Below, one piece after another: positions 1-64,000 of a DNA stretch of 64,000 bases; the stretch's first letter is position 1; every line of letters begins with the position of its first letter. The DNA is from Vibrio sp. JC009. Its GTDB lineage: Bacteria; Pseudomonadota; Gammaproteobacteria; Enterobacterales; Vibrionaceae. Location: contig NZ_CP092107.1 in the NCBI RefSeq assembly GCF_029016485.1, positions 496,001-560,000 on the forward strand. Reading direction: 5' to 3'. The notes under the pieces were generated by a model, which was not told the origin of the DNA, did not search any database, and saw only the letters and a list, made by a program, of their open reading frames with translations. The position numbers and the translations under genes were made by a program.

Positions 1-378
1 GCCAGAGAAAATGAAGATGGCAACTACCCTCTTTCTGATAGCCGCATCTTTGTTGTACTTGCTTCGGCACAAACAGAGCCGGTAGGCCAGAGAGCTGCAG
101 AGATTCACAAAAAGTACATCGACGTTCAGATCCTTCTTGAAGGTGAAGAGCAACTTGGCTACTCCAATCAGCTTGATGAAGAAACCAGAAAGATTGAAGT
201 ACTGCCGGATGATCTGCTTTTTGTCGATGAGGTTACACATGAAAACTTCGTCACTCTGACTCCGGGAGATTTCGCCCTGTTCTACCCTAACCAGATTCAC
301 AGGCCTCTATGTGCATCCGGAGAGCCGGGAGCAGTGAGAAAAGCGATTATTAAAATTCCGCATGAATTGTTCTCGTAA
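1..378 (+). CDS. YhcH/YjgK/YiaL family protein (3' part only)
   Basis: The open frame enters from the left edge and stops at TAA 376-378, so only the last 125 residues are present. Motifs such as HKKYIDVQ, LGY, a FALFYPNQIHRP stretch and VRKAIIKIPHELF fit the YhcH/YjgK/YiaL (DUF386) family. These are small cupin-fold proteins usually found beside sugar-acid, sialic-acid or beta-galactoside genes and thought to act on free sugar anomers. The missing N-terminus would be only about 25-30 residues in a typical ~150-residue member. It points towards the LacI gene that follows and is separated from it by a terminator. Which locus to the left it belongs to cannot be told from here. The family call is confident; the substrate is not known. 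Confidence 0.8.
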   Translation, partial: ARENEDGNYPLSDSRIFVVLASAQTEPVGQRAAEIHKKYIDVQILLEGEEQLGYSNQLDEETRKIEVLPDDLLFVDEVTHENFVTLTPGDFALFYPNQIHRPLCASGEPGAVRKAIIKIPHELFS

Positions 379-382
379 ATAG

Positions 383-410
383 AAATGCCCGGTTTATCCG
401 GGCATTTTTC
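383..410 (+). terminator. Intrinsic terminator after the YhcH-family gene
   Basis: A perfect 10-bp stem, AAATGCCCGG at 383-392 and CCGGGCATTT at 398-407, has a 5-base loop and a T-rich tail. It sits 4 bases after the stop of the + strand gene and between two convergent genes, so it could also serve the minus-strand LacI gene that ends at 453. Confidence 0.85.
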
Positions 411-452
411 TATGACTCTCAATTCTAATGTGTAAATTTATCATTAAGCGTT

Positions 453-1412
453 TTATCGCCGGTTTACTACAGACTCTCTCGCAACCAACTTACCCGCAAT
501 CAGAGGCTGCTCAGAAACCGGCTTACTTCCGACACTCTCATCTAATTGGGCAATCGCCGCTTCCACCAGTTTTTCTGACGGGTAACTGATACAGGTCAGC
601 GCCGGAGTTAACTGGCTCGCCAGTGAAGAGTTCTCCAGGGACATAATGGACACTTCCTGAGGCGTTGCCAGATTGAAATCTTTCAGAAGTTTCATGGCAA
701 TGGCTGCCTGACTGTCGCGCATAACAATCAGAGCAGTGAATGGATGATAACTGTTAAGCAGAGTCAGCATTGCCTGCTCGGCATCACCCTCTGCTTCTAC
801 AATCAGCTGGCGGTTGATGGGAATCGCCATATTCTGAAGAGAGGTTTTATACCCTTCCAGAACCTGCTGCGATGCAATGCCTCTGTCATCAAGCACGATG
901 GCGATACTGGTGTGCCCCTGACTGGACAGATAACGGCAGGCACTTTCGCAGGCAAAATGATAGTCGTAACCAATAGCTCTGTGGTGCGAGCTCACTCTGG
1001 TATCAATGGCAATCACCTTATCGTCGACCGATTCAGGCAACTCGCCACCCAGCGCAATTATGGCTTCACAATGGCGACCATTAAGTTCTTCAATAAGACG
1101 GGCGCGCTCCTGCACGGTATCAGCAAAGTGCACCAGCATATGCTTACCTTTTTGCTTTAACGCTTTTGCCAGAAGTGGCAGATAGGTGGATACCTGACCG
1201 GCATCGGTAGAAGAAAGAATCACCCCGATATAGTCAGAGCTCTGGTTCGCCAGATTCTGAGCCGCTGCACTCGGGCGGTAATTTAACTCTTCGGCCGCTC
1301 TTAACACCGCTTCCCGGCTTTCTGCTTTTACACCACGACTGCCGCTCATCACGCGGGAAACCGTTGCTTTGGAAACATTGGCAAGGCGAGAAACATCTGT
1401 AATGGTGACCAT
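453..1412 (-). CDS. LacI-family repressor of the beta-glucoside PTS locus
   Basis: This is a 319-residue LacI/GalR regulator. The N-terminus (VTITDVSRLANVSKATVSRV) is the LacI helix-turn-helix, followed by the hinge helix (YRPSAAAQNLA) and a periplasmic-binding-protein-like sugar-sensing domain from about residue 60. AscG/GalR-type members repress beta-glucoside genes. The gene is the last in a minus-strand cluster after EIIB-EIIC-GH1-EIIA but is separated by about 500 bp and a repeat element, so it probably has its own promoter. A palindrome at 1449-1463, just upstream of its ATG, resembles the sites at 5420 and 5764, which suggests autoregulation and control of both transport units. The target set and inducer (probably a phosphorylated beta-glucoside) are inferred from context. 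Confidence 0.88.
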   Translation of the reverse strand: MVTITDVSRLANVSKATVSRVMSGSRGVKAESREAVLRAAEELNYRPSAAAQNLANQSSDYIGVILSSTDAGQVSTYLPLLAKALKQKGKHMLVHFADTVQERARLIEELNGRHCEAIIALGGELPESVDDKVIAIDTRVSSHHRAIGYDYHFACESACRYLSSQGHTSIAIVLDDRGIASQQVLEGYKTSLQNMAIPINRQLIVEAEGDAEQAMLTLLNSYHPFTALIVMRDSQAAIAMKLLKDFNLATPQEVSIMSLENSSLASQLTPALTCISYPSEKLVEAAIAQLDESVGSKPVSEQPLIAGKLVARESVVNRR

Positions 1413-1448
1413 ACTTACTACCCTGATTGAAGAGATTTACCGAACCGC

Positions 1449-1463
1449 GGGAAAACGGTTCCC
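1449..1463. promoter_or_regulatory. Candidate LacI-type operator (autoregulatory)
   Basis: The sequence GGGAAAACGGTTCCC has inverted GGGAA/TTCCC arms and lies 37 bases upstream of the LacI gene start. It shares the GGAAAnCGGTTTCC pattern with the sites at 5420-5433 and 5764-5777, so the same repressor probably binds all three. Confidence 0.55.
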
Positions 1464-1650
1464 GTTTTTTTCACTATTTTACCGAGCCATATAAGATCCA
1501 CAAGACTATTAGCAAAACTAAAGGTAAAGATTGAATATAAAACAGCCATCGTGTGGCAAAAAGTAACTCCATTTCGTGTATATACCTCCAAATAAAATAA
1601 CTTGCCTTAGAGGCTGACTCTTATACACAAATATTAAGGTGGCCAAAAAT

Positions 1651-1839
1651 GGTTCTCCCCCTTGAGTAAAAAAGCCTAACTGGTTGATAAAGTTAATAGA
1701 AGGGGGAGTTAGAGGGGGTTGGTTATACAATAATTAATTATATCGTTGAACCTTACTCCTCTAAGCAGCAACCCCTCCTAACCTCCCCTTGGATGTAACT
1801 TCTTCGAAAAACCGACCTTTCGTGTCTAAGGGGAGGAAC
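1651..1839. repeat. C-rich palindromic intergenic element (family B)
   Basis: The 1413-1910 gap between the LacI gene and EIIA is mostly filled by this element. It starts with GGTTCTCCCCCTTGAG, carries AGGGGGAGTTAGAGGGGGTT at 1701-1720, and then the inverse motif AACCCCTCCTAACCTCCCC at 1770-1788, closing with AAGGGGAGGAAC near 1829-1839. A shorter relative with the same arms is at 21876-21999. The structure is that of a non-coding MITE/REP-like repeat; I see no gene in it. Confidence 0.65.
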
Positions 1840-1910
1840 TTTTCTCTGTCCCATTAGACTTATGTATCGAAGACAACCTTAGATGTTCAGCTTTAAGGCG
1901 CACCTAAATG

Positions 1911-2216
1911 TTAACTACACCTTTTATGTAGCTCTATCAGCTCTGTCACCAGCTCTTTTGCCAGCATCGAAGTCATCAGATGATCCTGAGCGTGAACCAT
2001 GACCAGAGTCATTTGGGTTTTACCTTCACCTTCATCGGCTTCAATTAACTGAGTCTGCACAAGATGCGCTTTGTTTGCGTACTCCTGCGCTTCTTTCATC
2101 AGCCCTTCCGCTTCGGTAAATTCACCCTGTTTGGCATGACGAAGTGCTTCATAACATAAGCTTCTCGACTGACCGGCATTGATAATGATGCCCATTACCT
2201 GCTCTTCTAAATCCAT
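1911..2216 (-). CDS. PTS EIIA, lactose/cellobiose family
   Basis: This 101-residue cytoplasmic phosphocarrier takes phosphate from HPr and passes it to EIIB. It has the all-helical Lac/Cel EIIA pattern: a GIIINAGQSRS start, an alanine-rich middle, and the active-site block MVHAQDHLM, in which His75 should be the phosphorylated residue and Asp78 the metal ligand. Length matches the family (about 100-115). It is the last gene of the EIIB-EIIC-GH1-EIIA cluster, 30 bases after the GH1 stop. It is the only EIIA here, so it would have to serve both EIIC proteins. The family is certain; the choice between cellobiose, chitobiose and another beta-glucoside is not. Confidence 0.93.
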   Translation of the reverse strand: MDLEEQVMGIIINAGQSRSLCYEALRHAKQGEFTEAEGLMKEAQEYANKAHLVQTQLIEADEGEGKTQMTLVMVHAQDHLMTSMLAKELVTELIELHKRCS

Positions 2217-2246
2217 AATTCTCTCCCGTAAAAAAATAAAAACTAA

Positions 2247-3629
2247 TTAATCAAAACCGTTGTCATGCGATACTTTGGCAAACCATTCACCGCTCTTTTT
2301 CACACTGCGCTGCTGAGTGTCCAGATCAAGGCGATAGAAACCGTAACGGTTCTTATAGGCGTTGCTCCAGGACCAGTTATCAATAAAAGTCCATAAGTGA
2401 TAGCCGATGCAGTTTGCGCCTTCTTCAATCCCTTTGTGAAGCCAGCTTAAATGGTCCCGGATAAAATCAATCCGGTAATCATCCTGGATCTGTCCGTTCT
2501 CAAGGAACTTCTCTTCACCTTCCACGCCCATACCGTTTTCAGAGATATAACAAGGCAGGTTGCCGTAGTTATCACGAACATTAACCAAAATGTCATACAC
2601 ACCTTTTTCATAGATTTCCCAGCCACGGTGCGGGTTCATCTTGCGGCCCGGCATTTCGTAGTAATCAAAGAAACGCTCAGGCATAAATGGCGCATCCGGA
2701 TTCACCGCACTGTCACGGGCTTTCACCCTTCTTGGCATGTAGTAGTTAATACCCAGAAGATCGATTTTTCCGCCAGCAACAAGCTCGCAATCACCCGCTT
2801 CCACTTGCGGCAGTTGGTCATGTTCTTTTAGCAACTCAACCAACTCCTGCGGATATTCCCCTTTTACCGCCGGATCAAGGAAGCTGCGGTTAAACATCAA
2901 ATCACAGATTCTTGAAGCTTCTTTATCTGCCGGATTCTCAGAGCGGGGATAAGAAGGTGTCAGATTCAGAATGATGCCAATCTGTCCATCCAGATTCAGC
3001 GAGCGATACTTTTTCACCGCTTTTGCATGGGCAAGAATGGTGTGATAAGCCACGGTTGCCGCACGCTTAAAGTCCACCACATTCGGATAATGGAAATCGT
3101 AAAGGTAACCACCTTCTACCGGAACGATAGGCTCGTTAAAGGTAAACCAGTGCTTAACCCGGTCACCAAACAGCTTGAAACAGATTTCCGCATAGCGCTC
3201 GTAGGCATCCAGCACTTCACGGCTTTCAAAACCGCCTATTTCCTGCATTGCCATTGGCATATCGAAATGGAACAGGCAGATAAATGGTTCAATATCCTGC
3301 TTTACCAGCTCATCAATCACATTGTTATAAAAAGCGACTGCTTCCTGATTCACTTCACCGGTTCCGTCTGGAATTAAGCGAGACCAGGAAATCGAGGTAC
3401 GGAAACTGTTATGACCGATATCCTTCATCAGCTGAATATCACTCTGGTAGTTCTGGTAAAAGGTTGATGCTTCCGTTGCCGGAACCTGATTGTGGAACCG
3501 GTTAGGCTGGGTTTTAAACCAGTGGTCCCAGATGCTGTCTGCCTTACCACCTTCAAAAGCCGCGCCTTCAGTCTGAGTTGCCGATGCGGCGCTGCCCCAG
3601 TAAAAGTTTTCCGGAAATGCGTATTTCAT
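2247..3629 (-). CDS. GH1 6-phospho-beta-glucosidase
   Basis: This 460-residue GH1 enzyme would hydrolyse the 6-phosphorylated beta-glucosides that the neighbouring PTS delivers. The acid/base motif TFNEP has Glu166 and the nucleophile motif ISENG has Glu364. The start FPENFYWGSAASATQTEGA is the usual GH1 beginning, and the C-terminal WSNAYKNRYGFYRLD region resembles phospho-glycosidases. It lies 53 bp downstream of EIIC and upstream of EIIA, so it is in the PTS operon. A second GH1 at 7449-8837 is clearly different in sequence, so the two probably split the substrate range. Secreted beta-glucosidase is unlikely because there is no signal peptide. Confidence 0.93.
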   Translation of the reverse strand: MKYAFPENFYWGSAASATQTEGAAFEGGKADSIWDHWFKTQPNRFHNQVPATEASTFYQNYQSDIQLMKDIGHNSFRTSISWSRLIPDGTGEVNQEAVAFYNNVIDELVKQDIEPFICLFHFDMPMAMQEIGGFESREVLDAYERYAEICFKLFGDRVKHWFTFNEPIVPVEGGYLYDFHYPNVVDFKRAATVAYHTILAHAKAVKKYRSLNLDGQIGIILNLTPSYPRSENPADKEASRICDLMFNRSFLDPAVKGEYPQELVELLKEHDQLPQVEAGDCELVAGGKIDLLGINYYMPRRVKARDSAVNPDAPFMPERFFDYYEMPGRKMNPHRGWEIYEKGVYDILVNVRDNYGNLPCYISENGMGVEGEEKFLENGQIQDDYRIDFIRDHLSWLHKGIEEGANCIGYHLWTFIDNWSWSNAYKNRYGFYRLDLDTQQRSVKKSGEWFAKVSHDNGFD

Positions 3630-3681
3630 ATTCTTCCCTTAATGATGGGCAGCCTCAGACTGCCCACGTAAAATTGATAAG

Positions 3682-5007
3682 TTAAGCGGTTACCGGCTGG
3701 CCTTGCGCCTGTGCCTCTTTTGCTTTTTCTGCGTCCTGCTCAAGCAGCTGTTTCTCGTACGCTTTCAGGAATGGCAGGTACATAATTGCAGCCATCGACA
3801 TACAGATTACGCACATGATTACCGGACTGAACGCCCAGTTAGCCGCCCATGACGCACCAATAGGGCCTGGTGTTGTCCATGGTGTCAGTGATACCACTCG
3901 CTCAATGATTCCAAGGTCGGTTGCAAACCATGCAAGGGTTGCGTTAATCATAGGCACCAGAATAAATGGCAGGAAGAACACTGGGTTCATAATAATCGGC
4001 GCACCAAACAGGATAGGTTCGTTGATATTAAACAGCCCTGGTACAACACCCATTTTACCAATCGTTCTCAGGTGAACCGCTTTACTGCGCATAAGCAGGA
4101 AGGCCAGTGGTAATGTTGAACCTACGCCACCGATAAGCAGGTAGTGGTCCCAGAAACCCTGAACGAAAATATGTGGAATCGCTTCACCCGCCGCCATCGC
4201 TGCCTGGTTTACTGACAGGTTCGCCATCCAGAACGGGTTCATAATACCGGTAACAATCAGAGCGCCGTGGATACCGGCAAACCAAAGAATCTGACAAACA
4301 AGCACAGCCAGCAGTACCGCAGGAAGCGAGTCAGAGGCCGCAACTAATGGCTGAACCAGTGACATAATTGCTTCAGGAATAATCTTGCCTGTCTGGGCTT
4401 CAATAAACAGGTTCAGAGGGTGCAGAGTCAGGATAATCACCAGTACAGGGATCAGGATTTCAAACGAACGCGCAACACCAGTCGGGACTTCAGGCGGAAG
4501 CTTAATAGTCACCTTGTTACGTTTCAGATAGGCATAAACTTCTGTCGAGTAGATAGCAGTAATGATCGCGGTAAAAATACCCTGCCCTGAAAAGTACTGC
4601 ATGGAAATCTGTCCACCTTCAAGCGGAGCTGCAACCAGCAAAAATGACATCAGAGACAGCAGGCCTGTCGTTACCGGATCCAGATTATGGTGGCGTGCAA
4701 GACTGGAAGCTATCCCGACGGATATAAAGATGGTCATTACCCCCATGCTCAGGTTAAACGGCAACATTAGTTCATCGCGGTAGGCCTCTGAAAAATCAAG
4801 CCAGGCTCTTGCGAAGCCCCAGGTGGTATCCGCAGAAAACGGAGGAAAAATAAACACCAGCATAAATGAGCCGACAATCATAAACGGCAGTGCCGCGATA
4901 AATCCGTCACGAATAGAAGTTACGTATTTCTGCTGGCCGAGCTTACCGGCTATTGGTGTTACCTTTTGTTCGATCACATTGACCATTTTGTTATATAGAG
5001 TACTCAT
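3682..5007 (-). CDS. PTS EIIC, lactose/cellobiose family
   Basis: This 441-residue inner-membrane transporter forms the sugar channel. About ten hydrophobic segments are visible, and the EIIC signatures GIHGALIVTGIMNPFW and NINEPILFGAPIIMNP are intact. It ends in a hydrophilic, Glu/Ala-rich tail. Length agrees with CelB/ChbC-type EIIC proteins (about 430-450). It follows EIIB (5058-5363) by 50 bp in the same direction, and EIIA is two genes further on, so the permease is a three-polypeptide type. It is a clear paralogue of the divergently oriented EIIC at 5829-7136: both have the GIHGALIVTGIMNPFW block and similar N-termini. Confidence 0.94.
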   Translation of the reverse strand: MSTLYNKMVNVIEQKVTPIAGKLGQQKYVTSIRDGFIAALPFMIVGSFMLVFIFPPFSADTTWGFARAWLDFSEAYRDELMLPFNLSMGVMTIFISVGIASSLARHHNLDPVTTGLLSLMSFLLVAAPLEGGQISMQYFSGQGIFTAIITAIYSTEVYAYLKRNKVTIKLPPEVPTGVARSFEILIPVLVIILTLHPLNLFIEAQTGKIIPEAIMSLVQPLVAASDSLPAVLLAVLVCQILWFAGIHGALIVTGIMNPFWMANLSVNQAAMAAGEAIPHIFVQGFWDHYLLIGGVGSTLPLAFLLMRSKAVHLRTIGKMGVVPGLFNINEPILFGAPIIMNPVFFLPFILVPMINATLAWFATDLGIIERVVSLTPWTTPGPIGASWAANWAFSPVIMCVICMSMAAIMYLPFLKAYEKQLLEQDAEKAKEAQAQGQPVTA

Positions 5008-5057
5008 ACTTGTTTCCCGTTAAATAAAAACCGTTAATCCTTTAATCTCTCAATCCG

Positions 5058-5363
5058 TTAGCCAATCAGGCCCAAAGCAAAATCCAGAACTTTGTCACCT
5101 CGCTGCATGCCGTAATCCATCATGTCGATAGGCTCCACCTTGATTCCATGGTTATCCGCAACCTTCTGCAGATCCTGTTGCATATACTTCACCTGAGGTC
5201 CAAGCAGAACCACTTCATAGTTGGAAACCTGCTCATTAAATTCCGCAGCGCCAAAGGCTTTGATATCTGCCTCAATACCTCTCTCCTGCGCCGATGCCAG
5301 CATCTTTTTCACCAAAAGCGAGGTCGACATTCCAGCCGAGCAGCAAAGCATTATCTTTTTCAT
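5058..5363 (-). CDS. PTS EIIB, lactose/cellobiose family
   Basis: This 101-residue EIIB domain protein carries the phosphocysteine loop near the N-terminus (KKIMLCCSAGMSTS); Cys8 is the likely phosphorylated residue. The rest (VVLLGPQVKYM, DMMDYGMQRGDKVLDFALGLI) matches the Lac/Cel EIIB fold. I chose the ATG at 5361-5363 over an upstream one because GGGAGAG lies at the right distance and the protein then starts directly at the conserved MKKI. It is the first gene of the minus-strand operon. The palindromic operator at 5420-5433 and a CRP-like site at 5452-5467 lie just upstream. Confidence 0.93.
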   Translation of the reverse strand: MKKIMLCCSAGMSTSLLVKKMLASAQERGIEADIKAFGAAEFNEQVSNYEVVLLGPQVKYMQQDLQKVADNHGIKVEPIDMMDYGMQRGDKVLDFALGLIG

Positions 5364-5419
5364 TTCTTCTCTCCCGTTATGTTTTAACGGTTGCAATGAT
5401 GCGCCTTTGGAAAACAAAA

Positions 5420-5433
5420 GGAAACCGGTTTCC
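5420..5433. promoter_or_regulatory. LacI-type operator, perfect palindrome
   Basis: GGAAACCGGTTTCC is a perfect 14-bp palindrome with a central CG, typical of LacI/GalR operators. It lies 57 bases upstream of the EIIB start. It is the best of three related sites around this locus. Confidence 0.7.
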
Positions 5434-5451
5434 GTTAAATTTCCATTCGAG

Positions 5452-5467
5452 TGTGAAATTGATCACC
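5452..5467. promoter_or_regulatory. CRP-like site upstream of the EIIB operon
   Basis: TGTGA, six bases, then TCACC matches the CRP consensus TGTGA-N6-TCACA at nine of ten core positions. It lies upstream of the operator, where cAMP-CRP activation of a sugar operon is expected. Confidence 0.55.
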
Positions 5468-5558
5468 GGATCTTGCTCAATTGGCGTTAATTTCGTGATC
5501 AGGGTAACTATTTATTTGGGAAACTCACGGAAACAGGAAACAAATTCACCACTGCAAC

Positions 5559-5709
5559 CTCGTTCCCACGCTCCAGCGTGGGAATGCATACCGTGGCTAA
5601 ACTTAACCAAACAGCCCTGATTCTTACACCAAGCCAGCAACAAACTCGCTGATAAAACGGCGAAAACATTAACACCCGTATGCATTCCCACGCAGAGCAT
5701 GGGAACGAG
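5559..5709. repeat. MITE-like palindromic element (family A), copy 1
   Basis: The 151-bp element begins CTCGTTCCCACGCTCCAGCG and ends with the inverse, GCATGGGAACGAG. Each end also forms its own hairpin around TGGGAATGCAT. It fills the middle of the gap between the divergent EIIB and EIIC-2 genes. Other copies are at 37143-37295 and 61754-61906, with a remnant at 47482-47541. The open frames that cross it are produced by the repeat and are not credible genes. Confidence 0.8.
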
Positions 5710-5763
5710 AGCGAGCCGGAAGCCGAAAATATCCGATAAACTGTGCTCCGGGCATCACTATTG

Positions 5764-5777
5764 ATAAACCGGTTTCC
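5764..5777. promoter_or_regulatory. LacI-type operator upstream of the second EIIC
   Basis: ATAAACCGGTTTCC matches the perfect operator at 5420-5433 in 12 of 14 positions and keeps the AAACCGGTTT core. It is 51 bases upstream of the + strand EIIC start, so the second EIIC is probably in the same regulon. Confidence 0.6.
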
Positions 5778-5828
5778 GTATTGCATTCAAATTCGTTATT
5801 CTTTCCGCAGATTTAACAGAGGCGCAAC

Positions 5829-7136
5829 ATGGACCATTCATTTATAAGATTACTGGCAAGCAATATTGAGCAGTATATGACTCCCCTCGCCCGGTTACTG
5901 GCCCGTAACGCTCATCTGGTTGCGCTTCGTGACGGGTTTCAGTTAGCCATGCCGTTTATCTTTGTTGGCTGCATGTTTGTTCCTCTGATTTTCCCGCCAA
6001 TTTCTGATCAAAGCTCCTGGCTGGGAATGGCATGGGATAACCTTTCCCTGACTTTACGGCCGGTACTTCTGCCCACTTATCAACTGACTATGGGTGTTGT
6101 GGGATTAATTGTCTCCTTTGGGATCGCAGGCTCACTGGCAAAACAGTATTCACTACCTGAGCGCCTTTCCGGACTGACCGGCTGTATGGCGTTTCTTATG
6201 CTGGCAGGTTTTCATGGCGCGGATGCACAGAACATCCGTTACCTCGGCGGTGCCGGGCTGTTTTCTGCCATTATCGCCAGCTTTTATGCCATTGAGATAA
6301 TAAGACTATTTGTGAAGAAAGGCTGGGTGATTTCTATGCCGGAAGACGTACCTATTCTGACTCTGCAAAGCTTTAAACTCATGATTCCAATCATGGCAGT
6401 CATGCTGAGCCTTTCTTTGTTTAACGCCTACCTTAGTGAAACAACAGGCTATCTGTTTCCTCAGTTAATAGAACAAGCATTCCAGCCTCTGGTACTGGCA
6501 TCAGACAGCCTTGTTGCCATCTTAATTTCTATACTGATCTGCCAGTTGCTCTGGTTTGTCGGTATCCACGGCGCACTGATTGTCACCGGTATAATGAATC
6601 CTTTCTGGATGTCTAATCTTTTGGCTAACCAAGAGGCCATGGAAGCGGGTCAGGAAGTTCTGCCCCATATTTATCTGCCCGCTTTCTGGGACTTTTTTAT
6701 TCTTATCGGAGGAGTCGGCTCTACCCTGCCTCTGGTTTATCTGGCAATCAAAAGCCGTTCAAATCATCTGAAGTCAGTGGGAAAAGTGGGCGCACTACCT
6801 GCGCTTTTTAATATCAATGAACCGATTCTGTTCGGTTTTCCGGTGATTATGAACCCGCTGTTTATTGCACCTTTTGTGCTGGTTCCCATGTTAAATGCCA
6901 TTATCGCCTGGTACCTCACCTCTGCCGGAATTCTGGAACGAGTGGTTATGATGATCCCATGGTCTGTGCCCGCTCCAATCGGAGCAGCATGGGCATCTAA
7001 CGGCAGCATAATCAATGCACTTATGGTCTTACTGGCGATGGTCAACTCTTACTTTATCTACCTGCCGTTTTTCAGAGCGCATGAGAAAGCCATGATAGAG
7101 CAAGAAATAAAAAGAGCATCCCGGTCAGAAAAGTAA
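5829..7136 (+). CDS. Second PTS EIIC, lactose/cellobiose family
   Basis: This 435-residue inner-membrane EIIC is a paralogue of the one at 3682-5007. It keeps GIHGALIVTGIMNPFW, GGVGSTLPL and NINEPILFGFPVIMNP. It is transcribed alone, divergently from the EIIB operon, with a candidate operator 51 bp upstream and a terminator hairpin right after the stop. No EIIA or EIIB accompanies it, so it must borrow those of the neighbouring operon (or another locus) to phosphorylate its sugar. The GH1 at 7449-8837 lies just beyond on the other strand. Family call secure; substrate unknown. Confidence 0.92.
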   Translation: MDHSFIRLLASNIEQYMTPLARLLARNAHLVALRDGFQLAMPFIFVGCMFVPLIFPPISDQSSWLGMAWDNLSLTLRPVLLPTYQLTMGVVGLIVSFGIAGSLAKQYSLPERLSGLTGCMAFLMLAGFHGADAQNIRYLGGAGLFSAIIASFYAIEIIRLFVKKGWVISMPEDVPILTLQSFKLMIPIMAVMLSLSLFNAYLSETTGYLFPQLIEQAFQPLVLASDSLVAILISILICQLLWFVGIHGALIVTGIMNPFWMSNLLANQEAMEAGQEVLPHIYLPAFWDFFILIGGVGSTLPLVYLAIKSRSNHLKSVGKVGALPALFNINEPILFGFPVIMNPLFIAPFVLVPMLNAIIAWYLTSAGILERVVMMIPWSVPAPIGAAWASNGSIINALMVLLAMVNSYFIYLPFFRAHEKAMIEQEIKRASRSEK

Positions 7137-7143
7137 CCTGACA

Positions 7144-7172
7144 AAGGCCACAATCAAACCGACTGTGGCCTT
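7144..7172. terminator. Hairpin terminator between convergent genes
   Basis: AAGGCCACA at 7144-7152 pairs with TGTGGCCTT at 7164-7172. It begins seven bases after the EIIC stop. The T-tract is weak, so termination efficiency is uncertain. Confidence 0.6.
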
Positions 7173-7448
7173 GTTCTTATGAGTGCTTTTTGCTTTCGTT
7201 CTGTATCCTAGCCAGCTAACGCTGTCAGACGTTAGAGGAACAAATAAAGTATAGGCTCTAAATACTGAGCCGATAACGAATAACTAACTTTTGTGTTAAT
7301 TAAAAACGGGTTTCCTTAGCTTTTGGAATAAATATCAAAACTCATATGTAACTCGCCAACAATATTCTCCGCAGCAATCACTGAATACCAATAATTAACA
7401 ATTCAGTAATTGCACAGAAAAATCGTACCACCTTCTGTTTTGATACTA
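7173..7448. other. AT-rich intergenic stretch without a recognisable gene
   Basis: The gap lies between the 3' ends of the second EIIC and the second GH1. It holds a half-match to the local LacI operator (AAACGGGTTTCC at about 7304-7315), but no gene begins next to it. I see no coding frame or structured RNA here. Confidence 0.5.
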
Positions 7449-8849
<1,401 letters not shown>

Positions 8850-8983
8850 TTAATTGATATGTTGGATACATTTTTGTTTTCAGCTTAGCTGATCATATCA
8901 ATCAAAAGACTGTATTCACACTGATACAGAAGATTTATCTTATATAAGGCTCGTATCTGGCTTAAAAACATACAGCGCTATTA

Positions 8984-9742
8984 TTACCCCTGAGGTTGAA
9001 AACTGTGATGCTCGAAACTACCATGCTGCAAAAAGTAAATGGCCTGCTCTGCCACTTCCTGGTTGTAGCGCATGCTGGAATGACCGACTTCAATAGCAAC
9101 AAAATCACTCATATTGCTCAGCTTTGTTGACTCTACCGACACCAGGCCGTCATTAGGTCCGTGGAAAACATCCTCAGTCAGACCTGTGCTTTTGGTTCCG
9201 GCGATAATACCAATGTTGATATCCAGCTCTTCCAACTGGTTACCTAAGCTATTCTCACCGGTGACCAGCGCCTTACTGATCCCGCCACCAATATCCATCA
9301 GCCATGAGCCGTCATAGTGATCGGCAAGCTCACTGCCTTTATTTGGCGTTCCAACCAGCACTACCTCTCCAAGGCGATCACTTTCGATAAACTGTTTATG
9401 GTTTTGCAGGTAAGATCGAATCACCAGGCCACCCAGTGAGTGACCAATAAAATGCACCTTAGGAGCGGATGAGACGCATGCATCTATCTGCTGTGTTGTC
9501 GTGTCCAGAACTGTCTCTACGCTTTCACCTATCGTTGAATAGTCAAGGGTACAAACCAGATATCCCGCATCTTCTAATCTCTGAGTAAAGCGCCACATGG
9601 CGATATCGCTGCGCCCCAGGCCATGAGCAAGCACCACTACCTGATCGTCAGACTGGAACCGGGTCGCACCCGTTACTGAGCCAGTACAGCCCAAGAGCAG
9701 AGAAGTCAAAAAAACAGCAAGCGTCATCGATATCTTTTTCAT
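8984..9742 (-). CDS. Alpha/beta-hydrolase lipoprotein (lipase/esterase)
   Basis: This is a 252-residue secreted lipoprotein. The signal peptide ends in the lipobox LLLGC with Cys19 as the lipidated residue. The mature part has LAHGLGRSD, which forms the oxyanion region, and GHSLGG with the nucleophile Ser102. Downstream HGPNDGLVS supplies a plausible catalytic Asp and VGHSSM the His. This is the triacylglycerol-lipase/esterase-like fold, with the catalytic domain tethered to a membrane, probably the outer one. It stands alone between the GH1 gene and a divergent small gene. Substrate unknown; a carboxylesterase is as likely as a true lipase. Confidence 0.85.
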   Translation of the reverse strand: MKKISMTLAVFLTSLLLGCTGSVTGATRFQSDDQVVVLAHGLGRSDIAMWRFTQRLEDAGYLVCTLDYSTIGESVETVLDTTTQQIDACVSSAPKVHFIGHSLGGLVIRSYLQNHKQFIESDRLGEVVLVGTPNKGSELADHYDGSWLMDIGGGISKALVTGENSLGNQLEELDINIGIIAGTKSTGLTEDVFHGPNDGLVSVESTKLSNMSDFVAIEVGHSSMRYNQEVAEQAIYFLQHGSFEHHSFQPQG

Positions 9743-9981
9743 GCAGATTACCCGGTTAAAAAATTACACTACACAGTTTACTAGCGTAATCGCGAGTTGT
9801 AAATACACTAATCAGTTTACTTGAAGATTTCAAAAAAAAGTCGGTTTGGTGCCAGTGCTTTAAGGCGACAAAACCGCCATTTTAGGAACTAAGATCACAT
9901 TTTCTCCGACCCCAGGCTATACTTAAAAAGTAAAAGGTCTGGCATAAGGCAGGAACATAAACCTTTTATCGGAGGTGGTTT

Positions 9982-10212
9982 ATGAATAATATAACCCAGC
10001 AACTGAAGGCTCTGTCTATGTATGAGTGGCTGCTTATCACAGCAGGAATGCTGCTTGGCGCATGGCTCAACTCCCCTTTGATTCAGGATATCATCGCCTA
10101 CCACCAGCACGGCGTTCAGATTGATGTCAGCTATACCTTGCTTCTGATTTCACTGCACCTGGCAGTACCTTTGCTACTGGCTATCGATCTGTTTTTTTTC
10201 AGCGAACAGTGA
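9982..10212 (+). CDS. Small membrane protein of unknown function
   Basis: This 76-residue protein has two hydrophobic helices, roughly residues 16-36 and 50-73, separated by a short polar loop (YHQHGVQID). A strong ribosome site GGAGGTGG ends four bases before the ATG, which supports it as a real gene. No known family is recognised. The Crp/Fnr-like gene follows about 120 bp later on the same strand, but a TATAAT-like box around 10292 suggests that gene has its own promoter. The last residues (IDLFFFSEQ) are strongly hydrophobic. Confidence 0.6.
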   Translation: MNNITQQLKALSMYEWLLITAGMLLGAWLNSPLIQDIIAYHQHGVQIDVSYTLLLISLHLAVPLLLAIDLFFFSEQ

Positions 10213-10332
10213 CCTTTGAAGCAGATGCTTGACTGGTACAATAAGCATTCCGGTTCAACGTGTACAGCTATTCTCGCCCATTGTCTATTCGCTTATAATG
10301 GTACTTGGGAAGGTCAATTAGGTACTGGGAAT

Positions 10333-10872
10333 TTGGACAATACACAATACATATGGCAAGAACTGAAACCATATGCGAAAAAGCTAGACTTGAAGAAAAA
10401 AGACATCTTGATTGAGGAAGGAAGAATCGGAAAACAGCTATATTACGTTAACGAGGGCTGTCTTAGATCTTGGTTTAATCACGATGGAAAGGACGTATCT
10501 TTTCAGTTTTTCCTCGAAGGTCAATTTGTCTCGTCATTTGAAAGTTTAATGTTTCGTGAACCAAGCCCCTATACTATCGAGAGTATCTTACCTTCTGTTG
10601 TTTACGCCATGCCAGTAGATACTTTTAAAGCTAAAATTCAAAGCTCCCATGAATTGAAAGATGCCGCTTTTCAGATTATTGCTGATCGTTTGCGTCATTA
10701 TCAAAGGTTGTTCCTTTCGCGGATTAAAGATACTCCACAGGAAAGGTATCAAGAATTGATTGCTCAACAACCTGAACTTATTCGCATGATTCCTCAACAC
10801 TACATAGCGTCGTATCTTGGTATTACTTCCGTATCCTTAAGCCGAATCAGGTGTCGAAAAACGGATAATTGA
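10333..10872 (+). CDS. Crp/Fnr-family transcription regulator
   Basis: The protein is about 179 residues from the TTG at 10333. An N-terminal cyclic-nucleotide-binding-type beta-roll is visible in KKDILIEEG, YYVNEGCLRSWF, VSFQFFLEGQFV and SPYTIESI. A long dimer helix (AFQIIADRLRHYQRLFLSR) follows, then a winged HTH with IPQHYIASYLGITSVSLSRI. No FNR-type cysteine cluster is seen. The frame opens further upstream at 10216 (another TTG), but a TATAAT-like box near 10292 would place transcription after that start and the upstream residues do not fit the family. The flavodoxin-fold reductase follows 74 bp later and is a candidate target. Confidence 0.78.
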   Translation: MDNTQYIWQELKPYAKKLDLKKKDILIEEGRIGKQLYYVNEGCLRSWFNHDGKDVSFQFFLEGQFVSSFESLMFREPSPYTIESILPSVVYAMPVDTFKAKIQSSHELKDAAFQIIADRLRHYQRLFLSRIKDTPQERYQELIAQQPELIRMIPQHYIASYLGITSVSLSRIRCRKTDN

Positions 10873-10946
10873 TAACATATGTTATCGTTGGTTTGTGATT
10901 CTCCCCTTTATATTTAGCTCTGTTTTCAAAAAAATGAGATAGAGCC

Positions 10947-11558
10947 ATGCGTGTATTAGTTGTATTTAACCATCCTTATGACGGGAGCTTCTGTAATTCC
11001 ATCCTTGAATCTGTAAAAAGTGGCTTATCGGAAGGTTGCCATGAAATCGATTTAATCCACTTGGACAAAGATCAGTTTGACCCCGTAATGAGAGCAAAAG
11101 ACTTACAGGCATTTACACTAGCCAGAACTGAGCCTGAAAGAGCTTATGCACTTTTGGATGAGCAAGTGTTAGATTACAAGGATCGAATAGAACGAGCAGA
11201 CCATATGGTATTTATATTCCCAATTTGGTGGGAACTCATGCCTGCTTTGACCAAAGGATTTATCGACAAACTAGTTTTTCCTGGTATCGCGTACGACTAC
11301 AACGAAAAGGGAACCAGAATGTTCTCTAAACTTAGTAAATTACAAAGCGTGACAATGATTACAACAATGAATACTCCATCGGTCGCTTATCGACTGCTTT
11401 TCGGAAATGCAATTAAAAAAGCGTTTCTGCTCGGTACATTTTGGAAAATTGGGATCAAGAAACGCAAATGGATAAATCTTACCTACGTGAAGTTCACCAC
11501 CGATAAAAAAAGAGCGAAATGGTTAGGAGATATCAGCACGCATTTTTCAACTATCTAA
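10947..11558 (+). CDS. Flavodoxin-fold NAD(P)H oxidoreductase
   Basis: This 203-residue protein belongs to the NAD(P)H dehydrogenase (quinone) flavodoxin-like superfamily (KefF/YwrO/MdaB type). The start MRVLVVFNHPYDGSF is the FMN-binding first strand and loop. The block MVFIFPIWWELMPALTKGFIDK is the family signature around the flavin. These enzymes reduce quinones or related electrophiles with two electrons and protect against oxidative stress. It lies 74 bp after the Crp/Fnr-like gene in the same direction, and the pair may be a regulator and its target. The specific substrate cannot be read from the sequence. Confidence 0.85.
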   Translation: MRVLVVFNHPYDGSFCNSILESVKSGLSEGCHEIDLIHLDKDQFDPVMRAKDLQAFTLARTEPERAYALLDEQVLDYKDRIERADHMVFIFPIWWELMPALTKGFIDKLVFPGIAYDYNEKGTRMFSKLSKLQSVTMITTMNTPSVAYRLLFGNAIKKAFLLGTFWKIGIKKRKWINLTYVKFTTDKKRAKWLGDISTHFSTI

Positions 11559-11603
11559 CTGATAAAGCAGCGGCAATTTACAGTGATAAGCTGATTGGTG
11601 GCA

Positions 11604-12028
11604 CTAACTAAAGTTAACGTACATCAAAACTAATAATTTGCTAAATCTAAAAGATTCTCCCACCAAGAATTGTTGCGCTTTCGATTTCTTACTATTCCCG
11701 ATGGCCTTTTCGGAGAATCCACAAATCACAGCATACTTAAACCCTGTCTCTGATAATTGATTTATTTGAGCGATTACGCTTCGTGCTTGTTCAAAGTTCA
11801 GCTCCGGTACATATCGGGTAACTGCTAATACGCAAACGCAAGCTGAGATTTAAATAACTGCCTTTGTACCAGATGAGAAGCCTGTGCTGGTGTAGATACC
11901 ACAACAAGGTCTATTTTGTCATCAAAAAAGCGCTCACTATCAAACGCATCTTTAAATTTGGGTTTTAAAGTGGACTCTGAATCTTGGTGGTTCAGACTGG
12001 AATAGATCTCTGAGTTCTTTGCCGCTTG
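11604..12028 (-). pseudogene. Decayed, frameshifted gene remnant of unknown function
   Basis: The 530-bp gap between the reductase and the antitoxin is not empty. On the minus strand one frame reads from about 12028 to a TAG at 11825-11827 and contains DKIDLVVVSTPAQASHLVQ. A second frame takes over at about 11845 with VTRYVPELNFEQARSVIAQI and runs to a stop at 11604-11606. Together they would give roughly 140 residues interrupted by one frameshift, with no start codon at the 5' end. The composition looks protein-like in both parts. I do not recognise the family. The region has the appearance of a damaged accessory gene. Confidence 0.35.
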
Positions 12029-12088
12029 TTATATGCTTAGCTTCCCCTTATAATTAATGCGCATAAATCACACGCATAGGTAATTCAC

Positions 12089-12334
12089 ATGAGAAATGCA
12101 TTTAATACACAGGCACCAAAAAAAGCGGCAAATTTAAGCTTGAACAGTGAGTTACTTGCAGAAGCTAAGCGCCTAAATATTAACCTTTCAGCAACAATGG
12201 AAAAAGCACTTGAAAAAGAAGTGAGCCAGCGCCTTAAAGCTGAGTGGTTAAAGCAAAATGCAGAAGCTATCGAAGCATGTAACGAGTTGACCGAAACACA
12301 TGGGCTATTTTCCGATTCTTACAGGGTATTTTAA
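12089..12334 (+). CDS. ccdA: CcdA-like antitoxin
   Basis: This 81-residue antitoxin has a ribbon-helix-helix start (KAANLSLNSELLAEAKRLNINLSA) that binds the operator DNA. The C-terminal half (QRLKAEWLKQNAEAIEACNE) resembles the CcdA tail that wraps CcdB and frees gyrase. Its stop overlaps the start of the next gene by one base, the usual translational coupling of this module. It lies in an AT-rich accessory stretch next to a decayed gene, consistent with a mobile or formerly mobile cassette. The symbol rests on similarity in length, order and motifs. Confidence 0.85.
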   Translation: MRNAFNTQAPKKAANLSLNSELLAEAKRLNINLSATMEKALEKEVSQRLKAEWLKQNAEAIEACNELTETHGLFSDSYRVF

Positions 12335-12651
12335 TGTCACAGTTTGAATTGTATAAAAATAACGACAAGAGTACGGCAACCGCTTATCCTTACTTTGTTG
12401 ATATACAAAATGAACTTCTTGATACGCTAAATACTAGGCTTGTCATTCCGTTGACGCCAGTAGAGTTGCTGGAGAAAAAGGTGCCAAGTCATTTGTGTCC
12501 GATAGTTCACATAAATGAGGGAGACTTCGTAATTCTGACACACCAGATGGCAAGCATCCCTACAAAAAACTTAAAAGAACCAGTTAATGAACTAAGTACG
12601 TTTAGAAATGAGATCATCTCTGCCATCGATTTTTTGATTACAGGCATATAA
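12334..12651 (+). CDS. ccdB: CcdB-like gyrase-poisoning toxin
   Basis: This 105-residue protein has the CcdB outline: QFELYKNNDKST at the start, YPYFVDIQNELLDTLNTRLV, PVEL, LCPIVHINEGDFVILTHQMA, and a C-terminal helix FRNEIISAIDFLITGI. In CcdB this last helix, which ends in a conserved WGI-type tripeptide, contacts GyrA; here the end is TGI, so the Trp is not kept. The ATG overlaps the antitoxin stop as TAATG. Overall length and frame are intact, so the toxin could be active, but the altered C-terminal tripeptide makes activity uncertain. Confidence 0.85.
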   Translation: MSQFELYKNNDKSTATAYPYFVDIQNELLDTLNTRLVIPLTPVELLEKKVPSHLCPIVHINEGDFVILTHQMASIPTKNLKEPVNELSTFRNEIISAIDFLITGI

Positions 12652-12768
12652 CACCTAACTGGCAAGTCTGCACTTGATAAACAACGCTTCTGAAATGCGA
12701 ATGCTGTTACATGTTAGCTTAGGTCGAGTTACTCCGCCCACACCGTCAAATCGTATGAGTGACTACAA

Positions 12769-13548
12769 CTAATCATCAATGACAGGTATTCGATTATTGA
12801 TTTCCTCAATCTCACCATTTTCATGCATCTGCTTCAATGCCTCAGTTAACAAGGGCAGTAATTTGATATGTTTCTTATGGACATAGTGATAGAGAACGGT
12901 TTTGTGAATGGCAGGCTCTAAGCGAACAACATTTATCGCCCCCAACATTTCAAACAACTCATCTCCGATATGCCCCAGAATCACTGCATCGCTGCGTCCA
13001 GACTCAAGATGCATTGCCACTTGGTCTGAAGAAGTAAACTGGTTGGTATTCAACTGTTGCGCGTTTAAAGCATATTCAGCGAAAAGAACACCTCTTCTAT
13101 AACTTACCGTATAGTCTTTAGGGATGCTCTCAAAGCCATCTAAATTGAAAACTTTGTCTCTCTTAACATAGAGATGCATTAGATCTGTTCTAAGTGGCAC
13201 ATCTACCATCACAAGGTTATGAAACTTTTTTTCAATCCCTTTTACCCGAAATGCTTCAGCGTCAGCACGCCCCCCATTTACATAGAGAACACTACGCCTA
13301 TGAGGAATATCTGTAAATACAACCGGCACGCCAGCTAATTGGTAGGCGCGCTTTAATACAGCTTTAACTGCAGGCGTAGGAGGTGCATCTTTGTTAATTG
13401 CGACAACAATAGGATTTTGAGCGTAACTCAGCTGTGAAATCAGAAACGACAGAATTAAAATTAAGGAACTCATGCACTTTATTGCGGCCGCTCGAAATAT
13501 GTACATATCCATTCTCTTTGTTTTGTGCTTAGCATAATTATACTTCAT
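12769..13548 (-). CDS. Periplasmic solute-binding-like protein (SBP_bac_3 type)
   Basis: This protein of about 259 residues has a signal peptide ending near SQLSYAQ. The mature part looks like a family-3 solute-binding domain: PIVVAINKDAPP, RAYQLAGVPVVFTDIPHRRS, a YRRGVLFAEYAL segment, and a SGRSDAVILGHIGDELF second-lobe signature. No ABC permease or ATPase is next to it. Similar stand-alone proteins are common in Vibrio and are often annotated as transporter substrate-binding domain proteins without proof. The start could be at a downstream ATG (13512 or 13506), where AAAGAGA lies upstream. A similar orphan is at 37478-38287. Confidence 0.7.
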   Translation of the reverse strand: MKYNYAKHKTKRMDMYIFRAAAIKCMSSLILILSFLISQLSYAQNPIVVAINKDAPPTPAVKAVLKRAYQLAGVPVVFTDIPHRRSVLYVNGGRADAEAFRVKGIEKKFHNLVMVDVPLRTDLMHLYVKRDKVFNLDGFESIPKDYTVSYRRGVLFAEYALNAQQLNTNQFTSSDQVAMHLESGRSDAVILGHIGDELFEMLGAINVVRLEPAIHKTVLYHYVHKKHIKLLPLLTEALKQMHENGEIEEINNRIPVIDD

Positions 13549-13619
13549 AGCCCATTCGGGGGGGCCATAATTTTAATTTGAGCTTATATGCACACACTGC
13601 GGATAGAGCTGAGTGATAG

Positions 13620-16298
13620 TCAGTCGGTCAGCGAACGGGCGCGAAGCAACTGAATCTGAGCAAGGACGGTGTCCAGTTCTGTGCTTAGTGCACTCTCAAA
13701 AGGCAGAGCCTGAACATCATCCATTGCTTTTAACTGTTTTTCTGAATCGGCAGCCAGTTTCTGTAACTTATAGGCACCAATCGTTCCCGCTGTACCTTTT
13801 AAGGTGTGTATCAGTCTGAGCACGGTTTCTTTATCTCTCTGCTGTATCGCATCAATGATTTCACTCACCGCCTCTTTTTCGTTTTCATAGAATCTTGAAA
13901 GTATTTTCAGATAACCTTTCTGACCCACACCAAGCTCGGCCATAGCCTGACGACTCTGCAAGGAATCGGCATCAGGTATTGATGTCACCGCTTGTGCCTC
14001 TTTACCGGCCGGACCTTGCGGCGCAATCCATTTTGTTAAGGTCGCAAACATCTTGCGGACATTAACCGGTTTGGCAATATGATCATTCATGCCCGATTCG
14101 AGCATTCTGTCTACGTCTTCTTTCATCACATTTGCGCTCATGGCAATGATGGGAATAGTTTTAAACCGGTGAAGATTGCGGATTTTTTCCGTCGCAGTAT
14201 AGCCATCCATAACCGGCATCTGACAGTCCATTAAAATAGCATCAAAAGTATCCATCCTGAGGATATCAAGCGCTTCCTGGCCGTTTTCCGCCAGAGTGAC
14301 TTTAATATTTTTATCCTCAAGTAAATCGATAACCACTTCCTGATTAAACTTATTATCTTCAACTAAGAGAATGTCCTTATTCACCAGTTTATTAGCCGAG
14401 GTGCTGATGGCATTCTCGTTAAAGGAATCACTGATTTCTGTCTCCTGCTCCTCCGCTACCTTATATTTCACGGTAAAGTAGAAATCACTGCCTTTGCCCT
14501 CTTCACTTTCAACCCCGATAGTGCCCCCCATAAGGGTTACCAGCTTTCTGCAAATGGAAAGCCCCAGCCCCGTACCGCCATATTTTCGCGTAGTGGATGG
14601 GTCGGCCTGATTAAAGGGGATAAACAACAGTTTCTGTTGTTCCCTATCCATGCCAATTCCCGTATCTTTAACCGAAAAATACAGCTGAACAGAAGCAGGA
14701 GTCATTTCTTTAATATGAACTGTGACCTGTATTTTTCCGTAATCGGTGAATTTAATGGCATTATTACAGAGATTAATAAGAATCTGCTTTAAACGCATCT
14801 CATCGCCAATCAGGCGGTTAGGAATATTCGGTTCAATATCAAAAATCAGAGCCAGCTCTTTCTCCTCAGCTCTGAAGCTAAGTATGTCATCAAGATCATT
14901 AAACAGATCCCTGATAAAGAATTCTGACTCTTCTAACTCTAACTTGCCTGCTTCCACTTTGGATAAGTCAAGGATGTCATTAATTATGCCTAATAACGAC
15001 TCTCCCGAGCGGTGGATCTTATTAATATAGTTATATTGCTTACTTGTTAATTGTGTTTGCAAAACCAGATGGGACATACCGATGATGGCGTTCATCGGCG
15101 TTCTTATTTCATGGCTCATATTTGCCAGGAACTGACTTTTCGTCTTGTTCGCCTGCTCTGCTTGCTCTGCAAAGGCTTTGGACTCTTCCATGGCGATATT
15201 GAGCTCATGGGTTCGGCTGTCAACCTCTGCCTCAAGGTTCCGCTGGAAGGAAAGCAGCTCTTCGTTTCTCTCTTTCTGGGTATCCAGCATCTTATTGATC
15301 AACTCACCCAAACGTCCCAGCTCATCCTCTCCCGTCACATTACAACGAGCATTTGAATCCCCCTGCTCAACTGTCCTGGCCAGATTTGATAAAGCATGAA
15401 TAGGATGGATAACCTGTCTGTTTATTGTCCACACCAAAAATACAAAGGCGGTTATCAAAATAATAGATACTAAGAAAATCGTATATTTAATGGTACTAAG
15501 CATAGACTGTGTTTGCTGATTTTTTTGCACAGCCATATTCAGAGTGGTCAGTTTTATCTGATTGAGATCTTCTTTTACTCGCTCGCTTAAGGATTCAAAC
15601 TGCTCGCCAACTTTATTTATTTCATTATGAGTTTCAAAGTTGGTATCAATCAGGGCGGTATAATTATCTAACAGTGTGGTTATGCGCCCTTGTACCACAT
15701 CTCTTGACAGCACTTTCCTTTTAAAAGCATTAGCAACAATTTTTATCGCCTTAACCTTTGACTCGTTTTTAAAAATGAAATAGTCATTTTTAAATCGTGC
15801 AATATTAAAAAGTTGACGGATAAGATAAATATCCGACTGCATTAACACACTGGAAACAATATTTTTATAGGTTTCATCAATTTCAGTCCGGTTAATGCGG
15901 TTTTTTGTCTTTAGCTGCAATAATTCAGCAAAAAGTGTCTTACTTTCATTAATACGCTTTATCACTTCCATAATAAGCGCACCTGTGTTTTTATCATCAA
16001 AGGTGGCATCGATTGACAGTAAAATTTCCTGCATCGAACGTAGCCTGTTATCGTAGGCTATTTCATCTTCCGCATTAGCCAGTCCTGAAGACAAAATTTT
16101 ACTTTGCAGATAATTGGCACTCTGAAATTCTTCTACCGCGCTGGTGATCTTTCTCTCTATTTGTACGGTATCGACAATATTCTCAATCTGGCTGGTCATA
16201 CGCTGATTAAGAACCAGCATGTATATAATTAATATACTACTAACCGCTATAGTAAATCCTACAATTATATCAAACCGTCTCTTAATACTGTTTGTCAT
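13620..16298 (-). CDS. Hybrid sensor histidine kinase (HK-REC-HPt)
   Basis: This is an 892-residue inner-membrane kinase of the BarA/TorS class. TM1 is about residues 11-30 and TM2 about 271-292, enclosing a roughly 240-residue helical periplasmic sensor. A HAMP (about 295-345) and a coiled-coil follow. The HisKA phospho-site is in [13 protein letters not shown] (His396). The ATPase has N-, G1- and G2-boxes ([24 protein letters not shown]). A receiver contains [11 protein letters not shown] (Asp691), and a C-terminal HPt domain has [10 protein letters not shown] (His831). The gene lies 66 bp after the tandem binding-protein gene, the layout of TorT-TorS and LuxP-LuxQ pairs. No response regulator with an output domain is nearby, so the phosphate must go to one encoded elsewhere. 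Confidence 0.93.
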
Positions 16299-16364
16299 TT
16301 TTATTATCCAACCTTACGGGAGCCAAAAATACCGGCTCCCTGACACCTTTGTTAAACATCTGAA

Positions 16365-18242
16365 CTAATACTGCTGAGTTCCCTGCTTAACTAACTGAAG
16401 ATCTACCTTAATTTCCTGTTCAACCGTCATACTTCTGATGATATCGGCGGAAATGGAGATAGCCATGCTTCCCATTAAATCCGGCTTTTGCGCTATTGTT
16501 GCGCTGATATCTCCCCGCTGAACGGCATCAACCACTTTGCTTATGGCATCAAACCCGACAAGTACCGGTGCTTCAAATGACATTTTATTGCTGCTACGCT
16601 CTGTTCCGTAAAAGCTCTGCAAAGCTTTCATCGCGCCAAATATCATTTCGTCATTATGTGCAAATACCGCATCAAAATGGTGACCACTCTCCAGCATCTC
16701 GGTTACTATCTTTTGCGATTTTTCTGCGTCAAAGTCGGCCGTTACCCGCTCAATCACAATATTTTTTCTGTTTTTAAAGAAGTCGTTAAACCCTTTACCA
16801 CGCTCATGTGCTGCGGATGTTCCCAGTATCCCCTGGATTTCAAGAATTCTGCCGCCTCCGGGAAGCTTCTCGCTGATGTATTCAGCAGCCATGCGCCCAC
16901 CCTGACTATTATCAGAGGCGATATGCGTGATGATAGTCCCGTCGATGGACTGACGGTCTACGGTGACCACAGGAATATTTTCGCTGTTTATCAATTCAAT
17001 ACCCGGACCAATAGTAACGCTGTCGGTAGGATTAATGATCGCCAGTTCAATATCGCTTTCCAGAGAGTTCAGTATCTGTTCCAACTGGCGGGCATTGTCA
17101 TTCTGAGCATCGGTGAACTCAACCAGCAGACCATGAAGCTCTGCGGTTTTCCTGGCACCATCAGCAAGCGTTGAGAAAAATGGATTGGCCTGATTCGATA
17201 TGCTGAACAGCACTTTTTTGCCAAAAGTGTCATGGGAAATAAGATTCAGGGGAGTCGGCTCATATCCGGGAAGCTCCATTCCCTGCAATCCCTGTATTGC
17301 CAGCTTCAGGCCATAAGCGCCCATCAAATCGGGATTTTGTTCAATGGTCGCTTTAATCTCACCACTAAACAGCTCTGAATGAACCTCAGGAATATTATCG
17401 TAACCGGTAATAAGAGGGCGGTTTTCACCATCAAAAAGTGCATTAATAGCCTGAAGAGCACCCAGAGCCATCATGTCATTGGCACAAGCAATAACATCGA
17501 CGGTTCCAGAGCCCTCTGATATAAACTCTGCAACTAAAGTCATCGCTTCATCGGCATGCCAGTTGGCGCTGATTGAGCCTACTGTAGTGAATGCACCTCC
17601 CTCAAGGCCGGATAAAAATCCGCTTTTCCGCAGATCGGCATTTTCGTTACCACGGATGCCTTCGATATAAAGAACATTTCCCCCGTCCGGCAACTTATTA
17701 CGCACATACTCGCCAACCATAGCTGAGCCTTTAAAGTTATCCGAACCAACAAAGGGGATGCGGATACCGGCTTCTCGTAAGCCCTGCTTATCCAGCGCAT
17801 TATCAATATTAATCACCACAATATTCTGTTCCAGCGCCTCTTTTAAGACAGGGATCAGACGCTTTGAATCAGCCGGAGCAATCACTATGGCCGGATATTT
17901 CTGCTGGATTAAACGCTTAACAATCGTAATCTGTTTCTGAACATCGGTTTCTCTTTCAACACCAAAAACTTCCAGCTGAATATCTTTGTTACTGGCGTAA
18001 TCCTTTGCTCCTTTCTCCATTTTAGCAAAGAAAGGATTAGACAGAGCCTTCATGACCAGAGCAACCTTAGGTGTCACATTTGTACCAGTTGCAGAGACAT
18101 CATTTGCCTTCACAGTATGGGAAAAAATAATTGTTCCAAAAAGCAAAACACTGAGCACCTTTAAAGACGGCCAGATACCTTGCCTAAAAGCACTTAATTG
18201 CCCGGGTGTTCCTTTAGTCCTGCCAAACTTAACGTTCCACAT
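16365..18242 (-). CDS. Tandem ribose-binding-like periplasmic protein (two PBP modules in one chain)
   Basis: This 625-residue exported protein has a signal peptide after an unusually long N-region (hydrophobic part SLKVLSVLLFGTIIF) and two complete peripla_BP_4/RbsB-like modules. The first starts near KVALVMKALSNPFF and the second near KKVLFSISNQANPFF. The second half keeps the RbsB ligand set: NPFF, VDRQ, HERGKGF, FAHNDEM, GFDA and IAQKPD. The first half has variants (INIDNAL, ANDMM, GYDN, IEQNPD), so it may bind a different sugar or none. I chose the ATG at 18240-18242, not an earlier one, because AAAGGAGAGAG precedes it. It is followed by the hybrid kinase, so a sensory role is more likely than transport; no permease is adjacent. 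Confidence 0.9.
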   Translation of the reverse strand: MWNVKFGRTKGTPGQLSAFRQGIWPSLKVLSVLLFGTIIFSHTVKANDVSATGTNVTPKVALVMKALSNPFFAKMEKGAKDYASNKDIQLEVFGVERETDVQKQITIVKRLIQQKYPAIVIAPADSKRLIPVLKEALEQNIVVINIDNALDKQGLREAGIRIPFVGSDNFKGSAMVGEYVRNKLPDGGNVLYIEGIRGNENADLRKSGFLSGLEGGAFTTVGSISANWHADEAMTLVAEFISEGSGTVDVIACANDMMALGALQAINALFDGENRPLITGYDNIPEVHSELFSGEIKATIEQNPDLMGAYGLKLAIQGLQGMELPGYEPTPLNLISHDTFGKKVLFSISNQANPFFSTLADGARKTAELHGLLVEFTDAQNDNARQLEQILNSLESDIELAIINPTDSVTIGPGIELINSENIPVVTVDRQSIDGTIITHIASDNSQGGRMAAEYISEKLPGGGRILEIQGILGTSAAHERGKGFNDFFKNRKNIVIERVTADFDAEKSQKIVTEMLESGHHFDAVFAHNDEMIFGAMKALQSFYGTERSSNKMSFEAPVLVGFDAISKVVDAVQRGDISATIAQKPDLMGSMAISISADIIRSMTVEQEIKVDLQLVKQGTQQY

Positions 18243-18442
18243 CCAGCTCTCTCCTTTGCAAATTCCGTGCAGTTGCACATAAAATGAGCCTTTTCTGAAA
18301 AGGCTATTTATACCAGTGAAGCCACTAGATAATTAATAGTCGTTAGGCATAAGTTTAGCAAACACCATCAGGTAACAATGTTAAGCTTTACAGAGACTTT
18401 GTTTCGTGAGCCAGACCGAAAAAAGAACTTCGCAGATACAAC

Positions 18443-18469
18443 AAGGGCAGCTCAATGTGAGCTGCCCTT
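18443..18469 (-). terminator. Intrinsic terminator-like hairpin after the acetyltransferase
   Basis: A 12-bp perfect stem, AAGGGCAGCTCA at 18443-18454 and TGAGCTGCCCTT at 18458-18469, lies 27 bases downstream of the end of the acetyltransferase gene. The T-tract is weak. It would close the long minus-strand oligosaccharide operon. Confidence 0.6.
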
Positions 18470-18495
18470 AATTTCTTCAATATGAATATGATGAA

Positions 18496-19056
18496 TTAGT
18501 TATCTATGCTTTTGATAACCCGGCACGGATTACCCGCTGCAACCACATTGGCCGGAACATCTTTGGTGACCACAGCACCAGCTCCAATAACAGTATTGTC
18601 GCCAATGGTCACGCCCGGACAGATTATCGCTCCGCCCCCAACCCAAACATTGTTACCAATCTTGATTGGCAGACCAAATTCAACGCCTTCTTCAACACGC
18701 CCTTTCACATCAATTGGGTGGCCGGCAGTGTAAACCTGAACATTGGGCGCAAACATAACGTTATCACCAATCTCAATGGTGTTTACATCCAGCAATACGC
18801 AGTTAAAGTTCGCATAGAAGTTCTTTCCGGCGATAATGTTGCCGCCATAGTCGCACCTGAATGGAGGCTCAAGATAAAGCCCTTCTTTTGCGTTAGGGAC
18901 AAGCTCTGTGACGGCTTCTTTCCACTCTTCGCTGTTTGGCAGGCTGGCGTTAAGTTTTTGCATCACCTTCCGGCAGTGGATACGCTCTGCGACAAGCTGC
19001 TCATCCCAGGCCTGATACGGTTCACCCGCCAGCATTTTTTCTTTTTCTGTTCTCAT
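18496..19056 (-). CDS. Maltose/galactoside O-acetyltransferase family (hexapeptide repeat)
   Basis: This 186-residue left-handed beta-helix enzyme has the N-terminal Mac domain (EKMLAGEPYQAWDEQL, which resembles Maa/LacA), then a run of hexapeptide repeats from about residue 68. The catalytic His is in VYTAGHP. The C-terminal end is GNPCRVIK. Such enzymes transfer acetyl from acetyl-CoA to non-metabolisable or surplus sugars, usually for detoxification. It lies 34 bp after the GH32 gene in the same direction and is probably the last gene of the operon. The exact sugar acceptor cannot be decided. Confidence 0.9.
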   Translation of the reverse strand: MRTEKEKMLAGEPYQAWDEQLVAERIHCRKVMQKLNASLPNSEEWKEAVTELVPNAKEGLYLEPPFRCDYGGNIIAGKNFYANFNCVLLDVNTIEIGDNVMFAPNVQVYTAGHPIDVKGRVEEGVEFGLPIKIGNNVWVGGGAIICPGVTIGDNTVIGAGAVVTKDVPANVVAAGNPCRVIKSIDN

Positions 19057-19090
19057 TTTTTTCCCGTTAAATATTAATAAATAACAACGA

Positions 19091-20563
19091 CTACCTTCTG
19101 GTTGTCACTGAAAAAAGCGCAATAGCTCCCTTACTGACAGAAATCGATGGCAACACGTCAACAGGATCAGCAAATACAAGGTTTGTAAAACTGTATTCAC
19201 CATCATTAATTAGCATTTCCAGCGAACCGTTATCGGTAAGGAGATCCAGCTTCATTTTTGAATCCAACGGGAGTTTAATCCTGTATTGATGCGGAAAATG
19301 TGCATCAATTCTCTCTTTTCCAAACCGACCTATACGTTTGCTCAATATTTCAACGTACTCACCCTTTCTGAGCAATGTAAAACCCGCTTCTCTGCCTGAA
19401 TATAAGTCGACTGTACATTCACTGTCTTCTTTCAGTTCAACTTCAAGCGATGTGAGCTGTGGCTGATTTGTCATCTCACAGGCAAATTTTTCACCTGCAG
19501 TTAAAGTGATATTCTGAGTCAGGTACTCCTTTTCTAACGGCAGATAACTGCGCAGCTCATTTACAAACCTTTGTCCCAAACGTATTCCTGCCGGTGATTC
19601 AAAAAGAAACAGCTCACGCGGCATCGCCATGGAACTGCGGAACACCTCCGTCGGCAGCTCCAGAGAATACTGATGATTACTCATCCAGGTGCTGACGATT
19701 CTCCGCCCGTCTTTGGCAGGAATATCCGAGAAAGACTGAGTCGCGTAATAGTCGCGGCCGAAATCGAGCCAGAGTGTTTCATCTTCTGCGTTTTCGCTGG
19801 TAAATACCTGACCATCAAAATCACCGATAAAGTACTGGGTGCCGGCGCCCCCGCAGTGAGCCCCCTCACCAATGCCTACCACCAGCACCCAGCGAACCTT
19901 ATCCGTACCCTCAACAACCAGAGGAAACAGATCCGGACACTCCCACGGCCCTTTGCTATGCGCGCCATAGCGATAGCCAAATTCACTGACAAGCTCCCAG
20001 TGTAAAAGGTTCTCTGAAATATAAAATTCGATATGCTGACCACAGGAAACCACCATCACCCAACGCTGTGTCGCTTCATGCCAGATAACTTTAGGATCAC
20101 GAAAGTCCGGATTACCGCGAGCCGGAATAACCGGAGCGCCATTCTGATATTTTTTCCAGTGATAACCATCCTGGCTATAGGCCAGTGACTGAGCCTGGAT
20201 AGGATCATCAACCATCTCACCCGTTGCCAGCTTACGCTTGTTAACCACAAAAGAGGTATAAAAAGCCAGAAGCCCCGGTTTACCCTGAGCAAACAGACCA
20301 GAGGTGTTGTTGTGATCAACAATGGCACTGCCGGAAAAGCACATACCACTGTCATCGGGATAAAGCGCAGGCTCCAGCTCTTTCCAAGAGATCAGATCCT
20401 TACTGACCTTATGCCCCCAGTGCATCGGTCCCCACACCGTATCATTCGGGTAATACTGGTAAAACTGGTGATACTCTCCATTAAAGTAGACCAGACCATT
20501 GGGATCATTCATCCAGCCGGAATTTGGCGTCATATGTAGCTTTGGGCGGTATTTTTCACTCAT
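19091..20563 (-). CDS. GH32 beta-fructosidase (sucrose hydrolase/invertase type)
   Basis: This is a 490-residue cytoplasmic GH32 enzyme with no signal peptide. The nucleophile motif WMNDPNG has Asp20. The RDP motif is in NPDFRDPKVI, and the acid/base Glu is in WECPDLFPL. A C-terminal beta-sandwich follows from about residue 350. It splits fructose from sucrose-type linkages. It follows the porin gene by about 130 bp in the same direction as the ABC/GH65 genes, which points to fructose-capped oligosaccharides as the imported substrate. Its sequence differs clearly from the GH32 at 39490-40917. An extracellular levanase is unlikely. Confidence 0.92.
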   Translation of the reverse strand: MSEKYRPKLHMTPNSGWMNDPNGLVYFNGEYHQFYQYYPNDTVWGPMHWGHKVSKDLISWKELEPALYPDDSGMCFSGSAIVDHNNTSGLFAQGKPGLLAFYTSFVVNKRKLATGEMVDDPIQAQSLAYSQDGYHWKKYQNGAPVIPARGNPDFRDPKVIWHEATQRWVMVVSCGQHIEFYISENLLHWELVSEFGYRYGAHSKGPWECPDLFPLVVEGTDKVRWVLVVGIGEGAHCGGAGTQYFIGDFDGQVFTSENAEDETLWLDFGRDYYATQSFSDIPAKDGRRIVSTWMSNHQYSLELPTEVFRSSMAMPRELFLFESPAGIRLGQRFVNELRSYLPLEKEYLTQNITLTAGEKFACEMTNQPQLTSLEVELKEDSECTVDLYSGREAGFTLLRKGEYVEILSKRIGRFGKERIDAHFPHQYRIKLPLDSKMKLDLLTDNGSLEMLINDGEYSFTNLVFADPVDVLPSISVSKGAIALFSVTTRR

Positions 20564-20692
20564 GGGTAAATCTCAGTTTTAATGTTTCTTGCCAATGTAC
20601 TTTCGTAAAAGCGCATGAGTAAGAAGCATTGATAAAAAAACTTCCTCCGGCAAGACCCTCCGGAGGAAGAAAAAGGCATGGAGTTTGCCGGA

Positions 20693-21706
20693 TTAGAAGC
20701 TGTAGTTCAGACCGATGATACCTACAGTAGCAGTACCATCCATTCTTGAATTGATTCCTTTCTTGTTGAAATCAATCGTCTTATAGCTGGTTTCACCAAA
20801 AATACGCCACTGGTCTGTCAGAGGGTAGTTCGCTGAGATACCCACTTTTGCGTAATCTTCAGTCCACTCTGTGGCACCGTCAGATGCTCTTTGTTTCTCG
20901 AAGCCACCGAACTCACCCCAGATAGAAGCAGACAGTTTACCGAAGCTGCGCCAGATACCCGGCTTGATGATCCACTCAGCTTCTGAGTTTACCTTGCCTA
21001 CACCCTTGCCGTGCCATTCGCCTTCCTGGTAACGGAAGTTGATCCATGCACCCATGTTGTCAGCAATCTTGTAGCCAAATCCAGGTTCGATTTCCCAGTA
21101 CTGGAACTCACCCGCATCACGCTTATATTCCACGTGATACATCGCGTAGCCGTGAATATCCAGCTTATCTGTCAGCTGGTAGTTACCGAATACCTTACCT
21201 TCAGGAGTAGTACGCTTATCGATGCTTTCGCCTTTAAGAGCAAACTGCCAGCCCCAGCCGCCGCCATCAAAACCGTTGTATTTGTTTACCCATACTTCCT
21301 GAATTGAGTTCACACCACGGTTAAAACGGGCATGCTTCAGGTTGCCATTAAACAGCTCTTCACGAGCAGAGTAGAAACCAAAGCCCCAACCCTCAAGATC
21401 TTCGTGAGAGAAGTTACCCTGAGCCAGAGTGTATTTGATTTTACCTTCAGAGATGCCATCATCACGCTGAATGCGTTCAACTTCGATATTGGTGCCCAAA
21501 GAACCATGCAGCTTGCTGCTTTCCGGCTTTTCGTAACCAATAGCAGTCATAAGCTCAGCTTTGGAATATTCTTCCGCAAGTGCTGTCACTTTTGCTTTCA
21601 GTTCGGCTTCTTTCTCAGACTGAGTCATGTCTGCATCATTAGCGTAAATGTTGCCCGAAAATGATAGCGCTAATGCCACTGCTGCAGATACGGCTGTATT
21701 TTTCAT
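20693..21706 (-). CDS. OmpG-like outer-membrane oligosaccharide porin
   Basis: This 337-residue protein has a signal peptide (AVSAAVALALSFSGNIYA) and a long run of amphipathic beta-strands. It ends in GIIGLNYSF, the aromatic C-terminus of outer-membrane barrels. The alternation, the acidic N-terminal extension and the operon context match E. coli OmpG, which stands next to ycjV. The ATG at 21704-21706 gives the signal peptide; an earlier upstream ATG would add an unlikely 38 residues. The 297-bp upstream region contains a repeat element and, on the opposite strand, a candidate sRNA. Other families of oligosaccharide porin (KdgM-like) are possible. Confidence 0.75.
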   Translation of the reverse strand: MKNTAVSAAVALALSFSGNIYANDADMTQSEKEAELKAKVTALAEEYSKAELMTAIGYEKPESSKLHGSLGTNIEVERIQRDDGISEGKIKYTLAQGNFSHEDLEGWGFGFYSAREELFNGNLKHARFNRGVNSIQEVWVNKYNGFDGGGWGWQFALKGESIDKRTTPEGKVFGNYQLTDKLDIHGYAMYHVEYKRDAGEFQYWEIEPGFGYKIADNMGAWINFRYQEGEWHGKGVGKVNSEAEWIIKPGIWRSFGKLSASIWGEFGGFEKQRASDGATEWTEDYAKVGISANYPLTDQWRIFGETSYKTIDFNKKGINSRMDGTATVGIIGLNYSF

Positions 21707-21729
21707 AATAATTACCCTATTATCACGTT

Positions 21730-21855
21730 TGTAGTTGATGTTTTCCGCGCCAACGGAAAACGATTTATAACCTGCGCCAACAGGTCGTAAATAATGCGTT
21801 CTGAGATATTCAGGACGCATGAATCCCTGAAGCCTGCCTGTGAGCAGGCTTTTTT
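21730..21855 (+). ncRNA. Candidate four-hairpin small RNA opposite the porin leader
   Basis: Read on the + strand, four stem-loops follow each other. The first is GTTTTCCG (21740-21747) with CGGAAAAC (21754-21761). The second is ACCTG (21770-21774) with CAGGT (21781-21785). The third is an 11-bp stem, 21794-21804 with 21810-21820. The fourth is a terminator, 21830-21837 with 21844-21851, followed by TTTTTT. Loops 1 and 2 are both exactly CGCCAA. Stem 3 has one U-G pair only if + strand is transcribed; on the minus strand it would be a C-A mismatch. A TATTAT box at 21718-21723 is a possible -10; the -35 is poor. No known family is recognised. Confidence 0.55.
21830..21855 (+). terminator. Rho-independent terminator on the + strand
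   Basis: The stem AAGCCTGC/GCAGGCTT has a six-base loop and is followed by six Ts on the + strand only. No + strand gene precedes it, so it most likely ends the candidate sRNA at 21730-21855. Confidence 0.8.
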
Positions 21856-21875
21856 ATTATTTTCTTATCCTTTTA

Positions 21876-21999
21876 GGTTCTCCCCCTTTTCAAGGGGGAG
21901 TTAGAGGGGGTTAAGTCCACTGAAGCTATTCGGTACCACAGAACTTTATAGGTTCGTGGGATTAACCCCTCCCAGCCTCCCCTTGAAAAGGGGAGGAGC
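21876..21999. repeat. C-rich palindromic element (family B), second copy
   Basis: This 124-bp element begins GGTTCTCCCCC, has the perfect hairpin CTCCCCCTT/AAGGGGGAG at 21880-21900, then AGAGGGGGTT. It ends with the inverse, AACCCCTCCCAGCCTCCCC, and a second hairpin at 21977-21997. The pattern matches the copy at 1651-1839. It separates the ATPase gene from the porin and sRNA. Confidence 0.7.
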
Positions 22000-22003
22000 A
22001 AAG

Positions 22004-23140
22004 TCAGCTAGCTTGCTTAATTTGCGGCGGAAGTGTAATCAGATCATCCAGCTTCATTCCCCTTTCAAATGCATTACCCTGACTATCAAACAGGTGACAT
22101 TTTTCAGAAGGAATACGGATGTTCAGCTCCTGACCCACTTCAACATGCACCGTGCCCGGAACACGAACCAGCACTTCCTGACCACCTTTCACCAGAGAGG
22201 TGTAAAGCAGTGATTCCGTGCCAAGTCTTTCAAGACCTTCCACATGAACCGCTACACCTTCTTCCGCCAGGTGGATATCTTCCGGACGGATACCCAGAGT
22301 CATCAGAGCTCCCTGAGTTGCCGTGGTTGCATCCACATCGGCTTCGAAGGTGTAATCACCCACCTCAACCTTCGCTTTTCCTTCCAGCGCACTCTTCAGT
22401 GTTGCCGGGATCAGGTTCATCTTTGGTGAGCCGATAAAACCTGCCACGAACAGTGTTTTCGGGAAGTAGTAAAGATCAAGCGGAGAACCAACCTGTTCAA
22501 CCACACCGCCACGCAGCACTACGATTTTGTCTGCCAGCGTCATCGCCTCAATCTGATCGTGAGTGACATAAATCACAGTCGATTTCAGCTGCTTATGGTA
22601 TTCCGCCAGTTGCAGACGCATGCGAACACGCAGCGCGGCATCCAGGTTAGAAAGCGGCTCATCCAGCAGGAATAATTTCGGATTACGGACAATGGCACGG
22701 CCAATCGCAACACGCTGACGCTGACCACCGGAAAGCTGGCTTGGCTTCTGGTTCAGAAGCTTAGTCAGCTCCAGCATCTCAGCCACGTCTTTAATGGCCA
22801 CATCGATTTCGTTCTTGTTCAGCTTCTTCGCCAGTTGCAGACCAAATGCGATGTTTTCATAGACTGTCATGTGCGGATAAAGCGCATAGGACTGGAATAC
22901 CATACCGATACCACGGTCAGTGGGAGAAAGTGCATTCACCACTTCACCGTCCAGCATCATGTCGCCAGACGAGATCTCTTCAAGACCGGCAACCATACGC
23001 AGCATGGTGGATTTACCGCAGCCTGACGGCCCTACAAAAACAGTGAACTCACCATCTTCAATAGTCAGATTAGCGTCCTTGATGATATGAGCGCCGTCCG
23101 GGTAGATTTTATTGATATTATTCAGTTCTAAGCGTGCCAT
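22004..23140 (-). CDS. ABC transporter ATPase (MsmK/UgpC/MalK type)
   Basis: This 378-residue ATPase energises sugar ABC importers. It has Walker A GPSGCGKST, Q-loop MVFQSYALYPHMTV, signature LSGGQRQRVAIGRA, Walker B LFLLDEPLSNLDA and switch His in VTHDQ. A C-terminal regulatory OB-type region follows from about residue 235 (GSPKMNLIPA, LGIRPEDIHLAEEG). It corresponds to YcjV in the E. coli ycj-ompG locus. It is the only ATPase gene in the window, but two sets of ABC permeases occur, so it may serve both. It lies 22 bp after the beta-phosphoglucomutase gene. Confidence 0.95.
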   Translation of the reverse strand: MARLELNNINKIYPDGAHIIKDANLTIEDGEFTVFVGPSGCGKSTMLRMVAGLEEISSGDMMLDGEVVNALSPTDRGIGMVFQSYALYPHMTVYENIAFGLQLAKKLNKNEIDVAIKDVAEMLELTKLLNQKPSQLSGGQRQRVAIGRAIVRNPKLFLLDEPLSNLDAALRVRMRLQLAEYHKQLKSTVIYVTHDQIEAMTLADKIVVLRGGVVEQVGSPLDLYYFPKTLFVAGFIGSPKMNLIPATLKSALEGKAKVEVGDYTFEADVDATTATQGALMTLGIRPEDIHLAEEGVAVHVEGLERLGTESLLYTSLVKGGQEVLVRVPGTVHVEVGQELNIRIPSEKCHLFDSQGNAFERGMKLDDLITLPPQIKQAS

Positions 23141-23162
23141 TGTTGTTACCTTCTATAATTCG

Positions 23163-23795
23163 TTACAGGATCAGAGCAAGATCTAGCTTGCTAGTATCTT
23201 CAAAACGCCAAGTAGCGTGTCCGACACGTTCCTGGGGGCCGATGCCCACTACGCGCATTCCTGCTTCTTTGCCTGCGTCAACGCCTGCTTCTGCATCTTC
23301 AACCACAATGCACTCATCAACGTTTACACCTACCTGACCAGCAGCATGGATAAACACATCCGGAGCCGGCTTAGAGCGTGAAACCGACCAGCCATCGCCG
23401 ATAGCATCAAACAGAGGCGTCAGGCCAAGTTTGTGCAGGATCGGACGGGCGTTTTTACTTGCCGATGCCAGCGCAACCTTGATACCGCGCGCATTCAGCT
23501 CAAGCAGAAAGGCTTCAATGCCCGGAAGAACATCTTTCGCCGTAATGGTATTTAAAAGCTCAAGATAGTAGTTGTTCTTACGTTCCATCAGCTCAGCTAC
23601 TTTCTCTTCACTGATTTCTGTGCCGTTTAAAATGATGTCCAGTGATGCACGACGGGATACGCCGCGCAGCTGTTCATTAATCTCACGATCGAAGTAGTAA
23701 CCTTCTTCATCCGCCATACGCTTCCATGCCTGAAAGTGCAGCTCTGCGGTATCTGTGATAACGCCGTCCAGGTCGAAAATAAATGCCTTACACAT
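23163..23795 (-). CDS. pgmB: Beta-phosphoglucomutase
   Basis: This 210-residue HAD-superfamily enzyme converts beta-glucose 1-phosphate to glucose 6-phosphate. The nucleophile/acid pair is in FDLDGVITDTAELHF (Asp8 and Asp10). The cap loop has RGVSRRASLD, motif II is LASASKNA, and the final metal loop is VVEDAEAGVDAG. I chose the ATG at 23793-23795, since the protein then starts MCKAFIFDLDGV; it overlaps the GH65 stop by eight bases, as is common in such operons. It processes the beta-glucose 1-phosphate made by the inverting GH65 enzyme. It is the YcjU counterpart in the E. coli ycj locus. Confidence 0.93.
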   Translation of the reverse strand: MCKAFIFDLDGVITDTAELHFQAWKRMADEEGYYFDREINEQLRGVSRRASLDIILNGTEISEEKVAELMERKNNYYLELLNTITAKDVLPGIEAFLLELNARGIKVALASASKNARPILHKLGLTPLFDAIGDGWSVSRSKPAPDVFIHAAGQVGVNVDECIVVEDAEAGVDAGKEAGMRVVGIGPQERVGHATWRFEDTSKLDLALIL

Positions 23796-26130
23796 TGAAA
23801 GTTGCCTCAGTTGCTTCGATAAGTTGTGGCTGACCTGCGATTTCAATCTCTACAGGCATACCGTTAAATTCAGGGCGCTCTACTCTTACACTTGAGCCAT
23901 CCACTGTGATTTCCAGACGCTCACCTTTCCAGTAAATCGGGAAGTTCAGGCTATCCCAGCTTTCAGGAAGATTAGGCTTGATGCGCAGCTTGCCGCCCAG
24001 CATACGAACACCACCGAAGCCGTATACCACGCACTGCCACATGCCGCCGATAGAGGCTGCGTGGATACCGTGATCAGAACTCTTCATGTTCTGGCCGATA
24101 TCGATAGCTGCTGCCTGGCTGAACAGGTCGTAAGAAAGCTCAGGGTTGCCCACGTCACTTGCCAGAACAGAGTGAGTTGAAAGACTCAGCGACGAATCGT
24201 GCAGCGTCTTAGGCTCGTAGTAGTTCCAGTTTGCCAGCTTAGTCTCAAGGTCAAACTTGTCTTCAAGCTGCAGGAACAGAACCATAAGGTCAGCCTGCTT
24301 GGACACCTGCATTTCGTTAACCTGTTCAAGGTTGTAATCCTGGAACAGACCACCAACAAACGGCTGCTCTTTGTACTTAGTCAGGTCGATAACTTCTTTC
24401 TGCAGGTAAGTGTCATCCTGCGGGATAACCTTGTCTTCTTCGCGTGGCTGAGGAAGGTAGATATCTTCTACTTTTTCCAGCCACATCTTACGTGCCTGCT
24501 CAAGATCCAGCTTCTCGCTAAGTGCCGCCAGAAGTTCTGGGTTGTTCGCTGCCAGATCGTCGTAGTAACGGATTGCCAGACGGATATTTTCCACAACCAT
24601 GTAGTTGGTGAAGGCGTTGTTATCGATGTGCTCTTTGTATTCATCAGGGCCGATGACATTACAAATGCCCCACATCTCACGCTCTTCCAGCCACTCCAGA
24701 CGGCTTGTCCAGAAAGTAGCGGTATCAAACATGATCTCGTAGCCCATCTCGTCCATAAACTTCTGGTCGCCGGTGATCTGGTAGTACTGCCAAAGCGCGT
24801 AAGTGATGTCACAAGTGATATGCTGCTCGATAAAGCCGGACCAGATTTTGGTCGACTTACCCGTAATGATATCTACCGCACCCCATACAGGCGTTACTTC
24901 TTCACCTGTCAGTGCTGACTCCCAAGGGAACTGAGCACCGATGTAGCCGTTATCACTTGCTTTCTTACGTGCACCATCCAGCGTTTTGAAACGGTACTCA
25001 AGCAGGCTGCGAGCCACTTCCGGCATGGTGTAGATAAAGAACGGAAGCATAAATACTTCGGTATCCCAGAATGAGTGGCCCTTGTAGCCTTCACCTGAAA
25101 GACCTTTTGCACCGATACCAAAACGGGAATCGTGCATTGGTGTAAAGATGTTTAGCTGGTACTGCGCAAAGCGGATTGCCAACTGGTCGAAATCGCTGCC
25201 ACCAATAGTGATGTTCATACCATCCCAGCGACGGTCCCACTCAACGGCACTGTCAGCCAGCAGCTCATCAAAACGACGCTCAGCTGATGCTTTGATATTT
25301 TCCAGCGCGTGGCCACGCAGAGCCTGAAGCTCGTAGCCTTCAACATCAAATGCTTTATCACGTGAAGTGTGTACAACACCGGTTTTCTCTGTGGTCAGGG
25401 TTTCACCCGCTTTCAGTTCGCGGCTCAGGTTAACCCACACTTTACGGCGGTCCATCTGCAGAACAGGTTCGATTACCTCTTCAATACCATCAACAAACGT
25501 GCGGTGAGTAGTGATAAAGACAAAGTCTACCTTGCTCTCAGTGGTGTGCTGCAGCAGCTCAATAAAGCGCTTGTCATAGATACGCTTTTCACCTTCATGG
25601 AAGTGCTGAGCACCTGTGTTTGAAAGCTGAGCATCCACACCGGAACGGATTTCAACTGTCGCTTCGCAATCAACAGGTGTCACTTCTACCTGAAACGCCA
25701 TCAGGTGAAGGTTTGCCTGAGAGATAAAACGGCGGAAGCGCATCGCAAAGGTTTTGCCTTCGCTGTTTGTCCAGTTGAACTCACGGATAAGCTCACCGTT
25801 CTTCACATTAAGGCGACGTGAATACTTGCTCACTTCACCTGTTTCAAGGTGGAAACGGCGGCCATCGATAAAGATTTCGATAGCACTCATATCCGCAGCG
25901 TTCGGCAGCTCAGTTACTTCGTTCTCATCGAACTTGTTGAAAGTACCTGCAATAAATGTATTGCGAACCTGGCCTACGTACTTCTCTTCCGTAGCACTAC
26001 GGGTACCCATGTAGCCGTTACCCTGGCTCATTACTACTTCACATTTGCCCTGGAATGCTGAGTCGAATGCTGTCTCTTCAACGATCCAGTTTTTCAATTC
26101 GCCTTGGCCAGCGCTATAGTTCATAAACAT
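23788..26130 (-). CDS. GH65 disaccharide phosphorylase (YcjT/maltose-phosphorylase type)
   Basis: This is a 780-residue cytoplasmic inverting phosphorylase. The N-terminal beta-sandwich runs to about residue 270 and the (alpha/alpha)6 barrel follows. The acid residue is in GPDEYKEH (Glu497); KQADLMVLF, about 100 residues further on, is in the phosphate-binding part. HSFWDTEVFMLP is another signature. It cleaves an alpha-glucosidic disaccharide with phosphate to beta-glucose 1-phosphate plus a sugar. The substrate could be kojibiose, maltose, nigerose or trehalose; YcjT, in a similar operon, is a kojibiose phosphorylase. The ATG at 26128-26130 is nine bases after GGAG, so I chose it over an upstream start. 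Confidence 0.9.
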   Translation of the reverse strand: MFMNYSAGQGELKNWIVEETAFDSAFQGKCEVVMSQGNGYMGTRSATEEKYVGQVRNTFIAGTFNKFDENEVTELPNAADMSAIEIFIDGRRFHLETGEVSKYSRRLNVKNGELIREFNWTNSEGKTFAMRFRRFISQANLHLMAFQVEVTPVDCEATVEIRSGVDAQLSNTGAQHFHEGEKRIYDKRFIELLQHTTESKVDFVFITTHRTFVDGIEEVIEPVLQMDRRKVWVNLSRELKAGETLTTEKTGVVHTSRDKAFDVEGYELQALRGHALENIKASAERRFDELLADSAVEWDRRWDGMNITIGGSDFDQLAIRFAQYQLNIFTPMHDSRFGIGAKGLSGEGYKGHSFWDTEVFMLPFFIYTMPEVARSLLEYRFKTLDGARKKASDNGYIGAQFPWESALTGEEVTPVWGAVDIITGKSTKIWSGFIEQHITCDITYALWQYYQITGDQKFMDEMGYEIMFDTATFWTSRLEWLEEREMWGICNVIGPDEYKEHIDNNAFTNYMVVENIRLAIRYYDDLAANNPELLAALSEKLDLEQARKMWLEKVEDIYLPQPREEDKVIPQDDTYLQKEVIDLTKYKEQPFVGGLFQDYNLEQVNEMQVSKQADLMVLFLQLEDKFDLETKLANWNYYEPKTLHDSSLSLSTHSVLASDVGNPELSYDLFSQAAAIDIGQNMKSSDHGIHAASIGGMWQCVVYGFGGVRMLGGKLRIKPNLPESWDSLNFPIYWKGERLEITVDGSSVRVERPEFNGMPVEIEIAGQPQLIEATEATFNV

Positions 26131-26146
26131 CTTTAAAAATCTCCGA

Positions 26147-27562
26147 TTAACCTTTAACTGCGGAAGAAATGTCGTTACCGATGAAGTAACGTTGGAAAAC
26201 AATAAATACAATCAGTACTGGGATTGTTGACAGGAATGCGCCCGCCAGAATCAGGTTCCAGTCACCTGCTACCCCGTAGGCATTGCGTAAACTCAGCAAA
26301 CCAACAGGTAGTGTGAAGGCTTCCGGTGGACTGTTAATCACCACCAGCGGCCAGAAAAAGTCGTTCCATGCCCCCTGAAAACCCAGGATGGTTACCGACA
26401 GAATCGCCGGTTTGGCAAGAGGCATAAACACTCGCCAGAGAATCACTGCCGGGCTTGCGCCATCCACAATTGCAGCCTCTTCCAGTTCTTTGGGAATGTT
26501 CTCGAAGAACTGTTTCATAATCAGAACCTGACCGGATGCAACGATGGCAGTAATCACGGCCCATGGCGTATTCAGCAAACCAATATCTTTATAAATCAGA
26601 TAATTCGAGATAAAGGTCACCTGCCCCGGAACCATCATGCTAAACAGCATGAAAGCAAAGACTGCGCGCGCCCCGGTGAACTTAAGTCTTGCCAGTGCAT
26701 ACCCTGCCGTACAGGCAAAGAACAGCGTCAGAATCACCTTGCCAAAAGCAATCAGGAACGAGTTGATGGTCCAGCTCATAAACAGGCTCTTGCCGGTATC
26801 TAAGCTCACTGACTCGGTGTAAACCCGTACATAGCTCTTAAACACATATCCGATAAGACCCGGTGCAGCGTTATCCCATGCCGCCACACGACCACGGCGT
26901 TCCATACGGCTTGGTGATAGCGTGCTGTCCACCAGAACCTGACCTCGCGGCACGGCAACGGTCAGCGGCAGTGTTGCGATTTCCGGTCCGTCACCCAGAT
27001 AGCGGATGGTGAATTTCCAGGTTTCGCTGTGACCCTGTTTCTGAGTCTCTTTGCGCCCGCGCTTCTCAATAAAAGTGACGTTATCACTTTTTGAAATCAG
27101 CTGTGGTGTACTTACCTGCGCATAGTCAGCGGCAAAATGCTTAACCAGGGCTGCGGCCATACCGGTGCCCGGTCGGCGTCTTGGTACCTCAATTGAAGGA
27201 ACCGCCAGTTCTTTTCCGTCTTCAACGGCATAAGTCACGCTAAAGCTCACTTCTGCACCCGGAGCAAAGCCACCGAAGAAAGGTGCATCGTTGCCCTGAT
27301 TACCCAGGTCATAGGCCGAACTCCAGTTAGCCGGCTGCACCTGAGGGAAGTTAAACTTAAACGGCTGTTCAAGCGGGTTATCTTTAAGGCTTGCCAGAAA
27401 TGCCACCACAAAAGTACCCAGCATAATGGTTGCTACCAGCAGAAGTGCGCTGTAAACCCATGCCACTTTTGCCCAGCGACGGCGCGCCTGAAATTTTGAG
27501 ATAGCTTCAAGTGTCGCCATGTTCTCTGAAGCCGGGACGCTGTTTGCTGCTAAGTTAGCCAT
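26147..27562 (-). CDS. ABC sugar permease, MalG-like, with a large periplasmic insertion
   Basis: This 471-residue permease is much longer than the usual 275-300. TM1 is at about residues 33-57. Then about 160 extra polar residues (roughly 88-250) come before TM2 near 268. The insert has beta-rich stretches (EVSFSVTYAVEDG, TWKFTIRYLGDG, ATLPLTVAVPRG). The rest is canonical: the EAA loop is EAAIVDGASPAVILWRVFMPL and the end is FIGNDISSAVKG. The ATG at 27560-27562 follows AAGGAGA. It overlaps the MalF-like gene by eight bases. In MalF the big extra domain is in the other subunit, so the placement here is unusual. It corresponds to YcjP. Confidence 0.9.
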   Translation of the reverse strand: MANLAANSVPASENMATLEAISKFQARRRWAKVAWVYSALLLVATIMLGTFVVAFLASLKDNPLEQPFKFNFPQVQPANWSSAYDLGNQGNDAPFFGGFAPGAEVSFSVTYAVEDGKELAVPSIEVPRRRPGTGMAAALVKHFAADYAQVSTPQLISKSDNVTFIEKRGRKETQKQGHSETWKFTIRYLGDGPEIATLPLTVAVPRGQVLVDSTLSPSRMERRGRVAAWDNAAPGLIGYVFKSYVRVYTESVSLDTGKSLFMSWTINSFLIAFGKVILTLFFACTAGYALARLKFTGARAVFAFMLFSMMVPGQVTFISNYLIYKDIGLLNTPWAVITAIVASGQVLIMKQFFENIPKELEEAAIVDGASPAVILWRVFMPLAKPAILSVTILGFQGAWNDFFWPLVVINSPPEAFTLPVGLLSLRNAYGVAGDWNLILAGAFLSTIPVLIVFIVFQRYFIGNDISSAVKG

Positions 27563-28649
27563 CTGCTTTCTCCTTAACTCCAAAGATTTTCTGTAGATAC
27601 ACAACCACCAGAGTGATAAATGCCAGTACTAATGCTGACGCACTCGCCATACCGATAGCCGGTGTTCCGCCCGGTGGGAAGGCATTGTGATAAACGTAAT
27701 AAGCCAGTGTAATTCTTGACTCCAGCGGAGCCGCCGCACCTAAAAGTGCAACCTGGTCAAACATCTGCAACGTACCGATAATGCCGAATGTAACGACGAC
27801 AAAAGTGACCGGTGCAAGCTGAGGAATGGTGATATTCCAGTGCTGCTGAAGCTTGTTTGCACCATCAATATGCGCTGCTTCATAAAGCTCGCCCGGAATA
27901 CCCTGAAGACCGGCCAGGAACAGCAGCATAAATGTCGGAATCGTTGTATAGATGTTCTGGATAACAATCGCCCAAAGTGTCAGCGGCATTGGACCCACAT
28001 CTTCACGGGTGTTGAGCCAGTTCACCTCAACAATCTGGTTTGTCACTTCAATCCAGCCCATTGCACTGGCAACCACTGTTGCTACACCGGCAATCAGGAA
28101 TGACATGATTCCCCAGGCCGGATCCATCCAGCCAACCGGCAAGCCTTTGAATCTGTCTTTTGTCACCAGAACAAACTGACAAGCCGCAGCAACCAGAACA
28201 AAACAGCTCAGGTGCGGATAGTGGTTAACAACGTCTGTGACAAATCCGTTTAAGTAACCGTTCTTTTGGTAGAACCAGATAAAGATCAGAGTCACCGCCG
28301 CACTGGACAAAATACTCGGCAGATAAAACGCCGTTCTGAAGAAGCTCTTTGCGCGGATTTTCGAGTTAACCAGAATCGCAAGTCCAAGAGCCAGAACCGT
28401 CTGAATCGCTGTTACGATAAGAGAGAACCAGACTGTATTTGCCAGAGCCAACAGAAACAAGTCGTCCGTCAGCAGCGCCGTAAAGTTACTTAAACCGACC
28501 CATACTGCTTCATTAAACAGGTCGTACTGAGTAAAGCTGAAGTACACGGTTCTCACTAAGGCGTATAAGAAAAATACGCCCAGGGTGAGAACGAATGGCC
28601 CGACAAGGAGCCACCCGTATACTTGTTCGCGTAATCGAAGAGAATTCAT
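27555..28649 (-). CDS. ABC sugar permease, MalF-like
   Basis: This is a 364-residue inner-membrane permease. It starts with TM1 in YGWLLVGPFVLTLGVFFLYAL. The EAA loop, EAAHIDGANKLQQHWNITIPQL, contacts the ATPase. About 70 extra residues sit mid-protein (PHLSCFVLVAAACQ to VEVNWLNTREDVGP), between TM3 and the transmission loop, and include two hydrophobic helices. It is the second gene of the operon after the binding protein, 11 bp downstream, and corresponds to YcjO. It overlaps the next permease by eight bases. Confidence 0.92.
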   Translation of the reverse strand: MNSLRLREQVYGWLLVGPFVLTLGVFFLYALVRTVYFSFTQYDLFNEAVWVGLSNFTALLTDDLFLLALANTVWFSLIVTAIQTVLALGLAILVNSKIRAKSFFRTAFYLPSILSSAAVTLIFIWFYQKNGYLNGFVTDVVNHYPHLSCFVLVAAACQFVLVTKDRFKGLPVGWMDPAWGIMSFLIAGVATVVASAMGWIEVTNQIVEVNWLNTREDVGPMPLTLWAIVIQNIYTTIPTFMLLFLAGLQGIPGELYEAAHIDGANKLQQHWNITIPQLAPVTFVVVTFGIIGTLQMFDQVALLGAAAPLESRITLAYYVYHNAFPPGGTPAIGMASASALVLAFITLVVVYLQKIFGVKEKADG

Positions 28650-28660
28650 TCGCGCACCAG

Positions 28661-29893
28661 TTAGTTAGCCATTACCGCATCAAGTTTGGTCTGAGCCATC
28701 TTGATCGCTTCTTTCTGAGACATCTGACCCAGAAGTACTGAGTTCAGTGCTTCATTGATTGGAGTCATCCATGCCGTACCGTATTCACCAAAGGCGAAAG
28801 GCTGTACGTGTTCAGATGACGCACCATCAAAAATCTGCTTAGCCAGAACGTTTTCCGATTTTTTCTGCTTAAAGAACTGTGACTTGCTTAGTGCTTCGCG
28901 ACTTGGTAGTGCCAGACCGGAATCCAGTACCCATGCCTGAGCTTTTTCGCTGGTCAGAAGTTCAACCGCTTTTTGAGTTGCTGCAACGTTTTTACCTTCA
29001 GCGTTTACACCCCACGCAACGGTAAAGATAAGGTTGCCACGGTCACCCGATTCAGGGTCTTTTGGCATAAGCGTTGTGCCGTAAGGCAGGTTTGGCGCTT
29101 TGTCACGCAGGTAGCCGCTGATCCAGTTACCTTCAAAAGTAATCGCCGTTTCTTCAGTGCCAAAACAGCCGCCGCCCCAGCCCTGACCAAGGTCTGATGC
29201 CAGAATACCTACGCCTTCACCAATCAGGCCGGTGTAGAAGTTAAATGCGCGCGTAAAGTTTTCGTCCAGTACGGTTTTGCCCTGTGCGTTGAAAGGCTTC
29301 CAACCCGTTGCAAGCGCAAAAGGAGCAAAGCGAGCGTAGTCAGGCATGACACATACACCTGAAACTTCGTCTCCCAAAGAGGCTTTCACTGCTTTTAGCT
29401 TAGTCAGCAGTTGTTCCCAGTTGTCTTCGTTTGTCGGGTATTCAACTTCTGCATCATCAAAGATATCTTTGTTGAACTGCATAGCGATGGTGTTGAAGTC
29501 TTTCGCCAGACCGTACTGCTTACCGTTGAAGGTAAAAGCACCGTTCAGGCTTGGCACCATGTTTTGTGCCACTTTATTCAGTGACTGGCTGTTAGCCGCT
29601 ACTTTGCCTGATTTCACCAGAGCGTTTGCTACCAGTACATCAATGTAAAATGCATCCGGAGCGGTTCCGGCAGAAAGGGAGTTAGTGATGTACTGAGAGA
29701 AGTCACCTTCAACAGCCTGATACTTTACGTTCAGATCAGCTGCTTTAAAGTCATCAGCCAGCACTTCGTTCACCAGCTTGTTCATTACTACCACATCATT
29801 ACCACCCCAACCGGCAATAGTGACATCCGTTGCTGCTGATACCGTTCCTGAAACAGCCGCTAATAGAGATAGAGTTAAAACGCTTTTTTTCAT
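28661..29893 (-). CDS. Extracellular sugar-binding protein, ABC family 1
   Basis: This is a 410-residue binding protein with signal peptide KKSVLTLSLLAAVSGTVSA. The mature part begins ATDVTIAGWGGND. Family-1 features include DAFYIDVLVANALVKSG, AITFEGNWISGYL, and the C-terminal SEKAQAWVLDSGLALPSR. It collects oligosaccharide in the periplasm and hands it to the permeases. It is the first gene of the operon; an 18-bp operator palindrome lies 60 bp upstream, with a TATAAT-like box on the minus strand at 29940-29945. It corresponds to YcjN. It differs from the second binding protein at 31251-32510. Confidence 0.92.
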   Translation of the reverse strand: MKKSVLTLSLLAAVSGTVSAATDVTIAGWGGNDVVVMNKLVNEVLADDFKAADLNVKYQAVEGDFSQYITNSLSAGTAPDAFYIDVLVANALVKSGKVAANSQSLNKVAQNMVPSLNGAFTFNGKQYGLAKDFNTIAMQFNKDIFDDAEVEYPTNEDNWEQLLTKLKAVKASLGDEVSGVCVMPDYARFAPFALATGWKPFNAQGKTVLDENFTRAFNFYTGLIGEGVGILASDLGQGWGGGCFGTEETAITFEGNWISGYLRDKAPNLPYGTTLMPKDPESGDRGNLIFTVAWGVNAEGKNVAATQKAVELLTSEKAQAWVLDSGLALPSREALSKSQFFKQKKSENVLAKQIFDGASSEHVQPFAFGEYGTAWMTPINEALNSVLLGQMSQKEAIKMAQTKLDAVMAN

Positions 29894-29953
29894 GACACCC
29901 TCGTTTAATGAATATATGTCTTCCCGAAAATCTGCGGAAATTATAGATCGAAA

Positions 29954-29971
29954 AACGTAAGCGCTTACGTT
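29954..29971. promoter_or_regulatory. LacI operator, 18-bp perfect palindrome
   Basis: AACGTAAGCGCTTACGTT is a perfect 18-bp palindrome with a central CG. It overlaps the expected -35 region of the minus-strand operon that starts with the binding protein at 29893. The regulator gene at 30079-31047 is adjacent, so it is the natural candidate to bind here. Confidence 0.8.
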
Positions 29972-30021
29972 ATCAAGATCACAAAAACGTAAAACACGTC
30001 ATTTGAGTGTCATAAGCACAA

Positions 30022-30049
30022 AAAAAGCGTGACAACAGTCACGCTTTTT
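30022..30049. terminator. Intrinsic terminator after the LacI gene
   Basis: AAAAAGCGTGAC at 30022-30033 pairs with GTCACGCTTTTT at 30038-30049 around a four-base loop. The A/T-rich ends give T-tracts in both directions. It closes the minus-strand LacI gene, which stops at 30079. Confidence 0.88.
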
Positions 30050-30078
30050 GGGGTTATTTATTCTCTGGAAAGTAAAAT

Positions 30079-31047
30079 TTAAGCAGTTTCGCCTTCGATT
30101 AACGTAACCGGAATGATAGAACCTCTTGGATCTTCACCTTTTGAAGCAGCCTCAAGCAAGTCTGATACCCGCTCAGCAATCTTCCACAAGTCCTGTTTAA
30201 TGGTAGTCAATCCTTTGCTGACACCAGGTAAGTGATCATAACCAACCACTGAAAAATCATCAGGGAGCTGATAGCCACGATCTTTCAGTGCAGACACTAC
30301 GCCGATTGCAGTCTCATCACACTCACAGACAAAACCATCCAGTTTTTCCAGAGACTCCTTATCCATATTGAGAATATCTCTGTATGCCGCTATTTCACAT
30401 AGCGGTTCCGGACCGGTTCTGATCTCTTTAATTGGCAGACCATTACTGGCCATAACAGACATAAACCCTTGATATCTAAACTGATACGCATCGCCATAAA
30501 CAACCGGAGTAACAAAAGCAAGGTTCTTCTTTCCTTTATTTATTAAATACTCTGTCGCGGTTCTGGTACCGTTAAAGTCATCGGGAGCGACCCAAAACGC
30601 ACCTTCAACCATGCCAATACACACTGCGGGGAGATTATTTTCTTTGGCAACCTTCAGTCTTTCATCGTTTTCTGCTACACCAAGAAGTATCGCACCACCT
30701 ATCTGTTCGAAGTCTACGCTATCCCCCTGTTTAACAGGCAAAAGGTTTTTACCTTTATTACGTAAAGCTGACGAAAGTGCAGGCCATAGCATGCCTAAAT
30801 AGCGTGAAGCACTGGTATCAAAAGGCCCAAGCGATATTGCTATGGTATTTTTGTGGCTACCGGAAAGTTCACGGGCAGAGGAACTGGGCACATAATCCAG
30901 ATCCCGGCAGATATCCAGAATCTTTTTACGTGTTTTCTCGCTTATCCCTGGCTTATTGTTCAGCGCGCGGCTCACTGAAGCTATCGAAACTCCGGCAATT
31001 CTGGCCGCTTCATGTATCGTTGCTTTTTTTATATCTTCCGTACTCAT
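30079..31047 (-). CDS. LacI-family repressor of the oligosaccharide locus (YcjW-like)
   Basis: This is a 322-residue LacI/GalR regulator. The HTH is in TIHEAARIAGVSIASVSRAL, followed by hinge DYVPSSSARELSG and a sugar-binding core with CIGMVEGAFW, YGDAYQFRYQGF and DDFSVVGYDHLPGVSKGLTTI. It sits between the operon starting at 29893 and the divergent unit at 31251, with the palindromic operator at 29954-29971 beyond its 3' end and weaker CGTAAA-type sites before its start. It probably controls both units and itself. In E. coli ycjW plays this role for ycj-ompG. The inducer is unknown. Confidence 0.9.
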   Translation of the reverse strand: MSTEDIKKATIHEAARIAGVSIASVSRALNNKPGISEKTRKKILDICRDLDYVPSSSARELSGSHKNTIAISLGPFDTSASRYLGMLWPALSSALRNKGKNLLPVKQGDSVDFEQIGGAILLGVAENDERLKVAKENNLPAVCIGMVEGAFWVAPDDFNGTRTATEYLINKGKKNLAFVTPVVYGDAYQFRYQGFMSVMASNGLPIKEIRTGPEPLCEIAAYRDILNMDKESLEKLDGFVCECDETAIGVVSALKDRGYQLPDDFSVVGYDHLPGVSKGLTTIKQDLWKIAERVSDLLEAASKGEDPRGSIIPVTLIEGETA

Positions 31048-31055
31048 ACCTAACC

Positions 31056-31071
31056 AACGTAAACTTTACTG
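31056..31071. promoter_or_regulatory. Weak operator match between the LacI gene and the second ABC unit
   Basis: AACGTAAACTTTACTG keeps the left arm and half of the right arm of the perfect operator at 29954-29971. Another half-site, GATTTACGTT, follows at about 31073-31082. They lie just upstream of the LacI start and about 180 bp upstream of the binding protein at 31251. Binding is inferred only from similarity. Confidence 0.35.
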
Positions 31072-31250
31072 TGATTTACGTTCATTTTCGTAAAACCTTA
31101 AAGTAAATGCAAGTGTTAAATAGAAAACCGAGGTAACAGAATGGAATAAAGGTAATTGTTTTGCCTTTTCGCATGAGTTTTAATTGGCCCTCTTGGAAAA
31201 ATCCCACAGCCTTGACCACAATAAATAATAAAACTGTTTCCGGAGAATCA

Positions 31251-32510
31251 ATGAAACCGCTATTACCTGTTGCCACTGCAATAAGTCTGCTTGCTTCATC
31301 CTACGCTTTGTCATCCCCTGTCGAAATTACGGTCTGGCGACATCAGGCTTCTAATGCGGAAACCAAAGCCTCCGAAAAGGCGATTAGCCGACTGAATGCT
31401 GCCCAGAATCAATATCACTTTGTGCAGGAGCTTATCCCTGCCGGTAGCTATACGCAGACGATCACCGCGGCCGCAAAGTCGGACGGGCTTCCATGCATCA
31501 TAGATATCGACCAGCCACTGGTTCCAAACTTTGCCTGGAACGGTTTTCTCTCTCCGCTGGAAAGCATGATGAGTAAAGACAGGCTTGCACAAATTAACGC
31601 TTCGGGTAAAGGAACCTATAAAGGAAAGATTTATTCCGTCGGACAATTTGATGTGGCACTGACTCTGCTTACCCGCAAATCCCTTCTGAAAAAGATTAAC
31701 GCCCGTCAGCCTGATACTGCACATCCGTGGAGCAAAGATGAGCTGATGGAGGTGCTGGACAAGATAAAGCAGACGGGAGAATACCGTTATCCTTTCGATA
31801 TTCTGGCGCTGTATACCGACGAATGGGTACCATACGGTTGGTCACCAATGATGATCTCCTGGGGAGCGGACCTTATCAACCGCGACAATTATATTGAAGC
31901 CGACGGATACCTGAACTCTGATGAAGCAATAGAGTTTGCTGAATGGATGTACTCTCTGGTTGAAGAGGATTATACAGACCGCAAACCCACCGATGATAAA
32001 GGACTGATCACCGGCCGGGTGGCCATTCAGTACACCGGCTCCTGGGCTGTCGGGGATGCCGCTAACGCTCTGGGTGATGATTTAGCCATATTGCCTGTAC
32101 CGGACTTTGGTAACGGCCCTTCCATCGGCGGTGGATCCTGGCACTGGGGGGCAACTTCCTCATGCAAACATCCGCAGGCGGCCACTGTGTTTCTTGATCA
32201 TATGACATCGCCTTTTGAAATCGCGGAAATGTCAAAGAGCACCAGCCTGATCCCAACATCAGATGCGGCGGCGCAAATAACTGAGAACTATAAAACCGGC
32301 GGAAAGTGGCGAACCTTCTATGAGTTTTCATCGCAATACGCCAGGCTGCGCCCTGAAACTCCGGCCTATGCGGTTATCTCAAGCGCATACTCAAAAGCCA
32401 TGCAGGATGTCCTTGATGGTAAAGACCCCGCTGATGCACTTGATGTGGCTGTGGACAGCATAGAATCCGCTATTGAGAAGAACAACGGCTACGGATTTGA
32501 ATTAAAGTAA
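31251..32510 (+). CDS. Second sugar-binding protein, ABC family 1
   Basis: This is a 419-residue binding protein with signal peptide KPLLPVATAISLLASSYALS. The mature part starts VEITVWRHQASNAETKASE, a family-1 opening. It carries AAAKSDGLPCIIDIDQP and IQYTGSWAVGDAAN, the ligand-region pattern of sugar-binding proteins. The ATG at 31251 follows CGGAG; an earlier frame opening would bury the signal peptide. It starts a three-gene unit with two permeases (31251-34472) that has no ATPase, next to the LacI gene. Its substrate may be related to that of the divergent operon. Confidence 0.92.
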   Translation: MKPLLPVATAISLLASSYALSSPVEITVWRHQASNAETKASEKAISRLNAAQNQYHFVQELIPAGSYTQTITAAAKSDGLPCIIDIDQPLVPNFAWNGFLSPLESMMSKDRLAQINASGKGTYKGKIYSVGQFDVALTLLTRKSLLKKINARQPDTAHPWSKDELMEVLDKIKQTGEYRYPFDILALYTDEWVPYGWSPMMISWGADLINRDNYIEADGYLNSDEAIEFAEWMYSLVEEDYTDRKPTDDKGLITGRVAIQYTGSWAVGDAANALGDDLAILPVPDFGNGPSIGGGSWHWGATSSCKHPQAATVFLDHMTSPFEIAEMSKSTSLIPTSDAAAQITENYKTGGKWRTFYEFSSQYARLRPETPAYAVISSAYSKAMQDVLDGKDPADALDVAVDSIESAIEKNNGYGFELK

Positions 32511-32513
32511 ACA

Positions 32514-33578
32514 ATGGCAAGCCACGAACGAAAATACGCTATTGCGATGGGCTCACCGGCGCTGGCCGGTCTGAGCCTGTTTCTGCTTCTGCCCTTTTTA
32601 ATGGCAATTGCACTCTCTTTTACCAATTCACGTCTTCTCTCCCCCAACCCGACAGAGCTGGTCGGTCTCGAGAACTACCGTGAGCTTCTGTCTGTCAGCT
32701 ATGTGGTTATCAGCCCGGAGCTGGATAAGGAAGGAAAGGTACGGGTTAACCGCAAAGGAGAGATCAAATACCCCAGATTGCGGCGATACCTGAAAAAGCA
32801 TCACCCGGAGCTGAAAAACTACTATGAGTTAAACTCATACATTTACAGTGACAATAATAAAGTGATTCTTCTTGCCCGTGATCCGGTTTTCTGGAAGTCG
32901 CTGTATAACACCTCGGTATTTGTTTTCGGCGTTCTGCCGCTTCAGTGTGGTCTGGCATTGGGGCTGGCCTTGCTGGTCAACAGAAAGCTAAGAGGCAGCA
33001 ATTTTTTCCGGACTCTCTACTTTGCTCCGGTTGTGACATCTATGGTGGTGGTGGCCGTTATCTGGAGTTTTCTCTATCACAAAGAGTACGGTCTGGTTAA
33101 TCAGTACATCAGCACCTTAACCTTTGGTATGGTTTCCGAAATCGACTGGCTTGGAAATCCGGATATCGCCCTGAGCGCCATTATCATTATGTCTGCGTGG
33201 CAGGGAGCGGGTGTGCAGATGCTTATCTTTCTGGCCGGGTTGCAGCAGATCCCGAAAGAGAGATATGAAGCCGCCAGTATTGACGGAGCTAACACCTGGC
33301 AGAAATTCCGTTACATCACCCTGCCCGGCCTGAGAAATACCATCATTTTTGTGCTTATTTCCACCACCATTGCCGCTTTCGGGCTGTTTACCCAGGTCGA
33401 TGTGATGACCGGCGGAGGCCCGCTGGACTCCACATCCACGGTTATGTTTCACGCAGTAAGAAAAGGCTTCCGGGAGCAGGATATCGCCTATGGTTCCGCC
33501 ATTACTGTTATCTATTTTGTGATTATTCTGGGCATCGTTCTGGCTCAGAAGTTTTACTTTGCCAGGAGGGATAACTAA
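32514..33578 (+). CDS. Second-locus ABC permease, MalF-like
   Basis: This is a 354-residue permease, 3 bp after the binding protein. TM1 is GSPALAGLSLFLLLPFLMAIALS. About 60 extra charged residues follow (RKGEIKYPRLRRYLKKH, NSYIYSDNN) in the first periplasmic loop. The EAA loop is YEAASIDGANTWQKFRYITLP. The gene overlaps nothing and abuts the next permease with no spacer. It is a functional half of a sugar importer, but no ATPase is encoded in this unit. Confidence 0.92.
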   Translation: MASHERKYAIAMGSPALAGLSLFLLLPFLMAIALSFTNSRLLSPNPTELVGLENYRELLSVSYVVISPELDKEGKVRVNRKGEIKYPRLRRYLKKHHPELKNYYELNSYIYSDNNKVILLARDPVFWKSLYNTSVFVFGVLPLQCGLALGLALLVNRKLRGSNFFRTLYFAPVVTSMVVVAVIWSFLYHKEYGLVNQYISTLTFGMVSEIDWLGNPDIALSAIIIMSAWQGAGVQMLIFLAGLQQIPKERYEAASIDGANTWQKFRYITLPGLRNTIIFVLISTTIAAFGLFTQVDVMTGGGPLDSTSTVMFHAVRKGFREQDIAYGSAITVIYFVIILGIVLAQKFYFARRDN

Positions 33579-34472
33579 ATGGCAAATCAGAGAATTGGCG
33601 ATCCTAACCTGATAGCAAAAAAGTTTCTCAGCTACGCATTGATGCTGCTGCTTGGTTACGCCTTTGTTTTTCCTCTGCTGTTTATGCTGACAGGATCACT
33701 TAAACCCGAAGCCCAGATTTTTTCCGATTTATACCAGCAGAATGCGCTGCTTCCCGTGGGGGATATCTCGCTTGATAACTACTATTCCGTATTCGAATCC
33801 ACGCGTATTGACCATTTTTTCTTTAACTCATTTCTGATCACCGGCATAACGGTAACGCTGAGCCTGCTTGTTAACTCAATGCTGGCCTATTCGCTGGTTC
33901 GCTTAGAGTGGAAAGGCCGGAGCTTTATTCTCACGCTGGTAATAAGCTTGATGATTATCCCGCCGGAGGGCATTGCCATTCCGTTGCTTATGCTGGTCTC
34001 AGAACTTCCCTGGATTGGCTGGGATGATGGCCTGATACTCAAAACTTCCTGGCTCAATACCTATCATGTTCAGATATTGCCTTTGGTGGCCAACCCTTTC
34101 TTTATCTTCCTGTTTGTCTCTTTCTTTAAAGAGATACCAAAGGACTTTGACGAAGCAGCAAAGCTCGACGGTGCCACACCCTTTCAGACCTACAGGAGCA
34201 TAATCGTTCCCATGTCGAAACCGGTTTTCGCTACTGTGGCTATTCTGGCCTTTCTTGGAAGCTGGAATCAGTATCTGTTTCCGGTGCTCTTTACTCAGTC
34301 AGAGTCTGTACGCCCGGTAATGATAGGTATGCAGCAGTTTTTCGGTAATGAAACGGACTGGGGACAAGTGCTGGCGTACGCCTCGCTGATAACTCTGCCG
34401 GTGATGATTGTCTTTATCCTGTTCCAGCGCCAGTTTGTTCAGTCCATTGCTCAGTCCGGGGTTAAAGGATAA
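33579..34472 (+). CDS. Second-locus ABC permease, MalG-like
   Basis: This is a 297-residue permease of normal length. The first TM (YALMLLLGYAFVFPLLFMLTG) starts at about residue 16. The EAA loop is DFDEAAKLDGATPFQTYRSI, and the C-terminus is RQFVQSIAQSGVKG. The stop of the MalF-like gene touches its ATG directly. In contrast to the MalG-like gene at 26147-27562 it has no periplasmic insertion. It ends the unit; the AraC gene converges on it. Confidence 0.92.
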   Translation: MANQRIGDPNLIAKKFLSYALMLLLGYAFVFPLLFMLTGSLKPEAQIFSDLYQQNALLPVGDISLDNYYSVFESTRIDHFFFNSFLITGITVTLSLLVNSMLAYSLVRLEWKGRSFILTLVISLMIIPPEGIAIPLLMLVSELPWIGWDDGLILKTSWLNTYHVQILPLVANPFFIFLFVSFFKEIPKDFDEAAKLDGATPFQTYRSIIVPMSKPVFATVAILAFLGSWNQYLFPVLFTQSESVRPVMIGMQQFFGNETDWGQVLAYASLITLPVMIVFILFQRQFVQSIAQSGVKG

Positions 34473-34487
34473 TACCAATCCCGGCAA

Positions 34488-35702
34488 TTATGTCTGCTTA
34501 ATCTTTTTCCGGTATTGCGAAGGCGTAAGGTCACAATGCTGCTTAAAAAGACTGTTAAAGCTTGATTTCGATTTAAACCCGGCCTGAAAAGCGATATCGA
34601 GGATGGTGGTTTTCTCGTCCTGACATTCCAACTGAACTTTCACCTCTTCGATGCGGAATTCATTTACATACTGATAAAAATTCTTAGAAAGGCCGGCGCT
34701 AAGAACCTGTGACAATGTCCGCCTCGGAATATTCAGGGCATCCGCCAGCACGTAAACAGAAAAGTCAGGGTCCAGAAAAGGCTTTTCGCTGTTCATGTAA
34801 TCCTGCATCTGCTCTATGGTCTGATGAATAATCCCGTCGCTCAAACCGTTATTTTCTGTTTCAGGCGTTCCGGCCTCGCTGTCTGACTCAGCGATTTCGC
34901 TCTGAACAGAAGCTTGTTCCTCTTCAGGTTCAGGCTCTTCCTGCCTGAACTGAAATACCGGCTTCTGCTTTACACCAAAAAAGCACAGAAGAACGACAAA
35001 GCAGAGAAAAGAGAGCAGATGGAGTGTCAATGGATCAATCAGAGTACCTGACTGAGTAAATTTTTCGACCACCACATTAAGCATCACAAGCACCGCAAAC
35101 AAACCCGGCAGAGCGTAGATCCACTTTAAACTCACCTGATTGTCATTTTGCGAGAAAATACCGGTGATGTTTTTCTGGTGCCGATTCAGCATATAGACTG
35201 TCACTGCGGAATAACCGATAAAGAAAAGCACATTTATCAGGCCAAAGTTGCTCAGGAGTAGTCCAAACAGTGCTGTAATTGCGTTTTCTGCCACCGGAGC
35301 TGCACCTGAGTTTATCCCCTCTGGCTGAGGCATCATCGGCTCGGAGTGCGACATTAAGATAAACAGAAAATAAAACAGGCCAAACGGCAGAAAGTGAAAA
35401 AGGTCTGACCTTTGCACCCGTATGCCCTCATCACCAGTCAGCATACGCACATAAAAATACAACAGCGGGCCATTAAGAAGATTCAGTGCCGGGTTGGTAT
35501 ACAAATATAGAGCGGGAAAATCCAGTTTCAGGTGTGAAAGAACCGCATGCATAAACGGCACATTAAGCAGGACAAGCCAGAGACACAACAACCAGTCAGT
35601 TTTATGTTTATACGATTTAGTCAATATGTTGGCCAGAGTAAACAGGCTTAGTGATATACCTATTATGCCAGCCTCCCAGCTAAAACCTTCTGCTAATGAC
35701 AA
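34488..35702 (-). CDS. Membrane-bound AraC-family regulator
   Basis: This protein of about 404 residues has at least seven hydrophobic helices in residues ~10-240 (WEAGIIGISLSLFTLANIL, LLCLWLVLLNVPFMHAV, LFHFLPFGLFYFLFILM, FGLINVLFFIGYSAVTVYML and others). An acidic linker (EEPEPEEEQASVQSEIAESD) follows. The C-terminal AraC/XylS HTH is in YVLADALNIPRRTLSQVL and TTILDIAFQAGFKSKSSFNSLFKQ. The start is probably TTG at 35700-35702, preceded by GGAG; another TTG is at 35726. It is divergent from the DUF1566 lipoprotein gene, its most likely target. A regulator kept in the membrane could sense an envelope signal directly. Confidence 0.88.
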   Translation of the reverse strand: MSLAEGFSWEAGIIGISLSLFTLANILTKSYKHKTDWLLCLWLVLLNVPFMHAVLSHLKLDFPALYLYTNPALNLLNGPLLYFYVRMLTGDEGIRVQRSDLFHFLPFGLFYFLFILMSHSEPMMPQPEGINSGAAPVAENAITALFGLLLSNFGLINVLFFIGYSAVTVYMLNRHQKNITGIFSQNDNQVSLKWIYALPGLFAVLVMLNVVVEKFTQSGTLIDPLTLHLLSFLCFVVLLCFFGVKQKPVFQFRQEEPEPEEEQASVQSEIAESDSEAGTPETENNGLSDGIIHQTIEQMQDYMNSEKPFLDPDFSVYVLADALNIPRRTLSQVLSAGLSKNFYQYVNEFRIEEVKVQLECQDEKTTILDIAFQAGFKSKSSFNSLFKQHCDLTPSQYRKKIKQT

Positions 35703-35840
35703 ATGTCCAACTCCATCTTGCAACAAAAACTAAAAACTTCAAAAAAAACGTCCAAACAGCGCCAACTGGACGATCTATTCCTTATTAATCCATAGATTAT
35801 ACGTCCAGACCTATCCAGACAACCCAAGAGAATCATAAAG

Positions 35841-37115
35841 ATGAGTATTAATAATCCTAACAACGCTAATCGAAAGTTTGCGCTGTCAACTCTGCCTCTG
35901 TTTATTGCACTGGCATCCGGTTGCAGCGAAAGTATGTCAAATTCTGATGCAACAAGTCCTGCAAGCAACGCAATGGCGCAAGCACCAAAGGTAAGCTTTG
36001 TTGTAATAGATACTAAGCAGGAATCCTGCTTTGGCAATGACGGGACTGAAATCACATGCCCGGCAGCGGGAGAAGATTTGGCTGGCCAGGATGCGCAATT
36101 TAACGGTGTACAACCTTCCTATACTGACAACGGTGATAAAACAGTTACCGACAACAACACTGGAATGATGTGGCAAAAGACACCTGACTATAAACATTAC
36201 TCTTACGATAATGCCGTCAGCTACTGTGAAGACTTAACTGTCGCAAACTACACAGACTGGCGACTGCCGACGATAAAAGAACTCTATTCTCTTGCAGATT
36301 TCAGAGGTGAAATTGTAAACCCACGTCAGGAGAGTGCCAACACGCCTTATATTGATACAGACTACTTTGACTTCCAGTACGACAAAAGAATGGCCTATAT
36401 CGGTCAGTACTGGTCTATCACCAAATACACATTAGGCCCGGTACACAACACGGAAAATGTAGAAGCGGCATTTGGATTTAACTTTGCTGATGGTCATATC
36501 AAAGGATACGAAACAGGTTATGAGTTCGGCACCACTGACGAAAGCATCCACGCTCCGGGCAACTTTGTCAGATGTGTTCGTGGCGAAGAAAACGTTTACG
36601 GTGTTAACCATTTCGTTGCAAATGGCGATGGCACAGTAACGGATAAAGCGACCGGTCTGATGTGGCAGGCATCCGATGACGGTGTACGCAGAAACTGGCA
36701 GGACAGCCTGGCCTACGCAGAAAACGCAGAACTGGCAGGTTACTCTGACTGGCGCATGCCAAACGCTAAAGAGCTACAAAGCATCGTAAAATACGGTGGT
36801 GAAACGGGTTCATGGCCTGCTATCGATACGCAGTTCTTTAAACTATCCGGTGACAACACCACGAGCAACCCTACCTGGGTCTGGACCAATACCACTCAGG
36901 GTGACTTTAAATTCAGCGCTGTGTACATTTCATTCAGTAAAGCCTTCAGTAAGAAGAACTCTTCTGCAACTGAATACTTCGACTGGCACGGCGCAGGCGC
37001 TCAACGAAGCGACCCGAAATCAGGAAGCCCGTCAGATTATGAAATGGCCTCTGAGAACGCAACTGACCTGGTTATGACGAAAAACTATACTCTGTTAGTC
37101 CGTACCGCTAAGTAA
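35841..37115 (+). CDS. DUF1566 (Lcl-type) lipoprotein
   Basis: This is a 424-residue secreted lipoprotein. The signal peptide ends with lipobox ALASGC (Cys28). Two similar modules follow. The first has GDKTVTDNNTGMMWQK and YTDWRLPTIKELYSLADF; the second has GDGTVTDKATGLMWQA and YSDWRMPNAKELQSIVKYGG. These are DUF1566/Lcl modules seen in surface and adhesin proteins of Legionella and marine bacteria. It lies 138 bp from the divergent AraC regulator, a pair that implies direct control. Function is unknown; attachment to surfaces or polysaccharide binding are guesses. Confidence 0.85.
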   Translation: MSINNPNNANRKFALSTLPLFIALASGCSESMSNSDATSPASNAMAQAPKVSFVVIDTKQESCFGNDGTEITCPAAGEDLAGQDAQFNGVQPSYTDNGDKTVTDNNTGMMWQKTPDYKHYSYDNAVSYCEDLTVANYTDWRLPTIKELYSLADFRGEIVNPRQESANTPYIDTDYFDFQYDKRMAYIGQYWSITKYTLGPVHNTENVEAAFGFNFADGHIKGYETGYEFGTTDESIHAPGNFVRCVRGEENVYGVNHFVANGDGTVTDKATGLMWQASDDGVRRNWQDSLAYAENAELAGYSDWRMPNAKELQSIVKYGGETGSWPAIDTQFFKLSGDNTTSNPTWVWTNTTQGDFKFSAVYISFSKAFSKKNSSATEYFDWHGAGAQRSDPKSGSPSDYEMASENATDLVMTKNYTLLVRTAK

Positions 37116-37142
37116 CAGCTAAATACAAAACTCGCTCAGCCC

Positions 37143-37295
37143 CTCGTTCCCACGCTCCAGCGTGGGAATGCATATCGCGGCAGAAAGCATTCGCGTAACA
37201 CACTGAAACCAAAGAAATAAACTTGATGCATGTTTATGCTCCTACTGGTAACTTTGAGTCTGATATGCATTCCCACGGAGGACCATGGGAACGAG
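37143..37295. repeat. MITE-like palindromic element (family A), copy 2
   Basis: This 153-bp element has ends CTCGTTCCCACGCTCCAGCG and CATGGGAACGAG and the inner GGTAACTTTGAGTCTGATAT motif shared, inverted, with the copy at 61754-61906. It fills most of the gap after the DUF1566 gene; the rest, up to 37477, shows no gene. Confidence 0.8.
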
Positions 37296-37477
37296 GCCTC
37301 TGCATAACTATTCAAGTTTTAACCTAATACTTTAAGTCCTAAAATTGCTAACTTCTGAGAGAAAATCATCTTGCCATGATAGCCGTCAATTTATAAGTGT
37401 GACGACTTACCAAATATGCCTGCACGGTATACTACAATGTATTGTATGAACCACTTACAAAAAGCAATGTTAATATC

Positions 37478-38287
37478 ATGACGGTGATTAATATGCTCCG
37501 TATCAGACGTGCTGGCGTTTATTCAGCTCTTTTGACCTCACTATTTAGTGTTTTTGAAGCAGTAGCGGAACAAAGCTCCGCAACAGAGCCATTAGTGATT
37601 AATAATAATCATCCAGAGGGGTCCCCTGCCGAAGTCTGGATGACTAAGGTATACGAAGACCTATATAGCAGAATGAACATTCCGCTTAAGATGGTTTACT
37701 TCCCAAAGGCCCGCGGGGTCTTTTATGCTGATATTGGCAAAATTGATGGTCAGGTCACCAGTGTTTATCAATATCAGGAAAAGCAACCCGATCAGATGAG
37801 AATAGATTTTCCACTGATAAAAATTTCGATGTCAGCTATCACACGGACGGACCAGAACCTTCAAATCAAAGACTGGGATAGCCTTAAAATAAGTGATTTG
37901 CGCGTTGAGTATCTCAGGGGAATTTTAATTGCAGAGAAAAAACTGACGGGTAGAGTCTCTCCGGCAAACTTGACCGACTCATCAAATGCTTTGCACTCTC
38001 TTCAAAAAGTCCAACACAACAGAATAGACGTATTTGTTCACGGCAATATCACCACCTTCCCGCTCATCCAACGAGATGAGTTTGATGGAGAGATAATAGA
38101 CGCTGGCGCCCTTTCATCAAATATCCTGTACCCCTACCTAAGTAGAGAACACAAAGACCTGGTACCAATCATAGAAAGTACCCTCTCCGATATGAGAGAT
38201 GATGGGTCAATTTATAGATATTGCGTACAGGCCTATGGGTTAAATTCACATGATTTTTGTAACAGTGTAGTGCCTGAATCGCTTTAG
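37478..38287 (+). CDS. Periplasmic solute-binding-like protein (SBP_bac_3 type)
   Basis: This protein of about 269 residues has a weak signal peptide (GVYSALLTSLFSVFEAVAEQ). Mature features are EVWMTKVYEDLYSRMNIPLKMVYFPKARG, split here as VYEDLYSRMNIP and VYFPKARG, and VEYLRGILIAEKKL. The start is best at the ATG 37478-37480, since the frame opens earlier only at a TTG. As with the orphan at 12769-13548, no permease or ATPase accompanies it, and both share the order of YxRG and RxDxxV features in the second lobe. A sensory or other non-transport role is possible. The closest family is uncertain. Confidence 0.65.
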   Translation: MTVINMLRIRRAGVYSALLTSLFSVFEAVAEQSSATEPLVINNNHPEGSPAEVWMTKVYEDLYSRMNIPLKMVYFPKARGVFYADIGKIDGQVTSVYQYQEKQPDQMRIDFPLIKISMSAITRTDQNLQIKDWDSLKISDLRVEYLRGILIAEKKLTGRVSPANLTDSSNALHSLQKVQHNRIDVFVHGNITTFPLIQRDEFDGEIIDAGALSSNILYPYLSREHKDLVPIIESTLSDMRDDGSIYRYCVQAYGLNSHDFCNSVVPESL

Positions 38288-38294
38288 TTAGCGG

Positions 38295-38768
38295 TTATAC
38301 AACTTTGCAATGCCAGACCATCTGCGGAAACCCCTTCTCCGGGGTTTCATAGTGGCAAAAGCCAAATTTCTTATACAGAGCTATCGCTGCTCTGTTTTCC
38401 GGATGCACACCTAAACGCAGACCCGGAACTGTAATTCTTCTGAAAAGCTCAGCAAGAAGCTGCTTACCAACGCCCCTGCCCTGATAGTCCGGATGCACCG
38501 CCATCGCCAGTTCAGGAAACTCTGAATATTGCCGGGTTACCGATGACTTAGGGCGAACCTGGATAATTCCCATGGGCTGCTGGTCAGAATCCAGAGCAAA
38601 AAAGCCGATATCTTCCGGCCCGCCCCAATTCTCGTAGTACTCTTTTATATGGGGCTGCTCCAGAATATCCGCTGTGTGGTCCGGCTCATCTTCTGGCGTC
38701 CAAAGAGCAATCAGCAAAAGTGCTTTTTGCAGCTCGCTATCCGCTGCATCTATATTTCTAAACATCAT
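38295..38768 (-). CDS. GNAT-family N-acetyltransferase
   Basis: This 157-residue enzyme has the GNAT acetyl-CoA loop in VHPDYQGRGVGKQLLAEL and a C-terminal RLGVHPENRAAIALYKKFGF. These motifs give high confidence in the fold. The acceptor (amine, peptide or small molecule) is unknown. The gene is four bases after the LysE-type gene on the same strand, so the two may be co-transcribed; an exporter and an acetyltransferase could both deal with excess amino acid, but this is speculation. Confidence 0.9.
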   Translation of the reverse strand: MMFRNIDAADSELQKALLLIALWTPEDEPDHTADILEQPHIKEYYENWGGPEDIGFFALDSDQQPMGIIQVRPKSSVTRQYSEFPELAMAVHPDYQGRGVGKQLLAELFRRITVPGLRLGVHPENRAAIALYKKFGFCHYETPEKGFPQMVWHCKVV

Positions 38769-38772
38769 ATTA

Positions 38773-39396
38773 TTAACGCGTCAGAGCAATTTTTCCGGCA
38801 AGGCCCACAAGCAGGACACCAGAAACACCTTCAATAGCTTTAGAGAATCTCTGTGCTTTCGGGCTGCTGAACAGCCAGTTACCGGCAATGGCATAAGCAA
38901 TATTGCAAAGCGTGGCAAGTACGCTAAACAGCACACCTAAAGTAAGAAGTTGCATAGTGCCGGACTCAGCTCCCGGAGTGATAAACTGAGGCAAAAACGA
39001 CAGGAAGAACAAGGCCACTTTAGGATTAAGAACACTAACGATAACGCCTTGCTTAAAGATATTTGCCGGTTGCACCTGCTCTTCTGTCATCACCAGCTTA
39101 GAATTACCGGTAAACATATTTTTCAGAGAGCTAAAACCAAGGTACAGAAGATAAGCCGCACCCAGATACTTAACAATGGTGAACGCCAGCGCAGAATTCA
39201 GAACCAGAGCAGACAAGCCCATGACAGCGGCCAGGGTGTGAATAAAATAACCAACACCAAGGCCTAACGCAGCACGGATCCCAAACTTCATTTTACCTTT
39301 CATGGTATTAGAAACGATGTAAATAACATCCGGACCGGGTATAAGATTGATTGACAGTGAAGCCAGACCAAAAAGCATTAGTGTATGAAAGTCCAT
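38773..39396 (-). CDS. LysE/RhtB-family amino-acid exporter
   Basis: This 207-residue inner-membrane protein has about six helices. LMLFGLASLSINLIPGPDVIYIVSNTMKG is the family signature with the conserved IPGPD motif. QGVIVSVLNPKVALFFLSFLPQF is the second signature. It would export an amino acid or analogue. It lies four bases upstream of the GNAT gene. The substrate cannot be assigned from sequence. Confidence 0.92.
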   Translation of the reverse strand: MDFHTLMLFGLASLSINLIPGPDVIYIVSNTMKGKMKFGIRAALGLGVGYFIHTLAAVMGLSALVLNSALAFTIVKYLGAAYLLYLGFSSLKNMFTGNSKLVMTEEQVQPANIFKQGVIVSVLNPKVALFFLSFLPQFITPGAESGTMQLLTLGVLFSVLATLCNIAYAIAGNWLFSSPKAQRFSKAIEGVSGVLLVGLAGKIALTR

Positions 39397-39489
39397 AGCA
39401 AGCTCTAAATATTACGTAAACAAGGCGCCCATATTGCCATAAAGCGTGATTTTTGTCATGTGAAGGTCAGATGAAAAAGCCTCTTTATT

Positions 39490-40917
39490 CTAAATTAATT
39501 CTATATTTCTTAGATAATACAGAGTTCCTGACCCGCCGGATAATTCCAGTAAAGATAAATTTTCAATAAACATACGGGAGGTAAATACTGTCTCTCCGTT
39601 ATCACAGAATATTTCTATTGACGAGTTATCTACAAAAATCTTAATTTTATGATTCGCCACCAACCTTTTTGCATATCTAATTTGACCATACCGCTCTGCA
39701 TAAATATATGTCGATGCGCTCCGGTCCAGCATATATTCTTCTGTATCACCGCAGAATATAACTCTATCGCCTTCACTGTTGCTGAAAGACAAGCTAAAGA
39801 TCTCTTCAACATCCAGCGACAGTTCGAAAGCTGCATTGTTTAGCGGTGTTGATTCATAAACCTGCACCGAATCCATGCGAAGGTTTTCCATTTCAATCAA
39901 AGGGTTCTGAATTAATTTATTGCCCGCTATTTTTATTTCTCTTGGCAATGTCAGCATATGCGCCCAGCAATTTTTATCGGTAGGATATTCGCTTTTTGAA
40001 TTTCCCAGCCAGCCATATAGCACTCTCCTTCCCTGATCGTCCAGATATATTTGTGGCGCGTAGAAATCAAACCCTTTATCTAATTCAATATAGCTGTCAC
40101 TTGTGAACTTTCTGTTTTCAATGTCAATTAAGTCACCGACAGAGTAAACAACAGAAAACACATTTTTTAAATCATATTTGTTATCTGATGAAACACCCTG
40201 AGGCGAAAATATTAAAACGCCTTTTCCCTCAGTTTCATAGTAATTCGGACACTCCCACATATAACCGAAATTACTGCGCCCTATATCCAGGTCTCCCTGA
40301 TACTGATAATCCTGTTCCGTGCCTCCACTGTATAACGCCAGCTTTCCTTTGCCATCATTACCTTCTGCTCCAACCAGCATATACTGGTTGCCATTTCGTT
40401 CAAACAACACCGGATCACGGAAGTTTTCTGTGTAGTTTCCGCTGTTGTTTTCAACCAATACCCGCTGCTTTTCTACCCTTCCCTCTTTATCCATATAAGC
40501 CAGCGCCTGCGTCTGCTCGCTGCTGCCGTCTTCTTTTAAACGGTTTGCTGTATAAAACAGGGATAATTTCTCTTCGTCAGCTATCGCTATCCCCGTATAG
40601 CAGCCGTGCTCATCGTATTCCTGATCCGGATACATAGCGATACCGTGATCGGTATAGCTGACAAAGTCTTTGGTTGAAAGGTGATACCAGTGCTTAAGCC
40701 CATGTACAGGCCCTAATGGAAACCACTGATAAAATATATGATGCTCACCATTAAAATAACTCAGCCCATTAGGGTCATTTAATAAGCCGTGATGAGGAGC
40801 AATATGATAGCTCGGATAGAAAGGATCTGACTTGGTTTTGTGACCAATAGACGCCAAATATTCCGAAGAAACCTCTGTCAGCTTAACAAAGCGGTTTTGC
40901 CGGTTAGAAAAATCCAT
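39490..40917 (-). CDS. GH32 sucrose-6-phosphate hydrolase-like enzyme
   Basis: This is a 475-residue cytoplasmic GH32. The nucleophile motif is HHGLLNDPNGLSY (Asp48), RDP is in NFRDPVLFERN, and the acid/base Glu is in YMWECPNYYETEG. It differs from the GH32 at 19091-20563. It lies about 80 bp after the sucrose-type EIIBC gene on the same strand, so the pair is the classic ScrA-ScrB arrangement: the PTS makes sucrose 6-phosphate and the hydrolase splits it. The substrate is inferred from the pairing. The upstream regulatory region has been damaged (see the next entries). Confidence 0.9.
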   Translation of the reverse strand: MDFSNRQNRFVKLTEVSSEYLASIGHKTKSDPFYPSYHIAPHHGLLNDPNGLSYFNGEHHIFYQWFPLGPVHGLKHWYHLSTKDFVSYTDHGIAMYPDQEYDEHGCYTGIAIADEEKLSLFYTANRLKEDGSSEQTQALAYMDKEGRVEKQRVLVENNSGNYTENFRDPVLFERNGNQYMLVGAEGNDGKGKLALYSGGTEQDYQYQGDLDIGRSNFGYMWECPNYYETEGKGVLIFSPQGVSSDNKYDLKNVFSVVYSVGDLIDIENRKFTSDSYIELDKGFDFYAPQIYLDDQGRRVLYGWLGNSKSEYPTDKNCWAHMLTLPREIKIAGNKLIQNPLIEMENLRMDSVQVYESTPLNNAAFELSLDVEEIFSLSFSNSEGDRVIFCGDTEEYMLDRSASTYIYAERYGQIRYAKRLVANHKIKIFVDNSSIEIFCDNGETVFTSRMFIENLSLLELSGGSGTLYYLRNIELI

Positions 40918-40995
40918 AACAACTCACAATAAAACAAAGAAGCACTGACCAGCCTGAGAATACTCTGCGGTCAGCGCTGAAAATTAACCTGAAGA

Positions 40996-42345
40996 TTATT
41001 TAACCGGCTCTTTATACAAAGCTTTAGTCATCACGAAGGCAACGGCTGCGGCAACAATCATCACCAGAACATAAGCACCCAAGCCACCACCAAGATAAAG
41101 AAGCATACCCGGCAGCATAGTGGCGCCTGTGCCCGCAGAACCAATTCCTGAAATGGCACCAAGACATCCACCAACTGCACCACCGACACAGCCATACAGG
41201 AAAGGTTTCACACGTGGCAGTGTCACAGCAAACATGGCTGGCTCAGTAATCCCGAACAGAGCCGGTAGCGCTGCACCAAACATGCCCGACTTTTTAATCT
41301 TGCTGGTCTGCATTGTCATTACCGCCATCGCTGCACCAAACTGTCCGGCGATCGCTGCTGTACCAAGCGGGTTGATATAGTCAAAACCTGTATCTGTCAC
41401 CATAGCGATAGTGATTGGAACAATCGTATGATGCATACCGGTAACAGCCATAAACTGAATGGCGCCACCATAGATGATTCCGCCAATGCCGTACGGGATC
41501 TGCAGGAAGTAAACCACAAGGTCAGTCAGAAGCTTTTCCACCCCAAGCAGCAGAGGCCCCACAAATACCAGTCCGGCAATAAGAGAAACCAACAGCGTAA
41601 TAAATGGAGTCAGGATCAAATCCAGAACTTCCGGAACATAACGGCGTGAGGTTTTCTCAACAAATGCCGCAAACCACCCCATAAATACCGCAGGAAGAAT
41701 AGAGCTTTGCAGGCCGGTGACCGCTATATTAAACCCGAGAAACGGGATCATCATGGCCTCTGCATTACCAAATGCCACATCCCACTTGTTCGCCAGTTGG
41801 GGAGCGACCAGCATCAGTCCGAGAACGATACCAAGCACAGGATTACCGCCAAATACCCGCATAGCAGACCAGGTAACCAGCACAGGAATAAATATAAATG
41901 CTGTGTCGGTAAGAACCTGAGAAATGGTTATCAGATTAGGGGACAGTTCCATACCAAAGCCGTTAACCAGCAGCCCACGCAAGCCCATAAGCAAACCAGT
42001 CGCAACCAGTGCGGGAATAATGGCGACAAAAATGTCGGAAAAAGTTCGTGTCATTGACTGAAATGTGGATGCCTTTTCAGCCCTGGCTGTTTCTGTTTGA
42101 GTCGCTGCTGCTTTGGTATCTGAACCACCTGTCAGAACTTCGAATACCTTACCGACAAATCCGGTTCCCAGAATGACCTGATGCTGCCCGTTCTTAAAGA
42201 AATAGCCATGCACTCCTTCAGTCTCACCCAAAGCATCTGTATCGACTTTCTTGTCGTCCTTTGTCACCACCCGCAAACGGGTTGCACAGTGAGTTAGCTG
42301 ATCAATATTTGCCTCGCCACCAGCACTGCAACAACTGGCAGCCAT
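40996..42345 (-). CDS. PTS EIIBC, sucrose family (5' end rearranged)
   Basis: This is a 449-residue permease of the sucrose/trehalose type. EIIB is at the start, with the active Cys20 in LTHCATRLRVV; EIIC follows from about residue 100 (SDIFVAIIPALVATGLLMGLR, GLVFVGPLLLGVEKLL, GMHHTIVPITIAM, PALFGITEPAMFAV). The first ten residues (MAASCCSAGG) are unlike the family, which normally has about 15 residues before GGEANI-type sequence. They are read in antisense to ALQQLAA of the truncated GntR remnant, so the true 5' end and promoter appear to be gone. The present ATG has an AAGGTG sequence upstream, so some expression is possible. Confidence 0.85.
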   Translation of the reverse strand: MAASCCSAGGEANIDQLTHCATRLRVVTKDDKKVDTDALGETEGVHGYFFKNGQHQVILGTGFVGKVFEVLTGGSDTKAAATQTETARAEKASTFQSMTRTFSDIFVAIIPALVATGLLMGLRGLLVNGFGMELSPNLITISQVLTDTAFIFIPVLVTWSAMRVFGGNPVLGIVLGLMLVAPQLANKWDVAFGNAEAMMIPFLGFNIAVTGLQSSILPAVFMGWFAAFVEKTSRRYVPEVLDLILTPFITLLVSLIAGLVFVGPLLLGVEKLLTDLVVYFLQIPYGIGGIIYGGAIQFMAVTGMHHTIVPITIAMVTDTGFDYINPLGTAAIAGQFGAAMAVMTMQTSKIKKSGMFGAALPALFGITEPAMFAVTLPRVKPFLYGCVGGAVGGCLGAISGIGSAGTGATMLPGMLLYLGGGLGAYVLVMIVAAAVAFVMTKALYKEPVK

Positions 42346-42889
42346 TGGCTACACCTTCTCAGAAAAAGGCAGAGGGACCTTTGTCGCCTATAAAAAGTTA
42401 AAGCACGATTTTGTCCATATCACAGGGTTTACCGACAATCTCAATGCATCGGGCTACAACGCAAATAATCAGGTTGTACATTTTGATGTTACCCCTGCCA
42501 ACAACGCCATTGCAGAGAAACTGACGGTGCAGGAGGGAGATCAGGTAGTGTATTGCGGCCGGACACGCCTGTTAAACGAGCAGGTCGTATCCTATGAAGA
42601 ATTCTACATTCCCAGAAACCTGGTACCTGAGATCACGGAGAAAGATCTTCAGGGCTCAAAGTTTGAATACTTCAGAAATCACAGAATCGAGCTATTTAAA
42701 ACTCATCAAAAAATCAAACCGGCTCTGCCGGACGAAAAACTTCAGAAAATACTGCATGTGTCCGCTAACCAGCCGATTTTAATTAACGAGTCAATTAACT
42801 ATCTTTCAGAAGAGATAAAGCTTGAGTACTCGGTCGTTTACTACAATCCTGAACTCTACGATTTTGAGATCAATGCCTACAGTAACTAA
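42323..42889 (+). pseudogene. GntR/UTRA regulator remnant lacking its DNA-binding domain
   Basis: The open reading continues upstream of any start codon: from about 42323 it reads ALQQLAAIGYTFSEKGRGTFVA, the sequence that normally follows the winged HTH of GntR proteins. The UTRA effector domain is then complete (VHITGFTDNLNASGY, DQVVYCGRTRLLNEQVV, IELEYSVVYYNPELYDF-type end) to the stop at 42889. About 50 N-terminal residues, including the HTH, are missing. The gene is head to head with the EIIBC gene and overlaps its start. It was probably the local repressor of the EIIBC-GH32 pair and now cannot bind DNA. Confidence 0.75.
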
Positions 42890-42900
42890 CGCCTCATACT

Positions 42901-42936
42901 AATGGCATCGCCGGAAAACACTCCGGCGATGCCATT
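42901..42936. terminator. Long stem hairpin between convergent genes
   Basis: A 14-bp perfect stem, AATGGCATCGCCGG at 42901-42914 and CCGGCGATGCCATT at 42923-42936, lies between the convergent GntR remnant and the MCP gene. T-tracts on both sides are poor, so it may act in a non-classical way. Confidence 0.5.
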
Positions 42937-42940
42937 AAGG

Positions 42941-45733
42941 TCAGACTGTAAATTTCCGGGTGTATTCAGTCAGAGTTTCGGCTGAGCGTGCCACTTCCTG
43001 ACTGGCTGCTGAGAGCTGCTGAGAGCTTGCTGCCGTCTCGATGGAAACCTCACTGATATGAAGAATTCTCTGGTTAATGTCTTCACTCACATGCGCCTGC
43101 TCTTCAGAAGCCGTAGAGATCTGAGCCATCATGTCATCGATTCTCGCAATCGCCCGGTTGATCTCTTCAAAGGCTTCAACCGTTCTCAAAGAGACAGAGC
43201 TTGTGGATTCAGCCTGCTGTACGCTCTTCTGCATTTTAGAAACCGACGCCTTGGCTCCGTTTTGAACAGTGGAAACAATTGCCTGAATATCCGTTGCCGA
43301 TGCCTGCGTTTTTTGTGCCAGCTGTCTCACCTCATCGGCAACAACCGCAAAGCCTCTGCCATGCTCACCTGCACGGGCGGCTTCAATGGCCGCGTTTAGT
43401 GCCAGCAGGTTCGTCTGCTCGGTAATTGTCTGAATGACGGTCAGAACCTGATCAATCTGATCGGTACTCTCCACCAGCGCATCCATGTCCTTCGCCGTGC
43501 TTGTAATGTCGTCTACCAGAGTATTGATGGAATCCATGCTGCTGTTGAGCATGGCGATACCTTCTTCACTCTTATCATGCGCTTCCTTGGAAACCAGAGC
43601 CGCATTTTCTGTATTGTGCGCCACATCATTAACGGTTGCCGTCATCTGATTCACCGCTGTTGCCACCATTTCGGTATCGGTTTGCTGCTTGGCTACAGCA
43701 GCGGTTGTCTGCTCTGATGCCACAGAGGTTTCTTCTGCCGTAGATGCCAGTACCTGGCTGGACTCCAGAATCTGGCCAATAAGTGCTTTCAGGTTTACCG
43801 ACATATCTTTTAATGAAGCGTACACACTGCCTGACTGAGCTTCATCTTCAAATCTGTGGGTTAAATCGCCGTTAGCAATCTGCTCTGCCAGACGCATCAT
43901 CTCTTTCGGCTCTCCGCCAAGAGGTTTGCGTATCAATCCCGACAGATAAACCGCCAGTAAAATAGTCGCTAGCAGTGAAACCCCAACCGCGATCAAGGTT
44001 GTCTGTCTGATTGCACTGACCGTCTGGAATGCCTCGCTGGAATCGATTTCCGCAATCACCGCCCATTGAGTTGAACCCACTTCAATCGGGGAGTATGAAG
44101 AAAGCACAGGATTGCCGTTGTAATCCGTGATTTCTCTCACACCGGACTTGCCACTTAACGCAAGCTCTGAGGCCTCTGTTCTTACGCCGTTATTTTCAAT
44201 ACTTCCCGCAAAAGAAGCAGAGACGCTGTGCCCCGAGGCATCTAAATAGGAGTCTGAGCGCATACGATAGTCTTCACCCACCAGATAAGTTTCACCGCTC
44301 TGTCCCATTCCCTCTCTTAGCTGCATCATGCTATTGATTGAATCAAGTGACAGCTGCAGTGCAACAAAATAGATTGTCTGTCCGTCGGCATCCTTAATTG
44401 GTCTGGCAACAAAAGATGCAGGCTCACCCTGAGAAGGTTCATAAGGGGCAAAGTCAGCTAAACCAAAATCACCGGTTCGTTTCACCTCACTGATCAGCGC
44501 TCCCAGATTGGAGTTCGAATAACGGCCTGACAGAATATTGGTCTTATAATCTGCCTCTTTGGTTTCTGTGTAGAAAATTTCTCCATCCGGCTCAACAAGG
44601 AATACGTCGTAATAACCGTATTCCGCCATATACTGGCTGTAGAACGAAGTCCCCTTTGAATCGACCGGAACAACCGCAGTATCAATAGTCATCTCATTGA
44701 CAAATACCCACTGAGTGTCTTCCGATACATTAACGGGTAACCACTGCGCCAATGCCAGTTCATTCTGGCTATTACGGGTAATGCCAATTCCCGGACGGCC
44801 TGACAAGCCTTCCTGAACACTTTTGGTATCAAGCAGCTGATTATTATTATGAGAATCTGAAACCGATAAAAAGGCGGTTTCAGACCTGAGTTTCTTATCC
44901 TGCCCAACCAGGTAACTGTATGAATCTGAAGCAGAGCTCTCATTCACACCAAGCAACTCATTCACTCTCTGGAGCGGGAACTGCAGTGCAACATAGCCAA
45001 CCAAGGAGTCATTATTCATCACCTTAGCTAAGATAAAGGCAGCAAAGTCCTGAGATGGCTCATAGTAAGAGAAGTCGCCAAAATAGGTTTTGGGCTCACC
45101 GGAATTATCACTGCTGGCCTTACGGAATGCCTCAGCGATACCTGAATTCTTAAGCATTTCATCGTTAACGTTCTTTCCAAGATCTGACTCTTGCTCCGCA
45201 GAGTACAAAATGTCACCGTCAGGGCTGATCAGGAAAGCGTCGTACCAGCCGAATGTCTGCTGAAAGGTACGAATGTGCTCACCATAAACCTCGCTGTTTA
45301 TACGCCAGCGCGCATTCTCTTTCACATCTTCCCCGGATACAAAGCTTGACTTAAATGCCTTTAAAGACTCTTTCGTGTCGTAACTTGCTGAGAACAGGCC
45401 AAGCTCTTTGTGAAACAAAGATACCAGTGATGAGATTGCCTGGGTTTTCGCTGCGGTATCTTTCTTCAGATGGTTAACGGCTTGCACATGAAAAGAGCGA
45501 ATGGTATTTGCCAGTACATTCAGGTCCCCTTCCCGCTCTGAAAAGTAGGTTTCCACCTGTTTTGACTTGATAGCTCTGACCGAATTGAGCTGATTAAACG
45601 CACTGGTTTGCAACGCATCCTGAGAAAACCACATTAATATAGCCCCCAGAGCGAGAAGCGGAACAAGTCCGACAACCATAAGAGAGCCAATGATCAACTG
45701 AGACAGTTTGAGTTGCGAAAGGAACCGATTCAT
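42941..45733 (-). CDS. Methyl-accepting chemotaxis protein with a duplicated sensor domain
   Basis: This is a 930-residue receptor. TM1 is at about residues 13-35 and TM2 at about 577-600. The periplasmic part has two repeats of the same module. [12 protein letters not shown] (about 164), YEPSQ (about 224) and [13 protein letters not shown] (about 274) return as [12 protein letters not shown] (about 375), YEPSQ (431) and [13 protein letters not shown] (about 483). A HAMP follows TM2, then the signalling domain with [24 protein letters not shown] hairpin (read as [21 protein letters not shown]). It ends TEYTRKFTV. It would signal through CheA-CheW at the pole. Ligands unknown. Confidence 0.92.
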
Positions 45734-45973
45734 ACACCAACCTATTAATTATTATATGCGCAAAAGTAAATATACCATCCGATATATAAGAGCGCACTAA
45801 TTTAGCGCATGTATTGTACCGCCAGATTATCAAACAGTGACATACCTCATAATGGCTAATAATGTTGCCTTCTATAAATAGCATGCATGAGAAGAAACAG
45901 AGATCAGCCACTAACGCTTCATGTTTTTTATTCAGGAAATGATAAGGGGGGACTTATACCGGAGAAATTTGTC

Positions 45974-46195
45974 CTAGATGCGTCGGTTTTCAGGATTTTT
46001 AATCCAGACTTTTTCAACCTTATCCCACATAAACAGCTCACCTCTGCTGTATTTAAACTGATGCTTGGCAAGATAATCATCAACGCATTCGATTTCAATT
46101 TCTCCGGTCTCGGTGCGTGATATATGCAAATTATTGGGGTGTATTTCAGTTATCTCATTGATGCGATCCAGCGCTTCCTTTACTTGATACTTCAT
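45974..46195 (-). CDS. Small acidic protein of unknown function
   Basis: This 73-residue protein is rich in Glu and aromatic residues (YQVKEALDRINEITEIHPNN, FKYSRGELFMWDKVEK). GGAGAG ends nine bases before the ATG, a strong ribosome site. No signal peptide or membrane segment is seen. It is divergent from the binding-protein gene at 46477 and 240 bp from the MCP start. The family is not recognised; the conserved-looking composition and ribosome site are the evidence that it is real. Confidence 0.55.
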   Translation of the reverse strand: MKYQVKEALDRINEITEIHPNNLHISRTETGEIEIECVDDYLAKHQFKYSRGELFMWDKVEKVWIKNPENRRI

Positions 46196-46476
46196 AGTTG
46201 GCCTCTCCTATACATCGAAGTAATTTTGATAAAGTTCATCGTATTTTTATATTGTGATATACAACGAGTCGTTTTTTTATGTGTAATAATAACTTAGACG
46301 CATAGGGCTTGAATGTGATATTGCTCCAAATACGATAAAGGTATCAGTGATGAATAATGTGACCTTTACTATGAAAATTCAAAACCCAAAAGCTCTGCCA
46401 GGTAAACAGTAATCAGCCTGAAGGAACAAAAGCTAATATATACAAAGTAAGTGCTTTCAATTGCATTGGAGACTAT

Positions 46477-47469
46477 GTGTTCTACTCTAGGTTTTTACAT
46501 TATCTGTTTGCTGGTTGTTTGTGCCTGACAACTGTTCATCTGCACGCCAAAACTATTGTTGTTATCGATAGTTACCATTATGGGTATCCATGGGCTAACT
46601 CAGAAAGGAAGGGATTTGAGGAACATATCGCCCCAGGCTGCCAGTTAACTTACTACCAAATGGATACTAAGCGGATTGCAAAAAGTGAGTTCTCAAAAAG
46701 AGCAGAGCAGATTTGGGAAACAGCGATTGCTGATGACCCGGATATGTTCATAACGATGGATGACAATGCTTTAAAGTACTTTGGGCAACGGATTTCGGAT
46801 GCTGGGTACCATCTTGTCTTTATGGGGGTAAACAATGACCCCCGAGCGTATTTTGAAAACCACAAGCTCCCTCAGAAAGTAGCAGGCATTCTGGAGCGGC
46901 CTTTAATAAAGCAGAACATATCCTTAATTGCTAAGCTGGTTCCAATACGGAAGAAGCGCGTTTTATTGATGATGGACAACGGGACGACCGCAAACAGTAT
47001 TTCCTCCCAAATGCTGGGGGGACACCGCGAGCTTGATGTTAACAATATTGCATTAGAGGTTTTTACTACAAATAGCTATAGCGAGTGGCAGGATAAAGTG
47101 CTTTCTATCTCTCCTCTTAAATACGATGCACTGATAATTGGCAGCTATGCATCTCTAAAGGACAATAGTTCAAAGCAAGTACCAGATACCGTTTCCTCTC
47201 AGTGGACAAGCTCGCATAGTAAGGTTCCGTTATTTTCTTTTTGGCAGCACGGCATCGGGAAAGGAAGGGCATTGGGTGGCCTGGCTGTCAGCGGGTTTGA
47301 GCAGGGAGCAAAAGCCGCTGAAGCAGTCAATGCAATACTAAGCAACGGCAGGGTTCCATTTGTCGAAGTACCTCAGCATGGGGAACTCATTTTAAGCCAA
47401 ACAGAGCTTACCCGCTGGAACATTGAACTACCGCACTATATTCGCAAAAGAAGTGTGCTCATTGATTGA
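46477..47469 (+). CDS. Stand-alone periplasmic binding protein (ABC-type, class I fold)
   Basis: This is a 330-residue protein with a signal peptide (FLHYLFAGCLCLTTVHLHA). The mature part begins KTIVVIDSYHYGYPWANSERKGF. DDPDMFITMDDNALKYFGQ and HLVFMGVNNDPRAYF are typical of the ABC-sub-bind group, whose members often feed signal proteins. The start is GTG at 46477, with GGAG five bases before it. No permease or kinase lies beside it. A role in signalling through a distant kinase or cyclase is possible. Ligand unknown. Confidence 0.75.
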   Translation: MFYSRFLHYLFAGCLCLTTVHLHAKTIVVIDSYHYGYPWANSERKGFEEHIAPGCQLTYYQMDTKRIAKSEFSKRAEQIWETAIADDPDMFITMDDNALKYFGQRISDAGYHLVFMGVNNDPRAYFENHKLPQKVAGILERPLIKQNISLIAKLVPIRKKRVLLMMDNGTTANSISSQMLGGHRELDVNNIALEVFTTNSYSEWQDKVLSISPLKYDALIIGSYASLKDNSSKQVPDTVSSQWTSSHSKVPLFSFWQHGIGKGRALGGLAVSGFEQGAKAAEAVNAILSNGRVPFVEVPQHGELILSQTELTRWNIELPHYIRKRSVLID

Positions 47470-47481
47470 CAAGACAAACTA

Positions 47482-47541
47482 GAATGCATATCAGACTCAA
47501 AGTTACCTGGCGGAGTATAAACTGTCACTGAACTTATTTAC
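47482..47541. repeat. Remnant of the family A palindromic element
   Basis: GAATGCATATCAGACTCAAAGTTACC (read here as GAATGCATATCAG and CTCAAAGTTACC) and TATAAACTGTCACTGAACTTATTT match the middle of the copy at 61754-61906. The hairpin ends are absent. It runs to and just into the 3' end of the VF530 gene. Confidence 0.65.
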
Positions 47542-47947
47542 GAGAACTACGACCACGTGAAGAGCGTGCTTTATGAGATGAAGCCGCTTTTGCCTGTGAC
47601 TTCAATATAGAATCAACGGTCAGAACCATTGGTTCTTTTGGTTTCAGGCCATGAGGGAAGGTACGAGCGCGTGGTGGTAACTCATACTCTTCTGCTGATG
47701 CACGAGGCATACGCTTGAAACGATAAAGGTAGAAGTTTTCCAGCTTTTCTCTGGCCCAGTCAGTTTTCTTCAAATACTTAACACTGCTCGCAACTGATGG
47801 TTTGGTGTGAAAGCAGTTAAAGCGCATGGCAGTATCTAAAATATCCCAGCCATAGAAATCCACCAGCTCCTGAATCATGGTTTCCAACTTAAGACCGTGC
47901 AGTGGGTTGTTTTTCTGTAGTTCAATTCTTTCTTCATCAGTCATCAT
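47534..47947 (-). CDS. VF530 (DUF2132) family DNA-binding protein
   Basis: This 137-residue protein begins with the VF530 fold: NNPLHGLKLETMIQELVDFYGW, FNCFHTKPSVASSVKYLKKTDWAREKLENFYLY (read in pieces: HTKPSVASSVKYLKKTDWA). The N-terminal 75 residues are the recognised domain, named after a Vibrio fischeri protein with a DNA-binding-like fold. The C-terminal 60 residues are basic and Ser/Arg-rich (SSHKARSSRGRSSRK) and may also bind nucleic acid. Single-gene unit; function not established. Confidence 0.85.
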   Translation of the reverse strand: MMTDEERIELQKNNPLHGLKLETMIQELVDFYGWDILDTAMRFNCFHTKPSVASSVKYLKKTDWAREKLENFYLYRFKRMPRASAEEYELPPRARTFPHGLKPKEPMVLTVDSILKSQAKAASSHKARSSRGRSSRK

Positions 47948-48018
47948 AACGAGTTCCTAAGCGTTCACTGGGTGGGAGAGTATATCAGAGTTCATCGACC
48001 TGCATACTAGTTTGACAC

Positions 48019-49035
48019 TCACGCTAACCAGCTCTCCACCGACAGATCCAGACTGGTCATAATTTCTGTCTGCGTTAACCCGTGATGTTCCGCAAAAACA
48101 AGACATGCGCCAAGACCACAGCCTTCGATAACATAGCCTCTTTCATACATTCGGATGGCATCAAACTCTGAGCGGGTAAAATCTGTCTTTGGCATAAATA
48201 AGGCGCAATTGTCCGGTAGTGCCTGAGCCGTGACTTTTGCGTCACTGGACTCCAGTACCCAGCGGGTTGTGCCTACTGCAAGCTTCTCTACCTGGGTTTT
48301 CCCTTTCATTGCAATAACCGGGGCAAAAATCATAGCCCCGCCGGCAAGATGAAGGCTTGGGAGATCAGCAGCAAGTAACGTACAGCAAGCTCTTTGCACC
48401 GGATCAGACAGGTTCATATCACGGGTAAACTTTTCTGCATCCAGCCCCAGCCCACCGGCTTGCTGCTGAAGCATTTCCAAAACTCTGGATTTAACCGCCA
48501 GTTTTTCCGGATCTTTGGTACTTCCGGCAAACCAGAGTTTTTCATCCAGCCAGTGGCGCAGCCAGAGTGTCGCAAAAGTGGTTCCGCCGATACCGGACTC
48601 GGCAATCAGATGCTCTTCACCGTTTTCAGCCTGTCGCATGAGTTCAGGAATTAACTCATTGCGAATCAGGTTTTCCTCTTCACCCAGTTTACACTGATGG
48701 ATAACCACATCATCCAGCTCACTGTCGCTAAAATCCGGTACATTATCCAGACCAAGCTGATAGCTGTGCAGCCGGATCTTAAAGCCCTTTTTCTGCAACG
48801 CCTTAAAAATACCATGAACCAGAATTGCCGGAGTGACAGAGCCATTGCCAAGTGCAGGTGAGGGCAAATATTCCCCCGCCAGCAGAGTATTGGCTCTGCC
48901 GCAGGCGATCAGCTCAGTATCACGGGTAGGATGAAGTTGCATCAGCCCCTCTCCGGCGCCTGCATCGCTAATCTCATGCAGGTTCGGAACCGGAGCAACG
49001 GAATTAAGAGTGATGTAGTTCAGCCATGTCATCAT
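48019..49035 (-). CDS. CobT-like nicotinate-nucleotide phosphoribosyltransferase (divergent)
   Basis: This is a 338-residue protein at the end of the cobalamin operon. LIAESGIGGTTFATLWL is the counterpart of the phosphate-binding loop seen in CobT-type enzymes, and LHLAGGAMIFAPVIAM and MYERGYVIEGCGLGACLVFAE are further features. It looks like the TIGR00303-type CobT homologue, not the usual enterobacterial CobT. The reaction would make alpha-ribazole phosphate from nicotinate mononucleotide and a lower base. Start ATG at 49033-49035 overlaps the CobU stop by one base. The family is confident; activity on dimethylbenzimidazole is inferred. Confidence 0.78.
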   Translation of the reverse strand: MMTWLNYITLNSVAPVPNLHEISDAGAGEGLMQLHPTRDTELIACGRANTLLAGEYLPSPALGNGSVTPAILVHGIFKALQKKGFKIRLHSYQLGLDNVPDFSDSELDDVVIHQCKLGEEENLIRNELIPELMRQAENGEEHLIAESGIGGTTFATLWLRHWLDEKLWFAGSTKDPEKLAVKSRVLEMLQQQAGGLGLDAEKFTRDMNLSDPVQRACCTLLAADLPSLHLAGGAMIFAPVIAMKGKTQVEKLAVGTTRWVLESSDAKVTAQALPDNCALFMPKTDFTRSEFDAIRMYERGYVIEGCGLGACLVFAEHHGLTQTEIMTSLDLSVESWLA

Positions 49036-49568
49036 CAGGCTCCTTTTAACGTCATAGGAAGCCCCGCAGTAACCAGAGTGACTTTAGGAACCTGCGCAGC
49101 AATAGCCTGATGAAGCCAGCCTGCTTCATCCACAAAACGGCGGCTGATTTCTCCCATGGGAACCACACCGCAGCCCACTTCGTTACTGACCAACAGCACT
49201 TGTCCAGGAAGACTTGCCAGAGTATCCAAAAGCTCGGCTTTATAATCCGCCCACTCTCTGCCGGATTCACCAAACAGACAATTACTCAGCCAGAGTGTTA
49301 AGCAGTCAACCAGAATGCAGTTGTCTGCTGTGCTGCTCTCTTTCAGAGCGCGGGATAACTCCAGCGGCTGTTCAATCACCTTCCACTCAGAAGGTCTTTG
49401 CGCCTGATGAAGCTCTACCCGTTTTGCCATTTCCTCATCGCGCACTTCGGATGTGGCAATATAGATAACCGGCTTACCCGAGGCCTTAGCAATATTTTCT
49501 GCGTAGCTGCTTTTGCCCGAGCGGGCACCGCCAAGTACAAGCTCAACAACAGGTTTTGCATCATTCAC
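49035..49568 (-). CDS. cobU: Adenosylcobinamide kinase/guanylyltransferase (CobU/CobP)
   Basis: This is a 177-residue bifunctional enzyme that phosphorylates adenosylcobinamide and then adds GMP. The P-loop is LVLGGARSGKS near residue 11. The second conserved block is ILVDCLTLWLSN (about 95-106), followed by the VLLVSNEVGCGVVPMG catalytic region. ATG at 49566-49568 overlaps the CobD stop by eight bases, as usual in this operon. The length matches the family. Confidence 0.93.
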   Translation of the reverse strand: MNDAKPVVELVLGGARSGKSSYAENIAKASGKPVIYIATSEVRDEEMAKRVELHQAQRPSEWKVIEQPLELSRALKESSTADNCILVDCLTLWLSNCLFGESGREWADYKAELLDTLASLPGQVLLVSNEVGCGVVPMGEISRRFVDEAGWLHQAIAAQVPKVTLVTAGLPMTLKGA

Positions 49569-50607
49569 AAACAGACTCCTTTCGGTATTCAGCCAGCTTT
49601 TTCAGCGCAGATTCCAGTATTTGCCACTGCTTTTCATTAGCAGGAAGCCCAAAGCGCAGCGCATTCTTTTCATCACACAGACGGGTAAGCACCTGCTGTT
49701 TGCACAGCAGTTCATGGCACACGGGAGCATTGTCCAGATAGACAGTAGTGAAAAGATCCGTTCCGGAAAAACGGCAATTCAGAGACGCACTAAGAAGACC
49801 AGTCAACCTTGCGGAGTCTGACTTAATTCTCTCACTTGCTTTCGCATGCCACTTTGTATCCATCAGAGCGGTTTTCATCACCCACCGGCTTGGACCTGTA
49901 ACCGTCCACGGCCCCAGATACTCTTCCAGCAAATTTTTAGTCTGAGTATCCGCAAAAACAAAACCTACCCGAGCCCCGGCCAGACCAAAGAACTTACCCA
50001 CTGAACGCAGTACAATCCGGTTTTCAAGCTCAGCGTCAGGGCTTAACAATGAAACCTCCGGTGTACAGTCCACAAATGCTTCATCCACTATCAGGTATCC
50101 GCCCTTTTCCGCAAGGAACGCTGACAGGCTAAGCAGTTCATCTTTCTGCGTAAAACGTCCGGTCGGATTATTCGGATTAATAATCAGAGCCACATCACAG
50201 CAGGATATCTGCTCCTCAGACGGAAAGTTTTCGTAAAACTCAACCTTCCAGCTCTGACCATCTTTGTTAAATCCGCTCCATGCATGCTGATGCTCTTTGT
50301 AGCCAACTCTTGGCAGAGCGATAGTTCCGCAACGGCCCATTTTTTCGGTAATCACCGAAGGCATAGCCATAATGGCTGCCTGAGATCCGGCCACCACAAC
50401 CGGCTCAACCGGAGCCTGATAATAGTGCTGAGCAGCGGCTTCCAGACCATCTTTTACCTGCGGAAGCTGATTCCAGACCGATGCCGGAATATCGCCCACC
50501 GGATAGGTAAAAGGGCTGACTCCGGTAGAAAGATCGATCCAGTCCTCCGGATCACTATTGTATTGAGTGGCAATCTGAATCAGGTTTCCACCATGTTTTA
50601 CCGCCAT
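49561..50607 (-). CDS. cobD: L-threonine-O-3-phosphate decarboxylase (CobD)
   Basis: This is a 348-residue PLP enzyme (fold type I, HisC-like). It decarboxylates threonine phosphate to aminopropanol phosphate. The PLP lysine is in VLRSVGKFFGLAGARVGF. NPNNPTGRF is the PLP-phosphate loop, and VDEAFVDCTPE precedes it. The start is set at the ATG 50605-50607, where it overlaps the CbiB stop by one base; an earlier opening would produce an unlikely Arg-rich leader. It is the CobD/CobC-type, not HisC, since it lies in a corrinoid operon. Confidence 0.9.
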   Translation of the reverse strand: MAVKHGGNLIQIATQYNSDPEDWIDLSTGVSPFTYPVGDIPASVWNQLPQVKDGLEAAAQHYYQAPVEPVVVAGSQAAIMAMPSVITEKMGRCGTIALPRVGYKEHQHAWSGFNKDGQSWKVEFYENFPSEEQISCCDVALIINPNNPTGRFTQKDELLSLSAFLAEKGGYLIVDEAFVDCTPEVSLLSPDAELENRIVLRSVGKFFGLAGARVGFVFADTQTKNLLEEYLGPWTVTGPSRWVMKTALMDTKWHAKASERIKSDSARLTGLLSASLNCRFSGTDLFTTVYLDNAPVCHELLCKQQVLTRLCDEKNALRFGLPANEKQWQILESALKKLAEYRKESVCE

Positions 50608-51575
50608 TAACTGACTCCTGCGATAACGCAAATTAACCACAAATAACTGAGCGCAAAGCTCCCTGTTGAAACCAGCCGGTTCGCTCTGACAATCGCCTCC
50701 CAACCGGCATAGTCGCCCATTCCCATAGGCTTTTTGTCGTGCAAAACACCGTGATAATAGGTTGGCCCGCCAATGGTTACGCCTAAAGCGCCGGCACCGG
50801 TGGTCATTACCACGCCACCATTTGGACTGCTGCACTCTTTTGCCTGAGATTTCCAGCAACTGAGTGCGTTTTTAAAGTTGCCCTGAAATGCATAACAGAT
50901 GGCGGTAATACGGGCAGGAAGCCAGCCAAGAAAATCATCGGTTTTCGCACTGAAACGGCCAAAGTTCAGATACTTCTCGTTTTTATAGCCCCACATTGCA
51001 TCCAGCGTGTTGGCTAAGCGAAACAGAACCGCACCGGGCGCGCCCAGCAGTAAGAACCAGACCATAGGCGCAAATACCGCATCGTTACCGTTTTCCAGTA
51101 CAGATTCGATAGCAGAAGAGACGATCTCTTTTTCTCCCATCTTCTCAGTATTGCGGCTGACAATCATGGATACCTGATAGCGGGCATCCTCAATATCCCC
51201 GGCCTTTAACGGCACAAAAATATTATGCGCATGTTCAAGCAGGCTACGTCCGCCAATAGTGAGATAAAGAATGACCACATTCAGAACAAGCCATAGCAAA
51301 AGTGAAGCCTGCCGAGCCAGTTCAAGCGCAGCACCGGTAAGCAGCACCAGAGGAATCACAGCAAGTGTCCATGCCAGTATCCCCTGCTTTCGCTCACTCA
51401 GCCAGTTCAGGCTCCGACACTTTTTCTCAACCACGTTTGCCAGCTTGCCAAAGCCAATCAGCGGATGAAACTTATTTGGCTCACCCAGCCATTTATCCAG
51501 CCACAAGGCAGCAACCAGAACAAGAGCGCTGAGAAAAGCGCTTTGTCCGGGACTAAGAGGAAGCTCAGGCAACAT
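50607..51575 (-). CDS. cbiB: Adenosylcobinamide-phosphate synthase (CbiB)
   Basis: This is a 322-residue membrane enzyme that attaches aminopropanol (phosphate) to adenosylcobyric acid. Hydrophobic helices are near residues 12-27, 65-90, 180-200 and 300-318. Typical motifs are NKFHPLIGFGKLANVVEK, YQVSMIVSRNTEKMGEKEI, MWGYKNEKYLNFGRFSAK and GGPTYYHG. It overlaps the CobA gene by 11 bases and the CobD gene by one base. Confidence 0.93.
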   Translation of the reverse strand: MLPELPLSPGQSAFLSALVLVAALWLDKWLGEPNKFHPLIGFGKLANVVEKKCRSLNWLSERKQGILAWTLAVIPLVLLTGAALELARQASLLLWLVLNVVILYLTIGGRSLLEHAHNIFVPLKAGDIEDARYQVSMIVSRNTEKMGEKEIVSSAIESVLENGNDAVFAPMVWFLLLGAPGAVLFRLANTLDAMWGYKNEKYLNFGRFSAKTDDFLGWLPARITAICYAFQGNFKNALSCWKSQAKECSSPNGGVVMTTGAGALGVTIGGPTYYHGVLHDKKPMGMGDYAGWEAIVRANRLVSTGSFALSYLWLICVIAGVS

Positions 51576-52938
51576 CGGCTCTCTCTTGAGAACTGATCAC
51601 ATCAGACATATCCACAAACTCCGGGTAGTCTGCGTCCTTGGCAAGATGGCCATTGGCCGTTGCCCACTCAAGTACCTCTTCATTAAGCGGAACCAGTTGC
51701 GCCCCTTCAAGCGCTTCACTGTGATGCTCTTTAATGGATTTAAATACGGAAATATCTTCCACCAGAATCCACTCAACCGCCGGGATCTGATACCCCTGAG
51801 GCTTACAGATATGGCGGCCTGCCAGATAGTAACGGTCTTTATCACCAAACGCTTTTTCTTCGCTAAGCGTCAGTGTCATTGCGTTTTCAAACAGTTTTTC
51901 AGCACGGATTCCGATGTTTTTCAGCGCCTTTCTTACATAACGGTTATCACTGCCCATGGGCATAGCAAATTTACGGATATCCCAGTTATGCTCCAAAAGC
52001 GCTTTCCACCAGACATTAAATGAAGGCAGATCGCTAAAGCTGAGCGCTTTCTGAGAAGCAAGAAATTCCAGATCCTCAGTATCAAGCAGTGACTTAACCG
52101 GCAGGCTGTTAATCTCAATCACCTCTGCGCCGCTCTCCCTGAGAAGTGTGGTCTCTTCATACTGACCACAAACCAGAATACGAACCCCTGTCAGAGGCAG
52201 AAGATTGCGCCATGCAAACTCTTCACTCTGCTTAACCACATCGCCGATAATCACAAGAGACGGGCCTTTCTGCTCAAGGTTGGCAACTCTGTCGGCGATG
52301 GTTTCCAGCGTTGCGGTAATACAGTTGTGATCCGCGCTGGTAGCTGAGCTGATAAGCGCAATTGGCGTATCCGGTCTTCTGCCGTTAGCTATCAGGTTTT
52401 CAGCGTGCTCAGGCAGTTTTTTGGCGCCCATATAAAGCACTAAAGTGCCACCGGCGCGGCCAAGCTCGCCCCAGGAAACAATGGTTTTTGAGTGCTGATG
52501 TCCGCTGACAAAGGTCACGCTTGATGCGATACCACCACTGGTCAGCGGAAAGCCGGAATAGGCAGCTGAGCCAAGCGCTGCGGTAATACCCGGAATGATC
52601 TCATAGGAAATGTTATTCTCGTTCAGTTCACGGCACTCTTCGGTCGTACGGCCAAAGATGCAGGGATCACCCGCTTTAAGGCGGGCAACCGTTTTACCGG
52701 CCAGGGCGTATTCCATCACGTCAGGATGCATACCGTAATCGATATGTGTCCCCTGATAACCGCGGTATCCTACCTGATGAAGATGCACATGCTCAGGCAC
52801 CATGGAAAGAATGGCAGCGCTGACCAGCTTGTCGTAACAAACCACGTCACACTCGCTCAGAAGCTGCTTTGCACGGCAGGTAAGCAGTCCCGGATCACCC
52901 GGTCCTGCACCAATCAGATAAACCTTACCCTTACTCAT
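51565..52938 (-). CDS. cobA: Uroporphyrinogen-III methyltransferase fused to a HemD-like domain
   Basis: This is a 457-residue fusion. Residues 1-245 are a complete SUMT (CobA): KVYLIGAGPGDPGLLT, AGDPCIFGR, GITAALGSAAY, PLTSGGIASSVTFVSGH and LVLYMGAKKL. Residues 250-457 (GVRILVCGQYEETTLL, SFNVWWKALLEHNW, MGSDNRYVRKALKNIGIRAEKLF) resemble uroporphyrinogen-III synthase but are weakly conserved. CobA makes precorrin-2, the entry to corrin synthesis. The start is the ATG at 52936-52938, placed so MSKGKVYLIGAG begins the chain; it overlaps the next gene by eight bases. Whether the second domain still works is open. Confidence 0.88.
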   Translation of the reverse strand: MSKGKVYLIGAGPGDPGLLTCRAKQLLSECDVVCYDKLVSAAILSMVPEHVHLHQVGYRGYQGTHIDYGMHPDVMEYALAGKTVARLKAGDPCIFGRTTEECRELNENNISYEIIPGITAALGSAAYSGFPLTSGGIASSVTFVSGHQHSKTIVSWGELGRAGGTLVLYMGAKKLPEHAENLIANGRRPDTPIALISSATSADHNCITATLETIADRVANLEQKGPSLVIIGDVVKQSEEFAWRNLLPLTGVRILVCGQYEETTLLRESGAEVIEINSLPVKSLLDTEDLEFLASQKALSFSDLPSFNVWWKALLEHNWDIRKFAMPMGSDNRYVRKALKNIGIRAEKLFENAMTLTLSEEKAFGDKDRYYLAGRHICKPQGYQIPAVEWILVEDISVFKSIKEHHSEALEGAQLVPLNEEVLEWATANGHLAKDADYPEFVDMSDVISSQERADVA

Positions 52939-53710
52939 TGGCCTCTCCTTCCACCACTTTTGCTTTGCGGCAGGCGTGAGAGAAAGTCGGGTCATACAGT
53001 TTTGAATCCACAAAATCATCAATGGCAAAGACCTTGCTAACGATGATCATCGCCGTTGAGCGGATATTGGCTTCATGCATTTTATCTGCGATATCAGCAA
53101 GGGTGCCGCGAATAATTCGCTGCTCAGGATGAGAAGCTTTTTCCACCACACAGACCGGCCAGTTTTGCGGATACACGTCGCTTAGTTCACGCACGACTTT
53201 ACGGATCAGAGTGGCACTCAGGAACAAACACAGGGTTGCTTCATGACTTGCCAGAGATTTCAGATTCTCTTTCTCAGGAACCGGCGTTCTGCCAGAGGCG
53301 CGGGAAAGAATAATGGTCTGACACTCTTCCGGCAGGGTCAGCTCCTGTCCCAGTGCGGCAGCCGATGCCTGAAAAGAAGAAACACCCGGAATCACTTTCC
53401 AGTCAATTCCCAGATCATTGAGCCTGCGGGTCTGCTCCGCCAGAGAAGAGTAGATAGAAAGGTCACCGGTCTGCACGCGGGCAACATCTTCACCTTTTTC
53501 ATGGGCATCGGTATAGACCTTAGTGATTTCATCCAGATCCATACTGGCAGAATCGAAAACCTTAGCATCGAGGCGAGCTCGTTCAATTACAGCCTTAGGC
53601 ACCAGACTTCCGGCATATAGAATGACCGGGCAGGTTTCCACCAGCTTTGCGCCCTTTACCGTAATCAGATCCGGGTCACCCGGTCCGGCACCAATAAAAT
53701 AAACGGTCAT
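52931..53710 (-). CDS. cbiF: Precorrin-4 C11-methyltransferase (CbiF/CobM)
   Basis: This is a 259-residue SAM-dependent methyltransferase of the corrin family. The start VYFIGAGPGDPDLITVKGAKL is typical. PVILYAGSLVP and RVQTGDLSIYSSLAEQ are CbiF signatures, followed by PGVSSFQASAAALGQELTLPE. It methylates C11 of (cobalt-)precorrin-4. The ATG overlaps the CbiH stop by four bases (ATGA). Confidence 0.93.
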   Translation of the reverse strand: MTVYFIGAGPGDPDLITVKGAKLVETCPVILYAGSLVPKAVIERARLDAKVFDSASMDLDEITKVYTDAHEKGEDVARVQTGDLSIYSSLAEQTRRLNDLGIDWKVIPGVSSFQASAAALGQELTLPEECQTIILSRASGRTPVPEKENLKSLASHEATLCLFLSATLIRKVVRELSDVYPQNWPVCVVEKASHPEQRIIRGTLADIADKMHEANIRSTAMIIVSKVFAIDDFVDSKLYDPTFSHACRKAKVVEGEANE

Positions 53711-54528
53711 GCTGCATCCTCACTATTTTCTGATTTATTCTTCAGGGAACGGCCGGGAGTCTGACCTTCTCGGGTCTCTCCGTCTTCCAGCGTATATTTG
53801 TTTTTGTATCCGCGCGGCGTCACTATCCAGTCTTCAAAACGGTAGCTGCTTTCGTTTCCAATGATAACGGCCGCGTTCATACCAAACTCAAGTTCAGTAA
53901 ACTTATCCAGTGTTGAAAGCTGAACGCTCTGCTCTTCACGGTATGCGGCGTTTACCACTGCCACCGGCGTGTCTGCCGGGCGGTGTTTCAGCAGGATCTG
54001 CTGAGCTTCAATAATATGGTTCTGGCGCTTTTTAGAGCGCGGGTTGTAGAAGGTGATGGCAAAATCCGCCATAGCCGCCGCTTCAATGCGCTTAGTGATC
54101 ACTTCCCATGGGGTAAGGAGATCGGACAGCGAGATTGTGCAGCTGTCATGCCCAAGCGGTGCGCCGACCAGAGAGGCGCAGGCATTGGCTGCAGTGATCC
54201 CCGGCACGGTTTCCACTGCAATATTCAGGTTCTGCGATGCCATCAGCTCAAACACCAATGGCGCCATGGCATACATGCCCGCATCACCGGAGCAGACAAG
54301 GGCAACGTTTTTGCCTTCCTGAACATGTTGAATGGCTGCATCGGCACGCTGCCACTCTTTGGTCATTCCGGTTCTTACCAGAGCCTGATTATCGATAAGG
54401 TCGGCAATCAGCTTTACGTAAAGACCGTAGCCAACAATCACGTCAGCGCTTTTAATCACTTCCTGAGCCCGGACTGACATCAGATCCAGACTTCCGGGAC
54501 CGAGTCCTACAAGGAATAATTTAGCCAC
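53707..54528 (-). CDS. cbiH: Precorrin-3B C17-methyltransferase (CbiH/CobJ)
   Basis: This is a 273-residue SAM-dependent methyltransferase. LFLVGLGPGSLDLMSVRAQEVI opens the chain; VCSGDAGMYAMAPLVFELM and VPGITAANACASLVGAPLGHDSC are CbiH motifs, with DFAITFYNPRSKKR following. It methylates C17 with ring contraction in the anaerobic pathway. A C-terminal polar tail of about 30 residues (EDGETREGQTPGRSLKNK) is beyond the usual end. It overlaps CbiG by eight bases and CbiF by four. Confidence 0.93.
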   Translation of the reverse strand: MAKLFLVGLGPGSLDLMSVRAQEVIKSADVIVGYGLYVKLIADLIDNQALVRTGMTKEWQRADAAIQHVQEGKNVALVCSGDAGMYAMAPLVFELMASQNLNIAVETVPGITAANACASLVGAPLGHDSCTISLSDLLTPWEVITKRIEAAAMADFAITFYNPRSKKRQNHIIEAQQILLKHRPADTPVAVVNAAYREEQSVQLSTLDKFTELEFGMNAAVIIGNESSYRFEDWIVTPRGYKNKYTLEDGETREGQTPGRSLKNKSENSEDAA

Positions 54529-56164
54529 AGGTTTTCTCCTCTCCCGGCTCTTCTATTGGCGCAAAGTATTTTGCATCCAGTATCTGTTTTAAGGGTTTAT
54601 TTTCGGCCAGTGCAAGGAATAGCTCCTGCCACTGCACCTCTGAAAGCTCTTCGACATTTCTCAGCCAAAGGGCGTTATTTTCGGACGGAATTTCACTGCC
54701 ACAGCGCTCATAAATCACCATGGTTGAGCGGTTACGACAGGCTCCGGCGCACATGGTTCTGCTGATCTTGATTCGCTTATCACCTTCCGACAGACCAAGC
54801 GATTTCAGGATGGAGCGCAGATCATGAGCAAGGTTTTTGCTGCCGGCTTTGGCACAGCGTCCACCTTCGCACAGAAGAATGTGATGTTTGTGGTGAAGCA
54901 TAGGGCGGTTCAGATCCACATGCTTTGGCTTGCACTGGTAACCCTCAACCACCTCGTTGCCATGAGCGTTAACTTTTATCTCTGCCGGGTTGCTGCTCTT
55001 ATCACCATGCTTTTGTTCACTGCCGTGCTTTTTCCTGCCAAACCAGTTCTTTCTTTTCTGCTGAACCAGAGACTCTGCAAACTCACGACGACAGCAGGCC
55101 ACCGTCATATTGTAACCATCCTGCTTAAATGCCCATTTAGGCACCACCAGCTGTCTGGTATCACTGAGTTTAAGCGCGGCAGCTTCGGCCACTGAATTGC
55201 TGCCGGTGACTTTTTTCACGTAATCGGACGGGTTTTCAATACCCTCAATCCCATTCAGCATTTCAGGTGCAAAAGTGGTAAAAGGCCACTGCATCTCTTC
55301 GGACAGTTCGTTTAACGCCACTTCGTCAGCTTTTAGATCTATGCTTGAAATGGCCTGAACTGACTCCAGAGAAAGATTGAAGGTTTTACTAAAGGTTTCT
55401 AAACCGGCTTTTATCACTGAAAACGGCGTATTTCGGTCGCAACCCAAGCCCAGCACCAGCGACTTAGGACGCCATAGCACCAGCTTGTTTTCCCAACCGG
55501 AAAGATCCGGAGACTGCTCATCTGTGATCAGGATGGCGCCGCGATAATCTTCGCTGTCGATCCCGTTTAGCTCTATATGGGTAAGAATATTCGACGGCAT
55601 ACGTTTTTCGTATTTCCACCAGGTTTTCTCACCGCTCTGCTGGGCGATAATAACCGGCTCATCATTGACAATGGCCGCAGATACATTGGTGATAGATGGC
55701 TCTGAAACCGGGTCTAAAACCCAGCCAAATGGCGCGCCCAGCATATCGGCAGAGACGGTTTCTGACACATCTGAAGCTGTGGTGATAACCGGGATAGCTT
55801 TCACAATATGCGCAACCCGCTCGGTCAGCTGATTAGCTCCGCCACGGTGTCCGGACAGCATGGAAATGGCGAACTTTGCCATTTCATCCAGACAGACTAC
55901 GGCAGGGTCAGTACGCTTATCCTGCATCAGCGGGCCAATCATCCGGCTGACAATGCCGCTGGCAAAAATAAAGATATGCCCGTCATACTGGCTGAACTTA
56001 TCAGCGACAAAGCCAGCCAGCGGAAGCGATAATAGCTCTGCTTCCGGTGCCTGCTCTATCGCAGCTTCAGTGACAAACAGATCCGCAAAGGGAAGCGCAC
56101 GCTTTAGTCTTGCGGCCTGCTTCGCTCCGTTTACGGTGATGGCGTATATAGCTAACTTCTTCAT
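54521..56164 (-). CDS. cbiG: CbiG fused to a thioredoxin-like [2Fe-2S] ferredoxin
   Basis: This is a 547-residue protein. CbiG (cobalt-precorrin-5A hydrolase) covers about residues 1-370: FASGIVSRMIGPLMQDKRTDPAV, SGHRGGANQLTERV, LVLGLGCDRNTPF and TGSNSVAEAAAL. A basic linker (WFGRKKHGSEQKHG) follows at 374-420. Residues about 425-520 form a ferredoxin of the Shethna/thioredoxin-like type: Cys432-x4-Cys437 in LLCEGGRCAKAG and Cys472-x3-Cys476 in TMCAGACRNRS. The ring-opening step frees acetaldehyde and needs no redox, so the fused ferredoxin may serve another enzyme, for instance a reductase. Confidence 0.85.
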   Translation of the reverse strand: MKKLAIYAITVNGAKQAARLKRALPFADLFVTEAAIEQAPEAELLSLPLAGFVADKFSQYDGHIFIFASGIVSRMIGPLMQDKRTDPAVVCLDEMAKFAISMLSGHRGGANQLTERVAHIVKAIPVITTASDVSETVSADMLGAPFGWVLDPVSEPSITNVSAAIVNDEPVIIAQQSGEKTWWKYEKRMPSNILTHIELNGIDSEDYRGAILITDEQSPDLSGWENKLVLWRPKSLVLGLGCDRNTPFSVIKAGLETFSKTFNLSLESVQAISSIDLKADEVALNELSEEMQWPFTTFAPEMLNGIEGIENPSDYVKKVTGSNSVAEAAALKLSDTRQLVVPKWAFKQDGYNMTVACCRREFAESLVQQKRKNWFGRKKHGSEQKHGDKSSNPAEIKVNAHGNEVVEGYQCKPKHVDLNRPMLHHKHHILLCEGGRCAKAGSKNLAHDLRSILKSLGLSEGDKRIKISRTMCAGACRNRSTMVIYERCGSEIPSENNALWLRNVEELSEVQWQELFLALAENKPLKQILDAKYFAPIEEPGEEKTCG

Positions 56165-56172
56165 AGTCCCGC

Positions 56173-56937
56173 TTACGCTGCCGACTGTTTACCGCGCAGT
56201 ACGCCGCGACGGGAGCGGATAGAAATCTGAACCATAGAGAAGTAACGGTGCTCTTCCGGCACTTCATCCAGATTAGTGTAGATCTCTTCTTTATCTGTAC
56301 TGGCATGAGAAACGTAAGTTGCCGCTCCCTCAAGGCCAAGCTGTTTCAGTTTTGCCGAGAGCTGCGGGATCATACGACCGGCTTTGATCAGCATGATGGT
56401 ATCGAAGTCATGCACCAGTGTTTCAAGGCACTCAATACCATAGGTCGCAGGCACGACGCAGAAACGCTCTTTGCCGTCGGCCAGAGGAATTTTGGTTGCC
56501 GCCGGTACTGCCGTAATGGAAGTCACACCCGGTACAATAACAGGAACCACTTGCGGCGCGATTTCGTCCAGTTCTTCCTGAATATAAGCCCAGGTACTGA
56601 ATACTGACGGATCGCCTTCAGTCACAAATACCACAGATTTGCCTTCTTTCAGGCGCTCAAGAATCGCCTCAGCACCCGCCTGCCAAGCAGGAACATTCAG
56701 TGACGCGTCTCGGGTCATAGGAAAATGCAAAAACAGACGCTCACCGGAAATCTCTTCTTCTGATAGTGCCCCGGTTACGATTTCCCATGCAAATGAATCG
56801 GCTTTGCCTTTGTTTTTTTCAGGGATAGCAACCACATCGGCTTCTGCTATCAGGCGAGCCGCTTTAAGAGTAAGCAGTTCGCTGTCTCCTGTACCAACAC
56901 CAACTGCGTATAGCTGACCTAAGTTATTATTGTCCAT
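56173..56937 (-). CDS. cbiL: Precorrin-2 C20-methyltransferase (CbiL/CobI)
   Basis: This is a 254-residue corrin methyltransferase. GQLYAVGVGTGDSELLTLKAARLI begins the chain (in pieces: LYAVGVGTGDSELLTLKAA). VFVTEGDPSVFSTWAYIQEEL and VPGVTSITAVPAATKIPLADGKE are CbiL signatures. It adds a methyl at C20 of (cobalt-)precorrin-2 and so follows CobA. It lies eight bases upstream of CbiG and ten downstream of CbiET. Confidence 0.93.
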   Translation of the reverse strand: MDNNNLGQLYAVGVGTGDSELLTLKAARLIAEADVVAIPEKNKGKADSFAWEIVTGALSEEEISGERLFLHFPMTRDASLNVPAWQAGAEAILERLKEGKSVVFVTEGDPSVFSTWAYIQEELDEIAPQVVPVIVPGVTSITAVPAATKIPLADGKERFCVVPATYGIECLETLVHDFDTIMLIKAGRMIPQLSAKLKQLGLEGAATYVSHASTDKEEIYTNLDEVPEEHRYFSMVQISIRSRRGVLRGKQSAA

Positions 56938-56946
56938 GAATTTCTC

Positions 56947-58176
56947 CTACACAGTTTTTGTTATTGTGAATAAATGAATCGGGTTCTCCGCCTGATAGCG
57001 AAGATAATGAGCAAGCGGTTGAGTGCTGGATACGTTAACCATCTGAGCATCAAAGCTGACGTCGTTCTGCTTCGCCCACTGGTAGACTTCCGCCACCGTA
57101 TCCATAGTGACAGCCGAAACCACAAGACGGCCGCCACTCTTTAGTGAATCCAGACAGTAAGAAAGAATAGATTCCATCGCACCTCTGCTGCCGCCGACAA
57201 ATATGGCGTCTGGCTTTTCCAGTTCCGACAGGGCCTCAGGAGCCTTGCCTTTAATCAGTTCAACATTATCAGTGCCATGGGCAAAAATATTTGCCTGAAT
57301 ACTTTCAAAGCACTCTTCATTACACTCCACGGCATATACCTGGCCATTGTTAGCAAACTTTGCGGACTCAATGGCAACCGAACCTGAGCCTGTGCCTATA
57401 TCCCAGACGGTATCATCTGACTGAATCCGCATACTGGTGAGAGCAAGATGACGGATCGACTGCTTGGTGATCAGGCCGTTTTTCGGCATACGTTTCAGGT
57501 AGCTTTGGTCAGAAGAAAACTGACCGTGCCCGCCCCACAGAGCCTGATTTTCCCTCTGAGCCACCAGAATGTTGAGCGGGTCAAATCCGGTATCACTCTC
57601 AGCCAGTTCTTCTACGCTGAAAGTTCTGATGGTTTCTTCCGTGCCACCAAGCTGCTCGCAAACGCTGAGCTTCCAGCCGGTTTCACTGAACTGCTTCATA
57701 TGTGCAGCGACAATCTGTGGCGTGTTTTTGCTGTCGGTAAGAATGGCAAACAAATTACCCTGCTGCATCTTAGCCACCAAACCCGCCAGCTTACGGCCAT
57801 GGCAGGAAATAAAGCGACTCTCCGACCATGGGATACCCAGCCTTGAAAAGGCCAGTTGCGCAGAGCTATGAGTGGGAATAAAGCTAAGCTCGTCCACCGG
57901 CATTTTCTTTAACAGAGTACTGCCAATACCAAAGAACAGAGGATCGCCCGACGCCAGCACAACCACACCGCCCTCTTCGCTTTCGTCAATCACTTCACTC
58001 AGCCAGTCAGAAAAGCCCTGACTCATATCCAGAAACAGGCCTTCAAACTGAGGAAACCATTCAAGATGGCGCGGATGCCCTGCCACTACGCGCGCAGCCG
58101 CAACAGCGTTCACTGCCTTGCTGGTCAGGCTAACGCAACCATCTTCAGGAACACCAACAACCGTTATACTCGTCAT
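56947..58176 (-). CDS. cbiET: Fused precorrin-6Y methyltransferase/decarboxylase (CbiE-CbiT)
   Basis: This is a 409-residue fusion (CobL-type). CbiE is about residues 1-205 (ITVVGVPEDGCVSLTSKAVNAV, VVLASGDPLFFGIGSTLL, ISCHGRK). CbiT is about 230-409 with the SAM-binding loop WDIGTGSGSVAIESAKF and AIFVGGSRGAMESIL. CbiE methylates C5 and CbiT methylates C15 with decarboxylation of the acetate on ring C. It starts six bases after CbiC. Confidence 0.93.
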   Translation of the reverse strand: MTSITVVGVPEDGCVSLTSKAVNAVAAARVVAGHPRHLEWFPQFEGLFLDMSQGFSDWLSEVIDESEEGGVVVLASGDPLFFGIGSTLLKKMPVDELSFIPTHSSAQLAFSRLGIPWSESRFISCHGRKLAGLVAKMQQGNLFAILTDSKNTPQIVAAHMKQFSETGWKLSVCEQLGGTEETIRTFSVEELAESDTGFDPLNILVAQRENQALWGGHGQFSSDQSYLKRMPKNGLITKQSIRHLALTSMRIQSDDTVWDIGTGSGSVAIESAKFANNGQVYAVECNEECFESIQANIFAHGTDNVELIKGKAPEALSELEKPDAIFVGGSRGAMESILSYCLDSLKSGGRLVVSAVTMDTVAEVYQWAKQNDVSFDAQMVNVSSTQPLAHYLRYQAENPIHLFTITKTV

Positions 58177-58182
58177 CGTTAT

Positions 58183-58836
58183 TTACACCGTCTGGTACAT
58201 AAGTGCGTGAATAGTCGAAACCACAATCGGACTGCCGCCTTTACGCCCTGCACTGGCGATATATGGCACCTTTGACTGCTGCATCAATTCGTCTTTTGAC
58301 TCTTCTGCCTTAACAAAGCCCACAGGAATGCCGACAATCAGCGCCGGTTTTATTTCACCGGCTTCAACCATACGCAGTACTTCATACAGAGCGGTAGGCG
58401 CATTACCCACACCAATAATCGCGCCATCCAGCAGACCTGAATCACGCGCTTTACGCATCGCCCAGATTGCGCGGGTTTCACCCTTCTCTTTGGCTATGGC
58501 TATCACTTCTTCATCGCTGATAAAGCAATGCACGCTGTTGTTGTTCACCGCCAGTCGCTGCGCACTCAGGCCGCTGGTGATCATGGTGACATCACTGACA
58601 ATCGGGCAACCTGACTTAATCGCCTCGATACCGGCTTCCACCGCACCTTCACTAAAGTGAAATAGTTTGGCAAACTCAAAATCACCCGTGGTATGGATTG
58701 CTCTTCTTACCACAGGCCACTGTTTTTCATCGAAGTTATGACCGCCATGAAACTGGTGGATTTCCTGATCGATAATCGAAAACGAGTCATTTTCAATTAC
58801 CTGCCCCTGACGGGTCATCTGCTTCATTTTTTCCAT
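58183..58836 (-). CDS. cbiC: Precorrin-8X methylmutase (CbiC/CobH)
   Basis: This is a 217-residue isomerase that moves the C11 methyl to C12 to give (cobalt-)precorrin-8X's product hydrogenobyrinate/cobyrinate. The CbiC signatures are RAIHTTGDFEFAKLFHF, CPIVSDVTMITSGLSAQRL and IIGVGNAPTALYEVL, with PALIVGIPVGFVKAEESK near the end. It is downstream of CbiD with a 233-bp gap that carries a repeat, and six bases upstream of CbiET. Confidence 0.94.
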   Translation of the reverse strand: MEKMKQMTRQGQVIENDSFSIIDQEIHQFHGGHNFDEKQWPVVRRAIHTTGDFEFAKLFHFSEGAVEAGIEAIKSGCPIVSDVTMITSGLSAQRLAVNNNSVHCFISDEEVIAIAKEKGETRAIWAMRKARDSGLLDGAIIGVGNAPTALYEVLRMVEAGEIKPALIVGIPVGFVKAEESKDELMQQSKVPYIASAGRKGGSPIVVSTIHALMYQTV

Positions 58837-58917
58837 TGTTTTTCCACCTGAATACTGTTTTAGGTTTCGTCTTAGCCGAATCCCTTAATTCTCGTCACTT
58901 CAAAGCCGTCTACTTTC

Positions 58918-59036
58918 GTCATCCCGGAAATTGCGAAGCTTTTATCCGGGATCTACTGTCTGTGCGCTGTAGAGCTACAAATAACCTTATACCTTACAAC
59001 GCGCCTTAATCAGATTCCCGTTTTCACGGGAATGAC
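58918..59036. repeat. GTCAT-type palindromic element (family C) inside the cobalamin operon
   Basis: This 119-bp element begins GTCATCCCGG and ends GGGAATGAC. It contains the hairpin TCCCGGA/TCCGGGA and the perfect ATTCCCGT/ACGGGAAT hairpin at 59014-59033. It lies between cbiD and cbiC, the only gap over 60 bp in the operon, so it might affect downstream expression. Confidence 0.7.
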
Positions 59037-59069
59037 GACGACTGTTGAAATGACTATATATGGAAGGAA

Positions 59070-60161
59070 TTAGCTGCGAGCCAACTCCTTCCCATCAAAA
59101 TCAATCAAAATCACATCAATTTCCAGCGCATCCGCGGTATAGCGATTGGCATGTGCCTGAGTTTCCCTGCATAAACGGTTAAGAAAACTCTGTTCATTAT
59201 TGTCACGTACCAAATTCAGCACATGCCGTCCGGTATTTGCACAAGTTATCTCACCGCACAAAGACGCAGACAAGCCTTCCTCTTTCGCAAGCTCACTCAG
59301 GCGCTGAAAGTCAATTGCATGGCCGGAAACATGAGTCATCATTCGCCCTGAAACCAGCTTGCCCATTTTGCCAATCATGGTCACCAGCGTAACACGCGTT
59401 ACACTGTAGCGTTTCGAAGCCCGCAAACCGACACCAATAAAATCACCTGCCTGGATAAAGGCCATATCCGGCAGGTCAGGAAGCAAAGCCATAGCCGCCT
59501 TTTCTGAGCGTCCGCCTGTGGTTAATACAAGGTGCTCAGAGCCATTGGCCCTGGCAATCTGAACCGACTGCCTTACCGATGCCGCATAAGCAGAGGTCGA
59601 AAACGGCTTAACCGTACCCCGGGTTCCCAGAATCGAGATGCCACCGATAAGCCCGAGTCTTTCACTAATGGTCTCTTTCGCCGCTTTTTCACCGCCGGGA
59701 ACTGAAATGGTCAGTTCCAGCCCTGTTTGTTCATCTGCTTTCTGCCATTCCAGCTTTGCCATTTCTAAAATATTGGCTCTCGGCACCGGGTTAATGGCTG
59801 GTTCTCCCACAGGTAGTTCCAGTCCCGGCAAAGTCACTGTGGCTACGCCTTTTCCGCCTTTAAGGAAAATACCCGGCTCGCTTATACGTCTGGCGCTGCA
59901 CTGAATCTCTAAACCATGTGTGCAATCCGGATCATCACCGGCATCTTTAATGATGCCTGCAGTCACCTCTTCTGCTCCCTCAAGACGGCAGAGTTCAAAG
60001 GTGACAAAGTCCCGGTTTGGCAGCTGTATTTCGATATGTGAAAAAGGAGTCTGCTGAATAAGCATTCTCACCGCAGCCCTTGCAGCTGCCGCAGCACATG
60101 CACCTGTCGTATAACCGTGGCGCAATTCTTCATTGTGCTTTGAACGCTTTAACTTACCCAC
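59070..60161 (-). CDS. cbiD: Cobalt-precorrin-5B C1-methyltransferase (CbiD)
   Basis: This is a 363-residue enzyme that methylates C1 in the anaerobic pathway. LRHGYTTGACAAAAARAAVRML is the signature near the N-terminus (in pieces: RHGYTTGACAAAAAR). VSVPGGEKAAKETISERLGLIGGISILGTRG is the central conserved block (GLIGGISILGTRGTVKPFS) and IKMGKLVSGRM-like MIGKMGKLVSGRMMTHVSG follows. CbiD marks the oxygen-independent route; no CobG is seen here. It is the first gene after the riboswitch. Confidence 0.94.
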   Translation of the reverse strand: MGKLKRSKHNEELRHGYTTGACAAAAARAAVRMLIQQTPFSHIEIQLPNRDFVTFELCRLEGAEEVTAGIIKDAGDDPDCTHGLEIQCSARRISEPGIFLKGGKGVATVTLPGLELPVGEPAINPVPRANILEMAKLEWQKADEQTGLELTISVPGGEKAAKETISERLGLIGGISILGTRGTVKPFSTSAYAASVRQSVQIARANGSEHLVLTTGGRSEKAAMALLPDLPDMAFIQAGDFIGVGLRASKRYSVTRVTLVTMIGKMGKLVSGRMMTHVSGHAIDFQRLSELAKEEGLSASLCGEITCANTGRHVLNLVRDNNEQSFLNRLCRETQAHANRYTADALEIDVILIDFDGKELARS

Positions 60162-60249
60162 TTAATTTCCAATCCATATAACTCATTTTTGTCGTCGCTT
60201 CGCGCTCACGAAACACGCCACTTATATCACTCCAAAGCCAACCACCGCC

Positions 60250-60310
60250 GTCATCCCGGGAATGACGACGGAGCAGGAATTCAAGTTCGTCTTCATCATC
60301 ACGAAAATGA
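60250..60310. repeat. Degenerate family C element
   Basis: GTCATCCCGGGAATGAC at 60250-60266 is a near-palindrome matching the ends of the element at 58918-59036 joined together. GACGAC and CACGAAAATGACG follow. It lies between the riboswitch and cbiD. Confidence 0.5.
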
Positions 60311-60409
60311 CGTAAGACGGTAAAGACTGGTTTTAAGTTACGAGAACAATTTGGCGGGAATCATAGAAAAGCAATGCTGAGTGATCCCGCCCAGTCTTTA
60401 TAAAATATG

Positions 60410-60545
60410 TTCTATTTAGCAGGTTCTGGCTTACGAATCCGGCCTCAATTTGCCGGTAATTTATTCGCTTACAGTTGCGGGTACAGCCCAGGATTTTCAC
60501 CTGATTCACTAAGATAGCAGACGCTATCTGGTACTAAATAAGTTG
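60410..60545 (-). promoter_or_regulatory. Cobalamin (AdoCbl-type) riboswitch upstream of the cobalamin operon
   Basis: Read on the minus strand, the core AATCAGGTGAAAATCCTGGG (from 60506 downwards) and GCTGTACCCGCAACTGTAAG matches the conserved cobalamin riboswitch box (GGTGnnAAnTCC...CnGnCCCGCnnCTGT). AGCCAGAACCTGC further down matches the closing element. It is 240-380 bp upstream of the first gene (cbiD), so it controls the whole operon, normally by repression when cobalamin is plentiful. The expression platform is not obvious. Confidence 0.9.
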
Positions 60546-60746
60546 AGGAAGTCTCTCATATGGCATTACTAATAATTTTGACGCTTATCAATTTTAGACA
60601 ATAGATAAATATCGCCCTTTGAAAAATAGGCAAATCGATAAATAAGTCCTTTAATTTACAAAAGCAACATATTGATAAAGCGTGACTTTTTAAAATCAAC
60701 AGCTAACAAGCGCAAAAATACCGATACATTTACACCACTTCATTAT

Positions 60747-60762
60747 AGTGACATAGATCACG
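60747..60762. promoter_or_regulatory. CRP-like site upstream of the HAD phosphatase
   Basis: AGTGA, six bases, then TCACG matches the CRP consensus at eight of ten core positions. It lies 129 bp upstream of the + strand HAD gene and about 200 bp from the riboswitch start, so it could serve either promoter. The rest of 60546-60890 shows no gene. Confidence 0.45.
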
Positions 60763-60890
60763 GATACAATCTGCCTGAAATGCAACGAAATCACACATGA
60801 TATAAGCGTAAAAGCCTATATTTTGTGACTTCAAACACATATACTCCTTCACCGAATCAGAACTTGTCAGGCATTTTAAGGTAGTTATCA

Positions 60891-61694
60891 GTGAGCTCAG
60901 ACAACATTAAATTTATCGCAGCGGATATGGACGGTACGCTTTTAGATGAAAAGGGAAAACTGGATCCTGCATTTTTCGGGCTATATGAACAGCTTGAAGA
61001 AAACAACATCATCTTCGCTGCCGCCTCTGGCCGTCAGTACTACAGCCTGTTAAAGACCTTTGAACCAATCAAAGACCGAATGATGTTTATTGCTGAAAAC
61101 GGCACCATGGTAATGCATAAAGGCCAGGAGCTTTATAGCTGCACTATGGGGCAGGAAAACATCAACAACATTATCAATCATGCCCGTTCCATTGAAGGAG
61201 CGCATATCGTTCTGTGCGGAAAGCAGTCAGCTTATATCGAAACTCAGGCAGCGGATGCATTGGAAGAGTTCAGTAAATACTATGAACGCTGCCATTATGT
61301 AGAAGATCTTCTGACTGTAGAAGATGAATTTATCAAAGTCGCCATCTGCCATTTTGATGGTACCGAAGAGAAGGTCTATCCAGGCATCAACCAGATGTTT
61401 GGCCATGATCATAAAGTCGTCATCAGTGCCCGTGTCTGGCTGGATATTATGAATTCCGAGGCTTCAAAGGGAGCGGCCATCGAAAACCTGCAGGAAAGGC
61501 TGAATTTCGGTTATAACGAAACCATGAGTTTTGGTGATTACTTCAATGATGTGGAAATGCTTCAGTCCAGCTATCACTCCTACGCCGTAGAAAACGCGCA
61601 TGAAGGCGTGAAAAAATACGCCCGTTTTTCTGCTCCGGGTAACAACGAGGGCGGCGTGTTACAGGTTATTCGTGCTCATCTGAATAACGCATAA
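60891..61694 (+). CDS. Cof-type HAD-IIB sugar phosphatase
   Basis: This is a 267-residue cytoplasmic hydrolase. Motif I is FIAADMDGTLLDEKGKLDP (in the order DxDGT), motif II is FAAASGRQYY, and the final motif is MSFGDYFNDVEML. It has the large cap typical of Cof/YbiV/YidA. It dephosphorylates sugar phosphates or cofactor phosphates with a broad range. The start is GTG at 60891, with AAGG upstream at the right distance. It stands alone between the cobalamin promoter and a repeat element. Confidence 0.9.
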   Translation: MSSDNIKFIAADMDGTLLDEKGKLDPAFFGLYEQLEENNIIFAAASGRQYYSLLKTFEPIKDRMMFIAENGTMVMHKGQELYSCTMGQENINNIINHARSIEGAHIVLCGKQSAYIETQAADALEEFSKYYERCHYVEDLLTVEDEFIKVAICHFDGTEEKVYPGINQMFGHDHKVVISARVWLDIMNSEASKGAAIENLQERLNFGYNETMSFGDYFNDVEMLQSSYHSYAVENAHEGVKKYARFSAPGNNEGGVLQVIRAHLNNA

Positions 61695-61753
61695 TTTATA
61701 GCCGTTTCAGGACTTATAGCATCAGATTCAATCTTGAATAGTTATGCAAAAAT

Positions 61754-61906
61754 CTCGTTCCCACGGTCCTCCGTGGGAATGCATATCAGACTCAAAGTTA
61801 CCAGCTGAGTATAAACTTTCACGGAACTTATTTTCTGCTCTTTTAGTGTTTTACGTAGATGTTTTCAGCCGCGGCATGCATTCCCACGCAGGAGCATAGG
61901 AACGAG
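61754..61906. repeat. MITE-like palindromic element (family A), copy 3
   Basis: This 153-bp element has ends CTCGTTCCCACGGTCCTCCG and GGAGCATAGGAACGAG. The inner ATATCAGACTCAAAGTTACC is the inverse of that in the copy at 37143-37295. It lies between the convergent HAD and GGDEF genes. Confidence 0.8.
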
Positions 61907-61951
61907 GGCGTGGTGAATGATTTGACGTTTTTATTGCATAAAGAAAGTATG

Positions 61952-63922
61952 CTATTTATAGAGAGCATACCGGTTCTTACCAGCCTGTTTCGCCATATAC
62001 ATGGCTTCATCCGCTCGCTGAATAAGCTCTTCAGCACTGGCTCCATCTTTTGGATACAGAGATACCCCGATGCTCACCGAAGTCTGTACTCTTGCCTCTC
62101 CTAGCTGCATCGGCATCATTGCTGACTTTAAAAGCCGTTTGACGATACTTTCATAATCTTCAGCTTCATTTATGTTCGCCAGGATGGCAACAAACTCATC
62201 TCCCCCGACACGGGCAAGGGTATCGCCTTCGCGTATGCAATGACTCATAAGGCCTGCAATTCTTGACAGCACCTTATCACCCGCATCATGCCCATAAGTG
62301 TCATTAATGGCCTTAAAACCATCCAAATCAAGGTAAACCACAGCAAACATCTGCCGGGTTCTTTCATACTGTTTGATAGACAACTTCAATCTGTCGGTTA
62401 GCAGCAAGCGATTCGGTAGCTGGGTGATAAAGTCGTAATGAGCGATCTTTTCCAGTTGCTGCTGGTGTTCCTTCATCGGTGTGATATTTGAGAAAATAGC
62501 AACATAGTTCTGAATCTCGCCTCTGTTATTCGTTACTGCACTAATGGTGAGCAACTCAGCGTATAAGTCGCCATATTTGCTTTTATTCCAGATTTCTCCT
62601 GACCAGTAATGCTCTGTAAGCAGGGAGCCCCACAGATTCTCATAAAACTGTTTATCGTGCTTACCGGATTTTAATATACCCGGATTCTGGCCTATTGCCT
62701 CTTCACGCGTATAGCCGGTGATTAGTGAAAATGTCTCATTCACATCCAGTATGTTTGCGTTCGCATCGGTGATGACGATACCTTCACGGGCATGAGTAAA
62801 CACACTCGCCGCAAGTTTTAGTTCCTGAGATTTTGCATACCACTCATCCGTTGTTAACTTATCGATTTCCCGGGAGATTATGCCGATTTCATTATTCGGA
62901 TATTGGGAGATGGTTTCGCTCTTCCAGTCACCCTGAACAACGGAGGTCACCTTACTCTTTAACCTGATTAGTGGCGTACTAAACTTCTCACTTAAGGTGT
63001 GACTCTGAGCTAATCCAAGTAAAACGGATACCACTAAGGCCAGCAGAACATAGAGCCCGATGTTAAAAATAATACCACTGAGAATTTCAGCCCGTTCCAC
63101 CACAGTGACGACAACCCAGTCAGCTTCATAGGTGTGACTAAAATAGGCGATTTTGTTTATGCCATCCAAAACATAAGATAAATAGCCTTCTTCATCGCTG
63201 AAGCTCAGATTTTCAGTGATTAATTCTGAAATGTTCTTCCCTATAATTTTAGGGTCGTGGTGAAGGATGATGATTCCTTCCGGGTTGATCACATAGCTGT
63301 AGGAAGAGTGATAGATATCGCCTCGTTTAGCTAACTGTTCCATTAACACTTCAATGGAGCTGTCCGCTGCAATTACACCTGTGACTTTTTTGTCCTGGTT
63401 ATAAAGCACCTTACCCGTAGAGAGTAACCATTCATGAGTGGTTATTTCATGATAAGGCAACCCTGTGGAGAGCTCAGGCTGTGCCTCCACTGCCGCAACG
63501 TACCATGGCCTTATGGTCGCGTCGTAATCTTCTGGCAGTGTGAAGCCATCAATGATTAGCTCAGCCTTATTCGTTTCATAACCTGAATACAAATACGAGA
63601 CATAGCGGTGCCGCTTCGCAACGGCTCTGTACAATTCGATGACTTCCTGCTCTTGCTCAGCGTCCAAGTCAGCGCCATGACGGACCAGAGGATTGTCCGC
63701 CAGCATTTCAACCACGCTTTTTATTTCAGAGAAATAGCCATCGATAAAATAGCTCACCGCATAATTTCTTTGCTTTATCGAGCTGCGGGCGGCATCCATT
63801 CCCGATTTGTAGAGGATTTGGGCAAGAGCACCACCAAGAAGGATAAGAATGACAAGTGATAAAATAAAACTGCTTTTGAAAATATCGTGCTTGATGGATT
63901 TATATTTTTTTTCGATGGACAT
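61952..63922 (-). CDS. Cache-HAMP-PAS-GGDEF diguanylate cyclase
   Basis: This is a 656-residue membrane protein. TM1 is at about residues 17-38 and TM2 at about 284-306, enclosing a periplasmic Cache-type sensor (RPWYVAAVEAQPELS, GVIAADSSIEVLMEQL). A HAMP (about 307-355) and a PAS (about 371-490, GIVITDANANILDVNETFSLITGY) follow. The GGDEF catalytic domain has LARVGGDEFVAIL (573-577) with an inhibitory site RxxD five residues before it (REGD). It makes c-di-GMP from GTP. No EAL domain is present. It stands alone with no partner binding protein. Confidence 0.93.
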   Translation of the reverse strand: MSIEKKYKSIKHDIFKSSFILSLVILILLGGALAQILYKSGMDAARSSIKQRNYAVSYFIDGYFSEIKSVVEMLADNPLVRHGADLDAEQEQEVIELYRAVAKRHRYVSYLYSGYETNKAELIIDGFTLPEDYDATIRPWYVAAVEAQPELSTGLPYHEITTHEWLLSTGKVLYNQDKKVTGVIAADSSIEVLMEQLAKRGDIYHSSYSYVINPEGIIILHHDPKIIGKNISELITENLSFSDEEGYLSYVLDGINKIAYFSHTYEADWVVVTVVERAEILSGIIFNIGLYVLLALVVSVLLGLAQSHTLSEKFSTPLIRLKSKVTSVVQGDWKSETISQYPNNEIGIISREIDKLTTDEWYAKSQELKLAASVFTHAREGIVITDANANILDVNETFSLITGYTREEAIGQNPGILKSGKHDKQFYENLWGSLLTEHYWSGEIWNKSKYGDLYAELLTISAVTNNRGEIQNYVAIFSNITPMKEHQQQLEKIAHYDFITQLPNRLLLTDRLKLSIKQYERTRQMFAVVYLDLDGFKAINDTYGHDAGDKVLSRIAGLMSHCIREGDTLARVGGDEFVAILANINEAEDYESIVKRLLKSAMMPMQLGEARVQTSVSIGVSLYPKDGASAEELIQRADEAMYMAKQAGKNRYALYK

Positions 63923-64000
63923 CGCTACTGTGTCTGAGCTGACTCTGATTTTACTTATTATTCTTAGTCAACTGATGCTGTTAGATATTCAATAGCAGCA

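Follow-up and report, generated by a model that had tools for sequence, protein, structure and literature searches.

The window analysed here is a stretch of 64,000 nucleotides from Vibrio sp. JC009 (contig NZ_CP092107.1, positions 496,001 to 560,000). On its reverse strand, as for all features described below, two neighbouring genes encode a tandem periplasmic binding protein (PBP), P0001 (16365-18242, 625 amino acids), and a hybrid sensor kinase, P0002 (13620-16298, 892 amino acids), with a spacing of 66 bp. The reading frame of P0001 has no internal stops, and the Pfam family Peripla_BP_4 matches it in two stretches (E 3.8e-103). The longest mechanical open reading frame starts at GTG 18278, versus the start at ATG 18242, which has a Shine-Dalgarno-like AAGGAG on its 5' side (18251-18256, judged by eye). 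The N-terminus resembles a signal peptide ending in ...HTVKA/ND, again judged by eye, and P0001 reads as a secreted protein. Both the single secreted chain with two complete sugar-binding modules and the adjacency and spacing of the two genes, as described in the initial annotation, were confirmed on the window sequence. P0001 scores 349.4 against a cut-off of 337 in the NCBIfam model for the ribose transport binding protein RbsB (NF007936), a whole-protein score summed over the two stretches, of which the C-terminal one is the best; automated annotation would therefore tend to label it a transport protein. The TorT equivalog models score below their cut-offs (64 bits versus 200 for NF008185, and 31.6 versus 310 for TIGR02955).

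The two modules of P0001 are unlike each other. The N-module (residues ~58-337; 17232-18071) is of the allose type: for residues 57-336 the best PDB match is 4yle, followed by D-allose binding proteins (5dte, 8wl5 and 1gub), and its identity with AlsB of E. coli is 34%, with RbsB 29%. The C-module (residues ~342-620; 16383-17219) is of the ribose type: the best PDB match of residues 347-620 is 2ioy, followed by RbsB entries (2gx6 and 1urp), with 39% identity to RbsB and 25% to AlsB. In a quick tree of 85 module sequences under a simple model, 34 N-modules form one group and 33 C-modules another (support 99 for each), and ten Chloroflexi modules and five reference sequences fall outside both. 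Separate, supported groups of unlike modules fit a single fusion of two unlike PBPs. A recent internal duplication was set aside, because the modules share only 27% identity and belong to separate supported clades.

Both pockets are well conserved among 26 sequences (28 pairs minus two with PBP fragments, L091 and L137). In the C-module, nine of the eleven positions that we take to be the ribose contacts of RbsB are kept in all 26, and the other two, F355 and N353, in 25 and 23. In the N-module, K65, D147, R205, N255, D282 and Q302, to which we presume pocket roles, align with identical residues of AlsB, and each is conserved in at least 25 of the 26 sequences. Other sampled positions are more variable (of 26: R97 19, E200 21, R197 22, D378 19 and D505 21). 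Judged from these alignments, P0001 has two unlike, conserved pockets, one allose-type and one ribose-type, and it is solely on this point that a dual-ligand reading may be based.

The kinase gene encodes a periplasmic sensor domain (residues ~33-270, membrane limits placed by eye; 15489-16202), followed by Pfam domains HAMP (residues 292-340; 15279-15425), HisKA (387-451; 14946-15140), HATPase_c (498-612; 14463-14807), receiver (REC; 643-753; 14040-14372) and Hpt (799-879; 13662-13904). By eye, the catalytic motifs seem intact (SHEIRTP in HisKA, LMDCQMP in REC and HTLKGTAG in Hpt). The sensor domain has no Pfam family: in five scanned sensor sequences, all Pfam matches beyond HAMP had E-values of 0.003 or worse, each in one of the five, and the domain appears to be new. 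Its central segment (residues ~134-217; 15648-15899), which three PBP-less relatives do not have, is a candidate docking part; positions conserved at 80% or more number 15 of 86 in this segment versus 10 of 98 and 4 of 52 in the flanks. The best NCBIfam kinase model is that of TorS (TIGR02956), with a score of 465.5 bits versus a cut-off of 676.5. In a profile comparison with hhalign (25 sensor sequences), the periplasmic part matched the TorS alignment with a probability of 0.5%, a value that concerns sequence profiles and not folds, the aligned region (94%) being confined to the domain's end, TM2 and HAMP. The proposal of a TorS-type kinase in the initial annotation thus stood for the domain order, which is TorS-like, and fell for the periplasmic domain, where homology to TorS was undetected. 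Membership of P0002 in the TorS family was rejected on the low score and the lack of periplasmic profile similarity.

Vibrionaceae had been suggested as the family in which to look for the tandem PBP beside such kinases, and proved to be the wrong place. Among 329 genomes of this family (E 1e-60, three candidates scored per genome) the tandem protein occurs only in the window's own, against 26 of 389 genomes with the pair in the order to which Desulfamplus belongs. In that order 27 genomes match the tandem protein at 1e-80. The match is nearly full-length in 24, divided between two contigs in G701, interrupted in G864 and restricted to the C-half in G914, which we took to be L048, an rbs operon with one single-module RbsB. 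A class sample gave three positives in 369 genomes, the window and two members of one gammaproteobacterial family, in which 10 of 39 genomes are positive, G1097 over the N-module only; a phylum sample gave one in 297, Desulfamplus itself. A contig scan with exact peptides of the window's protein retained 79 loci, the best being Desulfamplus (67%), two Desulfonema records and a Desulfobacteraceae MAG; many of the compared genomes are fragmented. In the window's family, 311 of 324 genomes contain a match to the sensor model at 1e-5. Among the matches listed, only the window's own spans the full model, and the others start at ~130 or later, mostly beyond 220, and so cover the domain's end plus TM2 and HAMP.

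In a quick PBP tree of 33 sequences, the window is sister to Desulfamplus (support 100) and stands apart from the gammaproteobacterial cluster (also 100), suggesting an independent horizontal acquisition. Judged from this tree, the window's copy most probably came from a Desulfamplus-like source. Of six genomes with strong GH32 matches, the four that were viewed have retained the GH32 gene together with the porin and MalK-type genes; the pair was not seen in them, although one (L174) encodes a different kinase with 38% identity to the window's over 343 residues. Plasmid-borne relatives of the tandem protein comprise 1363 matching records, all below 60% identity, 414 of them covering at least 80% of the query; the 15 listed of these 1363 are single-gene places of ~0.8-0.95 kb, annotated as RbsB or unannotated, that were matched twice.

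The PBP gene and the sensor domain are tightly linked. DNA downstream of the PBP gene could be read in 37 genomes: 26 from the Desulfamplus order, 10 from the gammaproteobacterial family, and the window's own. In every one of them, the PBP gene is immediately followed on its strand by a gene encoding the sensor domain. The 37 comprise 28 loci, a locus at a contig end with 86 amino acids of the sensor (L100), and eight further loci; L025 is the other half of G701, cut at a contig, and is counted via L091. Thirty-six carry a tandem, one of them interrupted and one split over two contigs, and L192 carries the N-module alone. The gaps between the longest reading frames of the two genes range from -139 to 372 bp. 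Seen from the other side, the sensor search had hits in 14 of the 39 genomes from the gammaproteobacterial family and in 3 of the 37 sampled from the order, and 13 of these 17 have the PBP, G1098, G1100, G1101 and G1102 being without it. A secreted PBP gene is thus conserved beside a gene for an extracytoplasmic sensor domain, without exception from the PBP side and less strictly from the sensor side, the partner being a kinase with one SpoIIE exception. We found no conserved third gene at the loci; receiver- or kinase-type genes cluster at 12 of 28, in variable positions. The window's kinase gene is followed by a weakly SBP_bac_3-like gene, in place of which Desulfamplus has an M48 peptidase gene.

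The outputs attached to the sensor are swapped among the relatives, as read from Pfam matches, some of which (HisKA and HAMP) pass E 0.001 yet lie under the gathering score. Among the 37 there are two kinase-REC-Hpt proteins (the window and L125), 19 kinases with one or two REC domains, four PAS-kinase-REC proteins, four kinases without REC, one HisKA match without HATPase (L122), one HisKA_2/HWE kinase with, by eye, an adjoining receiver-like gene (L128), and, in Desulfonema magnum (L004), one SpoIIE phosphatase without a kinase; five are cut (L003, L005 and L091) or unscanned (L100 and L191). The PBP tree requires at least 12 output changes among 29 labelled sequences, when proteins that differ in their number of REC stretches are given different output labels.

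Among the 26 sequences used for the pockets, the distances of PBP and sensor are correlated with r 0.83, a value reached in none of 2000 permutations and one that contact or the co-inheritance of neighbours would produce alike. For comparisons by segment, 27 of 36 pairs were used, leaving out those with a short or cut PBP or sensor (L003, L005, L091, L137, L191 and L192), those with other outputs (L004 and L128) and one without a core match (L122). The N- and C-modules correlate with the central sensor segment at r 0.80 and 0.90, with the two flanking parts at 0.82 and 0.87 and at 0.72 and 0.77, with HAMP at 0.72 and 0.85, and with the kinase core, which served as the control and for which the stretches from L187 and L190 were over-long (536 amino acids), at 0.50 and 0.60. 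The sensor segments correlate less with their own kinase core (0.55-0.69) than with the PBP modules (0.72-0.90).

Natural losses suggest, by sequence comparison, where the parts touch. Three MAGs of one genus, 73-82% complete, have sensors with gaps of 67-79 residues (window numbering: 148-217 in G1100, 134-212 in G1101 and 148-214 in G1102), and the 9-13 kb surrounding these sensors showed neither a PBP gene nor a remnant of one, nor did the genomes give any match at 1e-80. Under the same genus code, G1099 (L190, 96% complete) has both the tandem gene and a full sensor, and in G1098 (75% complete) the sensor is likewise full but a PBP was not found. Because the missing sensor segment does not adjoin the PBP gene, there were presumably two deletions, probably in one lineage; as the correlated loss is confined to one genus and to these MAGs, it is probably a single event. 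An ABC-type cluster lies upstream of the PBP in L190, and upstream in L213-L216 as well, and an SBP_bac_8 protein is encoded in L215; such neighbours of PBP-less sensors may be a source of alternative partners. In G1097 (L192) the chain ends after the N-module, the gene for a full sensor starts a few bases on, and a C-module could not be detected within the 8.5 kb retrieved.

Linkage, co-divergence with a control, correlated loss and the near absence of rbs-type transport genes all bear out the earlier proposal that the two proteins work together. We hold it very probable that the pair forms a PBP-dependent transmembrane receptor, in which each module binds a sugar and the state of the PBP is relayed to whichever output the partner carries. 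The secreted tandem protein would bind a sugar in its allose-type and in its ribose-type pocket, and its closed or open state would pass, probably via the central segment, to the membrane partner's periplasmic domain. HAMP would relay the change to the attached output, which in the window would be a HisKA-HATPase-REC-Hpt phosphorelay to a response regulator encoded elsewhere. Physical contact, the docking segment, the identity of the sugars, two-input logic, the sign of the response and the response regulator are points that we infer from the comparisons above. More tentatively, and at somewhat less than an even chance, the pair may be a portable two-input head, in which two unlike PBPs, one allose-type and one ribose-type, were joined in a single fusion event, coupled to a new sensor family and attached to various outputs, a SpoIIE phosphatase among them. 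One receptor could then compute a function of two sugars without a kinase for each. The fixed pair of unlike modules, kept with the sensor across many genomes while the outputs change, offers a natural system for testing two-ligand integration.

That the tandem PBP instead serves an ABC transporter, its place beside the kinase being incidental, is highly improbable. Chloroflexi rbs operons also encode double and triple chains of fused RbsB-type modules; unlike P0001, these lie among rbsC and rbsA. All 24 reading frames of at least 540 amino acids outside Desulfobacterota loci (in one of them, L060, the over-long frame holds just one module) have RbsA or RbsC within 3 kb, and none has a kinase within that distance. 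These transport-linked chains, the score of P0001 above the RbsB cut-off and the ABC clusters nearby, one for sugars but of a different type, with a MalK-type ATPase, beginning ~3.8 kb upstream of the PBP gene in the window and another near the PBP in L190, would suit a transport role. Against it, RbsA, RbsC, RbsD and RbsK were absent at E 1e-3 from 30 stretches around sensor-linked PBP genes, including positions 10000-22000 of the window, and eight further stretches gave one weak RbsA match (25%, L190); the modules also stand in clades apart from those of Chloroflexi, and the sensor is linked in all 37 genomes. Transport was therefore set aside on gene context. Neither of the outcomes named in advance as speaking against the pair, a PBP beside ABC permeases in most relatives or a kinase that is not conserved with it, was seen in the sensor-linked family, and tandem RbsB proteins linked to permeases belong to other clades.

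Two further alternatives keep the receptor and change the part played by the modules. A single module might sense and signal, with the other serving as a structural or docking partner whose fold and pocket are kept for other reasons; we regard this as possible but lean against it. In its favour, the N-module varies less than the C-module (mean pairwise identity 0.59 versus 0.50), and G1097 has lost the C-module while retaining the N-module with a full sensor. The C-module, however, keeps nearly all of its presumed ribose contacts, and it tracks the central segment better (r 0.90 versus 0.80), which speaks against the N-module alone as the docking part. Alternatively, the covalent pseudo-dimer could cap a kinase dimer and build in an asymmetric state, with no reading of two ligands. 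The two unlike modules in one chain would fit, and TorS is reportedly an asymmetry-to-symmetry switch, but the sensor has no detectable homology to TorS, and we consider this unlikely.

The preferred reading is that of a receptor like TorT-TorS or XylFII-LytS with a fused, possibly two-ligand PBP. TorT is a single-module protein, XylFII-LytS has one PBP module per chain, and to our knowledge the same holds for the known PBP-kinase systems. The fixed fusion of unlike modules, the sensor domain without a Pfam family and the swapped outputs appear to be new; in the literature that we searched (titles and beginnings of abstracts of open-licence papers), we found no description of a tandem PBP paired with a kinase. 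XylFII-LytS, in which a D-xylose PBP of the same superfamily activates a sensor kinase, and LuxP-LuxQ, a PBP and hybrid kinase pair for AI-2, are both comparable to the present pair (PMC6321045). For XylFII-LytS, the structures 5xsj and 5xss match P0001 much more weakly than RbsB and 4yle do. LuxP-LuxQ differs in that the LuxQ model covers just the kinase part of P0002 (residues 369-756), and the periplasmic Pfam domain of LuxQ was found neither in P0002 nor in the other scanned sensors. The TMAO sensor TorT-TorS likewise has an RbsB-fold PBP adjoining a HAMP-HisKA-HATPase-REC-Hpt kinase, and differs in the kinase score and periplasmic profile given above. The window's genome encodes, elsewhere, another kinase that scores over the TorS cut-off.

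The product of the tandem periplasmic binding protein (PBP) gene (window 16365-18242) exceeds the cut-off of the NCBIfam model for RbsB, NF007936, with a score that applies to the whole protein and comprises two stretches. Because the cut-off is passed on this two-stretch, whole-protein score, automated naming could yield rbsB for the gene.

Two loci with PBP-sensor linkage carry altered PBP genes. At L192 (4862-5812) the gene is cut down to the N-module and stops 4 bp ahead of the sensor gene, and at L137 (6697-8441; genome G864) the tandem gene is broken into two reading frames, with the kinase gene behind it forming an uninterrupted frame.

In the window, a gene on the same strand as the kinase gene (12769-13548), beginning 71 bp past its end, encodes an SBP_bac_3-like protein (a weak match, below the cut-off, E 0.0027), which might be an extra component. 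After the kinase gene in five related loci (L129, L130, L132, L133 and L134) lies a ketopantoate-reductase-like gene, named by eye; additional kinase- or receiver-type genes are located upstream in all of these except L132. Upstream of the pair in the window, on its strand, a sugar cluster (18496-31047) contains GH32, an OmpG-type porin, a MalK-type ATPase, GH65 and a LacI-type regulator.

Fused double RbsB chains adjoin rbsC and rbsA in ribose transport operons of Chloroflexi-type MAGs (loci L006-L024, L026, L027 and L034; for example L022:4222-6930), with apparent triple modules, judged by length, in chains of 872-902 aa (L019, L022, L026 and L027). Single RbsB followed by a kinase gene is a further PBP-kinase arrangement, present in Anaerolineae-type MAGs (L035, L047, L049, L051 and L065). 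No rbsA or rbsC was found within 3 kb of these RbsB-kinase genes at the five loci, and receiver genes are close by; the L035 kinase has the domain order HAMP-GAF-HisKA-HATPase.
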